A stretch of 64,000 nt of DNA from positions 310,001 to 374,000 of the forward strand of contig JAXQJY010000027.1 of assembly GCA_037042185.1 (NCBI GenBank), given 5' to 3'. Every line of letters begins with the position of its first letter. Position 1 is the stretch's first letter. This DNA is from Sordariomycetes sp. S80-01Y. Lineage: Eukaryota; Ascomycota; Sordariomycetes. Positions 1 through 64,000 of this stretch are shown in pieces. Position numbers and translations under genes: made by a program. Below the pieces are notes generated by a model. It was not told the origin of the DNA. It ran no database searches and was given only the letters and a program-made list of their open reading frames with translations.

Positions 1-589
1 TCGGACCATCCTTGGCGGTCAAAACCACGCCACCAGTCGGAGAAAGAACCTGAATCCCCACGCTCGCGGCCCAAAGGACCCTGACCGTGTTAGGTGGTGA
101 GGTCTTGGCAGTCTCGACAAGGGTTGGCATGAGGAGCTTGGTGAGCAGGAAGGGCCCGATTATGTTTGTCCCCATTTGCATATCGTGTCCTTGCTCTGTC
201 TTGGTTCCCTTGGGAGGGAACATAACGCCTGCATTGTTGACAAGAACGTCGAGACGAGATTCGCGAGCCCGGAAGATCTCTACGGCGGGCTTGATCGTTG
301 TCAGGTCGTTTAAGTCGAGAAGCAGAAATTCGAGGCGACCGCTCGAGGATGGGTGGTTTTCCTTGATCTGACGAATTGCTTCCTGAGCTTTGGGCTCGCT
401 GCGCCCGGCGATATATACGGCGGCATGTTTGGCGTAAAGGATTGAAGCTAATTCTTTGCCGACCCCGGCGTACCCGCCAGTGATGATGTGAACCTTGCCG
501 TGTTGATCGGCTAGGTTCTTCTCCGTCAGGGCAGGGGCTGGGATGCGAAACGACTGCGTAAAGAACGCCTTCGACAAGGCATTAGACAT
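1..589 (-). CDS. Short-chain dehydrogenase/reductase, C-terminus off window
   Basis: The frame opens with ATG at 587-589 and runs without a stop to the left edge, giving about 196 residues (N-terminus MSNALSKAFFTQSF). It has the Rossmann-fold cofactor motif TGGYAGVG near residue 33, then NNAG near residue 117. In the classical SDR family these bind NAD(P)H and support the active site. The catalytic YxxxK lies beyond the edge. The N-terminal extension before the fold and the LNDLTTIKPAVE segment resemble retinol-dehydrogenase/WW-oxidoreductase-like SDRs of fungi. The substrate cannot be inferred. No intron is visible in the part seen. Confidence 0.85.
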   Translation of the reverse strand, partial: MSNALSKAFFTQSFRIPAPALTEKNLADQHGKVHIITGGYAGVGKELASILYAKHAAVYIAGRSEPKAQEAIRQIKENHPSSSGRLEFLLLDLNDLTTIKPAVEIFRARESRLDVLVNNAGVMFPPKGTKTEQGHDMQMGTNIIGPFLLTKLLMPTLVETAKTSPPNTVRVLWAASVGIQVLSPTGGVVLTAKDGP

Positions 590-1230
590 CGTCAAAGGGA
601 AATAATAGCTGTATTCCGGTGATGAAGAGAGATATCTAAGCTCCGAGAGCAGGCGTGGGAGTCTTTATGGGTCTTCAGGAAGAGGTGTGGCGGTCAAGGG
701 GGACAAAAGGAAAAGGCAGAACAGCCTGGACGTCATGATCAGCATCATAGAAGAATCGCCATTCGGTAACTACGTCGTGGAATGCTTTTGCGAAAGGAAG
801 TCTGTCGCCGACACTGGCGATTTCACTAGCCCTAGACAGTACTAGCCCGTTGGTGGTAGCTCTGGCCTAATGCAGGCGAAGCGGTCATTTCCTTAAGTCC
901 AGTAAGTCCGACACTTCATGCATGTGGAGTTGTATCTGAGAGCATCCAAGACACCCGGATGATGCATCGATCAAAGCTGCCATCGCGTCGAAACCCGCGG
1001 CAGTGTCTTAAAACATCCGGAGTTCGTCATTCCCGCTCCCCCGGGGTAGAGTTTAGAATTGAATTGGATTGAACGGCAAATGATTTAAGGTTCCAGCTAC
1101 TATTCCTAAAATATACGTGACGCACTCCGTAGGTGGTGCATAGAACCAACCGCACCTGTCACCAGGGCTCATTTTCGTGGCTTGACTCGTCCACTGCATT
1201 CGTTGGGCTCTGAAGAAATGCATTGCCGTG
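590..1230. other. Intergenic, upstream of the SDR
   Basis: This holds the 5' side of the minus-strand SDR and the 3' flank of the CorA-like gene. I see no convincing coding frame, repeat or RNA in it. Confidence 0.6.
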
Positions 1231-4200
1231 TCATCCAATGTTGCCCAAGCTGTCCATGGTTTCGCGCTTGTCGATTCCACCGAAAGGCCTTGAGTGAGGT
1301 AACCTCCTTTTCAGGTTACCCTGCCTCTGCACCTCGGCATCGTTCGTCCCCGGACGGACACTGCGCATCTTCGTCGAGAGCCACTCTGAGATCTCGTCGC
1401 CCTTATATCCATAGACCATAGCGGTAAGAAGGACAAAGGCGGTGATGGGCAGCGACGTGGCCCAAAATATGCTTTGGTCCCATTTCAGCCCGTCCACATC
1501 CGTAGTGTTCATCCCGAGGAATGTGGAAACAAAGGAGAGGGGAAGGAAGAAAAGAGTCACGATTGTGAATACCCGAATAGCCTTCCCGTGGTCCTCCTCC
1601 AAGACCTCGATAGCTTGCTTCACCTGCTCCTTGAGAGCGGTCGATTTGTGCTGCAGGATCTGCACTTCTTTAGATTGCTGGTCGATGTGCGCCCTCTGGT
1701 GTTGCGCTTCCATCTTTTGACGTGCAAACGTTTTCTCTCGATCTTCGTCAGACTTTCTGAAGCTTTCGGGGGACGTGAGGTACAGAACGTCGTCTAGCAG
1801 CTTTCCCTGAGCCTCGAGAAGTCGTCCGAGGGCCGCGAGCTCTTCCTCAAAAGCGTATATGTCAAGGAACACCCGTCTGCTAGGACGATTGTAGCATCGG
1901 AAACTCAGCTGAGACACATACTGTCTATACACGTCGATGAAATGCGGCTGATTCGCATTGATCTCTCCATGGACTTGTGGTCCCGGTAACACTGGCAATG
2001 CCTTCTGCACGTTGCCCATCAAAACGGTTGCGAGGAACTCAATACCGACGGGTTGCATCTGCGCGCTGGTTATGCGTCTCGCCGAGTCTCCTTCGAGGAT
2101 CATCTCATGCCTCGCGTTATAGATATGTTTTCTCGCGTTGTCGTAGGCCCCTTTCTCCCATCTTACCAGCGCAGATACCTTGCGCCGGTTCGTGTTCTCG
2201 TCACCGGCTTTGCTGGGCTTCCCGGAACTTGCTGCGAGGCTGCTGTGCTGAATTCTGTTCTTCAGAGACAGTAGATGCGATCGGAGCATGCACATTTCTA
2301 CAATGTTTTGGAAAGCCTTTGTCACGCTGGAGTGCAAAAACGGGGTGAAGCCCTCTTGCTGGGGCGTATGAGACCGAGACACCCCTGTCGCTGCGCTCTG
2401 TAGATCCAAGATAGCTTTGAGAATGTGTACTATTTGCATCACAAAGTCCTCGGCAAGCCCCAAGGGCTCGTTGATGCTTCCCTGACAGCGGCATGCACCT
2501 CGAGTTTCGTCGATGACCTGGTGGAGCCAAGCAAGACAGGGATCATCGTGTGGGTGTTCTGTCGTTACTGTGCACGAGCCGTGGACGTGGTGCAGATGTG
2601 CAAGAGCGCTTGCTTCGTCCTGGAAACAAGGCTGGCCACTAGGGCCTTCACTGCGGACTGCGCAGCTCTCTTTGCGAGCTAGGCTGCCTGTATTCGGGCC
2701 TTCTTGACCACCAAAATGCGATTTGAAGGTGTGGTTTCCGCATTGCTGTGAGTAACGCCGCCACAACATTTGCTGAAAACTATAAGGTCCGACAAACTTA
2801 GCAGGAACGAGGTTGACTTACACGGAAGATGTAGTCCATGGCGCCCCAATAAAGTTTGGATATCCCATGCGCATTTGAGCTTTCGGATTTCGGCACAAAT
2901 GCAGAGAGCACCTTAGATGAAACTTGAAGCAGCTGTCTCAAAATCATAGCGTCGTAGGTCGAAGTCGCACTTGCTGGTGCTGGATCTGCCGAGGACGGTA
3001 ACGCGGACAAGGCGGGCCGTTGAGCCCCTACTCCGTCTCGCGCTGGAGGACTATCAGTTGCAGTAGCAGCAGCTCCAGGTTCCTCTTCTTTAACCTTGGA
3101 TCTCGTGATATCTCCTGACGATGTCTCCCCCCCTTGTGGCGAGGTGGCAGCCGCCGACTCTGTTGTTGGGAGACTTGATATCTGTTGGAGGTGGAATTTC
3201 TGTCGGAAGATGAACTCAGACTTCGAGCAGAGGTAGGCTCGATCATATAAGTTTCCCTTCAGATTGGATTTGATGTCAGACTGGATCTGATCAAGAAGCT
3301 TCAGCGAGCCCCCCGTCGCATCCGTCGTCGCTTGCTCACACGACTGATTCCGCGGCCTCCAATGGAAGAATGGCGGTAGAACCACCGTCTCTTGTGGTCC
3401 ATTACTTCTGTTCGTGCCGGACTCAGGGCCCTCATGAGTCTCGCAGCCAGGACCTGGTGAGTCCTGGACATATTCTGGGGGTGTAAATCTGACGCGAGCG
3501 CCTGGGCTTCCTTTGAGTGTGAATCTTCCTTGGCGCCCCTGTCTTGAATGTAACTCCTCAGCTGATCCCGAGAATCTCTTGGAGCCGGCAGCAGACTCAT
3601 ATCTATGGCAAGATTCTTGGAAGCCGGAGCTTATCTCGTATGGGCTTTCAAGTCCCCTAGCGTATTTTTCGTAAGGGTCTGCATCAAGTGAATCACTCGA
3701 AGAACTTCCAGAGCCGCAAGAGCTCACGCTGACTTCTGACAGGTTATCCAGGTGGACATCAAGAGATGACCCTCCATTCGAGTTCGAGCTCATCGGTATT
3801 GCCATGCCATCCCATATCTTGATGTGCTCCAAAGGTGGCGGCGATTTGGGGTCCGGCTGGTACACCAGGTACTGCCACGGCGAAAGCGGATTCGGAGAAT
3901 GCGAGTCCATTTCAGGGGGCGACATGGGCAGTGGCTTGTCTTCGATTATGACCTCGTCGGATTCTGATCTTAGTTGCTGATCGCTTTCTACAGCCATATT
4001 GGGTTGTTGTGCTACTGGCTGCTCTTCGGTCTTGGGCTTGTAAGCGTTTTGCGCGTCGACAACTGGGCCTTTTTCCCCTGCGTCGTGAGTTTGAACTTCT
4101 GAAGGGAATTTTGAGCTGTTGTGGCCGCCTTCAAATTGCCTATGGGAAAGTGAGGCCAGGTCTCGGTCTGTGGTTTTCGTCACTGATTCGTGGCCAGACT

Positions 4201-6944
4201 CGGGTCTTCGCCTTCCTAAAAGGTTCTTCGTTCCTACGTCGCATGAGACCCAATTCCAAGCGACTGATTCTTGCTGATGTGAATCTGAATCATGCCTGTG
4301 GCCTGGTAAATTGACATTGGGCGGCTCAGGTTCTGGCGCAGGGAGAGCCAGACGGGGTCCAGGCTGTTCCAGTTCGGTAGCCATATGCGCCAACTGCACC
4401 GTCAAATGTTCGGCACATGACGAGGTTAGCAGGCCTTTCCAGTCTGACTCAGTGAAAGGATCGCCACTCTCCTTAAGGAGCTTGAAGTCGTCTGCTGCAT
4501 CGGGTGTGCCGGTAGCCAGAAGCACAGCTTGCTGGAAGAACTCAGTGTATTCCGAGGAACGACCCAAGCTGATGTTGTATGCCTTCTTCCTGTGATCTAA
4601 AAGCCGCACGATAATGTAGTCCTCTAGCTTGCCCAGCTTGCTGGAGCCGTTCCCAAGCACTATGCTGTCGCTGAGCATTTCATTAAGGCCACGATCCGAC
4701 ATCGTTATCAGTACCTGATGTCCGATCAACATCAGCCAGGTCTGGCGGACGTGAAATACGCGGTTCTCCACGCCTTTTTCAAGAACCTTTTGCACGATTT
4801 GCTCTTTCTCCCTCTCCCGATCAACGTCATAGCCATAGAGGCTACCAAGAAGGCCCTGGGCCGTGATGCTGTCCATACCTTGGCCCCCCGCCAAGGACGT
4901 GCCCGATGCTTCCAGCGTCAAGGCAGGACACGAGGCAAAGATGACTGGGCTTGTGTAGCTTGACGCATCTGTATCGAACTTGTGGAACTTTCCAACATGG
5001 CGCATGGAGAACCCCAGCTCATAATGCATCTGGCCATCAGAAGTCGTAGTGAAGGTGGTGCGCAGGCGCTTCAATGATTCTAAGGCTACCCGCATCAGGT
5101 CAAGAGAGATGTATGGGCATTGCTGAACGAGTAGCTGGAAAAGATTAACAAAGACGCACAGAAGCTGGGTGGCCCGAGCACAAGACCTCTAGAAAGTCCA
5201 AAGACAAAGTTGGACGGCGAACGTGCCTACAAAGTCTTAGCATTTGTAATGAGGCTAGAAGAGGTACACATACAGCCATACAATCCGAGGCTCCGCGCTT
5301 GGCTTCATCGATGGAGTGCCGTTCTCGCGGCCAATAAACGTGCGGGGGCCGCCCATCTCGTCCGAGCCCTGCTCCAGGGTTTTCGCGCTCACCAAGTCGC
5401 AAGTCGCGTGCTCGTCGGGGTATGATTTCACCTCTGACCAAGCATTTCCTTCGGCCTCATCCGTCCCAAGATCCAAAATGTCCGTGTAGAGAACAAGCTT
5501 TTGAGGATTTCTGTCAGTTGGAACCTCGAAACAGAGACCCCGACCATCGTCTGCTTCGACGGGATGCGTTATTGCGTGCGAGTCGTCCCAATTCGCATCC
5601 GAGCTGGCGCTATTGGAAGTTGCGTCTGTCCGCGGCCTTGGTCGCTGGTGATTGTGAGGCTCAGGCGGCTCTGCAACTGGATCTTCACTATCTGCCGGCG
5701 GAAAGGCTGTGTACCTGGTATCGTAAGGCCGCGGAGACAGCCGGCGGGCCAGACGTGCAGAGATGCCCTCCCAAGTCCTGTCAAGTGGTAAAGCTCGCGG
5801 CCCTGCGCCGGAAGGCCTCGGTCGTCCAGGTGAGAGGGGGAAGGCAGAGGAGTTGGCGCGCTCCTCATTCGCGACGTGCCCCCCATATTCGAATGGAGTA
5901 TACTTACTGACATTACTGGCGCCAAATCGGTTCTTGAGGGTCGGCCTGCGCACCCCTCCATGTCTTGTGGGCGGCGTTTGAGGTTGAACCGGCGGCGGCA
6001 GTCTATAAACTTGTGGCAGTTGATAAAGTGGAGGCGGTATTGTGGGGTGTTCACTGGGCCAATACGGCCTGTATGACTCAAGTCTGACACCTGCAGCCCT
6101 TAGATTATCCTCAGTAGGGTCGTGGTCAGGGACGTCCTCGACGAAGGCTACTCTTGGTGGCCGACCCGTCGATCGCCTCGGTTTTAGGGGAAGCTTTCGA
6201 TCCGGGAACTTATCCTCATCCGGATCTAAGGCAGGCTCTACTGTTGGAGGGCGGTACATGGCCCAGGCTGGTGGTGTAGCACGATGAACTCAATCCTCGA
6301 GAGAGCAGCATACGGCGGCCGTTCGTCATTGCGAGGCTGGGGCTGAGGATGCCAACTCCCCCACACGGGCAACAAGTCAGATCATTGGCTGCTTTCTGTC
6401 TGAGGTAATCATTCGTCCCTTCAGAGGTCTGCATTGTATCGTGCAGCTGCATAAGCTTGGCTCGACCGACACAGAACGCATTGGGTCTTTCCACTACACC
6501 CTCTAGTAGGTCCGCTGGGCTCCAATTTGGCGGAGAAGGTAAGCTTTGAAAGCCCCGAATCGAGCGAGTTCCAGTTCGTTTTTCACATTTATCATTATTG
6601 TTCTTCGACTCCGGTGCTTGGTGCCAGCAAGGAAGTTGAGCCAACCGCTGCGGGTCTGCTTTGATGCGCGTCCACGGCACGGTCCTAGCCTTATTATTTC
6701 GTCAGCTAGCGTTCCAGCAAAACTACTGGTCACCTCGTTCTCCAATTCCAGACATTGGTCGGTCAAATTTGGTCGCTGCACCTCGAAATTGACTCGGAAT
6801 CCGTCGTTGTCCCCAATGCTCTCTAGACAAAGGCGTGATTCCGAGTCAACAGTGTAGAGGGGAACTAGCGGACGCGTCCGTGGAGGCAAATAGGTCGTAA
6901 GCTCTGTATTCGGCTCCCAATATGCTCTGAAAGCCCAAGGCAGA
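1231..6944 (-). CDS. Large CorA-like divalent-cation transporter domain protein (multi-exon)
   Basis: Clear exons lie at 1231..2772, 2822..5134 and 5282..~6260. Introns are 2773..2821 (GTAAGT donor, TTTTCAG acceptor) and 5135..5281 (GTATGG donor, TTTCCAG acceptor). The last exon ends in a CorA-type tail: a helical segment, then two membrane spans with the signature GMN loop (FLGMNTTDV) between them, which forms the ion-selective pore in CorA Mg2+ channels. The ~1,000 upstream residues are hydrophilic and low complexity, as in large fungal CorA-like proteins of unknown function. Further exons at ~6260-6944 are coding-like in alternating frames (for example TYLPPRTRPLVPLYTVDSES, QLHDTMQTSEGTNDYLR and SRIEFIVLHHQPGP). 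I could not place those splice sites or the start codon, which may lie at 6950-7230. The C-terminal family call is firm; the 5' half is approximate. Confidence 0.75.
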
Positions 6945-7566
6945 CTGTCAGGCCATATCAGAACATCGTAATAGTTAAGCCGAAATACAATTTGAGTTCA
7001 ACGTATTTGGAATAGATTCGGAAGAAGCATTTTGCGATATATCAAGACAACCTGATGAGAAGATACGTGTATACTTCCCAAGGTGGCGCAGCGAAGGTCG
7101 TACAAGTTGCGGGGGCTTAACTCCAGGCTGTCGCAGCACAGACGAGTTGCAAAATCTGAGCAGTGGGCTGATGCCCTTTCAGGAGCGTCGTGATGTTGGT
7201 AAAATGTGCCATCACGGCAGTGCCGCATAAGGCTGAACTTATTTGCTGCCCCCAAGCCGTTGACGACGAGGCGCAGTTGGGGGCTAGCTTTAAGCCTCCC
7301 TGGCTTTTATAGGGCGATCCTTGAAAATACCATGCCGATTGCCGGGATAATCAAGCCCAATGCGGAATCGCAAGCTGATTTGTCGCCATGATTTGGAAAC
7401 ATTTCATATCATCGCGAGCAGAGAAGGGGCGGTCATCAAGCGCTTGGGGCCAAAGATATAAACTCAGCTAATGTCGTCAATTCTCTTCAATGACTCCAAG
7501 TCTCAAGAGCTCATTTTCCACAAAGTTTACCTTGTCTATTACAGCTGAGTCAAACAGAAAGTCAAA
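6945..7566. other. Divergent intergenic region, may hold a first exon
   Basis: This lies between the minus-strand CorA-like gene and the plus-strand coiled-coil gene. It could contain the first exon of the CorA-like gene: minus-strand ATGs at about 7230 and 7213 open short frames. No in-frame ATG lies between the upstream stop and the first clear coding segment. The plus-strand side carries a TATAAA-like AT-rich stretch near 7457. Confidence 0.4.
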
Positions 7567-8922
7567 ATGACGGACTCTAAGCAAAGAATGCCAACCCTTT
7601 TGCCCGAACAACCAGCTGTAGCTGGCCCGTCAACGCAGGTCGAAACTCACACCCCTTCGACCGACCAGGCTGCCGTTCAGCGCACTTTGGAAGCTATCAA
7701 AAATGCTGGCTCCAGGAACACCGAACTTCTTCAAGAAGTCTCTGCGACGGCTCATGCGCCTCCCGAGCTTGCAAACCACCGTGCCCAAGTCGAATCGATT
7801 ACCGAGAGTCTGAAAGCCCAGCATGCCGAAACTATGTCTGCCATCGCCCTGGCTGACTCTCAATTGAAGCGTCACGAAAGCTTAAGGGACTCATCCGCCC
7901 GAAGGCTGGTGTACACCTTGGTCAGCAAGAAGGATGACTTCCTGAGCAAGGCTCAGAAGGAGGAAAAGACCTACCACGACGCTCTTGAGAAGCGGCGAAA
8001 GTCCGAGATGCAGCTTGCGGAGCTCGAGAGACGTAAAGAGGCTCTAGAATCAGAGATCAAGAACCTGGAGCAGCTGGTAGAGCGTCATGGCGAGGCCCAC
8101 GGCGCCGTTGATTCCCTGTACTCGTCTCTATTCGATGGTCCGACCCCTGGGTTTCCGGACGAGGACGCGCAGGAGACGAAGCACTGGCAGGCCAAGAGGG
8201 CGCATGCAGACAGAACAGCCGAGCTTAAAGCGGTAGTATCGGGAGTCAAGGCGGCCCAGGCTGTCAAGACTGCTGTTCAGCGTGGACTGAACGAGACCAC
8301 CCTGGAGGGCGTCAACAGGATCAACGCGATGAAGCGTTGCGGACGTTACGTATCTCGCGCTCTAGAACTCAACGATTCAGCAATTGAGCAGATACCTCCG
8401 CACCTTCTGCACCCAGACATCGTTCAGTCCAGGCTCAAGATGAGAGAGCTGCTCCAGTCCGCCCAGAAAATTGCCGGCAGCGCAAAGGTCCAGGACCTGA
8501 TCCAGATCCGACGCGGGAGCACCCCGACTGTTTCGCAGCAGACAGGCGAGGTCCTTACATCAGCTTTGACCGAGCACGAGACGTACATGACCAATATCAA
8601 GAAGGCCAGCGAGTCTGCGCGGGCGGCAATCCGAGCATCCGCGAGAGCCCTGGAAGACGCACGGCAGGGTCTGCAGGAGATCCGCCAGGGCACGTTCGAG
8701 AAGACCCTGGGCTTTGGGGCTGCTGCGCCTGCGTACCACGAATGCTGCGATCGTGCAGAGGGATTCGAGGGCGAGTCGGATGCGCAGTGTTTGACTGTCC
8801 CGGAGCCCGTTGTCGAAGTCCTGGCCGTGGACGACCCTCCTCCTCCTGGATACTTTGGGGACAATGAGGCCACTTTCCTGAACGGGAACGCAGGTGAACA
8901 GAGGAATGGTGTCGCCACTTGA
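7567..8922 (+). CDS. Coiled-coil protein of unknown function
   Basis: A single exon of 451 residues. No enzyme family is recognised. Residues about 125-180 are heptad-like and highly charged (KRRKSEMQLAELERRKEALE), so a long coiled coil is expected, followed by an SLYSSLFDGPTPGFPDED loop and more alanine-rich helix. The C-terminal ~60 residues are acidic and proline-rich (DDPPPPGYFGDNE). No signal peptide or membrane span is visible, so a cytosolic scaffold-like protein is likely. The start is the first ATG after stops, with A at -3. The family is probably conserved in ascomycetes but I cannot name it. Confidence 0.8.
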   Translation: MTDSKQRMPTLLPEQPAVAGPSTQVETHTPSTDQAAVQRTLEAIKNAGSRNTELLQEVSATAHAPPELANHRAQVESITESLKAQHAETMSAIALADSQLKRHESLRDSSARRLVYTLVSKKDDFLSKAQKEEKTYHDALEKRRKSEMQLAELERRKEALESEIKNLEQLVERHGEAHGAVDSLYSSLFDGPTPGFPDEDAQETKHWQAKRAHADRTAELKAVVSGVKAAQAVKTAVQRGLNETTLEGVNRINAMKRCGRYVSRALELNDSAIEQIPPHLLHPDIVQSRLKMRELLQSAQKIAGSAKVQDLIQIRRGSTPTVSQQTGEVLTSALTEHETYMTNIKKASESARAAIRASARALEDARQGLQEIRQGTFEKTLGFGAAAPAYHECCDRAEGFEGESDAQCLTVPEPVVEVLAVDDPPPPGYFGDNEATFLNGNAGEQRNGVAT

Positions 8923-9216
8923 TCTTGCGCGCTAGTTTTTCTTATTGTGGTCTCATTTGTGATTTACGGTGGTCAGTCATTCGGCGGAGTGTGCAGGATG
9001 ATGTTCAAAGATACCATGTTCCGATAGTTGCCAAAGCATACGAGTTTAGAGTTTTAATCCTGGCTATGAGGTCTATATCGCAATCTTTAATCAGTACTGA
9101 TGTTGAAGAAATTAGCAGTGATGATGCTTGAAAACGTCACACAACGCTTTTATTGGAACTCTAAGCGGTCATCTAACTTTGTGTCGGGTGTTCAAACAGG
9201 TTGAGCTTTCCAGCCC

Positions 9217-11159
9217 TTAGAAGACAACACCCTTGGTCTGATGCAGCTTTCTGAGGTCATAGTTCTTGATCAGGAACAGAGACGCAATTGCAATGACCAT
9301 TACTCCGGTACCCACGGCCAGCATGCGTGTCTGCGCATACCCGTAAGCCCTCTGCAGCGCAATGCGCACGGCAGAACCTTCTGGATAGCTCAGCTGGATA
9401 TTCAGATCCTCATACATCGCTGCGAAATCGTCCTTAGCGCTCTCTGGAAGCCACTCGAGAAGCTTGACACCGAACGTGTTCGTCCAGATCGTGGCCGACA
9501 CGGTACCTCCAATAGCGCCGCCAACACCACCGGTGATGCTGAGGATAGCAAGGACAGTGGCTACGTGCTGATGGTCGACGGCAGCAAGCACTGCGACCTG
9601 CATGCAGAGAATGAAGCAAGATCCGGCGATAGAGATGAAGATCTCACACATGATCAGGTACCCCACGGATTGGTTTGGTCGTCGGAAGTAGATCATCAGG
9701 CCCTGTGAGAAGATGTACCAGGGGATTCCAGTAACAAGAAGCCACTTGAAGCGGCCAGTCTTGCTCATCAGAAAACCGACAATGAAGAGCAACAAGCCGG
9801 AGACGACGTCGAAGGTGTTGTTGATGTAGCCTGCTTCTGAGACAGGAAGACCCTGAACAACCTGGAGAAAGGAGGTAAAGTAGCTGACCCAGCAGTAGTA
9901 AGATATTTGGTAGATAAAGTCCAAGAGACAGGCGCCGGCGATGGTGGGCTCCTTGAGGAACTTGGTCTGGAAGAACGGCACCGGGGCTAGATAGATCTCG
10001 TAGACGAAGAAAGCGACCGTGACGAGGAATCCAACGACGATCATGGCAATGATATAGTCTGACTTCCAGCCGTGAGGAGCAGAGCTCGCAATCGAGAAGG
10101 GTACCAGGAAAGTGACGATGCCCGCAGCAAAGAGAAAGACGCCGATCACTAGCGATGTATCAGCAATGTGTATAGCGTTGACAAGACTAACCCCACTTAC
10201 AATCGAATTCGACAATTCCGTGCTTGAACCGCTCCAGTAGAGTCTTATCGCTGGCCTTTCGTAGCAGAAGTCCATTCTTCTTTGCCTTCCGAAGCTGGTA
10301 CTTCAAGAGAATGTACATTGGCGCGGCCACAAATGGAAGGACAATCGTAAAGGCACCAAAGGCCCAGCGCCAGTTAACATGCTTCAGGAAGGCTTCGGAG
10401 GACTTGGGACCAGCGAAGGCCGTGATCATGTAGGGCGACGAGGTAAAGGCATAAGCGAAGCCTCGGTTCTTCAGCTTGGTGGAATCGGCCGTCATTACAT
10501 CGATACTGTAGATGATGCCGGACCATCCGACATTGTAGAAGACCTTTTTGCATTTGAGTCAGTATTTGGACAGCGAGAAGAAAGCGTGAAGTCGTCGCAT
10601 ACCTGAGCAGCACAGTACGTTGCCACGTTGTTACTTCCAGCCATGGCGCCCATGCCAATAGTGGCGAAGGCGACCATGAGAAGGAAACCCTCAGCTCGGC
10701 CCCAGATATCCAGAATCTTGGCCAGAGGAATGTAGACGGCAGCAGTCATGACAGATGCCACAACCCCGATAAGAGGGATCAACGAATGCTCGCCGAAGTC
10801 ACTCAGGGCGTAAGCCGTCAAGTCCGACAGAATCTTGGACTGGAACCCGTTCACCAAGTAGATGAACCACATGCTAAGTAACGCCCCGTCAGCAAGATCG
10901 TTGCTTCCACGGGAGCAAAAGGGTGGTCATACTTGACAAACAAGAAGCCGAGAGACGTCTTGGTCCAGGTCAGCGTAATGGCTTGCTGGTTGGCGACACC
11001 ATGCTGCACATTGTCGCTGACCACGGAGACGGCGTCTTGGGGATCCTTGTCGGGCTGGTTGGCCTCTTCATCGTTCACCGGCTCGGCGGCCGTGACAGTA
11101 ACAGGCCCCTCGGTGACCTTGGGCCCGAGGGAGATGTTGAGCTTGTCGAGAGTTGACAT
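9217..11159 (-). CDS. Siderophore-iron MFS transporter (MirB/Sit1/Arn family)
   Basis: Four exons (10933..11159, 10603..10873, 10201..10543, 9217..10148) join to 590 residues, the usual length for this family of 14-span proton symporters. Introns have GTATGA, GTATGC and GTAAGT donors. Family hallmarks include IYLVNGFQSKI, NVGWSGIIYSIDV, the TSSPYMITAFAGP loop and the AP-PFFQTKFLKEPTIAGACL segment found in ferri-siderophore importers. The N-terminal ~70 residues are acidic and cytosolic. It would import ferric siderophores (TAFC, coprogen or ferrichrome type; ligand not predictable) across the plasma membrane. A siderophore esterase follows on the same strand, and an ATCTGATAA element lies 174 nt upstream of the ATG, which points to iron-repressed expression. 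The other possible start, at 11174, adds five residues. Confidence 0.93.
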
Positions 11160-11707
11160 CGTGGCGTCAGGCATGCGCAGTCGCTTGTCACTAGAAATAA
11201 AGGTCCTGCTCTAAGCTTATATTAGGTGCTGCGCTGGGCCGAGGGCCACGCGAGCGGATGACCGGCAACAGCTGCGCGTCTACGGTCAGTCCACTTCCAG
11301 ACTGGCCTCCGCGATCTAGCGAGAATGCGCCCATCTGATAAGATCTGATCTTTTCAGCTCGGCCACAATTGACCGATAACGGGGCGAGGGACCCATCGTC
11401 AACTGGACCCCTTTGTCACGACATATCCACTTCAAGGGTTCTCGATCCGCTTCAGAGCCGGATATCCGGCTTGTCAAGAGCGGCTCGCCGAACGTGGCGT
11501 TTTGGAAATTTTCCCAAGGTAGAAAACAGGTTGGGAAGCGCACGGGATCTTTGAGCGAATTTCAGCTTTTTGCTAATAGCGTGGAAGAGGAGATGCAACG
11601 CTCCAATACGTCGGGTCGTCACCCGAGTCATGTATGGCGGTCCGCGGTTCTCGCAAGTCTTATAGCCTGACGCAAGAATCCTTTGGTTTCAGAATGGTTG
11701 AATTACC
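11160..11707. other. Intergenic between siderophore transporter and esterase
   Basis: This is the promoter of the transporter, with the GATA element described separately, and the 3' flank of the esterase gene. No coding frame is credible here. Confidence 0.6.
11333..11341 (+). promoter_or_regulatory. ATCTGATAA iron-type GATA element
   Basis: This is a perfect match to ATCWGATAA, the extended GATA site bound by fungal iron repressors (SreA, Urbs1, Fep1 family). It sits 174 nt upstream of the siderophore transporter ATG. A second GATA-like core (GATCTGATC) follows immediately. The assignment rests on the motif plus the function of the downstream gene; binding is inferred. Confidence 0.7.
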
Positions 11708-12691
11708 CTAGAATTTATCCAGCACGAACCTCATAATCCCTTGCTGGAGCCCCGTCACAGCCGCACTGCCATGGTCCTCACCGCGGAATTCCTTCTGCCA
11801 TATCCGCCGCACACTTGGGCAATCCTCTAGCCGAGAGCAGAGAGCCTCCGAGTACTCCCTGATGCGGTCATCTTCTGAGCAGTCCTTTCTCTTTTTCAGA
11901 ATATCCTCGCCCTCGCCCAGATAGCTCTCGCACTCCGCAACAGCAGAGCCCCACGTGACGATCAGCGAAGGCGCAGGATCGATCGGCTCGCTGCGCTTGT
12001 GAAGCAGATCTTCTCGGCTCCGCAGGAAGCTCCTGTTCCACCATGTGATCGGACTCGCCGCAATGAAGGTGTTGAAAAGCGTCGGCTTCGTGAACAGCGT
12101 GTTGAGCGTGAAGATGCCGCCGTAAGAGTGTCCAAACAGCGCCTTCCGAGACGTTTTGAGTGGTGCTTGCGGGAAGAGATCGGTCTCAACATAAGGCATG
12201 ACCTCGTTCTCGATGAAGTCAGTGAAGCGCTCTGCTTCGCCGAACTTGATGTCTGTGCGAGGCTCCCCGCGACTGTTCAGCACAGGCTCGTACTCGTCAG
12301 CAGCTGGCGTGAGATCCGGTCCTCGCCTGAAGTTGTACACCCATTTGCCCGGAGGATAGCCCACGGCGACGACGACGGTCCTGGTGTTGCTCATGAACTC
12401 CAGCCGCCGGGTGATGTCCACGGCCGTGAAGAAGTATGCATTGCCGTCGACGAGATATCTGCATAACGGTTCTGGTCAGAATTTCAAGGCTTTCTGCCAG
12501 CATGAACCATCTTACATAGTCTGGACTGGTTCATCTCCAGAGGGCACATGATCGTCTCCCCACGGCAGAGGCCAGGCGACTTGAACCAAGTAGTCTCCAG
12601 CTGCGGTCGACGCCGTCCACTGACAGGTATTGGGGACACACGCAGGTACGATATTGGTCGTCATCCTCGCAAATCTTGCCGCGGCAGCCAT
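11708..12691 (-). CDS. Siderophore-type esterase (IroE/EstB-like alpha/beta hydrolase)
   Basis: Two exons (12516..12691 and 11708..12458, intron 12459..12515 with GTAAGA donor and TGCAG acceptor) give 308 residues. The product is an esterase-D/IroE-like alpha/beta hydrolase. The nucleophile elbow GHSYGG places Ser at about residue 170, and GEDHGSA places the catalytic His at about 288. Motifs typical of ferric-siderophore esterases are YLVDGNAYF, VVVAVGYP and TFIAASPITWW. In fungi such enzymes (EstB, SidJ) open TAFC or fusarinines in the cytosol after uptake and release iron. Its position beside a siderophore importer and the ATCAGATAA element 107 nt upstream fit that role. No signal peptide is seen, consistent with an intracellular enzyme. 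Confidence 0.88.
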
Positions 12692-13186
12692 GTGATGGTT
12701 GCTCAGGTGGCAAACTCTGTCCGGACGCCGTATTTATTGCCTCACGATGTTGAAGATTTGTCCGGCCGGTCCCGGCGATGTGTGGAGCCCCGAACGGATC
12801 AGATAAAATCTTGAGTTATCAATCGCCGAGCTGACAGGGCTCTGCCCCGTTTCCATTCTCGTACCGTGGGGCAGCAAATTCAGGTGTCTTGCGCGTAGCA
12901 CGAGTCATGACTAGAAGTCGATCACAGTCTCACCTCTCGGTGCATCTTGGAAGAGTATTGTACGGACTGGTAAGGGTTTCTCATCAATGGTTCCAAGCCA
13001 CGCTTGGACCCCCGGTCAGGGGCCAAGGGTCCGTTTACGCGGTAATGAAATGTGGAGTCTCGCGAGACACGACAGACGCGTCTCGCAAGGCAAACACCGT
13101 CTCATCAGCTATCGTAATCTCACGTATCGTCTTGAGCGTCTTCATTTCAGTCCCAGTAGGCTGCTGTGGCTCTACCATCAGCAACC
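12692..13186. other. Divergent promoter of esterase and 2OG-oxygenase-domain genes
   Basis: A 495-bp divergent intergenic region. It contains the ATCAGATAA element at 12798 and nothing that looks coding. Confidence 0.6.
12798..12806 (+). promoter_or_regulatory. ATCAGATAA iron-type GATA element
   Basis: This is a second perfect ATCWGATAA match, 107 nt upstream of the esterase ATG. It is also 381 nt upstream of the divergent 2OG/Fe(II) oxygenase-domain gene, so it could serve either. Known SreA-type repressors bind this sequence when iron is plentiful; binding here is inferred. Confidence 0.7.
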
Positions 13187-16100
13187 ATGAATGCAGTGGC
13201 GACAGGCCCTATGCCGGCAGCTCCTGGTCAGCCGGAAGCCAGCGTGAAGGAGGACATGCTCAGCGCCCTGCAGAGCATCCAAGCCTCTGGGTCCTTCGCC
13301 GCATTCCACAGTCTAGATCATCCACCTCCTGCTGACATCTGGGTCCGCGACGTAGGGCATATATCTATGCCACTTACTAAGAGAGCGGCAATGCAGGTCG
13401 TCGCTCAATGTCTGAAAGCCCCGTATGGTAAAGGAAGCGAGACAATTGTAGACACTTCCGTACGCAACACGTGGGAGCTCGACCCTTCCCGGTTCGAAAT
13501 CAGAGGCCCATCGTGGCGATCGTTCCTGAATGGCATCGAAGCCCGCGTTGCCGAAGACCTGGGCATCCGGCAGCCCATCGTAGCAAAGCTGTACAAGATG
13601 CTCATCTATGAAGAGGGAGCAATGTTCAAGCCGCACGCCGAGTAAGTCATGCATCTAGTGTGTAAGCCGTTCTCTCACACGATGTCAGCACTGAAAAGAT
13701 CCCTGGCATGTTCGGCACCCTCGTCATCTGCCTTCCATCCGCGCACACCGGTGGAGAGGTAGTTGTCCAGCATTGCGGCAAGCAGCGGACCTATGCAACC
13801 TCTGCTCATGCTCAGTCCTACATATGCTGGTATTCCGACGTCACGCACGAGGTTCGCCCGGTGACGTCGGGCTTTCGATGGGTTCTGACGTACAACCTCG
13901 CTCTATCCGACGACCAAACCGGCAGCGCCGTAAAGCGTCTCTCTGCCGGTCTTCTTGACAGCCCCTCCGTCACCGCAAAGCTTCGAAGTGCCCTGGTCCG
14001 CTGGATTTTCCAGCCTCAAACATCTCGGAACTGCTCCTTGCACCACGTCCTGGAGCACGACTACACGCAGGCCAGCATTTCGCTGAGGAAACTGAAGGCT
14101 GATGATCTAGCCCGTGTGGAGGCGCTCAGGAGTGCATGTGAAGGACTGGAAGTTGACATTTTCCTTGCTCTGCTTGAAAAGGAAGAGGAGGAGGTAGAAG
14201 ACTACAATGGATGGGGTGGATACCCAGACGATGAAGAGGCAGATCCTGAAGAAGACGAGATTGACCAGGCTCACGTGTCCAAAAGCATCGGGAGTGTGAG
14301 CTACGTTGTTAAGAATCTGGTGGATCTCGAGGGAAACCAACTGGCAGATCATCTAAGTCTCGACACCGACGACATGATTGATGCAGACGCCTGGGACCGC
14401 TTGGAGGACTACAGCGAAGAGTACCAGGGCTACACGGGCAACGAGGGACAAGGCGCCCTGTACTGGTATCGCATTTCGGTAAGTTTGTTCCATCGCTTGC
14501 GACTCAGAGAACCGCGCTCACATCAACGAACCTAGGCTGTGGCGATAGTGCCGCGCAGGTCGGCTCTGCAGTACTTCACGAAAGACTGCTACTCCTTCAC
14601 TCGAGAGACAAGGATAGAAGCGGCCCTTGCGTACTACGCCCGAGAGTGCCTGCACCGAGGTGTTCGGGACGAGTCCCTGATTGACCTAATTCAAGAGCTT
14701 TGGGAAGCCAAGTGGAAGACGCAGCCTGAACACTACCGGTTGAATTCAATGCCAGCGCCAGCCATGGGAAATTTAAACGGAGAAACAACTGCTATGGTTA
14801 TGAGGGCCGCCTTGACGCATGAACGATGGGGTCTTTTCGGCGAGGTCGCTTCCCGCACTGATGGCAAGCTCCCTGTATCCTTCTTCTTTGACGCGCGCAA
14901 ATGGGTGTATGAAGGACCACCGGCCGAGAGGTTCGAGTTGGTGAAGAATCAGTAAGAACGTACGATCCCTATTGTTGTGTCCTGACTGACACATGTAGGC
15001 TTCGCACCGCGATCATGGCATACTCGCAATTCAGCCATCGATACGACGCGCTTCATTATATGGCTCCAACTGGTGGAACCCTGCCAATCATCTACACATG
15101 GTGCTGCAGCATTCTCCAAGAGGCTGTTCAGAGGGATGGGAATACCAATACCCTCACTGCAAAAGACGGGAGCTCCATGGCCGAGGCAGCCAGGCTCTTC
15201 GACGACCCCATGCCGTATCTCGCACTGCTGAAGCAAACGGTGGTGCCGAGACGGGAAACGATCGGCTTCATGGTCAATTTCGTACACTGCATCTACCAAC
15301 ATGGGTTTGTCGAGGGCGGCAATTTTCCTTGGGCTGAATGCCAGTCGCTGTACCGGCACTTTATCCACCTCATGCTGAACACGGATGATTTGTTCGAGAG
15401 GCTTGTTTGGCAGGAAGGGGAGAAGTTCGACAAGGCTCACCACCATCGACCGATCGAGGACATGGACCTTTTCATTCTGACAAGGTGCCTGGTCAAAGTG
15501 AGCAAGTCAGGAGAAGACCTCGTCACACAGTTCTTGTCCAAGATCCTTGCAGACGTGCCTCGCTTCTCAGGTCTCGACCTCCACTGTATCTGGGTGCCGT
15601 ACGTCCGACTTACACTCGAAGCTTCCGTGTTGTCAAGGGCAGTAAGAGGGATGAAAGCCTTGCATCGGAAGCTCTTGGTCACCATCCTGGCACGGTACGT
15701 CGATGTCTTTGTGCAGAGGAAACCGACCTACGACATAGACTACGTTCGTCCCCAGGTCGAATGCAGCTGCTTGGACTGCAGCTCCCTGAACAGATTCCTC
15801 GCGGACGGGAGCCAATCAGTTGGCGAATTTGCCTTTGGCGAAAAACGTCGTCGGCATCTGTGTGCGAAGCTTGACATGGCTCACATCGACTGCACGCGTA
15901 TAACCACCCATCAAAGTCGGCCGTATAAGCTGGTGGTGACCAAGACCTTCAAAAAGAACGAGGAGCTCTTGGAGCAGTGGGAGTCACGGCGTGTGCTTGC
16001 GATGGGCCAGCTGGGCCAGTTTAACCAGGGTGTGTTGCGCGAGATGCTTGGAGGTGAATACGAGTCCATCGTCAACATGGCGCGGCTGGGACTGCAAGAA

Positions 16101-16301
16101 GCTGTCAGCTACGCCCCGACGAGAGGAACGAGGGCACTGGAAGGTCCGTCCTCAGCTCAAAGGCCATTGACAGCCTCCAGGCCCGCAGCACTGAATCAGT
16201 CGCGGTCTCTCTCCGGGACTAAGCGCACTAAGCGCAAGGAGCCACCTACCAGCGCTGGGCGTCGCGAAGATGTCGAAGTCGTCGACTTGACGAGCGATTG
16301 A
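13187..16301 (+). CDS. Large 2-oxoglutarate/Fe(II) oxygenase-domain protein
   Basis: Four exons (13187..13641, 13689..14478, 14536..14951, 14999..16301) give 987 residues, with introns of 47-57 nt. Residues ~140-220 form a prolyl-hydroxylase-like double-stranded beta-helix. The likely iron ligands are H150 and D152 (FKPHAD) and H205 (SDVTHEV), with R215 (GFRWVLTYNL) to bind 2-oxoglutarate. The D152 codon is split by intron 1. An acidic stretch (about residues 320-350) and a long C-terminal region of ~600 residues follow. The latter has cysteines (VECSCLDCSSL) and a basic, Ser-rich tail, and I recognise no family in it. The substrate is unknown; such fungal proteins are usually annotated only as 2OG-Fe(II) oxygenase superfamily. 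It diverges from the siderophore esterase. Confidence 0.88.
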
Positions 16302-16526
16302 TCACAGGCAGCGTTGCCAATTCAGGGCGTTGCCTGCCTGGGGGTTCTGTCATTCACGCTGTTCACGTTCACGCACGCAAGTGCAGATACTCGCATGAAT
16401 CACACATCCCGGTACGCTTCAGCCAGGCTGACAAGTGCACTCTTGGCATTGGCATTGGCAGTTGTGTTTCTGCTGCTCTTGCCTCTTCGTAGATGTGGCA
16501 CAGCATATATAGCATGACGACTGTGG

Positions 16527-17651
16527 TTGGCCTGTCGCGAGCACTGCTTCCCTCTCATCGACCATCACGGTCCAAGCCAGCCACCCGTGATGCCTCCATT
16601 GCAGCACAGGATCCTCTCAACTGAGCCCATCGCTCAATCTTCGAGCCCGCTCTTCAAACGCATCCCTCCAGAGATACGCAGCATCATCTTCTCCCTCGCC
16701 GTGAGCGACTACCCCGACGCGTCACCGTCCAGGCAGTACAGCGCGTCCACCATCTACAGCCGCCCGGCCTACTTCGCCCCGCGCCGAAGCGACACCCAGC
16801 TCCTGCGGACATGTCGCGCCGTGTACGCCGAGTGCTGGTTCATGCCGTTCCTGCGCAAGGAGCAGACGCACTGGCTGGGGCAGCCCAGCCGAGCACCCCC
16901 GGATTACAAGCAGCCTCTGGCGCCCGGGCGGCTCAAACGCAATCTCGAGCGGATCCAAGCGGCCTTGGGCGAGGGTCAACGGGCGGAGATTGACAGGATG
17001 CACGTATTTGCTCAAATGTTCCGCGTGGAGGATGGCACGCTGGCGGACTTTGTGGGCACGGCGCATCTGCATCCCAAGCAGCTAACCGTTACTATCCGCC
17101 ATACGGACTGGTGGTACTGGGAGACGGACGAGCCCCTTCGCATGAAGGGCAATTGGCTCAAGAAGTTCGGAGAGAGCCTGTCCGCCAGCACCAGAGAGGT
17201 CGTGCTGGAGCTCGAGACGACGAAGAGGAGAAAGGGCCAGCTGCAGAAGATCGTCAAGCAGATGACAGATTCGTGGTTCATCAAGAGAGGTGCGCACGCC
17301 GGAGGCGACGTTCTCTACGCAGACGCAGCCAACGTGGGAGCCAGCTCCTGGACGGGCAGAAGCACCTGGCAAGGGCAGCGCTGGGTTCGTGATGAAGTCG
17401 AGCCGTACAAGATCGAGCATTGCGTCATGACAGTGCCCTTCCGCAGCGCCATTGACCTTGAGCGGCGAGGAGGTGTCATCAGTGACATGGCCATGGCGCT
17501 CTCCAAGCGCGAATTTGATGGTATCGCGAATCGTCTTGAATGCAGCGACCCCGTTGCCGAGCCATCGCTGGACATGGGGTGGGAGCCTGATGCAGACACG
17601 CAAGACGGAATCCGCCATCTGCTGGCGGGCGCGCCTTTAGCTTTACCTTGA
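16527..17651 (+). CDS. F-box/DUF7730-like protein
   Basis: A single exon of 374 residues. A second ATG at 16590 (MPPLQHR) gives 353 residues and is an equally good start. The N-terminal segment SSPLFKRIPPEIRSIIFSLA is the P-x-E-I-R-x-x-I-F helix typical of fungal F-box-like/DUF7730 proteins, followed by LLRTCRAVYAEC, also standard for that family. The rest holds a WYWETDEPL segment and no catalytic motif. Function is unknown. Some related proteins link substrates to SCF ubiquitin ligases, but that is not shown here. Confidence 0.75.
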   Translation: MACREHCFPLIDHHGPSQPPVMPPLQHRILSTEPIAQSSSPLFKRIPPEIRSIIFSLAVSDYPDASPSRQYSASTIYSRPAYFAPRRSDTQLLRTCRAVYAECWFMPFLRKEQTHWLGQPSRAPPDYKQPLAPGRLKRNLERIQAALGEGQRAEIDRMHVFAQMFRVEDGTLADFVGTAHLHPKQLTVTIRHTDWWYWETDEPLRMKGNWLKKFGESLSASTREVVLELETTKRRKGQLQKIVKQMTDSWFIKRGAHAGGDVLYADAANVGASSWTGRSTWQGQRWVRDEVEPYKIEHCVMTVPFRSAIDLERRGGVISDMAMALSKREFDGIANRLECSDPVAEPSLDMGWEPDADTQDGIRHLLAGAPLALP

Positions 17652-18522
17652 TGATGGGGATGAGCAGCGGTGAATTGCGCTCAAAGAAGTACAGCAATAC
17701 ATTCTGAGGGCTCATGTAGGCCTTTATTACATAGATAAATATGCTTGACTGTTAAGCGCCTCATCTGTCTCTCAGTACATACCTCTCCTGCAGATGTAGT
17801 GGCATGTCCGTGTCACAATGTCAAGAGCATTAGCATAAGACTTGGGAGGCCATTGAGCCTTTGCATCACAGATGATATGGCCCGTTCCAGCTAAGAGTTA
17901 CCAATCCAATTCTTCTTACAGAGGCGTGCGTGTTTAATATGCATCTCTACCAGGGATACCTTGAGAAGAATCAAGTGAGTCGACGCGGGGGTCTGGAACG
18001 TTTGCAGTCCTCTATATGGGACAGCCTCAGCCTGAAGACCACGAAGGTCGCGAGTCTCTCCTCAGAGGCGTGAACCAGACTGTGACGACGACTTGACAAG
18101 GTTGTGACGGTGAAAAGTGGTGAGAGCCTCCCTTTTCGAGACCTCGAGGGGCCACCCCCACTTGCCGGACAAACCCAATTGACGAACTCAATTGACTGAC
18201 TACGACCAGTGACCACGCGCGCGCGCAAACAGGCTTGAGTCTAACTTAGCAGCGGCCAGTCATGGCGTCGAGGCCGCCTCGGAAGGGATTTCCAGAAAGA
18301 CGAGACTCTGCGCTTCAGCGAGCAAGTGAGCAGTGGCCTCTACCAGCCCCAGCACCCCCAGTTAGTTCTGGTAAAAACAGTGCTGGTAATCAGCGGGGTG
18401 GTGGCACGGCTCTTCGTTGCAAGTCCGGGGGGGTGTATTTGCAATTGCATTTGTCAGGGATCCGAGCGAACCGCCGTCGACTGCATTTCTGGTGCGGCTC
18501 CGGCGGCAGCGTGTCTGGCGCA

Positions 18523-18549
18523 GGAGAGCAGAGCAGAGCAGAGCAGAGC
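18523..18549. repeat. (AGAGC)n microsatellite
   Basis: About five head-to-tail copies of the 5-bp unit, in non-coding sequence. Confidence 0.85.
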
Positions 18550-19687
18550 GCTGGACGTGCCCCTGCTGCGCCCATGGCGTTGTACCTTCAAGTTAACGTA
18601 TCCTCTCCTGGAGCCGCCAGGGAGTGGAGGGGATGAGGAGGGGTGATAGCGTGATAGCGTGATAACCCGATAAGAGGGCGACATGGCGGGGTAATGTTAT
18701 GTTGTACGGGGCAGGGACTGGAAGTTGAACTGACGAGCAGCCCTCCTTCACATGCAAAAAGGTGTCCTCGCCCGCATGGCCTTATCTCTGATAGCGCATC
18801 TGGAAGCGCTGCGAGTGCGGGTGCTGCCGTATCGCAGCGCTTGAGGTGGTACTGGTGCTCTATCTTGCGGGTGGCAGTCGCAGTGTCTCAGTCGGCGGCT
18901 GTCAGGTGACCGGCGGCGCGTCATCTGCCACCATCACGATGTCGCACTCATGGCCGGAAGGGCCTCGCACCCCCAGCCGTCAAGCCACCATCTTGCGCCT
19001 CATCTGACGAGCGCGCGACCGGCGAGGACCCCCCCTTGGCGTGTCATGTGCGCGTGCGTGTGTCGTGTTGAGGGGGACTCGGGAGGAGTTGCGGAGGTGA
19101 CTTGGTGTAGTTGGTGTACGGAGCAGCGTGTTGGTGGGCTGCTGGCGGTGGGACTGCGATTCAAGTTCCGCAGAGACATGGCCGAGGACTGTCTCGCTCC
19201 GTCTCGCTCCGTCTCGACAGCGGCGTTATCGGGAGTCTCTGGCACCTCTTCTGTGTTCTGGATTTTGGCTCTGACTTCTGTAGCAGGTAGTTAATGCTGT
19301 CGTATCGTCTGCTGCCCGGCTGACCCGGATGCTGCGCTGCAGTCGCCTGAGCCTCGTAACCGTGGACAGCACCCGTCACGTCAAGGGCCTCAACCCCACG
19401 GCGTCAGAGTCAATTCCGAGCTACCTCCCAATTCCGAGATTGGCAGCCTCCAATCCGGAGCGATATTGGTGAGGAGGCGCGATTGGAAATCAGGCTGCAC
19501 CGCTGTGGGTAGGACCGGTGCTGGTGAGGTGACTGTCGCAGCCTACGGGGCACCTACAGTAGAGCCACACCTCCTGTCCTGGGACAGCCAATTCCACGAG
19601 GCCATTCTGGCGGTCAGTCGAGCAATTGACTCGGTCGCGTCGCTCCAGGTCGATCCAGAGCAGGTCCCGAGCGCAGCCGCGTCGTTG

Positions 19688-19706
19688 ACGTCGTCGTCGT
19701 CGTCGT
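19688..19706. repeat. (GTC)n microsatellite
   Basis: Six GTC/CGT triplets in a row in a non-coding stretch. Confidence 0.85.
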
Positions 19707-20374
19707 TCAATCTTTCAGGGTTAGAATCACCCCATCTCAGGTCAGCTCCGTACTACTTCACCACAGCTCAAACCAGGCAGATTGACTGCCAGTGAGGTCC
19801 CAGCGGCGGCACCCCAGTGGCATAGAGGCCCGGTGGAGGCAATCCAGGCCATGCCCAGTGCCAAGGTGCCAGGCCATCTGTGGGGCGTCTGTGTTCCCGA
19901 GTCTAGTCCCAACGCGGCCTAGCGCGGGGTCCCCTGGAGGCCACCCCAGCTGTGACTCACACTGACCGTCTGTCTCATCAGAGCAGGCGCGACCCGACCA
20001 GAAGACGAAGTCGAAGAAGGAGGAGGGGGAACTTGAAGACAGGCAGACAAGCACTGACGAATCACGCCCGACGCCCGCGCGGTGATTGGCCGAGGCGTCA
20101 ATTGAGGGCTCCTGGTGGCCAATTGCGGTGTCAGAGGGGTGATTGGGTGATTGGGCACCGAGACGGTCTCCAGACTCCCGTCGAGAGGCTGCACCACACC
20201 GCACTGGACGACTGGACGACTGGATGGCTGGGCGTCTCGGGCACCCATCCATCCACAGGCAAACAGGGTCCGTCCGGATCCATTCAAGTTCAAGTTCGCA
20301 GCTCACGGGCAGCGAGGGAGTATGAGTTGGAGGGGGAGGGGGAGGGGCAGGCAGACGCGACGCGAGGGGCAGCG

Positions 20375-20402
20375 CGGTCACGGTCACGGTCACGGTCACG
20401 GC
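20375..20402. repeat. (GGTCAC)n microsatellite
   Basis: Four tandem copies of a 6-bp unit just after a G-rich run (GGAGGGGGA units near 20330). Confidence 0.85.
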
Positions 20403-21515
20403 CGCTGGAAAACGTCACTAGCCTAGTAGTGCTACCACAGTATAGCAGCTCTGGCGCGGCGGCGATGTGACGGGATGCGCCTTGGGGTCGCCTATGCCAG
20501 GTACCAGGCGCTGCCACTGCTACGGAGCGCCCAGGGCACCGCTGAGCGCCAACGCCCTGCAGCTGGAGGCAGAGGGCAGATTCCCGTCGCGAGTCGTCTC
20601 GCATTGTCAATGCAGACGCCCTCGTCCCCAATTGCCCACTCATGCGCATCAATTGGCGACCCCTTTGCGTCAACAATCGCGCAGCCCCCCCGTACGCGCA
20701 CCATTATCTGCTCCGAGCAGCGAGACAACGAGACAGCGAGCCCACGGCCGCTCCATCGACATGGCATGGTGGTGATGGCGTCCATGTTTGGCTTGCAGCC
20801 GCGGCTGTTTGCTGCCAGTGGCTGCTCCATCACGGCCGCTGCCAGTACGCTCCATACTGGACAGTACAGAGCATGTGCAGCGTACCTCTGCTCTGCAAGC
20901 TGCCACCAGGCGCACTGGCACCGGTTCTGGGAGGGTGTGGCTTGACCCGGTGACCGTCCGCCTGACTGGTCCAGCGTCATGGATGTGGGGGGGTGAGGGG
21001 TGTGCCTATCACATCTTCTAAAAATGAGGGAAGGACCTGGAAGGAGAAGAACAAGAGGAAGAGGAAGGACTCAAGACGCCTCAGCGCTTCACTTTCACTT
21101 CACTTCGCCTTCGCTTCACTTCGCTTCACCTCGTCTTCATTCCCTGCTCTGTTCATTCTGGACTCGCCTCTGCACCCGCTCCTCACGTCTCGAATTGCCT
21201 TTTCTCGACGTGCCGCGACTCGCATTGAAGCGCAGCGCCGACCACTTGGTTCCTGGGCCTCAAACCTGTCGAGGAGACACACAAACCGCCATCGCCAGGC
21301 AAACCACATCGACTGTTCTTACCGCAACCCGCGCTGCGCAAACTTGACTGCCTGCGCGCATATCAGCCGTAGCATAGCAAGCAAGGGATTTCTGTCCCCG
21401 CTGCTCCTCTGCTCTTCATCAGAACCTCACAGCAACGCGCGCATCGCATTTGTCACCATCCAAGTCAACAAGTCTCCGCCCGCCACATCGCGCAGGCACA
21501 CATGCAAGACAGCAA

Positions 21516-21536
21516 AGCAGCAGCAGCAGCAGCAGT
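21516..21536. repeat. (CAG)n microsatellite
   Basis: Six to seven CAG triplets in the likely leader of the SWIRM gene. Confidence 0.85.
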
Positions 21537-22406
21537 TTGATTGCATCTTGCTCAGCTTCCTCGTCTCGTTAGGTACCAACGCGCGCATTCATCTCCTGGT
21601 CACTTAGGTTGCCCAGCGAGCATTAACCTGCGCCCTCACCCTCACCCCTTCGTTTCAACCTCCTACCCCTCCTGACTGTCAACAAAGAGGAGTCACCACA
21701 GGACCCAGGCCCACGTTTTACACGCAAAGAGTCATCCGTCACCGCCAACCAGGACGGCCATTCAGGCACTCAATTGGGGCTGACAACTCATCAGCAATTG
21801 CAGTTCCCCGTAGCTGAGCAGGTACTTTATCCCCTCATTGCCTGCCCGCCTGCGCCTCGTTGCTGGAGCGAGAGCGCTCAGTCTCGAGTCTCAGCTTACA
21901 GCTTGGCCCTCACTCCATTGTCGAAAGTCGCACAATCAGTCCGTCATCGTTTCGTGCGATCCACTCTTCGCCTGGACCTGATTGATTTCATTCATCAATT
22001 CAATCGATGATTCCATTCGATTGATTGAATCACATTTCAAAATCAATTACGGCGACTAGTCTTGGTCTGGGCCGACGGACCAATTCCTCCAGCCCTTCGC
22101 CACCGCACCATCTCAATCTGGCTGCGCAATCGCATTGCACTCGCATCGACTTTGTTGCAATATCCATCAGCTTCCGCGGCCTTCTTCGGCGGCGCTCAGG
22201 AAGAGTCATCGTCGCCAATTCGACTTCGCCTCCTAAATCCGACGCCCTCTGGCGCCAATTCAATTGCCTGCCTGCTAGCAAGGCATCCAGACCTTAAGTC
22301 CGCAGCCCCCGACCGCTGCCTTGGGCCCGTTGTGACCACTTATATCCATCCCGACGCCCTTCGCCACCCGCGGGCCTCATCATCAGCACCACCCACCATC
22401 ATCATC

Positions 22407-23738
22407 ATGGCTGACAAACGCGACCTGCCTGCTTCACAGCCTTCTTCTGCCGCTTCCACTACTTTAATGGCTCCTCCCCCCCATCAACCACGCTCTTCCT
22501 TTTCTTTCGCCCCCCCATTTGCCCCATTGACAAACACAATGGCACAGCAAATAACGCCGTCACCGCAGCGTCAAGCCCAAACGATGCCCCCAAGCAGCGG
22601 CAAGGACCTGACCAAGATGGACATCAACAGCCTCATGTCGCCGCCTGACCAGGTGCTCGACAGCTTCAACACCCACGGCTACAGGAAGGCCAGCGTGCCC
22701 TCCGGCGCTTCTCACGGCGACTTCCAGAGCCTGAACGACCAGAGGAAGCACCCGCTGCCCATGTCGCCGCCCGTCTCGCCCTACAGCAAAGCCATCTCTC
22801 ACACTCACCGCACCCCCTCGACGCCACCTGCGCAGACCGTCAGCGACCCTGTCCTGTTCGCAGACGACGGCGCGACCCCGAGCCCGCCTCATGCGCCCCT
22901 GTTCGCCCCCAACGAGGAGATGCAGCAGAACCAGCGCATAATCGACTCGCACCGAGCCCGGTCCGTCAGCCGCAGCCACAGCCTGACCCGCCCCAGCCTT
23001 CCGAGCGACTCCGAATACCACCTGATCCTGTCGTTCCGCTCCCAGGTCATGACGCACTTCAACGCCAACCCCAAGGGCTGGCTGCGCAAGGAGCGCGCGC
23101 TGCTCGAGGCCGACCGCCGCGCCACGGCCCATCGCTACCACGCCATCATGCCGGCGAAGCCCAAGCATGCCATTGCGGCCAAGCCTCCGAGGATTGCGCG
23201 CAACGACAGGGTCACCAAGCCGGCGGCGACGACATCAAACCCGAACGCGGCCCCACGCACCGTCCGCACCGGCCCCGTTCACGGCCCCGGCCACAGCCCC
23301 GGCAAGCGATCGACCTCGCGTGCTAGTCCCACCCCTGAGCCGTCGCGCCGCGCCGTTGCCCCCAACCGCGAGGACAAGGACTTCAACTCCATCCCCGACT
23401 ACTGTCCTCCCTCCAGCTCTCTTCCCAGCCGGCCAAACAGCCTCAAGATTGAGTGGAAGGGGCAGCCAATCGACCTCAGCACCGACCCACACGCGCACCT
23501 CCTGCACGCCGACGAGGTTTCCCTCGCCGGCAACCTGCGCCTCGACTGCGCGACGTACCTCACCAGCAAGCGTCGCATTTTCGAGCGCCGGCTTCAGTGC
23601 CTGCGCACGGGCAAGGAGTTCCGCAAGACGGACGCGCAGCAGGCTTGCAAGATTGATGTCAACAAGGCTTCCAAGCTCTGGACCGCCTTTGACAAGGTCG
23701 GGTGGCTCGATGCCAAGTGGGTGCGCCCCTACGCCTAA
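22407..23738 (+). CDS. SWIRM-domain chromatin-associated protein (Fun19/Laf1-like)
   Basis: A single exon of 443 residues. The chosen start is ATG at 22407 (MADKRDLPAS); the frame stays open upstream but its codon content is not protein-like. The last ~120 residues (from about NREDKDFNSIPDYCPP) form a SWIRM domain, with DPHAHLLHADEV, LRLDCATYLTSKRRIF, FRKTDAQQACKIDVNKAS and WLDAKWVRPY all conserved in the fungal Fun19/Laf1 group. SWIRM is a helical DNA/nucleosome-binding fold found in LSD1, SWI3 and Rpd3L-associated proteins. The N-terminal part is Pro/Ser-rich and disordered. The product is likely a nuclear subunit or partner of a histone deacetylase complex. Confidence 0.9.
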   Translation: MADKRDLPASQPSSAASTTLMAPPPHQPRSSFSFAPPFAPLTNTMAQQITPSPQRQAQTMPPSSGKDLTKMDINSLMSPPDQVLDSFNTHGYRKASVPSGASHGDFQSLNDQRKHPLPMSPPVSPYSKAISHTHRTPSTPPAQTVSDPVLFADDGATPSPPHAPLFAPNEEMQQNQRIIDSHRARSVSRSHSLTRPSLPSDSEYHLILSFRSQVMTHFNANPKGWLRKERALLEADRRATAHRYHAIMPAKPKHAIAAKPPRIARNDRVTKPAATTSNPNAAPRTVRTGPVHGPGHSPGKRSTSRASPTPEPSRRAVAPNREDKDFNSIPDYCPPSSSLPSRPNSLKIEWKGQPIDLSTDPHAHLLHADEVSLAGNLRLDCATYLTSKRRIFERRLQCLRTGKEFRKTDAQQACKIDVNKASKLWTAFDKVGWLDAKWVRPYA

Positions 23739-24378
23739 GGCTGGGCGGCTGCGACTGCGCGCGCCTGGCGTGCATCTTTTCTTCAACTTTTACCACCATT
23801 TTAATATCTGCCGGCCGAGGACGGACGCTTCGGCCGGGACGGTATTCTCTTCTGCTATGTCTTGGCATCTTGTTTTGCACGGATTTCCTACGGATCACGA
23901 CGACTCAGCATGCATCAGCGACCACGATCACATCATCTGCATTTTCATGACGGCACATACATACACCATACACCACAGCATCGGGACGGTCTTATGATAC
24001 CCGGAGTGCGATGTCCCTCTACCACGTCACTCCACTCAGCACGATTTCCTTTTGGGACGGCGTTTCCATTTCATTTTGTTTACTTTCCTCGGCCCTTTGT
24101 CAGAATGGATACGAAGCAACGCGGGCATTGCGATCTTGGCCTTCGGTTCTCCAGTCGGGAGACGGACGTACCTGTTTTGGATGCGGGCCGACAGGAGGAG
24201 GGATCGGGGGAGATTGACGGACGGGACGAGAAGCGGGTTGACGATGGATAAGGTAGCTGAGATTGAGCTCGGGCGCAACCCCGAGCTCCAGGGAGGCACC
24301 GAGACCGAGACATGCAGCCCGAATAGTACAGATTGCTGCGCAGCCCAAGATTGGTCCATGAAGCACGTGGTGATGTCC

Positions 24379-24427
24379 GTGATGCGTGACGCGTGATGCG
24401 TGATGCGTGATGTGTGATGCGCGATGC
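24379..24427. repeat. 7-bp tandem repeat (GTGATGC)x7
   Basis: Seven head-to-tail units of GTGATGC. Three carry single changes (GTGACGC, GTGATGT, GCGATGC). Non-coding. Confidence 0.9.
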
Positions 24428-24723
24428 ATTGAAGCAGCCCGGAGAAACGCAGTGACCGCCCAAAGACGGGCAGCGAGGTGAGAAGGAGCCGTGCAGCGAA
24501 CGAGGGCAGATGCAGGTGCCGGACAGCAGCAAATGGACGCGACGCCGGCGCTGCGATGACCTGTGACCTACGACTTTACTGCTACTGCTGCTACGAGCAC
24601 CGACTTGGACGGGATAACCCCGTAGGAACACGCACAGCAGACCGTTGATGACGACGAGGCCACTCCCGGCCCGCTTTCAGCCCTACGGCGATCGACCCAG
24701 GACAAGGTCCACGGCGTGCGCGC

Positions 24724-24752
24724 GGGAAGGGGGAAGGGGAAGGGGAAGGGGG
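24724..24752. repeat. (GGGGAA)n tract
   Basis: A purine-rich run of four near-identical GGGGAA units. It might form a G-quadruplex because G-runs of three or more are evenly spaced. Confidence 0.7.
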
Positions 24753-25237
24753 TCCCGGGGCTGCGGGTGCTTGCAAGGTTTTCTGAGAGGCGCGTCCGCG
24801 GGTGGCAGGACGGGCAGACGGGATCGGGAATGACAAGGTTGAGATGGGGACCCCCCCGGGAGCAGAGGAGTGGGGCCGGGGGTGTGCGCGAGGTGAGGAG
24901 GTGGGAAGAAAGGTGAGGGTTGACGATGAGGCTGGTGAGGCTGGTGAGGCGTTTCGGTCTGGTCTGGGGGGTGGCCCCCGTTGGCAGTCAAGCCACAGCG
25001 GACGGTGCTCCGTAGCGGCCCCTGTATTGAGTCCGACTCCAGGGCGGTATTCGCTGCACGGGTTTGCGCGCTCGTGGTGGGATTGTTTGTGGAGGGTTCA
25101 CATATGAATAGACAAAGACAAGTTTAGTAATGGAGCGAAACTTCCCAAGATTGGTTGATGATTGAATTTACTTTTCCATACTGCCTCTATTGCTCAGGAG
25201 TCCCAAATCATGTCATCTCTGTTAGACATCACCTCAC

Positions 25238-26358
25238 CTACTCGCCCGCCGCCAGCGTGTAGCCGCCGTCCACCGCCACCGTCTGCCCGTTGAGGTACTG
25301 GCACGCGGCAAAGAACAGCGCCGTCTGCGCCATGTCCTCGTCCTTGCCGGGCCTCCTGGCCGGCACCTTCTCGGCGTACTTCTCCGCGGGGATGTAGCTC
25401 TTCTGCGCCTCGTTGCTGCCGTCCGTCGTCATCTCGCTGGGGAAGACGCCGGGCGCGATGCCGTTGACGCGGATCTTGAGGTTGTTGGACGCCACCTCGG
25501 CCGCCAGCATGCGCGTCAGGTGCACCGCCGCGCCCTTGGACGCGTTGTAGGCGAAGTGGTGCTGCGCTGTCTTGATGAGGCCCGAGATGGACGTGATCAT
25601 GATGATGGTCGACGACCAGCCAGGGTGCGTCTTGGTGCTCTGCTCGAGCAGCGGCAGGAACGCCGCCGACGTGAAGTAGGCCGACGTCACGTTGGTGTTG
25701 TACGTGGACGACCAGTCCTCAAACTTGCCCTGCTCGAACAGGTTTTGCCGCATGTGGCCCGCGCTCTGGCTCTCCGTCTGCCCCGAGGAGCTCGAGATGC
25801 CGGCGTTGTTGACGAGGATGCAGAGGCACTTCTCGCGGCGCTGGTACTCGTCGTAGAGCGCCTTGACGCCCGCCTTGGTGCTGATGTCGCCCTGCAGCGC
25901 GATGATCTCGCCGGGAATGTTCTTGTTGTACGTGTTGACCACCGTGTCGAGCTTCTCCTGCGTGCGACCGGTGATGTAGACCTTGGCGCCGTTGGCCGCG
26001 AGGGCCTGCGTGATCATGAGGCCAATGCCAGAGCCGCCGCCTTAGATTTGGTAAATATACGTTGGAGAGACGGTGAGCAGCGCTGCTGCAAGAGGATTAA
26101 CTAACCGGTGACGAGCGCAACCTTGCCCTTCAGGTCGAAGAGGTTGTCGCGGGTGAAGAGGCTGTTGTCTTGCTTCGACATGGTGGAGTACGTGGCGTCC
26201 TTCCCGGAGGCAAAGGTGCGTCTTTGTGTTTGGGTTCCTGAAGCTCTGGAAACTGCAATTGGGATCGATCGAAGGGTCGAGGATGATGCGAAGTTGGTTC
26301 GAGGAAGCTGGAGCTTGGAGGTGATGGTGGTGCTGAAGAGAGCTCGTCGCGGGATCAT
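25238..26358 (-). CDS. Short-chain dehydrogenase with possible mitochondrial leader
   Basis: Two exons (26106..26358 and 25238..26040, intron 26041..26105) give 351 residues. The cofactor motif TGGGSGIG is created across the splice junction. NNAG and a catalytic set follow (Ser in ITSISGL, Tyr and Lys in YNASKGA), and the C-terminal VDGGYTLAAGE is typical of classical SDRs. The first ~65 residues are Arg/Ser/Thr-rich with no acidic run (MIPRRALFSTTITSKLQL), as in a mitochondrial targeting leader. A downstream ATG (MSKQDN) at about 26181 would remove it, so dual targeting is possible. Substrate unknown; fungal relatives are often annotated as gluconate or 3-oxoacyl reductase-like. Confidence 0.88.
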
Positions 26359-27103
26359 GGCGCCTCGGGTTCTTATGGATGACTTGGGACGGAGCAAGAG
26401 GGGTCCTGCAGATTCTGCAGACGCGCTGCTTTTGTTGATGCCATCATCATGATCGGGAAAAAGCTGTCGCTGAATCGAGATGACGCCGTGATGGTCGGAT
26501 GGTGAGGTCAGGGAGAAGCGCGACGCCGGAGGTGACGGAATGGATTTGGTGGGGGGCGGAGCTGATGGTCCGGCAGTGGCACGCGCCCCAGGGTAGCCAG
26601 ATGCTGGAGCTACAGGTACCTCTGCAAGATCAGGTACCCGAGTACGGCATTCCAACCTCACTTCACGGTCTTGGATCCTGTAGCGCGCTCTTGAGCAGTT
26701 GATTCATCTCCGTCGCATTTCCAGATCCCGTGTGTCTATCCAACCGACTTGACGCTACCACTACACGACTGTCGGCTTTCCACACCCCCTGCAGAACGCT
26801 GCGTGGGACGGGTTGGATGGAAAGCCACTACCCTCTTCAGCCTCGCCACAAGTGTCACAATCGAGCACACCGAGAAGCACTTCGACTACCGTCAGCAGAT
26901 AATAGATTCCGGGTGCTGAGCTGGAAAACAAAACTCATTCTGTTACTTGGATATATGTGGTATCTCTCCTCAAAACACATGAAATCAAACACGCCAGCCA
27001 CCAACGCCGTTGCTAATGACCAGGAAACATTGCCTGCTGTAGAACTATGGGCCAGCTTCAACTCCACCGACACGTGGATCCCTCACCCCAGGGCCGCACC
27101 GCA
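26359..27103. other. Intergenic upstream of the SDR
   Basis: This is the SDR promoter and the 3' flank of the next minus-strand gene. The open frames seen here are shadows or chance frames. Confidence 0.5.
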
Positions 27104-28393
27104 TCATCGGTTGAGCGTCCGATCCGACTCGTACGACACCTTGACCTCGTCCGTCCTCAGGATGCCCCGTTCAGGAGGCGCGGCTCTGGGCCGCGAGAAG
27201 TTGCGCGTGCTCGAGCTGTCCGAGTCGTTCGAGTCCTTGGGCGGCACGATGGCTTCCTGGCTGTCGTCGGACCCGATCATGGTCTCCTCCATGTCGATGT
27301 CGATGGGGTTCGGCGTCGGAGGCTGACCCCGGGGCGCGCTGGCTTCGAGCGTCCGGCGCTGCTGCGGGTTCTCCTCGTAGTACCGCTTGTCGCCGCGCGT
27401 GGAGCTGCGGAACGGATTGCGGCGCTTGAAGATGAGCTCCATGAGAGGCGACAGCACCGGAATCGTGCAGGCCATGATAAGGGTCGAGCCTTCGATGACG
27501 GTCCAGATGGCCAGGTCGGGGCTGTCGTACGACATGTCGGGGCTCCCCAGTCCGCTGGGAATTCTGGTCGTCTTGAAAATGGCAATGGCGCCTGATACGC
27601 ACCCGATTCCCAGAGCAATCGCCAGAGCAATCTTCTTGCGAAGCTTGAGCTGCAGCTTGAACAGCACAACAGCCGGGTAGACGGCCAGGTATACATCTAC
27701 AAAAGCGGAATAGGCTGCAGCCAGTTAGTAACCACCTCCTCGTACATGACCTCGCGATGCACATACCTCCAGCGTACAGGGAGAAGTCAATGATGATCTT
27801 CTTGTCGACGCACTCTCCTTCCATGTCGAAGGTCCACTGGGACGCAGCTGGCTGGCACTGGCCCAGCAACGTGCCGACGGTGGCGCCCAGTGTCAACAAG
27901 CTCCAGATCGCCAGCCCCCAGAGGAACCACTTGTGGAACTTGCCCGGGTTCAGCAGCCTGGTGAGCAGCGCGACGACGGCGACCTTGGGAAAGCCGAAGC
28001 TCAGCACGCCCGGACAGAAGCCCGCCAGCGTGTACATGATGACCTTCTCCTGCTGCGCCGGGCTCAGGGTTGGCATGTGTCTGCCGTTGCCGTGAGCGAC
28101 GCTGGCAGTGGTGAAGGCCGTTGACAGATATCCGCAAACCTGCGTCAAACGTTAGCGACGGCCGTGCCGACCTGTCATGGGGAACGCACCAGCCCTGCGA
28201 TGCACCAGTAGTCGTCGCTCCTCAACTTGCTGTACATCTTCAGTCTCGTAAAGACTCTCGCAATCACGAACACAGTAGCCAGGGCCGTGAAGGCCCAGCA
28301 CGTGGCCACAATGGTCGGTCCCCTATCCTGCGCCGCCCAGTCCACATACTCGGGCGTGCCTATGGGCGGATGATCAATCTCCTGGCCCGACAT
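27104..28393 (-). CDS. Rhodopsin-domain (SAT4-type) integral membrane protein
   Basis: Three exons (28190..28393, 27767..28139, 27104..27714) give 395 residues. Introns are 50-52 nt with good branch sites (GCTAACG, ACTAAC). The layout matches fungal seven-span 'rhodopsin domain' proteins: a short extracellular N-terminus, then TCWAFTALATVFVIARVFTR, KLRSDDYWCIAGL, WSLLTLGATVGTLLGQCQP and FVDVYLAVYPAVVLFKLQL. A cytosolic Ser/Asp-rich tail of ~110 residues follows. No retinal-binding lysine motif is expected in this family, and its function is not known in general. The start is ATG in MSGQEIDHPP; an upstream in-frame ATG would only add a non-conserved stretch. Confidence 0.88.
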
Positions 28394-30141
28394 GTTGGTG
28401 AGGCCGCTGGAGCGTCTCTGGCGTTCGGTCGAAGGAAGCAAAGACGAAACGTGAAACAGACTAAGCCTGGACCACTCTAGAGCAGAGAACGCGGCGACTA
28501 TATTGAGCTGCGTTGCATCCACGATCCGGAGAGTCGGATCTGGGCTGAGGCTACTCTTAAAGGGGAGTCGCGCCTCGGGACGGAAGTGGCAAAGCGAACC
28601 CTTTGCTATAGCAGAGAAGCTGGATATGCGCCGCAGGGGATGCGTGCAGTTGCATATGAGGTGGGTTGCATCACCCTATCTCGGCCTGCCGTGCTGACCC
28701 TTGCGAATTGGTCGAACCGATGCCGATCCACCTACTTACTCTGTCTGCGAATATGCTGCGCCCAGGAAGAGGGATCGCGGAAGCCTGTCAACGGAGTCCG
28801 AGCAGCAGAAGTTGGCGGTCAATTGCTGCGAGATGCGGTGCAAGCGACCGCTGTCTCGTGGCCCCCTTCATTGGCTCGAGAGCCTCTCTCGTCGGCAAAG
28901 GAAGGGCTCCCATGTCCCTGGATAGCGTCGCATGGCAGCCTCGAGGACGACAGCAGTCCCTGCCGGGTCTCGCAAGGTGGAATCGCAAAGGGGCAAGTAG
29001 TAAGGGCCCTGCCCAGAAAATACCTGCCTGATCTTGACCGTTGATAAGCCATCGGGTCCCACAAGGCCGCAGCCGTTCATCGTGAGAGGCTGGCGGCCGG
29101 GGTCCTGATTCCTTTTGACAGATGAGAGTTGACAATTGACGGACCCTTGGGCTATTACGAGCACCATGTGGTCGCGTCGAAGGATTCGGATTCCGCTCGA
29201 TCAAGCGAGCGCGCGAATCAATTGAGTTCAAGCACCGAAAGTTGCATGTGCCAATTGCTGTCCTCGACGAGGCTAGTCTCGGCATCTCTTCGAAAGTGGC
29301 GGCCGCCAAAGGAATGGCGTCCGTTGCTGTCAACTAGGAGACAGATGGAAGAGAAACCCACCGACTTACACGGGAGTTCGAGAGCCCATGGGGAGGATGC
29401 AAGGCATTGCTGACACCAGCGAAGGCAGAGGGCATTGGTCTTCGAGCTTCCCTTCCCTGTAACGGGTGGTAAGATGACGTCTCTGGCAGCAGGACTCTCT
29501 TCAGCTCGTCTTGTGTCGATAGTTGCCCAGAAGAAGCTCGAGGTCTGGGAGGAGAAGTCGACCAGGGCTGTAAACGAGTGCTACGCCGCAGGGATGCTGC
29601 CACGCGACTGGACAGCCGCCAACTCATTTCGTCATTATCGACCAGGGATGTTGATCCTGGCCATGCACGCCGCAGGAACTGCCATCGAGCATCGACAAAC
29701 TCCAGCGAAGCTTGGTGCTCTGTCGTGCGTGATGCCCAGAACTGGACTCCAAGTCCGAAGCCACCCCACGCACGCGGTAGTTGGCTCTGATGGAGGATGG
29801 AGCCTGGAGCCGGGAGGAGCCTTACATATCGATTATGAAGACGTCGAGATGAGGCGCTGTCGGCGGGGCGGCCGAGGCTATTGGCTGCGGCAGTGGACGG
29901 CCGGTGCGGTGCGCCTAATGCAGCCGCATTTGAGCTTGGCGGCCGATGTCATGGACTCCAACGTGGTGCGGTGCGGTGCGTTGATGGCCTTGAGATATGA
30001 GGTGGCATTGGATTGGAAGTGCGTGCGTTGCCACGCTTTATCAAGTGAGCTGCGCCCAGCAGCACACAGAACCGCTCTGCTCAACACGCCAGCACCAGAG
30101 ATCATTCTTAGCTTCATCGTCAACCCACAGAATCTGTTACT
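28394..30141. other. 1.7-kb divergent intergenic region
   Basis: This lies between the rhodopsin-domain gene (minus) and the O-methyltransferase gene (plus). The frames inside, including one of 276 codons that runs into the methyltransferase in another frame, have no recognisable domains and I treat them as chance. No repeat or RNA was recognised. Confidence 0.5.
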
Positions 30142-31556
30142 ATGGCGCCTCTCAACGGGGTCAACGGCACGCCGCCGGTCGATGTGTCCGTGGCCACCTC
30201 ACCCAGCAACTTGGGCGCGACGCCCCAGCTGCTCAAGGAGCTCAGCGCGGGCATCGCCAAGCTGAACGCGGGAGACGGCGACGACGCGCTCCGCCAGGAC
30301 ATGAGCACCAAGGCGAGGGACATCATGCTGGCGCTTGAGACGCCGCGCGAGACTAGCATCAAGCATATCTGGGGCGAGGTGAGATACCCCGGGTCGCGGC
30401 CCAGATCTCGGGAATAAGGAGCTCACTGACATTTTGCCGCAGACCGGGGCCACGGGTGCCATCAGCTGGGGTGTGGAGTGCAAGCTGTGGAAGATTATGG
30501 CCAAGAACGGCGACAGGCCGCAGAAGGTGTCTGAGCTGGCCGAGCAAGCGGATGTCGACCCGTTGATGCTGGGTGAGTGGACCTGGAGAGCGCGAAGCAA
30601 ACCAACCGCGGATGCGTCGTCGCGGGTGAGCTGACCGGTGCTGACCTTGCAAAGGCCGCCTGCTGAGGCATCTGGGCGCGATGGGGTACTTGAGGGAGAC
30701 GGGCGAGGACGAGTACCAGCCCAACAACTTCACCAAGTCCCTGGCGCTGGACATTGTCGCCGACGCGTACATCGCCCTGCCGTCCGCGTCGGGCATGGCC
30801 CAGCTCAAGCTGCACGAGTTCTCGCGCGAGCGCGGGTGGAGGAACCCGGACGACGCGCGGGACACGCCGCTCCAGTCGGCGGCCAGGACGGACCTGGACT
30901 TCTTCTCGTACCTGCGGTCCAAGGGCTACAGCGAGCACTTCAACAACCACATGCGCGGGTACCGCCAGGGGCGGCTGCCGTGGATGGCACCCGGTTTCTT
31001 CCCCGTCAAGGAGCGGCTGGTGGACGGGCTCGACGGCGGCGCCGAGGCGACGCTGCTGGTGGACATTGGCGGCAGCGTGGGACACGACCTGGAGGAGTTC
31101 CACAGGTACCACCCCGAGGCGCCGGGACGGCTCGTGCTCGAGGACCTGCCGGCGGTGATCGAGGAGGCGCGGCGGCGCAAGCTGAGCGAGGCCATCACGC
31201 CGCTGGGCTACGACTTCCACGAGGAGCAGCCCGTCAAGGGCGCGAGGGCGTACTACATGCACTCGGTGCTGCACGACTGGCCGGACCGGGTGTGCGAGAG
31301 CATCCTGGGGCGGGTCAAGGAGGCCATGCGGCCGGGGTACAGCAAGCTGCTCATCAACGAGAACGTGGTGCCCAACAGGAACGCGTGGTGGGAGACGTCG
31401 GCGCTCGACATCAACATGATGGCGCTGCTGAGCGCGAGCGAGCGCACGGAGAGGGACTGGTATGAGCTGCTGGAGGGCAAGGCGGGACTGAAGATTGTCA
31501 AGATTTGGAGCGGCGGGCGGGGCGTGGAGAGCCTGATTGAGGTTGAGCTGCCGTAG
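30142..31556 (+). CDS. Class II SAM-dependent O-methyltransferase
   Basis: Three exons (30142..30378, 30443..30572, 30655..31556) give 422 residues, the usual size for fungal plant-type O-methyltransferases of secondary metabolism. An N-terminal winged-helix dimerisation part (WGVECKLWKIMAKNGDRPQK, LLRHLGAMGYL) precedes the SAM-binding motif VDIGGSVGHD; most relatives have DVGGGxGH. It continues with LVLEDLPAVI and the catalytic base H329 in VLHDWPD, and ends EVELP. It should methylate a phenolic hydroxyl. No polyketide synthase or peptide synthetase lies in the window, so a biosynthetic partner cannot be named. Confidence 0.92.
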
Positions 31557-33087
31557 GGATCTGTCGAGAGCATGTATCTGTATAATCTAGACCGGCTTCT
31601 GTCGTGATACCATGTTCGAGTTTGACGTGCATGTCTGTGCGCCGTGCTCGGGGATGTCCAGCGTGGAGCTACTAGTAGTCGTACCGTGAGGGCGGACGAA
31701 GTCATACAACGTGGAGGATACCGCCCATCAGAAATTCAAGAGCGCAAGGGAAGAGCGATAGAAATTGGTCTGATTCTCACTAACACATCACATGTATTAC
31801 GCTGATGCGAATGCTATGGGTGCTTGCAAGCGATCTCTGTTGACACCGGGTGGAAAAGGGGTGCCAGTACAGGGTAGCAGCAGAGGGAGGCCAAGACAGC
31901 GACCAGCAGCGACGTCATTGCCGCGGCTGGTGATAGCGGGAACGAGCACCTCTGCGCCTGTTCAAGGATGGGAGGGTTCGGCGCATTTCCCACAGAGGCG
32001 GCACGGCAGCGCAGGAAACAAAAGCTCACGCAGAAGTCGAGGTGCGGTCGGGTCAGCTGCGGTCTCGGTGTGTTTTCACGGGGCATTTTCTAGTGGTCGA
32101 CGGTCGCGTCATTTGCTGAGGCGGCGGCGGCGGCAGCGGCGGGCGCGCAGAGGACCCCTCGCGACGGGGATCTTTTGGAGGCCTGACGAGGGAGGACTAG
32201 ACTAGACTGGTCTGGTCCGGGGTCTTCCACCGAGATTCAGTCGGTCGGTACGGTTGCTGCTGCTCTCACCGAGTCGAGGTGCCAGGAGACGAAGCAGAAG
32301 CAGAGATGGGCTGCAAGTTGTGGTGTCGCAGTTGCAGTCGCAGTCGCACCGCAGCTGATCAGCCCTGTCGGTGGAGGGTGTCACCGGGCGCACGTGGTGA
32401 TGGAGGGCGAGGCGGCGGTCGAGAAGCCATCTTCCAGCGTCCTTCAGATGCGAGACACTAAACACCAACGGTAGACATCTCAGGGTGACACCGGCCAAGC
32501 GCTGGAGGCTGTTAGAGGCACCTTAGCTTGAGCTTGTTTTCTCCAGGCGGGTCTGTTCCAACTCTTGGCTTTTGCAGGTCCGCTGCCATTGGCTGCGTCA
32601 GGCCGCGTGGTCCAGCGCGCACGGCCGCTGAGACAGAGCGCTGGGGGGGCTGTGTGGGGGAACAAAGTGCCTGTCAGTAATATTCAAGCCATTGACCATG
32701 GTAAACTGTGACCAGTCTGCAGCGTTACTTTAGACACCCGCTGGTCACTAACACCCGTCCTGCAACCTCCCAACGATCCCTGTCTCCACTCGGCTGATCC
32801 TCCGACGACGCTCCAACTCTATCTTCGTCTTCCTCCTCCTCCGCCTTTTCCTCTCCTCTCCTCCTCGACAGCTCTATATCACCTCCGCCCCCCCCTTCGC
32901 TCTCGTTGCTCGAGAAGCGTCCCAAGAGTCACGGTCCCCCGGGCCAGCGACAGCCTCAGACCACCCCAGCACCCAGCCTCGAGGAGAGTGTCAGGACGAC
33001 CCCAATCACAATCCCTTCTCCACCTGGGACGCCTGCAAGACTCAAGTCAAGTCCGCAGAACAGAACCACCGGCATCACCACCTCGCA
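31557..33087. other. Intergenic and probable leader of the antiporter gene
   Basis: This holds the 3' flank of the methyltransferase and about 1.4 kb upstream of the antiporter. From ~32,720 the plus strand is C/T-rich (TCTTCGTCTTCCTCCTCC), typical of a fungal core promoter and leader. No gene is recognised. Confidence 0.5.
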
Positions 33088-35780
33088 ATGGCCGGCGCAG
33101 AGCTCGAGGACGGCCAGCGCGCCCCCTCCCAGGGCGGCGTCATCGAGGGCTCCAACCCCTCCCGCTACAACCCCAAGGACCCTCTGACCCTCTTCATCAT
33201 CCAGGCCTGCCTCATCCTCATCCTCTGCCACCTTCTTCACTGGCCCCTCAAGAAGATCCGCCAGCCCCGCGTCATCGCAGAGGTCATTGGCGGCATCGTC
33301 CTCGGCCCCTCGGTCATGGGCCGCATCCCCAACTTCCGCGACTCCATCTTCCCCGAGGACTCCCTGCCCAACCTGACCCTCGTTGCCAACCTCGGCCTCG
33401 TGCTTTACCTCTTCCTCATCGGCCTCGAGACCGACGTGCGCTTCCTCGTTAGCAACTGGAGGATCGCCTCGGCCGTCGCCTTTGCCGGCCTGGCACTTCC
33501 CTTCGCCCTGGGCTGCGCCTTGGCCTGGGGCCTGTACAACGAGTTCCGCAACGACCCCGGCCTGGTGCACATTGACTTCAGCACCTACCTGCTCTTCATC
33601 GGCGTTGCCATTGCCATCACTGTGAGTCCCCTTGTCATGTTGCGCTGCGCCGTGGCATCTCGAGCTGCGGCGGAAAGGGGTGAGAAAAAGGGGCCGGGCT
33701 GACTCAGGCAACCGCAGGCCTTCCCTGTTCTCTGTCGTATCCTGACGGAGCTCAACCTCCTCAACACCACTGCCGGCATCATCACGCTGTCTGCGGGCGT
33801 TGCCAATGATGTGATCGGTGAGAAGCGGAAGCTCCCCTTTGAAAACCTTGTGCACTGCTGACGGCGTCGCCAGGCTGGATCCTCCTGGCCCTTTGTGTGA
33901 CGCTGGCCAACGCCGGAAACGGACTCTCATCCCTGTACATTCTGCTCGCTTGCTTTGCTTATCTTCTCTTCCTGCTCTACGGCGTCAAGCCCGTCCTGTA
34001 CTGGATTCTGAAGCGCTCCGGCAGCATCGAGCACGGCCCCTCCCAGGTCATGATTGCCCTCATCCTCCTCATCACCCTCGCCTCCGCCTTCTTCACGGCC
34101 ATCATCGGTGTCCACGCCATTTTCGGAGGCTTCATGGTGGGATTGATCGTTCCTCGTGACAAGGGCTTCGCCATCAAGGTCACCGAAAAGCTCGAAGATC
34201 TGATCGGTGCTATTTTCCTGCCACTTTACTTCACGCTGTCAGGTCTCAACACCGACCTCGGTCTTCTCAACGACGGCCTGACCTGGGGCTATGTTGTCGC
34301 CGTTACGCTGACCGCCTTCTTCTCCAAGATCATCGGCGCTACCCTGGCAGCGAGGCTCAGCGGCATCGTCTGGCGCGAGTCCCTGACCATCGGCGCCCTC
34401 ATGTCCTGCAAGGGTCTCGTCGAGCTCATCGTCCTCAACATCGGTCTTCAAGCCCGCATCCTCAGCACCAGGACCTTTACCATCTTCGTCGTCATGGCGC
34501 TCGTCACCACCTTCGTCACCACGCCGCTGGTATCCTTCCTGTACCCGCCCTCGTACCAGAAGAAGCTTGCCGCCTGGAAGCGTGGGGAGCTTACCTCGTG
34601 GGACTCGGACACGCCATCCGACGGCGCTGGAGCCATTGCCCAGCAGGACCTGCCCGCGAACAACAGAGTCCGTCAGCTGCTCGTCTACCTGCGCCTCGAC
34701 AACATGCCCAGCCTGCTCAACCTGGTGGCCCTCTTCGGCAAGGAATCCAGCCCCGAGGCCGGTGCCGCGTCCGACGAGAAGGGTGCTGCGGTTTTAGCTG
34801 CCGGCGCCGAAACTGCTCCGCCTCCCCGCGCGGTCAGGGCGCACGGTCTTCGTCTGTTGCAGCTTGGCGACCGTGACTCGTCCGTTATGACCGTGTCTGA
34901 AGTTGACGAAAATGCCAGCAGCGACCCCGTCGTCAATACATGGAGAACCGTCGGCCAAATCCTCAAGGTGGCCGTCTCGGGCGAGGTTGCCACCATGCCC
35001 GAGCACCGCTTCTCCGAGGCTCTTCTGGCTAAGTCTACCGATACCTCGTCCGACCTCATCCTTCTGCCGTGGAGCGGAGACGGCAATCTCGGCGACACCC
35101 AGAACGTGTCCGACAGCAGGATCGCCTCGTCTTACATCTCCTTCACCATGTCCCTGCTCTCCTCAGCCTCCCACAACCTGGCCATTCTCTTCCCCGCCGG
35201 GTCTCACTCCAAGGACGTCTCCCGCAAGCCTGCAAGTCTCAAGCTCCAGCGCACGCGGTCCTTCACCGACACCCACCGGGAGATCCAACCGCTGCCTGTC
35301 AAGAACAAGGCCCAGCGCGTTGTGCTGCCCTTCTTCGGCGGTGCGGATGACAAGCTCGCCCTTATGCTTGTTCTGCAGCTCTGCGAGCGGCAGGAGGTGA
35401 CCGCCTCCATCTTCCACCTCATGCCCGACGGCGCCGCGTCTTCGGAGGACAGGGAGTATCTCCTCAAGATCTCCAACGCTCTCCCCGCGCATGTCGCCGC
35501 TCGCGTCGAGTTCAAGTCGTGCCCCAGCAACGACGTTGCCGAGGAGCTCGTCGGGTCGGCCACGTCGTCGCTGCGCGAGGATTCGGGTGACGTAGCGTGG
35601 AACAACCTCGTCGTGCTCGGCCGTCGCAGCTCCAAGGGCAAGCTGGCCCACGGCATCAAGACCCTCGTCCATGCTTCGGACGAATTGGTCGAGTGCCTCG
35701 GCGACGCGGCTGGCGCGCTCATCGGCGTCGACCTCAAGGCTGACCTTTTGGTCGTGCAGGCTAGATCTTCTCGCACTTAG
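33088..35780 (+). CDS. Kha1-type K+/H+ antiporter (CPA2 family)
   Basis: Three exons (33088..33621, 33718..33817, 33874..35780) give 846 residues, as expected for fungal Kha1. About twelve membrane spans fill residues ~30-420. Conserved CPA2 features include [28 protein letters not shown] with the ion-binding acidic residue region, [24 protein letters not shown], and [10 protein letters not shown] ahead of [14 protein letters not shown]. The C-terminal ~400 residues are a cytosolic regulatory part with two universal-stress-like folds ([28 protein letters not shown]). It exchanges K+ (or Na+) for protons, probably in a Golgi or endosomal membrane, and affects alkaline pH tolerance in yeasts. 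Confidence 0.93.
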
Positions 35781-36455
35781 GTTGCATTTTCTCCGTCTTG
35801 GGAACATATCTTGGATATTCGGCACAAGGGTATGCGCTTCTTACATTTTGGGTTCGATGGCATTATCGGTGTTTCTCACGGGACGTTTTATGCTGTCAGT
35901 TGGTCATTTGTTGGATATTCTGTATTCCCGCCTACGGAAGAGCGTTGATCCCGGTCTTTTGAATATCATGACTATGTCAGGACCAGCCTATTCTCTCCAT
36001 TCGCCAGATGGCCACGGTGACTTGTAGACTCCAGTCTGGCTATTTGCACATTGTCTTCGTGGCACGCAATCGCCATCTTCAACGTGTGCCTTTGGAGGAC
36101 TCATGGACGTAGTGATCTGCGGCTCTTCTTGGCTGGGACCAGAAATAAGGTGTAAGTGAAAATGGTGAGAATGGTACTGAGAGAGGATAGATTAAACTAG
36201 ACAATTATTGTAATAACCCTAAAAACGCTAAAAATCAAATTGGTTGTATGTGGACTGGCCGCTGCTTGCTGGTCCTCGGCGGCTCGGATAGGGGGGTAGA
36301 CGCAGCCCCTGTCTCTCAAACCCCTTTATGGCTCCCCTTGCTCCAGACATGAAATTCAACGCACCCATGTTTACACTTTCAAATACGAACATCGATATCA
36401 CAGCCGCCACCCGAGAAGTGCGCACCATCTCGAACGCGACTGGGATTTGACCGCC
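35781..36455. other. Intergenic between convergent antiporter and SDR genes
   Basis: 3' flanks of both genes. Nothing coding or repetitive stands out. Confidence 0.55.
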
Positions 36456-37494
36456 TTACTGGCTCTTCTTGGCCCGTTGTTGACCCAATTTGAAGATGCT
36501 CGACTTGGCCTCAGCCGTGTGCAGGCCTGCAGCCTTGGTCACGGCACCGTCAAAGACGGTTCTCGGACCGAAGGCATTCAGCAGCCAGACCAGGAACGCA
36601 TTGGATCCTTTCCAGAGGAAGGAAGACTTGCCGTTGAGGACAGCAGCGACGACCTGGCGGGCAAACTCGGCCGGCGTCATCTTCTCGAGGTGGTCCTTCG
36701 TCCTCGCCTTGACCGACTCCTCCACGGAGCGGTACAAGCTATCGGGGCCGAAGTTGATGTTCTCGGCGGCCATGAGCGGCGTCGAGACCTGTCCCATGTA
36801 CAGCGTCACCACCCGCAGGCCCAGGGGCTGAACCTCGATTCGGAGCGTGTCGGAGTAGGAGGCGACCGCTGCCTTGCTGGCGTTGTAGGCAGAGGTGAAG
36901 GGGCCTGGAAGGCGGGCCAGGACCGAGGCGACGTTGACGATGGTTGGTGCGTGGCCCGGGCTCACTGCTGCCAAGAGAAGAGGCGTGAAGGCCGTGACCA
37001 TGTCCATGAGGCCGAAGACGTTGGCCTCAAACATGCGGCGGACCTGGGAGGCATCTGCCTCGACGGCGGGCGCTTCGTACACTGAGGCACCGGGTCAGCG
37101 CTGGGTCGTTGCGAAAAGCGAAGGGAGCTAGCTATCTGCAAGCGAAGATGGAAGCAACTTACGTGAGCCGGCATTGTTGAACAGAATGTCCAGAGACCCC
37201 CCCGTGCGAGTCGTAATCTCGGCGACGAGGGCGGAAATGCTCTCCGCGCTCGTCACATCAAGAACAAGAGTCTCGATGCCCTTGTCGCGAAGGTTGCCTA
37301 GGGTCTTCTGGGAGCGGGCGGTCGCGAAGACGCGGAACCCCTTGGACGCGAACTCCAGCGCTAGCGCATTGCCTGCGCTGCCTTGGGAGCATCTGTTCAA
37401 CGCACGTTAGCCTGGCTCTTGGCGATCGACAAGTGGTGGAGCCTCCCGCGTACCCGGTGATGAGGATGGATTGCTGTTTCTTTTGGCTGGACAT
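36456..37494 (-). CDS. Ayr1-like NADPH-dependent 1-acyl-DHAP reductase (SDR)
   Basis: Three exons (37454..37494, 37163..37392, 36456..37081) give 298 residues. The first exon codes for only 13 residues, and the TGCSQGSAG cofactor motif is completed across intron 1 (GTACGC donor). NNAGS spans intron 2, and the catalytic YNASK sits in exon 3. VFATARSQKTL, the EANVFGLM segment and the C-terminal FLWKGSNAFLVWLLNAFGP resemble fungal 1-acyldihydroxyacetone-phosphate reductases, which act in ether-lipid and phosphatidate synthesis. In secondary-metabolite settings the same fold reduces other ketones, so the substrate is uncertain. Confidence 0.85.
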
Positions 37495-37916
37495 TGTGGT
37501 GATAGCAGTTTCTGGAATGAAATGAATTGATGATTTCGAGACTGAGCTTTTGGGAGCAGCGCCGAGCTGGCGTCACTTAATATGGCCCGTGGAGCGGCCT
37601 TGCAAAGTCTGTCTCAGCGGCAGTGCCTTGTCACTAGTCCAGCTAGGCTCGGATCTCTTATGTAAATCGATTTTGACAAATCGAGCCGTGCCTAGCAGCG
37701 CGCCACCAAAGCTATGCTTCGTCGGAATGATTGTTGGTCCGCGGGCTCGCCAAGGTGAATTTGCGTTTGTCTGGGCTAGGCCTCTGGAATGACGGCCTCT
37801 CATTCCAGAGCTTTTATGAAGTCATCTCGCCCTGCTCGTTGCGCTTCGCCATTGCGCTTCTTTGTTTTCCGCAGCACACACTTCTTCCCAATCATCATCT
37901 TAAGCATCTGCACACC
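37495..37916. promoter_or_regulatory. Shared divergent promoter of Ayr1-like SDR and enoyl reductase
   Basis: A 422-bp region between two divergent oxidoreductase genes. It holds two inverted repeats. Arms of 10 bp lie at 37643-37652 and 37686-37695 (CTAGGC[T/A]CGG, one mismatch). A perfect 7-bp palindrome with a 4-nt spacer lies at 37667-37684 (TCGATTT arms). Dyads like these can be sites for dimeric regulators; the factor is unknown. Confidence 0.5.
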
Positions 37917-39002
37917 ATGAAGGCTCTCAAGTCCAACCGCAGCATCGTCACCCGCATCTTCAATGCCGCTTCTGGAAAGTCCATCTGCGGCACGGGAGGT
38001 CGTGTTGAGGACGACGTGCTCACGCCCAGCATCACCAGCAACGAGATCCTCGTCAAGGTCAAGGCCGTCGCGCTGAATCCCACCGACTTCAAGCATCTTG
38101 ATGTCATATCGCCCCCTCACTCCATTATCGGCTGCGACTACGCCGGTGTGGTCCACAAGGTCGGCGACGCGGCCTCGAAGAGCTGGAAGGTTGGCGACAG
38201 AGTCGCCGGCGCTGTCCACGGCGGTCTCTACCCCGACAAGGGCTCCTTTGCAGAGTTCCTGAAAACTGAGGCGGATCTCGCCTTCAAGATTCCGGATAGC
38301 GTCAGCGATACCGATGCCACCACCTACGGCGTCTCGGCCGTGACAGCCATGCTCGACTTGCACGTCCGGCATGGCCTTCCCATGATCGACGAGAAGGCTC
38401 ATGCCCCTACAAATGAAGCTATCTTCATCTACGCGGGGTCCACCAGCGCCGGTCTGTACCACATCGAGTACGCAAAGGCGGTCGGATACACGGTTGTCAC
38501 CACGGCCTCGCCGCACTCCTTCGACCTGGTCAAGAAGTACGGCGCCGACGCCGTGTACGACTACAAGTCAGAAAACGTGGCGGAGCAGATCGTCAAGGAC
38601 TACCCCAGCATCACCAAGGCCGTCGACTGCTTCTCCGAGGGCAAGTCGACGTCCGTGTGCGCCGAGGTGATCAAGCCCAAGGGCGGCAAGGTGGTGACCC
38701 TGCTGCCCAACGGCAAGTCCAGCCTGCCCAACGTCACCTACGAGCTCACGATGGCGTACACGGCCTTTGGTCATGCCTTCCGGTGGCTGCCGCCCGTCGG
38801 CCCCAAGTGGGACGTCCAGCCGGCGGACCGCGAGGCCCTGGCGCGCTTCTACCAGGTCCTGCCGCGGGTGACGCACATCCTGAAGCCGATTCCGACCATT
38901 GAGCTGAGGGAGGGCTTTGAAGGAATCCTCGAGGGGCTGGATAAGTTGCGAAGTGGGAAGGTCTCGGGCGGAAAGCAGGTGGTGAGGTTCGGGGGCGAGT
39001 GA
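37917..39002 (+). CDS. Zinc-type MDR enoyl reductase (LovC/ToxD-like)
   Basis: A single exon of 361 residues. The start is ATG at 37917 (MKALKSNRSIV), after a pyrimidine-rich leader. It is a medium-chain dehydrogenase/reductase without the zinc-binding cysteines, of the fungal trans-enoyl-reductase type. Motifs are VALNPTDFKHLD, IIGCDYAGVV, KVGDRVAG, the NADPH segment IFIYAGSTSAGLYHIEYAK with VVTTASPHSFDLVKKYGADA, and C-terminal SGGKQVVRF. Such enzymes reduce alpha,beta double bonds, either in trans for a polyketide synthase (LovC) or on free metabolites. No synthase is present here. It shares a promoter with the Ayr1-like SDR, suggesting co-regulation. Confidence 0.9.
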   Translation: MKALKSNRSIVTRIFNAASGKSICGTGGRVEDDVLTPSITSNEILVKVKAVALNPTDFKHLDVISPPHSIIGCDYAGVVHKVGDAASKSWKVGDRVAGAVHGGLYPDKGSFAEFLKTEADLAFKIPDSVSDTDATTYGVSAVTAMLDLHVRHGLPMIDEKAHAPTNEAIFIYAGSTSAGLYHIEYAKAVGYTVVTTASPHSFDLVKKYGADAVYDYKSENVAEQIVKDYPSITKAVDCFSEGKSTSVCAEVIKPKGGKVVTLLPNGKSSLPNVTYELTMAYTAFGHAFRWLPPVGPKWDVQPADREALARFYQVLPRVTHILKPIPTIELREGFEGILEGLDKLRSGKVSGGKQVVRFGGE

Positions 39003-39844
39003 TGCTTTTGACGAAGTGCGCGTTGCAGGATTTTGGTTTGGTACCACTGCTTGTTTGAATTTCTATTAGAGTCTACAATAATATACATATATATCTATGT
39101 TTGTTTTGTCTGCAATTAAATCCGACGTTGATTGAGGGTTAAAGACGTCCTGGGCACTGCATCATTGGAAGCAGAGTCGTGAGTGAGTGAGTGAGTGAGT
39201 GAGGTCAACAACCATGGACGCTGTGACGCTTGACATGTCGAAACCAACTACGAGCCGCAAGTCTACTTAGAACTTTTCGTGTTTAGTTCCCGAGTCCCGA
39301 GTTCCACGGCATGAAAGAGTGCGGTTGAGCGCTGTGCAACCACCACCAATCCGCCGACTGTGTTCATGCCATCTCCTCAGCTTCCAGAACACAACCCATT
39401 ACAGAGATGAAGCTGTGCAGTCAACCTCGGACCTTATCAATCTGTTTGGCTTAGTTATATAGAAGCTGCTAGAAGTCGATAGAATATGCGTGTGTGTCCG
39501 GCGTGGCCGATTATCTAAGACCTCCGACTCCAAAGCCGAAGCGTCCGGGGGCGCTAGTTGAACCCCTGCGGGATACGGGGAAATTTATAAGAGGACCCCA
39601 ATTTAGCGCCGGGAGTTGAGAGCCCCAAATCGTTCAATCCCGGAGGCTGGAACGGCTGACCCGGCGTAGTTTGCTAATGGCTGCCGTAGGCTGTGTACTA
39701 GGTGATGACAAAATGTCCAAATTGGGGGAAATGTTTAGGATATAAGAGATGTCGGGGAAGCTCATTTTCTAGTATGATCATCACACAGCTCCACCATTTC
39801 TGAACAGATACTTCCTTCGACTAGTCTCATTCACAGCCGCTGCA
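39003..39844. other. Intergenic upstream of the alpha/beta hydrolase
   Basis: This contains a (GTGA)n microsatellite and a GC-rich promoter stretch at ~39,500-39,700 with many CGG/CCG triplets. Such triplets are the half-sites of Zn2Cys6 regulators. No gene or tRNA is supported. Confidence 0.5.
39181..39203. repeat. (GAGT)n microsatellite
   Basis: Nearly six tandem 4-bp units in non-coding DNA. Confidence 0.9.
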
Positions 39845-40711
39845 ATGTCGACTCTACAAACTGCCCCGACCCAATTCACCTCCGTTGATGGCACCAAGGT
39901 GGCCTATCGACGGTTTGGAGCAAAGAGCGCCGTCCCCCTGTTCTACATCAACCACCTTCGCGGTTCAATGGACACGCTCGATCCGCTGCTGTTCAACACC
40001 ATTGCAGAGAACCGCGAGGTAGTCGTGTACGACAGCTTCGGCATCGGGCACAGCGGCGGCGATGTCCCGCCGTCCACCGTTACTATGGCGTCGATTGCGG
40101 CCAAGTTCCTGGCTGCCATCGGCGTCACCAAGGCCGATGTCCTCGGTTTCTCCATGGGCGGCGGCATCGCCCAGATCCTCGCCTGGGACTACCCTCAGCT
40201 GGTCCGCAAGGTGATCCTGGCCGGTACCCAGTCCGCCATCGGCCCGGGGGTGGTGCTGCCGCCCAAGGAAGTGTTGGAGAGCGCCGGGGCCAACAACGAC
40301 GAGCCTCCGACCGAGCAGGATATGATGGGCCTGTTCTTCTACCCGTCCAAGTCCAGTCTAGCACTCGGCAGTGAATGGTGGAAGCGCATCCACGAGCGGA
40401 ACGTCGACGGCGAGGAAAGGAAGGCCTATCTCGTGGGACCCGGAGCGCAGGCTCAGCTGCAGGCCATCTACGGCTTCACGGTGGACGAGGCCAACTTCGG
40501 CCGTCTCAAGGACATCAAGGCGCCAACGCTTGTGACCAACGGCCACACGGACGTCATGTCGCCGACCCCCAACAGCTTCGTTTTGCAGCAAAACATCCAA
40601 AATGCTCATCTCATCGTCTATCCCGATGCAGGCCACGGGCATTTGTTCCAGGTGCCCAAACTCTACGCCCAGCACCTCGAGCTCTTCCTCGGCAGCCCCC
40701 AGGAGACCTGA
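39845..40711 (+). CDS. Alpha/beta hydrolase
   Basis: A single exon of 288 residues. The nucleophile elbow GFSMGGG places Ser103. D236 (TNGHTDVMSP) and H264 (YPDAGHGHLFQ) complete a Ser-Asp-His triad. VVVYDSFGIGHSGG and the oxyanion-side NHLRGSMD are typical of small lactonase/haloperoxidase-like hydrolases (bromoperoxidase or 3-oxoadipate enol-lactonase type). No signal peptide. The genomic neighbours are reductases, so a catabolic or detoxifying role is possible, but the substrate is unknown. Confidence 0.9.
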   Translation: MSTLQTAPTQFTSVDGTKVAYRRFGAKSAVPLFYINHLRGSMDTLDPLLFNTIAENREVVVYDSFGIGHSGGDVPPSTVTMASIAAKFLAAIGVTKADVLGFSMGGGIAQILAWDYPQLVRKVILAGTQSAIGPGVVLPPKEVLESAGANNDEPPTEQDMMGLFFYPSKSSLALGSEWWKRIHERNVDGEERKAYLVGPGAQAQLQAIYGFTVDEANFGRLKDIKAPTLVTNGHTDVMSPTPNSFVLQQNIQNAHLIVYPDAGHGHLFQVPKLYAQHLELFLGSPQET

Positions 40712-41060
40712 TAGTTGCGTCGTCATGTACAGTACAGGTCTACCAGTGAATAAGGTAGTACGAAGTAATATACATCTTACGAGTTCTTGCTTCAGTTAAT
40801 TGTATGTGACGCTACGGCCTACTTTGTCATGAAGCCAACTCATGTCTAAGCGCGAGCACCCTGTGGTACAACGGCTATTGTGATAGTGTGCAAGATCTTA
40901 CAACAAATGGGATTGAATATGACGTTGCAAGTTTATTTCTCAGATCATAACACATTTCCACGTTTGGAATCTCGAATGGACAAGAGCATAAGTACGATTG
41001 AGGCCTGGGACGGTGAATTCGGTCTCGTGCCACTCCTCTCGACGCTACGTAGCGAACTAC
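40712..41060. other. Intergenic between convergent hydrolase and beta-helix genes
   Basis: A short AT-richer stretch of 3' flanks. Nothing else is seen. Confidence 0.55.
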
Positions 41061-42128
41061 CTAGCAGATGTTCCGTGCAGCATTGCCGGTGATGCCCCAG
41101 TAGATGTTATCGGCGCAGGGCGACTCACGAACTGGGGTGTTGTTCACCTCGAGCTCCATGAAAATGCCGCTCGTGTTGGGGAACTCGCTGCGTGCGGCAA
41201 CGCGAACCTCCCCTCCGCCGTTGACGACGCCGTCCCTGATGGCGAGGTTGTAGCAGTTCTCAATCAAGATGGCGTTATTCCCGTTGTTGGCTAGGTCGAT
41301 ATACTTGATCTCCGCGGCCCCGGACATGGACACGCAGAAGATGCCACGGCCGCCGCCTCGCGAGTAGACTCGGTCGACCCAGACGTTGGTGGTGGTGTAC
41401 TGGCCGTTGCTGAGCTGTCCGTTGTTGTTCGCAAATCGCAGAGTGGCGTAGCCCGTTCCGGCACCGACGTTGTTTCCTTCGACGTAGCCGACCCAGACGT
41501 TGGTAGACTTTTGCACAAGGAGCCCGCATTCGCCAACATCCCGGGCGATAACAGCGTCAATGTCCAGGCCGTCGATGTTCCAGACTTCAACCGCGTGGCT
41601 CCCCGCGCCGGTGACGGTGATTGTGCCCATTCTAGTGTTGTAGTTGAAAGCAGCATCACGGTCGAATCGGATGCCGAGACCACCGCTGAGGTTGAGCGTG
41701 ATCTGTCCCAGGTACAGGTTCCGCGTACCGGAGAAGCGCAGTCCAAAGTACGGGTTGCCGGTCATCTTCAGGTAAGGGATGCTGACGTCGTTCTGGCCAG
41801 TGACCTCTATCGCACCGCGGCCGGATCTGTTGCTCACATTCATGGTGCCGCAGACCTCGAATGTCTTGCCGCTGGTCACGGTGATGGTGGACGCGCCGAT
41901 GCTGCCGGAGGACCACACGACGACGCGCTGACCGGAGCCAATGCGGTCCAGGGCCGTCTGGATGGCAAGACGGTAGTCGGAGCCCGTGTAGACGTTGGCG
42001 CCGTTGACATTCGCGGTGAAGGTGCCGGAGCCAGTAACTACGCCTTGGGCCGAGCCATCACCGCAAGCTGCCAGGGCGGTGGTGATCAGCGAGAGCCCGA
42101 AGGCGAGGAAGCTCGAAGGGCGAACCAT
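41061..42128 (-). CDS. Secreted parallel beta-helix (pectin-lyase-fold) protein
   Basis: A single exon of 355 residues. Residues 1-20 are a clear signal peptide (LAFGLSLITTALA), with cleavage before ACGDG. The rest is a right-handed beta-helix with regular rungs such as GLRFSGTRNLYLGQITLNL, GIRFDRDAAFNYNTRMGTIT, AVEVWNIDGLDIDAVIARD, GRGIFCVSMSGAAEIKYIDL and AILIENCYNLAIRDGVVNGG. This is the pectate-lyase/GH28 type of fold. I see no clear polygalacturonase catalytic motif (NTD, DD), so lyase activity or a glycan-binding role is as likely. The even number of cysteines suggests extracellular disulfides. It is probably secreted and may act on plant or microbial polysaccharide. Confidence 0.85.
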   Translation of the reverse strand: MVRPSSFLAFGLSLITTALAACGDGSAQGVVTGSGTFTANVNGANVYTGSDYRLAIQTALDRIGSGQRVVVWSSGSIGASTITVTSGKTFEVCGTMNVSNRSGRGAIEVTGQNDVSIPYLKMTGNPYFGLRFSGTRNLYLGQITLNLSGGLGIRFDRDAAFNYNTRMGTITVTGAGSHAVEVWNIDGLDIDAVIARDVGECGLLVQKSTNVWVGYVEGNNVGAGTGYATLRFANNNGQLSNGQYTTTNVWVDRVYSRGGGRGIFCVSMSGAAEIKYIDLANNGNNAILIENCYNLAIRDGVVNGGGEVRVAARSEFPNTSGIFMELEVNNTPVRESPCADNIYWGITGNAARNIC

Positions 42129-43217
42129 GCTAATGATCGAAGACAGAGGTGCTCAACGGGTCGATTGGATAGTCTAATCAGCTATGCTCTAAATGCAGGA
42201 ATGCCAGTGTCAATCTTCACTTCTTATAAGACCGAGCTCGCTGTTCTTACCCCCGAGGGCCACTTAGCGCGTGCTGCTCACCCATCCCGGTGTTGTACAA
42301 GGCCAAGAAAGAGTCAGGGATTATCCACGAACTAGGAAAGTGGTGTGCTGTTGTTTTAAAGTTCGGTTGGTTCGGCAATTGCGTGAATCGTGCGGGTACG
42401 GGCTGCTAGTATGCGCCAAATCCAATATTGCGGAACGTGACTCTCCGGACATCAATCAGTTCTAGTATAAATTGGGTGCTCCCACCTCTCAATTAGCGAG
42501 TAGCCACGAGTGATAATACAGCAAACAAGTCCATCTCGGTCAGAAACCCCATCACGTAGTCATGTAGAGTGGCTTCAATCTCTGCTTGCGTAGCACCTGT
42601 TTCTACCTATCCAGCCAAGGGTCGGTAACCAAGTTCGGGGTCCCCTTGATGCAGATGACTCCAAGATAAGTTAGCCATTTCTGGGGTCAAAGCAGTTATA
42701 CATTAGGGTTGCAACATGTCGTTGCTCTTTTGTGCGCTAGCGTTCGTCGATCGGGTGAGCTGCTGCCGAGGTGGTCAGATGTTGGAAGCTATGTCCATAA
42801 ACGGGATACAACAACGAGGTTGAGCTGGGGAAAGAGGCAATGAAGAGGAACCCAACAGCTATTCTTCGCTCCCCGATACTTACAGAACTACCAGTCAGGC
42901 TCCTCGGAGTCTTTGTTGTCAAGGCTCGCTAGTCGCCACTCAGAGTAGTTAGCACAGGAGGTATCTGAATTGGGGTTTGTGACCTCCTCAACCGGAGCTT
43001 GATACACTTTCCGCGACAAACTACCGTACCTTTATGTCGTCTAATGTCAAGAAGGGGTCCGCCAGTGAGGTGCACATTAAGCGGATATATCGGAGATCTC
43101 GGGCTTAAGCACACCTCAGTGCCTAGTTGATTACATACAGGTGCGTGCTGACGCTGCAAACAAATCAACGCGTTGACTGCTCTGACGGGAAGCTGCTCTC
43201 TGTTCATCATCGCCATC
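42129..43217. other. Divergent intergenic region
   Basis: Promoters of the secreted protein (minus) and the regulator-like gene (plus). No credible gene. Small open frames here lack conserved features. Confidence 0.5.
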
Positions 43218-44668
43218 ATGGTAGGCCAATTTCTTTTTGTCGACAGCGGCAGCCAGCATGACCGCGCTGCAAAGAGGCGGATGCGCCAACATGTGATGAA
43301 GGGCAAGAATGCGGGCCGAAAGATCTGTCGACCATCCAAGCTCAGCATCGCTCCCGGAGTCAAGCAGCCGTGGCATCCCGGCGCAGTGGACGAAGGCTTT
43401 GGCATCGCTGTCGAGATGGTTGGTCTGCCCGTCAAGGTCACCTCTCGGGCGCTGCGTGTTATCAATGAGTGTACGTCGACACCGCGCTGCAGATAAAGGC
43501 GTCATCGTGGCTGAAAGATTTGTATAGTCTTCTCCTTTACAAGCGAGCGCATGTACAATCCGCAACTGGGCCTCTCCATGATTGACGCCAAGTCCATGTG
43601 GCTGAAGATGCTTTTGGGCGATGTGGACAGTTAGTGGCCCAGCCAAGGCTAACGGAGATGTTGAGCCGACTGACGACGCCCGCAGCACTGGAGTGCAACC
43701 TGGCCATGATGCAAGCAGCTAACGAGATTTACCTTGGGCGTGGAGCGGACTCACCGAGAGCCCTATCCTGCCTGGCCCAAACATTCGCAAGCATGCAAAA
43801 GAGGCTTCGTGGTTCCGATGCGCTGACTGACTCGACTCTTACGATTGTCGTCTCGCTCGTCGGCCAGCAGCAGATGCAGTCAGACATTGAAGGAGCCAAA
43901 GTCCACATCGCAGGACTCAGGCGAATTGTTGAGCTCCGCGGTGGCATCGACCAGCTGGAGGACAACCTCCCGCTGCTATTGAAGATCTGCAAGATGGACG
44001 TCGTGTTCGCGCTGCAGTACGGTGGACCTACGGCCTTCTTCCGGGACAATCTTCCGGAGGTGCGGGAGAAGATGAGCCGACAGGGCTTTGAGCTTGACCG
44101 CGAAGCATCAGATGGCGTTGTGAAATACCGTCCGGAGCATAGCGCGGTTCACGATGTCCTTCTAGATGCTCTTGGCCTAGGGTGCCTGTTCAATGATAGC
44201 ATCGATGCAGGAGTAATCGGCCTGGTCTCCTTCCAGGAGATCATGATGTCTATCTTCTTTCGGCTGCTGAGGATACGACCTGTGGACAGCCCAAGGTTGG
44301 ATTTGCCCCTCGATGAGAAGTATCACACCGGATTGGTTCTGTTCACGATGAGCATTTTTCTTCGCCACGACAATAGACGAGTGATCGAATGCACTCTGGT
44401 CTTGAAAAGCTTCGTGGACACACTGGCCGGAGGATCTGAAAAAGAGCACCCAGAGCTCTGCCTGTGGCTGATGATGATGGGTGGCATCTGGACCTCTGGC
44501 GATGACTCAGTTACCGCATGGCTGTTCCCTGTGGCTTTGAACACCGCCTCGTCCCTGGGTCTCGAGACTTGGTCCGGTGTTCGCACCTGTGTTAAGCAAT
44601 TTCCCTGGGTGAACAAATTGCATGACCAGCCTGGAGCTGAGCTTTGGAAGCGAATCAAGAGCTATTAG
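43218..44668 (+). CDS. Fungal-specific transcription-factor-domain protein lacking a zinc cluster
   Basis: Three exons (43218..43470, 43528..43629, 43686..44668) give 445 residues. It starts MVGQFLFVDSGSQ, and a basic stretch AAKRRMRQHVMKGKNAGRK follows. That FVFVDS...R.HVM.GKN opening is a hallmark of a Pezizomycotina group related to Zn2Cys6 regulators but without the six-cysteine DNA-binding domain. The remainder matches the fungal-specific regulatory (middle homology-like) region: TLTIVVSLVGQQQ, HIAGLRRIVELRGG and LLKICKMDVVFALQYG. It may act as a co-regulator or be a regulator that lost DNA binding. No target can be named. Confidence 0.82.
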
Positions 44669-44699
44669 TGTTGAGATTCTATTAAAGCGTCTCACCTAT

Positions 44700-45776
44700 T
44701 CACCAAGAAAACTTCTGCCCAACCAACTTCTCCGACAGCGCCCACAGAGTGTCAGCGTTCTTGCTCGACACAGCCTCCGGTCTGGCCTTCTCGCTGATCT
44801 GGCAGTTCTCCAGGAAGACGCCATAATTCTCGAAGCCAGGCTTACTCTGAACCTTAAGCTTCGGATCCAGCGCCGCTACCAAACTGTTGGAGGCCCCCAT
44901 GCCGGTCGGCCTCAGCTTGAAGTGTCCCGCACTCACCGAGTTCTTGACAGCCTCCGCCATTGATTCAGGCCACACGCGCGACAGTTCAGTGTCGATAATG
45001 CCAGGATGCACTGCAATGGACAGAATCCCGTACTTCGCGTACAGTCGCTGCGTTGCACCGACGCTGAAGAGCACGTTGGCGACCTTGCTCCGGTTGTAAC
45101 CGTCGAGCGGGACATAGGCAGAGTCCATGATGTTGTTGTAGCCGAAGCGGGCGAACACCTCTTCCTGCGGCTTCTCGCAATCGGGCAGATCGCAGTTCTT
45201 GACTTCGAAGTTGATATCGCTGAACCGCGGACCGGAAACCGTGGGTGAGCCCGAGCTAACGTTCACGATGCGCGTGTCGCCCTGAGGGCTGTTCTGCGCG
45301 GCTTTGATCAGCTTTGGCATGATGAGGTTTGTGAGAAGCCAGTGTCCGATGTGGTTGGTGGCAAGGTGCAGCTCGATGCCCTCCTTGGTCAAGGTGCGCT
45401 CAGGGATGCCCATGACGCCCGCGCTGTTGACGACAATGTTGATGGCGGGGATGTCGTCCCAGGAGAGAAGCTCCTTGGCCGCGGCGCGGACGGACTCTTG
45501 GCTGGAAAGATCAACGCTGAGCGGCCAGTAGTCGACATTGGGGTAGTCGGCCTTGAGAGCGTCGACGACAGCCTGCATCTTGCTCGGGGTGCGGCCGCAG
45601 ATGATGAGATGGGCCGGGCCGCCAGAGGCGAAGGCCTGCGAGGTGGTGAAGCCGATGCCCTCGAGGTTGGCTCCGGTCACCAGGACAGTCTTGCCTTGGA
45701 TACGATGGGCGAAGTCCTTGGCCACTGTAAGGCCTAGGGTGTCAATGTCGTACTCGGGGTGGGTGGTGGATGTCAT
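44700..45776 (-). CDS. Short-chain dehydrogenase/reductase (retinol-dehydrogenase-like)
   Basis: A single exon of 358 residues. The cofactor site is VLVTGANLEGIGFTTSQ, a slightly unusual TGxxxxGIG spacing, followed by CGR (NADPH preference likely) and NSAGVMGIPE in place of NNAG. The catalytic Ser is in VNVSSGSP, and Tyr and Lys are in DGYNRSKVAN. The size and the long insert between them match fungal retinol-dehydrogenase/WWOX-like SDRs. Substrate unknown. It lies tail to tail with the regulator-like gene, with only 31 bp between the stop codons. Confidence 0.87.
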   Translation of the reverse strand: MTSTTHPEYDIDTLGLTVAKDFAHRIQGKTVLVTGANLEGIGFTTSQAFASGGPAHLIICGRTPSKMQAVVDALKADYPNVDYWPLSVDLSSQESVRAAAKELLSWDDIPAINIVVNSAGVMGIPERTLTKEGIELHLATNHIGHWLLTNLIMPKLIKAAQNSPQGDTRIVNVSSGSPTVSGPRFSDINFEVKNCDLPDCEKPQEEVFARFGYNNIMDSAYVPLDGYNRSKVANVLFSVGATQRLYAKYGILSIAVHPGIIDTELSRVWPESMAEAVKNSVSAGHFKLRPTGMGASNSLVAALDPKLKVQSKPGFENYGVFLENCQISEKARPEAVSSKNADTLWALSEKLVGQKFSW

Positions 45777-46368
45777 GGTGTGCAGTGCAAAACGGCCAAG
45801 TTTCTGTCTGAAGATGAATATTGCAATGACTTATGATGATGATTACGATGTTGAGGATGCTAATGATGTTCCCAGCTTTGAGGGATGAGGATAGAGTTCT
45901 TCTTATAGACATCTTCACTGCTCTTACGACTCGCTATGATGGTGCCATAGTGGTGGACGGCCCAATGAGAGACTTACTACCCAATGTGGCAAGGTGCCTT
46001 TCGCAGCGTGCAAGCAGTGACATACACGAAACTATAAAATCTGCTTGCTGTAGCATTACGGAGGCAACGCACTTAGGAGTTAAGCACCACCGACTTTCTA
46101 GTTCCTTGGGACCTGCGAGCCGCGTGGGAACCAATGAGAGACCTGATACCCGTTTAGGAAAGCGTATGCCTGTCTGGCCTTCTTGTCAGATGGAAGAAGC
46201 GGGGCTGCCTAGGATGCTTCTCAAACGGCCTGTCTGGTACGAGGCCGTTGGCGAAGCATCTTGGAGTCTTGATCACAGGACGCGCAGTGCTTGGATGATC
46301 AATAGCTTCCAACGATTTGAATTGCTTTCATTCTATCTTAGCCACACCAGAGGCTAAAGCACACGAAG
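45777..46368. other. Intergenic upstream of the SDR
   Basis: This contains an open frame of 174 codons on the plus strand (45833-46357) that begins with a low-complexity Met/Ile run and has no domain. I regard it as chance. No RNA or repeat is seen. Confidence 0.45.
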
Positions 46369-46917
46369 TCACAGTCTGTCTAGGCAGTCCCCCATGGACG
46401 TGTCCGAGAATGTACCAATCAACTGCACCGCCCCGTCGCCGACAGTGAGGCTCTTTGCCGTCCAGCGCTCCCCAGGCGACAATCTCAGTATTTGCCTACT
46501 GCGGTCGCCAACCGAAATGTGCTCGAACACATGTGTACGGCTGGTAGATCGCTCGTCAACGTGTTGAGATGGCGCCAGGAGGTCCAGGTCAGCGGTGTGT
46601 GATGCACTCGCCTGCCCGCCCGAGGGCGTGGATCTCAGGAGGGTTGGTAGATGGATTCCTCTCGCTATCTCGCTGCTCTCAAGACGAACGATCACATCGT
46701 AAACCTTGTTGCTGACTTTCTTCAATATGCCCAGAGTCATAAAACCGGCCATTGTGAGGTCGTCTTGCGCGGTGGTATCCAGGGCAGCGTCAGACGTGTG
46801 GCAGCTGGTGGTTGTGCTACCCTGCGGACTGAAGATGTTGGTAATGTGGTCCAGGATGTTGGTGCAGATGCCGAGGCAGGCTTCGGCGCCCGCGGACTCT
46901 CTCTGGAATTGATTCAT
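46369..46917 (-). CDS. Short paralogue of the neighbouring HeLo-like protein, motif C-terminal, HeLo-like part absent
   Basis: From the first in-frame ATG (MNQFQRESAG) the product is 182 residues. The frame stays open ~90 nt further upstream to a possible TTACCAG acceptor, so an unseen first exon is possible. Two stretches match the middle of the protein coded at 48144-49518: ESAGAEACLGIC against EISAEHCLQLC, and DDLTMAGFMTLGILKKVSNK against KEMTLAGMTTLSCLKACDLE. The C-terminal ~45 residues (FEHISVGDRSRQIL ... VGDGAVQLIGTFSD) carry the two-repeat module shared by three genes here. I found no HeLo-like exon upstream, so this is a shortened paralogue, either an adaptor-like product or a decaying copy. 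Confidence 0.6.
   Translation of the reverse strand: MNQFQRESAGAEACLGICTNILDHITNIFSPQGSTTTSCHTSDAALDTTAQDDLTMAGFMTLGILKKVSNKVYDVIVRLESSEIARGIHLPTLLRSTPSGGQASASHTADLDLLAPSQHVDERSTSRTHVFEHISVGDRSRQILRLSPGERWTAKSLTVGDGAVQLIGTFSDTSMGDCLDRL
46402..46533 (-). other. Two-repeat C-terminal motif, copy A
   Basis: A module within the 182-residue protein. Its two pseudo-repeats share the pattern G-x4-Q-hydrophobic. The first G and Q are at residues 137 and 142 and the second at 160 and 165, so the period is exactly 23. The core is VGDGAVQLIGT. Confidence 0.7.
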
Positions 46918-47646
46918 GACTTTCGCGTTCAAACCGAATTCAGTCAATGGATATTCCAATTCTTGCACTCCTTTGGTTCTGCGGCTGCTGGTAACGAAAT
47001 GTCGTAATGCTTCTCAACATTTCCACTCCGGAGTTTGGGAAGATTATTTAAACAACAAGCAACCGTACATGGACGCAATCGGACTTGTGCGTCCGTTAAT
47101 GGACCCTACCAGGCCAAGCTTATGAGCATCAGCTTGATCAGCCTCAGGTCTCTCAGGCCAGAAACAGCCGCAACGGCCAGAAACAGGCGAACAGACACAG
47201 CATCCATGCTTATGGAGCGGCTTGCGGCCAAAACCCGCCGCTTCGTCCATGTCTAACCCAGCTGTGGAGCCTCGTCCACTAAGGTCCTCCCCATGGCGCT
47301 TGCAAGGACGTATCAGATTGGTCAGCTCTGGACCCCAGATCCCACCCCCCGACCCTGTCGTGGCCGATTCCAGCCGTCCAGTTGCAGCCCGGCTGTCGTT
47401 CAGCGGTCGACTTCCATCCAGAACTAGACGATGGACGAGGCTTGTGTGGTGGGTTCTACAGCGGGGGCGCGGCGCGTAGCTCAACTCCCCACCTCCGGCA
47501 TCGTGATGGCATTTTCCCATTCTCATCCGGATTGACATGGCTTATTTATTTATTTGAACGAGCCACCCCAACACAACACTTTCTATTATCAAGAAGCGCT
47601 GCATACATCTCACTCACACTCTGATTGGCAGCTACCAGAACCAGCC
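46918..47646. other. Divergent intergenic region between two motif genes
   Basis: Promoter region of the flanking genes. I looked for a HeLo-like exon on the minus strand here and did not find one. A TTTATTTATTTG stretch lies at about 47,542-47,553. Confidence 0.5.
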
Positions 47647-48090
47647 ATGGACCCTCTGCCTTCTCGTAGCTCCCCGCACGAGCGCCGCGCAACTCCAGCA
47701 GACGACAACACCACCAACCCACCCGAGGCAGATTCGGGAGCAGGGGTCGCCCGACCAACGCATAGACTCAATAACATTCGGTGTGGCGGCAACGGAGTCC
47801 AGCTCTTGGTCTCTACGCGAGAACATCTATACGACGCCAATGAGGTGGAGGCAGGGGACGGCTCATGGCAGGTTGTCGGCGCCTGGTCCGACGAGTCTGC
47901 CCCAGAGCTCACCAGGATGCTCAGCCAACGCTCCTCCACGGGAGTAGGGGTGTCCAGCCAGATCAGCGGCAGTGCTCAACCGGCGACACGACCGCAGCCC
48001 TCTTCACGGGTCTCTCCGCAGGCACACTTTGACAGGGGAGGGCAGAGACTTGGGACACTTGCGGATCAGAGTGGGAATGTCTCAACTTGA
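47647..48090 (+). CDS. Small protein built around the two-repeat motif
   Basis: A single exon of 147 residues from ATG at 47647. The first ~38 residues are polar and disordered (PSRSSPHERRATPADDN). Residues 39-82 carry the shared module: RLNNIRCGGNGVQLLVST, then EAGDGSWQVVGAWSDES. G47/Q52 and G70/Q75 are spaced 23 apart exactly as in the two neighbouring genes. The tail is Ser/Gln-rich and ends with a motif-like RGGQRLGTLADQSG. There is no HeLo-like or nucleotide-binding domain. It runs tail to tail with the HeLo-like gene, 53 bp between stop codons. If the module polymerises, this could be a motif-only partner or modulator of the neighbouring effector-like protein; that is inference. Confidence 0.65.
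   Translation: MDPLPSRSSPHERRATPADDNTTNPPEADSGAGVARPTHRLNNIRCGGNGVQLLVSTREHLYDANEVEAGDGSWQVVGAWSDESAPELTRMLSQRSSTGVGVSSQISGSAQPATRPQPSSRVSPQAHFDRGGQRLGTLADQSGNVST
47761..47892 (+). other. Two-repeat motif, copy B
   Basis: The module of the 147-residue protein, residues 39-82. Both halves match G-x4-Q-hydrophobic, 23 residues apart, with core AGDGSWQVVGA. Confidence 0.7.
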
Positions 48091-48143
48091 TGGGATGGGG
48101 CCCTGCATGATTGATGATTTCGTTTGTTGGTAGCAATGTTCAA

Positions 48144-49518
48144 TCAGCCTCTGCTGGCACTGCTGGCGTGTAATTGCTCATGTAGCTCTTCTTTCCCTTC
48201 ACTCTTCTCAACCTCGTGGCTGACAAGCCCCTGTCGTTGGTTTGCGTGAAGCATGGTGATCTCTTGCAAATGTTCCGGGGCCAGAGAGCCGAAGAACTGA
48301 AATGCCCCGTCTCCCGCGTGAGCCTTGTTGACCTTGAAGAGGTCCCCAACGGTAGAGACGCAGATCTGTTGTCCATTGGCTCCGACGCTAACGTCCTCCA
48401 CAACATGGACTCGCTCTGGGGTAGCCCGGGACGACGCTTCCTTGCAGAAATGAAGAAGCTCCTTGACGCTGACCAGCTCGTGCTCAATCCCCTGAACCTC
48501 CCCCGCCTGACCCTCAGCTCCTACGTTTGCCAGGTCCCCAAAGTCCATGGACTGATGCTGCCCCTGGTGGGTCGGAGATGCCTCCTCGAGTACCCTGCTT
48601 TGGGCTGTTGTCGCTTGCTTACTTAGCTTGCTAATAGCATGGGACATTTCCAAGTCACAAGCCTTCAGGCAGGAAAGGGTCGTCATGCCCGCCAGTGTCA
48701 TCTCTTTAGTCGATAACGTGCTAATAGCGCCCGTCGTGTCCGTCGCACCGACATTGTGACTTCTCAGGGCAAGGTGGAACTGCGCCTGGTCAAAATCGCT
48801 CTGGAACCGGCGGCAAAGCTGCAAACAGTGCTCCGCGCTGATTTCCTCTTCGCGCATCTGCTCTAGGTAGGCTGTTAGGTGATCGGTCTCTTGCTGCTGC
48901 TGCTGCTGACCGCTGGCTGGAGGCGCCCGAAGCCCCTCGGACCGGGCCTGGACGTCTTCGAAGTGCTGCTGCACAAGCCGTGTTGTCGCGTCCAACTCGC
49001 TCTTGTAGTCGTTCAGAACTCTGAGCGTGACTTGCGATGTACGCCTGCGAACGCATGTGTTAGCCATGTACCACTGCTGACACTGCATTGGGGCATTCAA
49101 GTACATACAGGTTGGCATCAGCGATAGCAATTGCCATTGTGGACTTGTACATAGCCAGTGTGTCCGTTAAATCAACAATGTCGCCAAGCCTGAACCTGAA
49201 AGACATCCACTTGAATACCCTCTTCCCACCACTTAGAGTCGGCCGGTGAAACTCTAGAATCACTCTGAATTGATTGCATGTTGCTTCACATTCCTTGAGA
49301 GGACTTTCGAGAGGGGTTCCCACGTTTTCATCCTGCTCGCAAAGCTCCCGCAACGACGAAAGAATCTTTTTAAGGCTGAGGATCTGGTTGAGAAGGTCGT
49401 GCACTCTTTTTGGGTAGGTCTTGAAACTTTCGATCGTGTCGTATAAGGCCACCGACGACTGTATCGTGGCTGTGATGACGGCGATGATCCCCGCGGCGAC
49501 GCTGAGGGGATCAGCCAT
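48144..49518 (-). CDS. HeLo-like N-terminal domain protein with C-terminal two-repeat motif
   Basis: Two exons (49109..49518 and 48144..49044; GTATGT donor, TTCGCAG acceptor, GCTAACA branch) give 436 residues. The N-terminus (MADPLSVAAGIIAVITATIQ, VALYDTIESFKTYPKRV, LLNQILSLKKILSSL) is the four-helix 'fungal N-terminal domain of STAND proteins' (Helo_like_N, formerly PigL_N). Related HeLo/HELL domains permeabilise membranes in fungal programmed cell death. A six-Gln run at about residue 183-188 and helical segments follow. Residues ~350-393 hold the module: VEDVSVGANGQQICVSTVGD, then HAGDGAFQFFGSLAP. G358/Q363 and G381/Q386 are 23 apart. An N-terminal HeLo-like domain plus a C-terminal two-repeat motif is the layout of HET-S and HELLF. 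Amyloid behaviour is inference. Confidence 0.75.
48276..48407 (-). other. Two-repeat motif, copy C
   Basis: Residues ~350-393 of the HeLo-like protein. Two halves with the G-x4-Q-hydrophobic pattern lie 23 residues apart. The core AGDGAFQFFGS aligns without gaps to the copies at 46402-46533 and 47761-47892. Confidence 0.7.
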
Positions 49519-50034
49519 CCCGGCTTGTCTGTCGCGAGATGGACGTTGAGACTGATATCTCCAGCATTAGGGCTGGCTGTCTTCTTGATGAATCACTTCA
49601 CCCGGCGTCAGTTGGTCTGTCCGAAAGGTAGCAAAAGGTATCTCTACGAGGTCGGCCGTCCAGGAACCAACATCGTCCCCGCCTCTAACCGCCAGCAGGT
49701 GACGGGACTGGTAACGGCACGTGCCGCTGTGGGTACCTGGAGGTGGAGGCCCACTCACTGAGGCCTTGATGTATTCAAGCAATGGTCGTTCACATTGACA
49801 CCGATCTTTGCCTATGTTTTTAGCTGAACCAGATGGACTGGTGGCTTTTCTTTGTTCATCTCCCAAGGAACATGAGAGAGCATCCGGAATGTAATCATAA
49901 TCGCTTGAAGTCTGTCGTTCATCAATGCTTCGCTTGTCCATCTATTTTACAGGGATGTCGACCATCTCCAGCGGTGCGCCTCCATGTTCCGACCAATGGC
50001 GTTGCTATTGAGCTATACTTGCAGCATTGTGCGT
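49519..50034. other. Intergenic upstream of the HeLo-like gene
   Basis: Promoter of the HeLo-like gene and 3' flank of the transporter. No gene or repeat is seen. Confidence 0.5.
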
Positions 50035-51885
50035 CTAGAGCAAGTAGCGGAAACTCTTAATCTCAAGGTCTGTCTGATGCAACGCCTGCGCGCTCTCCTC
50101 TGCCGCATCTGATGGCGTCGGCACTCCATACACCTTGTCACGACGGCGATTTTCCACAACATAGTAGACGAGAAGACAAATCAGGAAGAAAACAGCCAGC
50201 GCAAGCCCCGAGACCGCCATGGTGATACCAGTCTGGAATCATATCAGAACCTCTCTTTTCTCAAGCAATTTAACCATGTGAACTTACTGGGTAATGGGGA
50301 GCCTCGCTCGCCAGGAAGAATTGCGGTCCCACAATGTTCCCTACGCAGTACGCTACGAAGAGCAGAGCTCCGGTGACGCTGCGCTTCGTGAAGCCCGCGA
50401 CGTTGGACGAGATGACGCTCAACGAGAGTGGAATGTTGACCGCGAAGACGGCCCCGAGGGCCAGACCCAAGAGTCGTTCCGTTCTATCGTCCATTCCAAG
50501 CTTCCACACAAGTGCCATGCCGACGAGCGACACCACCGTATTCAGGATCATCATGGCGATACGAGTTCGAGGGACAAAGGTTGCGACGGTGGCTGTGATG
50601 AGGAGGAAGACGATCTGCGCGGCGCCGAGGGGCATCTGGAGCAGGAGAGACTGCAGCTGCGTGAACCCAAAACTGTTGATCAGGATATTCGAGAACTTTA
50701 GTGGTCAGCATATCCGTGTTCCAGAATCACAGGGTCGATGGCTTACGCTAGTGATCCCACCGTTGCAGAGATTCACGCAGAATGTATACAGGACCAGGAA
50801 CCACGTCTGCGGATCGCGAAGACACAACCAGACCTGCTCCCAGTGGAATTTGCCCGTGTCTGTCCCACCGGGTTGGTTCTGGCACGTACGCTGCAGGGCG
50901 ATGAGGCGCTCCCTCTCCGTCAGGAAGATGGCGTTCTTCGGTGTATCGGGGAGCAAGACGGCGAGGAACAGGCCGATGCCTGCCGTGATGGCGCCGAGGA
51001 CTAGAAAGAGGAGCTGCCAGCTGTTGACGGTGTCATTGTCGACGGTACCGATGCCCCACGCCACGACGCCGCCAATGACGGTGGCGATGCAGTTGCCAAA
51101 GAACCAGGCGGATTGCCTGGGTCAGCATCGTCAGTGCCTCGCGCCCGATGATGGCTAGAAGGAAAGTTCACTTACCGAGCCGGCTGCTCCTCGCGCTTGT
51201 AGAACATGCCGGTGATCAGCGAGAATCCAGGCGCAATGGCAGCTTCGCCCACGCCTAGGAAGAAGCGGGCTGCCATAATACCGGCAAAGCTTTTTGCTGC
51301 GGCGTGGCACATCAAGACACCGCCCCAGATGAGTCTAATTACAGTCAGTGGCTTGCAAAGAGTAATACAAGGGGGCTGCACAGACACCATGACAGTCAGG
51401 TACTTGCCAAGTGGCAAGCGAACGGCTAAGTACGAGCTGATGGGACTCCAAGCGAGGTAGCCAAAGTAGAAGACGGCTGAAGCCCAACTGTACTGCTGTC
51501 CCTGGAGATTCTGATGACTTTTAGCTTCCAGCTTCTCGCGTTCAATCACTGCAGTGCGAGAAGGGGCAACGTACCAGATCCTCCCTCAGGTTGAACATGG
51601 TTGCTTGGCTCAGGGCCAACTTGTCCATGAACTGCATCATATAACATACTCCCATCAACGGAATCATTCTGCCATGCGCAGTCAGTCACCAAGGACTTGA
51701 ATCAAGTATGGCAATACTCACATCAGGTCCAGCTTCAGAACAACTCTCTTCTCTTCCTCGGGCGTTGCGTAGCCCTGGAGCATCTCCCCGACACCGACAT
51801 CACGCATCGATGTGTCTTGTGCCTCTGACTTCATATCGTCATATTTGAAAGTCTCAGAATGTCTTTCGGCGGATTGACGCTCCAT
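50035..51885 (-). CDS. Dal5-type (anion:cation symporter family) MFS transporter
   Basis: Seven exons (51722..51885, 51575..51668, 51404..51510, 51176..51334, 50747..51116, 50288..50695, 50035..50232) give 499 residues. The exon 3/4 junction (GTACCT donor) is the least certain. Twelve spans are expected. Family marks are MMQFMDKLALSQATMFNLREDL, YFGYLAWSPISSYLAVRLP, MAARFFLGVGEAAIAPGFSLITGMFYKREEQPAR and a C-terminal ENRRRDKVYG. Dal5-type carriers import organic anions such as allantoate, ureidosuccinate, dipeptides or vitamins. A divergent M20 amidohydrolase gene 0.9 kb away suggests import of an amide or acyl-amino-acid that is then hydrolysed. Confidence 0.9.
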
Positions 51886-52787
51886 GGTGGAGGTTGTATA
51901 TTATTGTCCTAGTATTGCAAGTAGGTCTCAATCTTTACACAACAGGACCAATGCCAGAGATGCTTGATAGAATCTCAATACAGACACTTCCAGGTTTAAG
52001 TAGAAGACATCTGCTTATCAGCGTTCGTGGATTTGGGACTAGTGAACTCGACACTCGCATACAAGGCTGCTGATACCAACCCACGCCGGTGGAGATGCCA
52101 CAAGCCCACCCAGATAAAGATGCGGGGAAGAGATGAATTAGTAAATCAGCTTTCACTTTGACGCGTTTTGTCGAGCCGACTTGGACTGCCGAAGATAAGC
52201 TGGACTGTTGCTCCTGGTATTAGTTGAGGTCGTCGGCAATCTGACCAATCGCGTGTCACTCGTCGGCAAATCCACACCTCCCACGCGATGTAGGCTGCAG
52301 GGACCGGTTCGCAAGTTCTCAGGTGGATACATGCTTTGGAGACTTTGACCTCGAAGGTTTCGATAGAAACTTTCAATGGCTGATTCGAGCATATCTGTGG
52401 GCCTTATCTCAGTGTGAGCCCCAAGGATTGGGTCGTTGCTCGTGGCGTATGCCAGCTATCGGCTTCATGATAATCAAGAGATGACGACAGGGCTCCCAAT
52501 CTGGAAGCTATTTGACATGGTGTGTCAAGACTCCGTTCACCTCCTCGGCGACTCGTGTTAATTCGATCGCGACCCGCGCGGACCGGAATCACTGGAGCGG
52601 AACAGGCTGCATTCCGACGGCAACCAAGATCCGGGGCTGGGTATATGAGCAAAGCGAAGCCAGACAGGAAGCGATCTCGGAATAGCATTCCGTCATTCAC
52701 GATTCCGCGCTGGCAAGTCTCCAAGCCAACCACAACCATCCACAGCCTCTCTGATAGCACGAGGTTCTAGCACACTTGTCACCATTC
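51886..52787. promoter_or_regulatory. Shared divergent promoter of transporter and M20 hydrolase
   Basis: A 902-bp region. Half-sites CGGAAT/ATTCCG occur five times between 52584 and 52707, close to the M20 start. Two of them form a perfect 15-bp palindrome at 52678-52692 (CGGAAT, AGC, ATTCCG). CGG-N9-CCG dyads are typical Zn2Cys6 targets. Several GATAA words (near 52111 and 52193) could mediate nitrogen control by an AreA-type factor. Confidence 0.55.
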
Positions 52788-54260
52788 ATGATGAATCAGA
52801 AAGCCATTCCAGCCAGTCTAGACGAAGTGAAGTCGTCTATCGACAGCACTCTCGCCGCTGCTCATGCGGCGCTTCGCGAACTGAACCACGAGGTATCGCA
52901 TCCGTCTACGATCCCTTTCCAGGTTGCTCTAACACTCTCGCGCCCAGATCTGGTCCAACCCTGAGTTAGCCTACGAGGAGCACAAGGCTCACGATACGAT
53001 CTGCAACTTTCTCGAACGGCAAGGCATCGCCGTCACTCGCCACGCATACGGACTCGAGACCTCCTTTGAAGCAACGAGCGGCAGCGATGGCCACCTAATC
53101 AGCTTCAATGCGGAGTATGATGCGCTGCCGGGGATCGGACATGCATGCGGTCATAACCTGATCACTACAAGTAGCATGGCCGCGTTTCTGGCACTGTCTG
53201 AGCTCCTGAAGAAGTTCAACATCCCCGGTCGCGCCCGATTGCTGGGGACACCGGCCGAGGAGAACGGCGGTGGCAAGGCCAAGCTAATCGATGCTGGTGC
53301 CTACAAAGAGGTAGATGTCATGCTGATGGCGTAAGTACATTCACAGAGGAAAATCTGCTTGCGCTTGCGCTGACAGCCTCTAGACATCCCGGTCCCAAGG
53401 CCATATTCCCCGGGGTCCAATGCGACGGTGTCGGCGGGCTGTTAATGAACGCCCGCAAGCTCATCCGCTGCGAATTCTCGGGGAAGAGCGCGCATGCAGG
53501 AGGAAACCCCTGGGCGGGCATAAACGCGCTGGACGCTCTCGTTGCTACGTACAACAACGTCTCAATGCTCCGACAACAGCTGAGGCCAGATGAAAGGATC
53601 CACTGCGCCTTTCTCGACACGCCAAAGGTGGCCAACGTCATTGCCTCGTACACGAAGGCGTACTGGCAGGTCAGAGCTCCGAATCTGGAAGATCTCAGGG
53701 ATTTGGTTGTTCGCGTACGAAGGTGCATCGAAGCCGGAGCGCTGGCTACGGGATGCGAGGTGAAGCTTGAAGAGTAAGGCCGACGCTTTGGACATGGAGT
53801 GACACATCTCGGAGCTTCAGACTGACGATCGACAGAGACGAACTTTACGCCGATATTCGGTTGAACGACACACTCTGTGACCGTTACCAGGCTCACATGG
53901 GGCAATTCAGTCGCCACGTGCTCAAAAGCCACGACAAGGTCCTGACTGGTTCGACTGACGCTGGTGAGTGCAACCAAATACGGACTAGAACAACCAATAC
54001 TGACGTCTGCGTACCCAGGCAATGTGAGCTACGTGGTACCGACGCTGCACACGATGTTCTCCATCCCTGGCCCCGACGGCTCATTCCCTCATCATCCATC
54101 ATTTGCGAGTGCCGCGTCTACTGATGAAGCTCACGAGGAGGCTGTGATCGTAGGCAAGTCGCTCGCTTTGGTTGGCTGGGACATGCTCGCAGACGAAAGC
54201 CTCTTCGCGACAGCTAAGAGGCAGTGGGAGGACGACGTTGCCGGGGAGGTTCCTACGTAG
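52788..54260 (+). CDS. M20-family amidohydrolase (PM20D2-like)
   Basis: Five exons (52788..52892, 52948..53330, 53384..53773, 53836..53963, 54019..54260) give 415 residues. It is an M20/M28-type metallo-amidohydrolase. The metal site segments are SFNAEYDALPGIGHACGHN and LGTPAEENGGGKAKL, followed by the dimerisation-domain HPGPK and CEFSGKSAHAGGNPWAGINA. The best-known relatives (PM20D2, AbgA/AmhX type) cleave amide bonds of unusual dipeptides or N-acyl amino acids in the cytosol. No signal peptide. It is divergent from a Dal5-type importer and shares a promoter with it. A second ATG at 52791 is possible and of no consequence. Confidence 0.9.
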
Positions 54261-54875
54261 GCGTTGAGGTGTCAAACGGAGCTTCAATGAATGTTGCTTC
54301 CATATAGCATTCTCGGGTTCTTCTTTTCCGGGAACCAGCTCCGCCAGTGATGATTCGCATCACCCCCTCGCGCGTTTCCTCCCTCGGCGGGGCTCGCATA
54401 TGGATCTGCATGTGAAGCGCGTCTTGTGACGCTGGAGCTGGAATGGACGGACGCGGCCGACTCCGGACAGCGCGATAAGGTAACTATATCAGTCCTTCGA
54501 AAGCGGATGGTTGCATCAGGCTGGTGAAGTGTTTTTTCGAGATTTTGGTGACGCGTATGCAGAACAAAGTTTAAATACGAATTCAGGTGGGCCTCGACGT
54601 CTCACACGAATATAAATCCAGCATAGCTTCGTTTCTCACTGCGCTGCCCTGACGCTTTTTTTTTTCTCTTCTCGAAGAAGGAAAAAGCAAATCGAGCGTA
54701 TTCCCTGGCACCAAGCTCAGTTCCTCCACAAACCAACGTGCCAATCAGCTACATGAACCAGTGAAACGACACACGTCCTTGTTCTATTCTATTTACTGGT
54801 ACTACGAATCACGGTTGACGCAAAAGCAAACACAGCTGTGAGGCAGTCAAGGATAATATTCTGCATACGCAGTCC
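54261..54875. other. Intergenic upstream of the ankyrin gene
   Basis: This holds the 3' flank of the M20 gene and the promoter of the ankyrin gene. A T11 run lies at ~54,656 followed by a CT-rich stretch. No gene is seen. Confidence 0.5.
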
Positions 54876-55898
54876 ATGCGACGACTAGCACAGAGGATGT
54901 TATCAGGTCGTGGAGACAAGGCTCGTGAGCTTCGCCGGGCCGCAGAAAAAGGGCATCTAGACGCATTGAGAAATCTTCTCGAAGAAGGAGTGGATATCTC
55001 AGCTGCGGACGGCAGGGGACGGAAGCCCCTTTACCTGGCGGCGCGGTATGGCCATGTTGAGGCCGTCAAGCTGCTTCTCGACAGGGGCGCGGACGCCAAT
55101 GATGCCCCAGAAGGACCTTCGCCAATCGACGCGGCTGCGGGAGACAGGCAGCAGCAACTCACGAACTTGTATTACGACGAAGATATCGAGGACAATCCCG
55201 CCATGAGTGGAATTACTGCTGCGTGTGTCGCTGCTATGGAAGGGCATGTGGAAGTGGTCGAACTGCTTGTAGAGCGGGGGGCGGACATGGAGACGACAGA
55301 CTATTTGGATAGAACGCCTTTCTACTTGGCGATTGAGCGTGGGCATGTAGACGTTGCGAGGCTGCTCGCAGACCGAGGGCAGGATATCAACACCATCTAT
55401 CCGAACTCATATACCCCTCTGCTTATGGCATGTCAAGGAGGACACCTCGAACTAGTAGAGCTGCTCGTTGAGCGCGGAGCCATCATCGACCACTCATCCA
55501 AACACGGCTTTACGGCTCTATCCGTGGCTGCTCAGTACGGGTATGCGGAAATTGTAAGGTTCCTGGCTGAGAGGGGGGCAAACATTGAGAAGTTGAATCG
55601 TGACGGGCAAACACCTCTCTTCGAAGCAGCATCGCGAGGGAATATAGAAACAGCGCAGGCGCTCATCGACCGAGGAGCGAATGTGAACATACAGCCGGAT
55701 CATGGATTCACGCTTCTCCATTTGGCTGCTATCAATGGGGATTTGGAATTGGTGAGGATGCTTGTAGATAGGGGAGCTATCCTCGACACATCTACCAGCA
55801 CCGGAGACACCCCCCTCCGGCTAGCCTCACAATCCGGACACACAGAGGTCGTCGATTTTCTCAAAGATAGAGGAGCTACGGTCGAAGTACCGATGTAG
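54876..55898 (+). CDS. Ankyrin-repeat protein
   Basis: A single exon of 340 residues. About nine ankyrin repeats fill nearly the whole chain (for example GRKPLYLAARYGHVEAVKLL, LDRTPFYLAIERGHVDVARL, GFTALSVAAQYGYAEIVRFL and GDTPLRLASQSGHTEVVDFL). The second is followed by an insert containing DRQQQLTNLYYDEDIEDNP. There is no other domain or membrane span. Such proteins serve as protein-binding scaffolds. The N-terminal 30 residues are basic. Function not predictable. Confidence 0.92.
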   Translation: MRRLAQRMLSGRGDKARELRRAAEKGHLDALRNLLEEGVDISAADGRGRKPLYLAARYGHVEAVKLLLDRGADANDAPEGPSPIDAAAGDRQQQLTNLYYDEDIEDNPAMSGITAACVAAMEGHVEVVELLVERGADMETTDYLDRTPFYLAIERGHVDVARLLADRGQDINTIYPNSYTPLLMACQGGHLELVELLVERGAIIDHSSKHGFTALSVAAQYGYAEIVRFLAERGANIEKLNRDGQTPLFEAASRGNIETAQALIDRGANVNIQPDHGFTLLHLAAINGDLELVRMLVDRGAILDTSTSTGDTPLRLASQSGHTEVVDFLKDRGATVEVPM

Positions 55899-56406
55899 TA
55901 CAGATTACGCTGCTAAACCCCAGGAAAAGAATATAAGAAGAAGCGTTAAGAAAAAAAAAAAAAAAGAGACCAAGCCACAAAAAAGCAGCATTGTCAACGC
56001 TTGTAAACGGTGCTCGAACATTATCACAAGAGCGATGTACGTTCTCTAGTGCGTGGTGCTGTGAGGGCGGCCGATGGCGTCTTAACGAAGTCTCTCATGA
56101 CCCTTGGGCCTAGATACAGGTAGTCTATGAGACGTGTGATATACGAGGGCTGAAGGAATTTGGAAGCCTTTTAATTACATTGTAGACCTAGATGAGTAGC
56201 ATCCATTGCCATCTTAGTTCTTCCGCAGTATACATATAACCGCGCTTATTAATACTTCCCCACCACCACGAGAGCTCATCTGGTTCCCACCACCACCCAC
56301 TCACATCTTCCTATCTCTCGCCATCACAACGTACCATTTCCATCCTCGCGCTCCCGCTTATACGTACATGTAAAGGGCGAACTGAGATGACGTGCGCTGT
56401 CCACCC
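55899..56406. other. Intergenic, ankyrin gene to zinc-cluster regulator
   Basis: Contains an A15 run (at ~55,951-55,965) in the 3' flank of the ankyrin gene and the promoter of the regulator. No gene is seen. Confidence 0.55.
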
Positions 56407-58199
56407 ATGACCGGTCGAAATGCCCCTCGATCAAAGCAAGGTAAGCCGCCGACGATGACTCAAGAACCACGGTTCATCGACGCTGATATGCGCTTCATCT
56501 TCAGGTTGCACCACCTGCCGCCGTCGCAAGGTCAAGTGCGATGAGAAGCAGCCGGTCTGTCAGCCTTGCACGCGTCTGGATCTGGACTGCGAATGGCCTG
56601 CCCATGCGTCCTCCAACTTGAGGAGACATCGACCAGAGACGAGACAACTGCAGCCTGTCCGGCCCAGGCCGGATGTGAATCGGGCTGAAGATGCTGCAGC
56701 GACCTTCACGTGGCTGATGGAACCCTCTTTCTTCCACCGTCTCGCAGAGCCCAACATCCCTTGTGCAAACGCTCTTACCTTGACGGCGACGGACAAGCAA
56801 TACTTGCAGTACTTTCCCTCCTCCAATGTCGTCTTCTACTACATGAAGAAATGGAAATGGAGCAGCTTCAAATACTTGTGTCAGGAGCCGGCCGCCACGC
56901 ACAAGGTCATCATGCGCATGATCGTGGCCATGTCGGCGAGCGACATGCACCATAACGGACTCGACACTGCCGCATCTCCCGGCCGTCCTACAGCTGAGCA
57001 TCACGCGCAGTTTCAATATGCAAACGCCGTCAAGGAATTTCGCGAATTACTGGAGACGCCCGGCCGAGACTTCACCCAGGATGATCTGGAGATGATGTTC
57101 GTGACGATGTTTCTGATGATCACCTACGAGTGGCAGTTTGGGCAGAATGTCAGCCATCTGCAGACGCACCTCCAGGGTGTCCGATCTCTACTAGAGACGC
57201 ACCCCAACTTTCTGCACCTGAAAGACGTGACTGAGCTGTTGTTAGAAAGCGCGAGCCATACCAGGATATCCCTAATTCCGGAACAGCTCCTCCTCTGGAT
57301 CTTGTGAGTGACAACACAACTGGGTCCGGCCCCTCACGTTTACTTTCCCATGCTGACACGCGTCGCGCCAAGATATGTGGATGTCAATTGCCGTCCAATG
57401 GGTCTGACTGAGTCGTTGCTTAGCTGGGTGCTCAAGACGCAGAACCCGGCATTACACCCTGACCGCCTGTACCGGTGTGCTCGCCTCTGGGCCCGGTGCT
57501 ACTGGGGAAAGGAGTATCCCGATGACGAGGTGACCGACGATATGGAGAACTACCGAGCATTGCATCTTCTGCACGAGGGTATGATGCTCCGTCACAAGCT
57601 GTGGGAAGTCTCCATGGCGCATCCTCAAGCAGACGTGTCATCAAATGATGCCGAGTCACTCTTCGCTGAGACGCTGGCCATCCAAGAGGTATGGAAAGAG
57701 AAAACCCCATGTTTATGAGACATGTAGATGGGACACCCAAACTCACAAGACCCAGAGATTCTCAGACCTGTTTATCACGGCCAAACTCGCCTCTAAGGCA
57801 TCCACACGACGCACTTTGAATACAATCAACATGGCCGTCACCACCATTTATGCACAGATCCTGTTTCACCGACGCCTCCTTCTGAGCCCTTCCGGACCGC
57901 CAACCACCACGCTTCACTCACAGGCTCTACACAACATCATCGAAATCTGCCGGAAACAGCACGATTCAGAACCCCGACTCCTGCGTCGACTGCACTGGCC
58001 GTTGCTGGCTGCTGTAATTGAGGTTCAAGACGATGAGCAGCGGCAGTGGCTCAGGCAACGGTTGGCGGAGCTCAGATCTTTTCATGCGGAGTGTGCGTGG
58101 GCTCATGGGGTGGCTGAGAGAGTCCTGCAGCTTCAAGGCCCCGGCCAAGGACAGTATGTAGACTTGGGAGCTCTTCTACGAGATCCCCAGATCTGGTAA
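56407..58199 (+). CDS. Zn2Cys6 transcription factor
   Basis: Four exons (56407..56440, 56505..57303, 57373..57688, 57756..58199) give 530 residues. The first exon codes for 11 residues, and the zinc cluster begins right after intron 1. Its cysteines are C13, C16, C23, C30, C33 and C40 (Cx2Cx6Cx6Cx2Cx6C) with basic RRRKVKC, so it should bind CGG triplets as a dimer. The remainder is the fungal-specific (DUF3468-like) regulatory region, with DDLEMMFVTMFLMITYEWQFG and HLQGVRSLLETHP. It lies 2.1 kb beyond the M20 gene, with an ankyrin gene between, and could be the local regulator of the transporter/M20 pair; that is only a positional guess. Confidence 0.9.
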
Positions 58200-58645
58200 A
58201 ATCATCGTATAACGTAACATCATTGAGTTTCTCTTGTTTGAAAACAACCAACGCGAGGAGAGAAAGTCGAGTTAGCGTACTGCAAAATTTCCCTTGGTCG
58301 TTGTTCGCGTATTACAGCTAATGGATTGGAGTCGGCATGCTTTTATACCGAATGAAACAAGTAATACAGAAACGACTTCCCGTGTACAAGTTTCAAATTC
58401 CTTATATAGTCTTTCATTCCCCTTTCTCTTCCATGAGCCTTCTTCTCTCTCACCTCCGGCAATCATACAAGTTTGGTACTATGTAGTGATGAACCATTCA
58501 CACCTTAACTAGTAAGAGCAGTAGCCTTTATCTTCACCTCAACATCCCTCTCAATAGTATCGAAGTCCGACGTCAGCACCCAACGCGCCCGACGCCATTT
58601 ACTTTTCGATGGGCGACAGGACCTAACAGCCAACCATGCCATCGG
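58200..58645. other. Intergenic between convergent regulator and dynamin-like genes
   Basis: Short AT-rich 3' flanks, nothing else recognised. Confidence 0.55.
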
Positions 58646-60970
58646 TCAGTCTGAAAAAAAAATGGAAGGACCGGATTGAGAGATATCGTCAACTCACCTT
58701 TGTTGTCCCTCCTCCACTGCTCGCACAATTCAAGGCCCTGCTTGAGCGCTGTCACTTCCGCGGTCAATTGCGCGCGAGACTCGTGTACGTCTTCAGACTC
58801 CTCGGCCAACCATTCAAGCTGCTCCTTACTCAGGTCCATGAGCTTATCCGTCTGGAAAACCTCGGGTAGCTGAGTGATGAGCTGATTCTCAATCAACAAG
58901 ATGATGACATTGGTCATGAAAGTTTCAATCGTCATCTAGAGACAAAAAGGAGAACAGTTAGCTCAGACCACCTTAGATCTGCGCGTACCCCTAGCTTCAC
59001 CTATATGAGGAACTCACCCTGTAGTACACTACCATATAATCCAGAACGGTCTCGATTCCCCATTCCTGAGGCGTCCCGTTCATAACATTTATCGCGTTCT
59101 GGGCAAACGATTTGTTTTTCAGTGCTCCGTCGAATTGCTCAGAGAATGGTTGGACTGCCTCTTCCTTCTTCATGCTCTCGAATTGCCTGTGGAAACGCTG
59201 ACGAAGTCGGTCCTTTACTCGGTCCTCAAATGTCTCTTCCAAAGCCAGAGGGAACCCAGTATCCGGGAACTGTGGGAGGATCTCTTGCAGCCTTTTCAGC
59301 AAAGTCACTTTTCTTTCCTTAAAGAAAGGGTCGATAAATTTCCTCATGATCTTGTCGCGAATGTCTTCGTCTCCTTCCGTGACATGCTGAAGTATTTCCG
59401 TGATTAGGAACTCCGATGCCTCTATCGCCAGCTCTACGTGACGAGTCGCGAGACCTTCCCACGGCTTTGCCTGGTCCTCGAAAAACACCATTGCCAACTT
59501 GCTGGGATAGACTCCTGGAAGCTCGGTGCCTTGGCATTTGGTCGCATAGTCGGTAATCAACTGCTCGAACTCCTGCTGGGAAACATAGATGGGATCTGCT
59601 GCACCGTAACGTGCTGCAAGGCCCATCAACTCGGGGGGAATATTCATTGCAACCCAATCAAGCTCGTCCCGCGGATCACGCCACTGAATGACTCGTTTGG
59701 ATCCGCACTTCAGAAACACGGCGGTGAAAGCACGGTTGAGGTTGCGGACATATGCGCGCAGATTACGGCGTTCATCAACTGTGACTGGCTCAGGCCCGGG
59801 AGAGATATCGCCAAAAAAGCTAGTGTCCTTTTCCCCGCCGCCAACGGCCTGCTCCGCCAGTTGAGTAAAGCTTTTCGCGATGCCATGGATATGTCGCATG
59901 TGTTGCGCGGGCGTCTCCCGCGGATCACCAAGGGCCGCAAGCGAGCGTTGCCGGTCATCGATTAACTGTTCAATGCGTGTCGTGACTTTCGGGAGCTTCT
60001 CAGCAATGTGCGTTAGAAGCATCTTGCTCAGCTTCTCTCGGAGGGTTGCGATGCCTTTGTCTTTCTTCGGGATCTCGGACCACGGGCGGGAGCAAAAGAG
60101 CTTAGCCTCCGTCCGATCCCTCTCATCAAAATCGACTGTGTCACCTCCAGCCCGGTTGCGAAGGACATGCCACCCGTGCTTCATGAAATGCGGGGAGTTC
60201 TTGACGTTCGCAAGGAGCTCGATAAACGGTCCTTCTTCGCCTCGCTCCACCCTATCAGGCTTGGTGATAATTCCGAGCGTACGCTGGCCGTGTTCATCAT
60301 ATCTTTTCGTCTCGTCGAGGATTGTCTGCAGGACAGAGGAAACGCCTGCCGAAATGACTGCGAGAATGATGCTTCCCTCCTGTTTCATGTACTCAGCTGC
60401 CAACTCATTGACAACAGTTCGATACTTGGCTGGTTGATTCACACCACTGGAGTGATAGAATCCTGGCAGGTCAACCAGGGTCAGCTGGGGGACCGCAGGC
60501 CCAGAGATCTTGACGCGGAGAACATGTCTTGAGAAGGGGTTGCCGCGCCCGTCGATGCCCATATGTTCAGTTGCCTCTTTGACGATGCTCGACAGGTCGC
60601 ACAGCTCAGTTTGTTTCCGGTTAAACTCTGAAAGTTTGTTTTTTACTGCTTCCGACTCGCTTTCGTGAGGCTTGATCGTGACCTCCATCGAGGTCTCATC
60701 CGCCTCGCGGAGGATTAACTCGGTTGCAAAGCGTGTGCAGAGCTCGTGCTTCGACGGGAAACGCACCCGAGAGATGGACTCCAGCACTGAGCTCTTGCCA
60801 GAGGACTGGTCGCCAACGACGATGATCTGTGGGAGCTCCACATACTTGCCAATGTCGTTGTCGCGTAGCTTGTCGATGGTGTCGAGCAGCTGCTTGTGCT
60901 TGGTCTGTAGGTTCTGCAGGTCTGGGGTGTCAAGCCCCGCGGCGAATGATTTCACGTCTTCCTTTTTCAT
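58646..60970 (-). CDS. Mx/dynamin-like GTPase
   Basis: Exons 59018..60970, 58698..58935 and a 5-nt last exon 58646..58650 give 731 residues. GTPase motifs are GDQSSGKS (residues 53-60), DLPG (167-170) and TKPD (236-239). A middle/stalk region and a C-terminal GTPase effector domain (MTIETFMTNVIILLIENQLI, start of exon 2) follow. There is no PH or proline-rich domain, so it resembles the fungal Mx-like dynamins rather than Vps1 or Dnm1. Such proteins form helical polymers on membranes; the target organelle is unknown. The start is ATG in MKKEDVKSF; an upstream reading frame adds only a Leu run. The terminal exon has a strong T9CAG acceptor and supplies the last codons (D, stop). If intron 58651..58697 is retained the tail would be 42 residues longer. 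Confidence 0.9.
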
Positions 60971-62651
60971 GGTGATAAGGCAGCGCAAGAGTAGTAATAA
61001 CAATGATGGCTAATTTACTTGCTCTGGCGCGAGAGAGCGTCGGGGTTTTTAAAGTCACAGCCGTTGTTGGTTGACGATCCGTTCGGCCACTCGAACAAGG
61101 GTGCAAGACTCCTGCATCTCGGGAGATACGTCTCGCAAGCAGGCTCGGTCCCCTTGCGCCATCTTCTCCCCGTTCTTGTCCTTTCTGTGAGATGCATGAT
61201 GCTTCACCTGCAACGGGGAGCTCAGCCTACATGCGGAGTATGGCTCCTTAGTTGGTTGCCTTGTTTCAACTTGCAGCTCAGAGGATGGCTGCATCCAGGG
61301 TGCCACACTGTCACACGTGGTTGAGCCAACTGAGACCCGCAAAAGTTGCCACGCGGGATGCTCCGATTAGTGGCCATTGCAAGGGTTCGAGACGCATCCC
61401 CGGCACGGGGCGGGTGATGACGATCAACCGGCGCTGGGCGCTGGGCAAGTGATTCCCTCGCAAGGCTGAGACGCGATAAAAATTAGCCATGTATCTGACG
61501 TTCGGTCTGACCACAAGGTAGACGGAAGGGCCACATACGGGATAGAGCATACTGATCACCACGCTGCTGTGGTTCGCGGTCAAGAGCGTGTTGAGTCGCA
61601 ACACCGTAGCCACGTATAATAATCATCGCATAACTGTACTGTAATAGCCGAGGCGTGATATAAATGAGGACCTGAAAAGATTCATATATTAACTGCGTTT
61701 GTTTTAGGTCCATGGTAACTTGAAGCAGTGTGGCAGACGAGTACGCCTAGATCGCGTTGGTCCGCACATCTTACACATATCTTACAAACCCTGGCACACC
61801 CTGTTGGCGGCTGTACCGTTGTTTGCTCCGGATGCGGCAAATCACCCGTGTATGTGTGCGTACACTTAAAGACCCGCGCTGTTTGCTGTCGCTGTTATCT
61901 TGCACCCAGACCTGAGTACGAGGTGTGTTGAGGCAAGTTGGCCAGTAAAAGCAACGTTTCTAAGTTTAGACTATCCGAGCACCTGGACTGTTGGTATTAT
62001 GACTATCTGAGACGATGGAATAAGGCTCAACGAAAGGCAATCGCCGAGACTAAATCAACGCTAAGATATCCACGGAAGACCTGAGGACGATCAATTCAAG
62101 CAATGCTTGTGGAGCAAGACCGCAAGATCTACGGCAACAAGCAGTGAGCTTGAGCAGTACTTGAAGATAGGCCCGCATCAAATGATTCGATCGAGCGGTG
62201 GATAGCGCACCGGAGCTCTTGACATAGAATTTGATTTGGTTGAGTTGAGGGCGGCGGTGCCAGCCAGTACAACCCAACAACCCACCTATCGACTACCGAG
62301 ACTGCGCAATTTAGGGGCCTACAACTCTATTAAATATAAATGTCTTATGTATATAACCGCCTCAGTGCCTAGTTCCCCCAAGCGCAGCCCAGAAGAAATG
62401 GCAAAAAAACATACAACAGCCGGTATTCGCTGGTCGTCACCGACCCAACTACTAATCAGCCCCTCAGCGGCTTGACTATGGGAGAGCGGACGGGATCCCG
62501 TATTTTCCACTGGGTATGGTCGTATGTGCAAGATAAGCGACTGAAAATAATACATATCCTAAAGATTGGAGAACCTCTAACAATAAACAATTCGTGCGCT
62601 GATATCACATGCTGTGATCCACGGCGCTAGGATCCACATCCTGAAGGCGCT
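60971..62651. other. 1.7-kb gap without a recognisable gene
   Basis: Upstream of the dynamin-like gene and 3' of the FAD oxidoreductase. Small open frames exist on both strands but none shows a domain. The sequence from 61,600 is AT-richer. No transposon ends, tRNA or repeats were recognised. Confidence 0.45.
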
Positions 62652-63981
62652 TTAATATCCAAGCTTGAAACCTCCCCAATTGAGACGAGTAAAGACCAGG
62701 TTGGGATCATACGCATCTCTAATTTCCTTCATCTTGTCGATGTTGTTTTGCCCGTAATGCTCGAAGACGCTCTGATGCTCCCCTGCGTCACCCATGTATA
62801 TGAAGTTGGTAGCTAGTCCCTTCTTCTTATTCATCTCGTGGAGGCGTTCAATGAGCGACCGACTCCACCTGGTAACCCGTAGATCGTCTTCTTCTCGGGC
62901 CCATGATGTGGCGAGTTGAAACCCTGCGATGTGACCAAAAAGGCGTCAGTCTCCTCGAGATAACTATCTGTGACGTGCATTACGTCCAGGTGAAGGAGAC
63001 GTAGCGAAATGCCGAACATACATATATACGACTCGTCGTCGTCCAGCCCAAATGTGTTGCCAATTCCATTGGTCTTTGCCACTGTCGCTGCCGACCGAGG
63101 AACCAGGTTCAAGACAAACGTAGGCAAGAGGCCCTCGACGTCAACGATGTCTTCGATTGCTGCGTGCCATGTTTTGTATAGTTCGTGTAGTTGATCCGCA
63201 TCTGGCTTAATCGTGTGATGATCGAATGCGATTCTGTGAGGGTGAGTGGCCGCAATGACCTCGATTTGATCGAACCAACTTACCTGAACATTTGGTTGGG
63301 TGTCTCAAATTGCGAGTGCCACACGCTGGGCTCCGTCACGTTATGCATCCGTGTCACAGCAGGAATATTCGTGAAGCTTGCAAATCTCGAGGGCGGAATG
63401 CTTTCGCCTTCCTGCAAGCCAAAGACTTGGGGCGTGACCGTTCTAGTGGTGGTGTTGTAGTTCATGTTGATGACTGCGCCGGCTCCCACAGAACCATCGT
63501 CTGAAACTGCCATTTCGCAAGCTGCCGCGATAAACGACTTTGCTTGGGACTCGTCGAAGATTTGGTAAGTGCTGCTGACAACAGGGATGTCGTAGGTCCT
63601 GAGGACGAACTTTGTTACGATACCGTAGTTGCCTGCTCCTCCCTTGAGCGCCCAAAACAGATCTGGGTTAGTTACCTGGCTAGCGACCACTTGAGTACCA
63701 TTCCCGAGAACGATATCGTAGCTGATGACGTTGTCCATAGAGAATCCATACTTGTTGAGAAAGTACCCAACACCACCAATGAGAGTAAGCCCTGGAACCC
63801 CGATGGTCTTGAGACGGCCACCAATAGCATAACGACCGTAAGGAGCCAGTGCTGAGTACACATCAACCCAAGTGTTGCCTGGTCCCACCTCGATACTGTC
63901 TTCAGTCTCGTTGACTTGAACGTGGTCAAGGCCATTCAAGGCAAGAAGGACTCCGTCATTGATGTTGTTTGAGCCGGGGAA
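62652..63981 (-). CDS. FAD-linked oxidoreductase, berberine-bridge type, N-terminus off window
   Basis: Exons 63284..63981, 63022..63233 and 62652..62923 (introns 50 and 98 nt; GTAAGT and GTATGT donors) cover ~394 residues. The upper exon begins at a CTTAG acceptor, so at least one more exon lies beyond the right edge. The PCMH-type FAD-binding part is clear: GPGNTWVDVYSAL, GVPGLTLIGGVGYFLNKYG, NPDLFWALKGGAGNYGIVTK. It ends with the BBE region DPNLVFTRLNWGGFKLGY. The His/Cys residues of bicovalent flavin attachment would be upstream. Fungal members are often secreted or cluster-borne oxidases of sugars or aromatic metabolites; the substrate is unknown. Confidence 0.9.
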
Positions 63982-64000
63982 CTAAGATGCTCAGCTGCCT

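What the first reader, a model, noticed from the sequence alone, without database searches (positions are those of the whole stretch)
46369..49518. Three adjacent genes share a two-repeat C-terminal module; one carries a HeLo-like domain: candidate amyloid-signalling cell-death locus
Seen: proteins at 46369-46917, 47647-48090 and 48144-49518 each carry a ~45-residue module that aligns without gaps. Each module contains two pseudo-repeats of the form G-x4-Q-hydrophobic, spaced exactly 23 residues in all three (core GDG[AS][FVW]Q[FLV][FIV]G). Known: HET-S, HELLP and HELLF pair an N-terminal HeLo/HELL domain with a C-terminal amyloid motif, and HET-s and HELLF have two pseudo-repeats of ~21-23 residues forming a beta-solenoid. 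Inference: this may be a member of that class with a different motif. The x-Q-x-x-G core also recalls, loosely, the RHIM core. The other two genes would be motif-bearing partners or decayed copies.
Basis: partly seen in the sequence, partly recalled or inferred. Interest (0 to 1): 0.85.

Follow-up and report, generated by a model that had tools for sequence, protein, structure and literature searches.

The report
Fungal death-domain gene with shared repeat tail
In an unnamed fungus, three neighbouring genes share a short two-repeat protein tail, and one of them also has a domain of a family known to kill fungal cells; the tail looks like, but is not shown to be, a protein-templating switch, and the usual partner receptor gene was not found nearby.

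Summary
Three proteins (A 46369-46917 -, B 47647-48090 +, C 48144-49518 - with one inferred intron) share a gapless 50-residue module of two pseudo-repeats 23 residues apart; kinship and period exceed chance. C begins with a full PF17111 domain (PigL_N, called Helo_like_N/HeLo-like in the amyloid-signalling literature). A also shares C's middle region but lacks PF17111; B shares only the module. Divergence at silent sites is high, so the copies are old.

The repeats fit the published HET-s-related amyloid motif (HRAM) layout (hydrophobic 5, 8, 10, 18; Q at 16 as in HRAM5), and one low-confidence AlphaFold model gives three short strands per repeat. But repeat 1 lacks the otherwise invariant Gly19, the linker is 2 residues, C is 436 aa, a helix is predicted right after the module, and no NLR was found among 40 window ORFs scanned. 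It is not RHIM/PP. Fungal proteomes could not be searched. I read it as a HeLo-like protein with a beta-solenoid-type homotypic module of no known class and two effector-less partners; amyloid behaviour is unproven, and an ordinary folded domain is about as likely.

The parts
49109..49518 (-). Gene C exon 1 (MADPLSV...ADAN): start of PF17111 HeLo-like/PigL_N domain; most hydrophobic 19-residue stretch of C is residues 7-25
49045..49108 (-). Gene C intron, 64 bp, GTATGT...CGCAG (an 88-bp alternative to 49021 is also open)
   Evidence: inferred from frame; no transcript evidence
48144..49044 (-). Gene C exon 2: end of PF17111, middle region, module, 37-residue tail, stop
48810..49515 (-). PF17111 domain of C, residues 2-215 (span includes the intron; coordinates worked out by hand)
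   Evidence: 7.8e-48; curated cut-off 27.2 bits, score 163.1
48615..48866 (-). Middle region of C (about residues 197-280) that A shares; no Pfam family there above its cut-off apart from the end of PF17111; limits approximate
48258..48407 (-). Module of C (residues 350-399): repeat 1 48339-48407, repeat 2 48270-48338, then 4 more columns
46369..46917 (-). Gene A, 182 aa from the ATG at 46917: middle region plus module, no PF17111
46681..46917 (-). Middle region of A shared with C; limits approximate
46384..46533 (-). Module of A
47647..48090 (+). Gene B, 147 aa: module flanked by sequence rich in Ser, Pro and Gln by eye; no Pfam family
47761..47910 (+). Module of B

Best explanation
A small, old family of fungal paralogs built round one homotypic-interaction module. 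The module is most likely a compact two-rung beta-solenoid: each 23-residue pseudo-repeat makes one rung (short strands at HRAM positions about 2-5, 8-10 and 16-20, polar arch at 6-7, Gly-rich arch at 11-13, Gln at 16), and rungs of different molecules stack. In C the stack would gather or unmask the N-terminal HeLo-like domain, which attacks membranes as in HELLP/HELLF; A and B, which carry the module without that domain, would seed, spread or block the stack. Shown: shared module, 23-residue period, PF17111 in C and no match to it in A and B. Inferred from sequence pattern and low-confidence models: solenoid rungs. Inferred from family knowledge only: stacking, membrane attack, cell death, regulation by A and B. 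Whether the assembly is amyloid or a finite folded oligomer is open.
For: PF17111 over the full profile, E 7.8e-48, plus a sub-threshold match to SesA (E 3e-4, 21.4 bits, cut-off 26.3). Hydrophobic extreme N-terminus, in line with the membrane-targeting N-terminal helix of HeLo/HELL proteins (PMC12881547, passages). Module in three linked genes with three different contexts, kept despite high silent divergence. HRAM features from PMC4518210 (sections read): 37 of 48 feature-cells met, 0 of 5000 joint column permutations reach that (mean 21.7, max 34); 0 of 7021 windows of 18 other window ORFs reach 12 of 16 at spacing 23, while C, A and B score 12, 13 and 12; with any spacing 23-39, 9 of 6733 do. 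AlphaFold on B: three strands per repeat at the HRAM strand places, repeated at about 23; on C: long-short-long-short strands with the same period. Aggregation hot spots of five or more residues fall on the second Gln core in all three and beside or on the first in C and B.
Against: All 12 Foldseek hits are non-significant (E 2.2 or more). Repeat 1 lacks Gly19 in all three. Both models put a helix right after repeat 2, which could cap a solenoid and prevent stacking. Charge complementarity not distinctive. Hot spots also lie outside the cores (three in C, two in A, one in B). C as a single sequence does not show the period. A search of C against solved structures found no HeLo or MLKL chain (three chance-level hits, E 0.31 or more), so 'HeLo-like' rests on Pfam and the literature; I did no fold test of that domain. 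No NLR found. No fungal relatives could be searched.
Confidence: 0.4

Rival explanations
1. The module is a stably folded, non-amyloid C-terminal domain common to a subset of fungal PF17111 proteins (two beta repeats capped by a helix) that mediates ordinary dimerisation or partner binding; A and B are plain paralogs that lost the N-terminal domain.
For: Helix predicted directly after repeat 2 in both models; continuous long strands joined by short Gly-rich turns in model 1 would suit hairpins; A and C share a second region besides the module, as whole-protein paralogs would; no NLR found among the ORFs scanned. I recall, from no call, that similar C-terminal segments are frequent in fungal proteins with this N-terminal domain.
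Against: The i, i+3, i+5 hydrophobic spacing in all six repeats breaks simple strand alternation and fits an arch better; B shares only the module with the others; no known fold or family matched convincingly.
Confidence: 0.4
2. A and B are decayed remnants of local duplications of C without function.
For: A lacks the N-terminal domain and tblastn of C shows no PF17111-like piece between A and B; B is short. No transcript evidence for either.
Against: Silent divergence is high (dS 1.18 for C-B, 1.54 for A-B, not computable for C-A) while eight columns are invariant and both frames stay open; dN/dS about 0.49 (C-B) and 0.56 (A-B) on 50 codons, rough values. B lies on the opposite strand.
Confidence: 0.12
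3. A genuine sixth HRAM subfamily whose NLR partner lies elsewhere in the genome.
For: Gln16 as in HRAM5 and the HRAM hydrophobic pattern; amyloid signalling between non-adjacent genes is suspected (PMC9815663 section 24); the 2015 survey excluded proteins over 310 aa and the 2022 paired search asked for an NLR within 20 kb, so C could have been missed.
Against: Gly19 missing in repeat 1; loop of 2 residues where 154 of 155 HRAM pairs had 6-18; no single-repeat copy elsewhere in the window; right flank of C covers only about 14.5 kb.
Confidence: 0.2

Closest known systems
HELLF (Podospora anserina), HeLo-like + HRAM5 prion-forming domain, beside NLR fnt1
   Same: HeLo-like N-terminus; two C-terminal pseudo-repeats; HRAM5 hallmark Gln at repeat position 16; hydrophobic 5/8/10/18
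   Different: HELLF is 277 aa with an adjacent NLR (PMC7889193, passages); C is 436 aa with about 134 residues between domain and module, 23-residue repeat step, no NLR seen, two extra module-bearing genes. No HELLF sequence was compared directly.
HET-S/HET-s and NWD2
   Same: Effector domain plus two-repeat C-terminal module; a related protein without active effector is conceivable (A, B)
   Different: HeLo (PF14479) not PF17111; 21-residue repeats joined by a 15-residue loop (PMC5485727, passages); the module hits no HET-s chain by sequence; the HET-s amyloid is fifth of six Foldseek hits for the B model, but at E 9.0, probability 0.01, and is not among the six for the C model
PP/RHIM motif (HELLP, RIPK1/3)
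   Same: Conserved Gln in a hydrophobic core
   Different: PP and RHIM share GxQxG (PMC5485727, passages); here Gly follows Q by three in repeat 2 and is absent in repeat 1, so the spacing fails
PUASM
   Same: Gly-rich core with Q-x-x-G (FxGxGxQxxGxGxF; PMC9815663 section 24)
   Different: One residue more between GxG and Q here; PUASM is associated uniquely with PNP_UDP effectors
MrPigL of the Monascus azaphilone locus
   Same: Pfam's present name for PF17111 refers to PigL
   Different: [quoted passage not shown] C has no ankyrin match, so no pigment link follows

Membership tests
HeLo-like effector (PF17111) | Profile match above the curated cut-off over the whole domain | tested here: met
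   C: 163.1 bits against 27.2, profile 1-209/209; A and B: no match
HeLo-like effector (PF17111) | Four-helix HeLo/MLKL-type fold | not tested
HeLo-like effector (PF17111) | Membrane-targeting, cell-killing activity | not testable with these tools
   Only a hydrophobic N-terminal stretch was seen
HET-s-related amyloid motif (HRAM) | Hydrophobic at 5, 8, 10, 18 and hydrophobic or Gln at 16 in both repeats | tested here: met
   All six repeats (Ala, Cys, Trp and Tyr counted as hydrophobic)
HET-s-related amyloid motif (HRAM) | Perfectly conserved Gly at 19 in both repeats | tested here: not met
   Present in repeat 2 of all three, absent in repeat 1 of all three
HET-s-related amyloid motif (HRAM) | N/Q/H at 3 and R/K preference at 15 | tested here: not met
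   His3 in 3 of 6 repeats (all repeat 1), R/K15 in 1 of 6
HET-s-related amyloid motif (HRAM) | Inter-repeat loop of 6-18 residues | tested here: not met
   Period 23 leaves 2 residues; 1 of 155 published pairs also had 2
HET-s-related amyloid motif (HRAM) | Charge complementarity between stacked positions | tested here: not met
   4 opposite and 3 like pairs at offset 23; for example 4 and 1 at 21, 3 and 0 at 26; three sequences only
NLR-coupled amyloid signalling pair | NLR with the motif at its N-terminus, usually an adjacent gene | tested here: inconclusive
   None in 40 ORF stretches by Pfam, no NLR-type P-loop by three patterns, no extra motif copy; right flank only 14.5 kb, genome not held
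PP/RHIM | GxQxG core | tested here: not met
   None of the six repeats has GxQxG; repeat 2 has Q-x-x-G (read from the alignment)
Amyloid | Self-templating cross-beta fibrils | not testable with these tools
   Hot spots only (scale values recalled)

The most novel reading that the evidence does not exclude
A further class of fungal signalling amyloid: a compact 23-residue-step solenoid carried by long HeLo-like proteins that published surveys left out (over 310 aa, or no NLR within 20 kb), working without an adjacent NLR and tuned by effector-less module proteins that act as seeds or decoys.
Probability: 0.2. Interest if true: 0.75.

Novelty: new variant of a known kind. Interest (0 to 1): 0.5.

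Why it matters
If the module assembles, it adds a motif class to fungal regulated cell death, and the three-gene arrangement (effector plus two genes with the module but no effector) makes a testable set for seeding versus blocking without an NLR. It also points to a gap in past searches: long HeLo-like proteins and those without NLR neighbours. If it is merely a folded tail of PF17111 proteins, it is still a shared module that matches no Pfam family.

Tried and rejected
RHIM/PP: rejected on core spacing. Module profile against the PDB: 29 sequences at E 0.024-0.99, 28 of them Fyn or Src SH3 chains and one a VP2 protein, over 19-32 of 50 columns; rejected as chance. Single-repeat profile against the PDB: only a viscotoxin (0.32) and uroporphyrinogen decarboxylase (3), rejected. 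Protein C against the PDB: three hits at E 0.31-1.6, rejected. Pfam on the three modules alone: nothing at E up to 10, though filters drop most matches above 0.1. Other Pfam matches of C (SesA, Med9, TraF_2, DHC_N1) are below their cut-offs. Prokaryote genomes: module profile, 72 pattern matches, none confirmed; protein C, 10 pattern matches, 2 loci, of which I read one (L001) as arginyl-tRNA synthetase of a Clostridia MAG sharing a short peptide (the name is my reading, no family search; L002 was not read). Viral contigs: 46 pattern matches, none confirmed. Plasmids: no match for module or C. NCBIfam: only a sub-threshold chance match. Foldseek: model 1, six hits, the first three (an Suf-type complex, an adhesin domain, a tapirin domain) beta-helix proteins as I recall; model 2, six hits including LpxD (beta-helix, recalled) and the HET-s amyloid; none significant. 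Charge complementarity: not distinctive. Pigment-cluster link through the name PigL: rejected. The ankyrin ORF at 54819-55895 as an NLR: no NACHT/NB-ARC in the ORFs scanned upstream, which are an M20 peptidase.

Caveats on the HRAM test: features were taken from paper text, the register was fitted after seeing the sequence (13 offsets were allowed in the permutations), Ala/Cys/Trp/Tyr counted as hydrophobic, column permutation also destroys ordinary strand alternation, and the 18 background ORFs were picked by me from the 30 (12 left out); some are stop-to-stop ORFs that may include non-coding ends.

Papers: sections read in PMC4518210 (3 part 1, 8, 11, 18) and PMC9815663 (also outline and passages); passages only in PMC5485727, PMC12881547, PMC12261475, PMC7889193, PMC4986451, PMC8241920, PMC10512319, PMC8905617; all others were seen as search listings. 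No supplementary file was seen.
Full report
What is there. The window is fungal-type DNA: an intron-containing gene and fungal families (Zn2Cys6 transcription factor, fungal rhodopsin), and no whole genome is held for it. Gene C (minus strand, 49518-48144) needs one intron; of two open candidates I used the 64-bp one (49108-49045), giving 436 residues. Its first half is PF17111 over the whole profile (163.1 bits, E 7.8e-48, residues 2-215), named PigL_N in the Pfam copy used here and Helo_like_N / HeLo-like in PMC9815663 (passages). Gene A (46369-46917, minus; scanned with an upstream extension) and gene B (47647-48090, plus) match no Pfam family at E up to 1.

The shared module. The three modules align without a gap over 50 columns with eight invariant positions. 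They are related (0 of 500 shuffles for each pair; profile scores 98.5-102 bits, though the three built the profile, next window ORF 5.9 bits). tblastn shows that A is related to C from C residue 197 through the module (24% identity, E 2e-8) and B only round the module (36%, E 5e-7). No PF17111-like piece was found between A and B. Protein identity between modules is 28-36%; dS is 1.18 (C-B), 1.54 (A-B) and not computable (C-A), on 50 codons. So these look like old paralogs whose frames and key positions have been kept, not fresh decay. B lies on the other strand from A and C.

The period. Comparing the module profile with itself gives 15.8 at offset 23 and at most 6.9 elsewhere between 8 and 35; 0 of 1000 column permutations equal this at 23 and 2 of 1000 at any offset from 15 to 31. 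Single sequences differ: strong in A and B, not in C.

Fit to HET-s-related motifs. PMC4518210 (abstract and sections 3 part 1, 8, 11, 18 read) gives: hydrophobic at 5, 8, 10, 16, 18; Gly at 19 perfectly conserved; N, Q or H at 3 by subfamily; R/K preferred at 15; Gln at 16 in HRAM5; loops of 6-18 residues in 154 of 155. With module column 1 as position 3, all six repeats here are hydrophobic at 5, 8, 10 and 18 and have Gln at 16; His fills position 3 in the three first repeats; Gly19 is in the three second repeats and missing in the three first; R/K15 is met once. Total 37 of 48; permutations reach at most 34 of 48 in 5000 trials. Background: 0 of 7021 windows from 18 other window ORFs reach 12 of 16 at spacing 23; 9 of 6733 do if any spacing from 23 to 39 is allowed. 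This says the repeat is built like an HRAM rung; it does not prove kinship, since other beta-solenoid rungs could score as well. Charge pairing between stacked positions, a mark of HRAMs, is not distinctive here.

Structure. Two AlphaFold runs used only the three window sequences. With C first: mean pLDDT 69.8, pTM 0.45, strands 11-20, 25-30, 34-43, 48-53, helix 56-68. With B first: pLDDT 60.9, pTM 0.32, strands 10-13, 16-18, 25-28, then 33-36, 39-41, 47-50, helix 56-70. The second equals HRAM positions about 2-5, 8-10 and 16-20 in each repeat. Both have the 23-residue repetition; they disagree on whether the first two strands are one. Foldseek found nothing significant (best E 2.2 and 4.1). 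That several of those non-hits are beta-helix proteins (recalled), and one is the HET-s amyloid (E 9.0, B model only), is a hint only. The helix after repeat 2 is a point for a folded, capped domain and against open-ended stacking. The HeLo-like domain itself was not modelled.

Surroundings. Pfam scans of 40 long ORF stretches (30 at E up to 0.001, 10 at E up to 0.01) found transporters, dehydrogenases, hydrolases, an M20 peptidase, transcription-factor pieces, a dynamin-like GTPase and an ankyrin-repeat protein, but no NACHT, NB-ARC, WD40, TPR, HET or patatin domain. The window has 193 stop-to-stop ORFs of at least 110 aa, so most short ones were not scanned, and apart from C no gene was spliced. 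The only match to three P-loop patterns in ORFs of 60 aa or more is the dynamin's. No further copy of the module or single repeat was found. The window reaches 46 kb to the left of A but only about 14.5 kb to the right of C, less than the 20 kb used in PMC9815663 (section 55).

Why surveys could have missed it. The 2015 survey kept only proteins up to 310 aa and their last 80 residues; C is 436 aa and its module ends 37 residues before the C-terminus. The 2022 paired search required an NLR within 20 kb, although its strain-level search with NLR-derived motifs did not. I did not see their data files, so whether the module is in them is unknown. Searches of the paper library listed nothing whose title or abstract start names such a module; this is not proof that it is unpublished.

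Verdict. Observation confirmed; PF17111 (HeLo-like) assignment confirmed by profile; amyloid class unproven. That it works like an HRAM-type switch is a fair hypothesis; that it is an HRAM is not supported, because Gly19 in repeat 1, the loop and the charge pairing fail. The main rival, a folded C-terminal domain of PF17111 proteins, is about equally likely, and one fungal proteome search plus one fibril assay would go far to separate them.

Noticed in passing
54876-55898 (+): Ankyrin-repeat ORF of about 340 aa from its first ATG, with many repeats (Ank_4 E 6.6e-71), about 5 kb from gene C; no NLR domain in the ORFs scanned beside it.
   Followed up: partly
59000-61009 (-): Dynamin-like GTPase (Dynamin_N E 6.7e-30), the only P-loop pattern hit in window ORFs of 60 aa or more.
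   Followed up: no
52933-53774 (+): M20-type peptidase exons between the transporter and the ankyrin gene.
   Followed up: partly
50270-51549 (-): Likely MFS transporter exons next to gene C (two pieces match MFS_1 at E 2e-6 and 4e-6, below the curated cut-off); with the short-chain dehydrogenase at 44703-45776 it frames the three-gene locus.
   Followed up: no
41064-42152 (-): ORF with a weak, sub-threshold right-handed beta-helix match (PF13229, E 3.6e-4) overlapping a long ORF on the other strand.
   Followed up: no
18001-36000: Stretch of higher GC (0.58-0.63) than the rest of the window (0.50-0.58), with strong local GC-skew swings; includes a SWIRM-domain ORF at 22029-23735.
   Followed up: no
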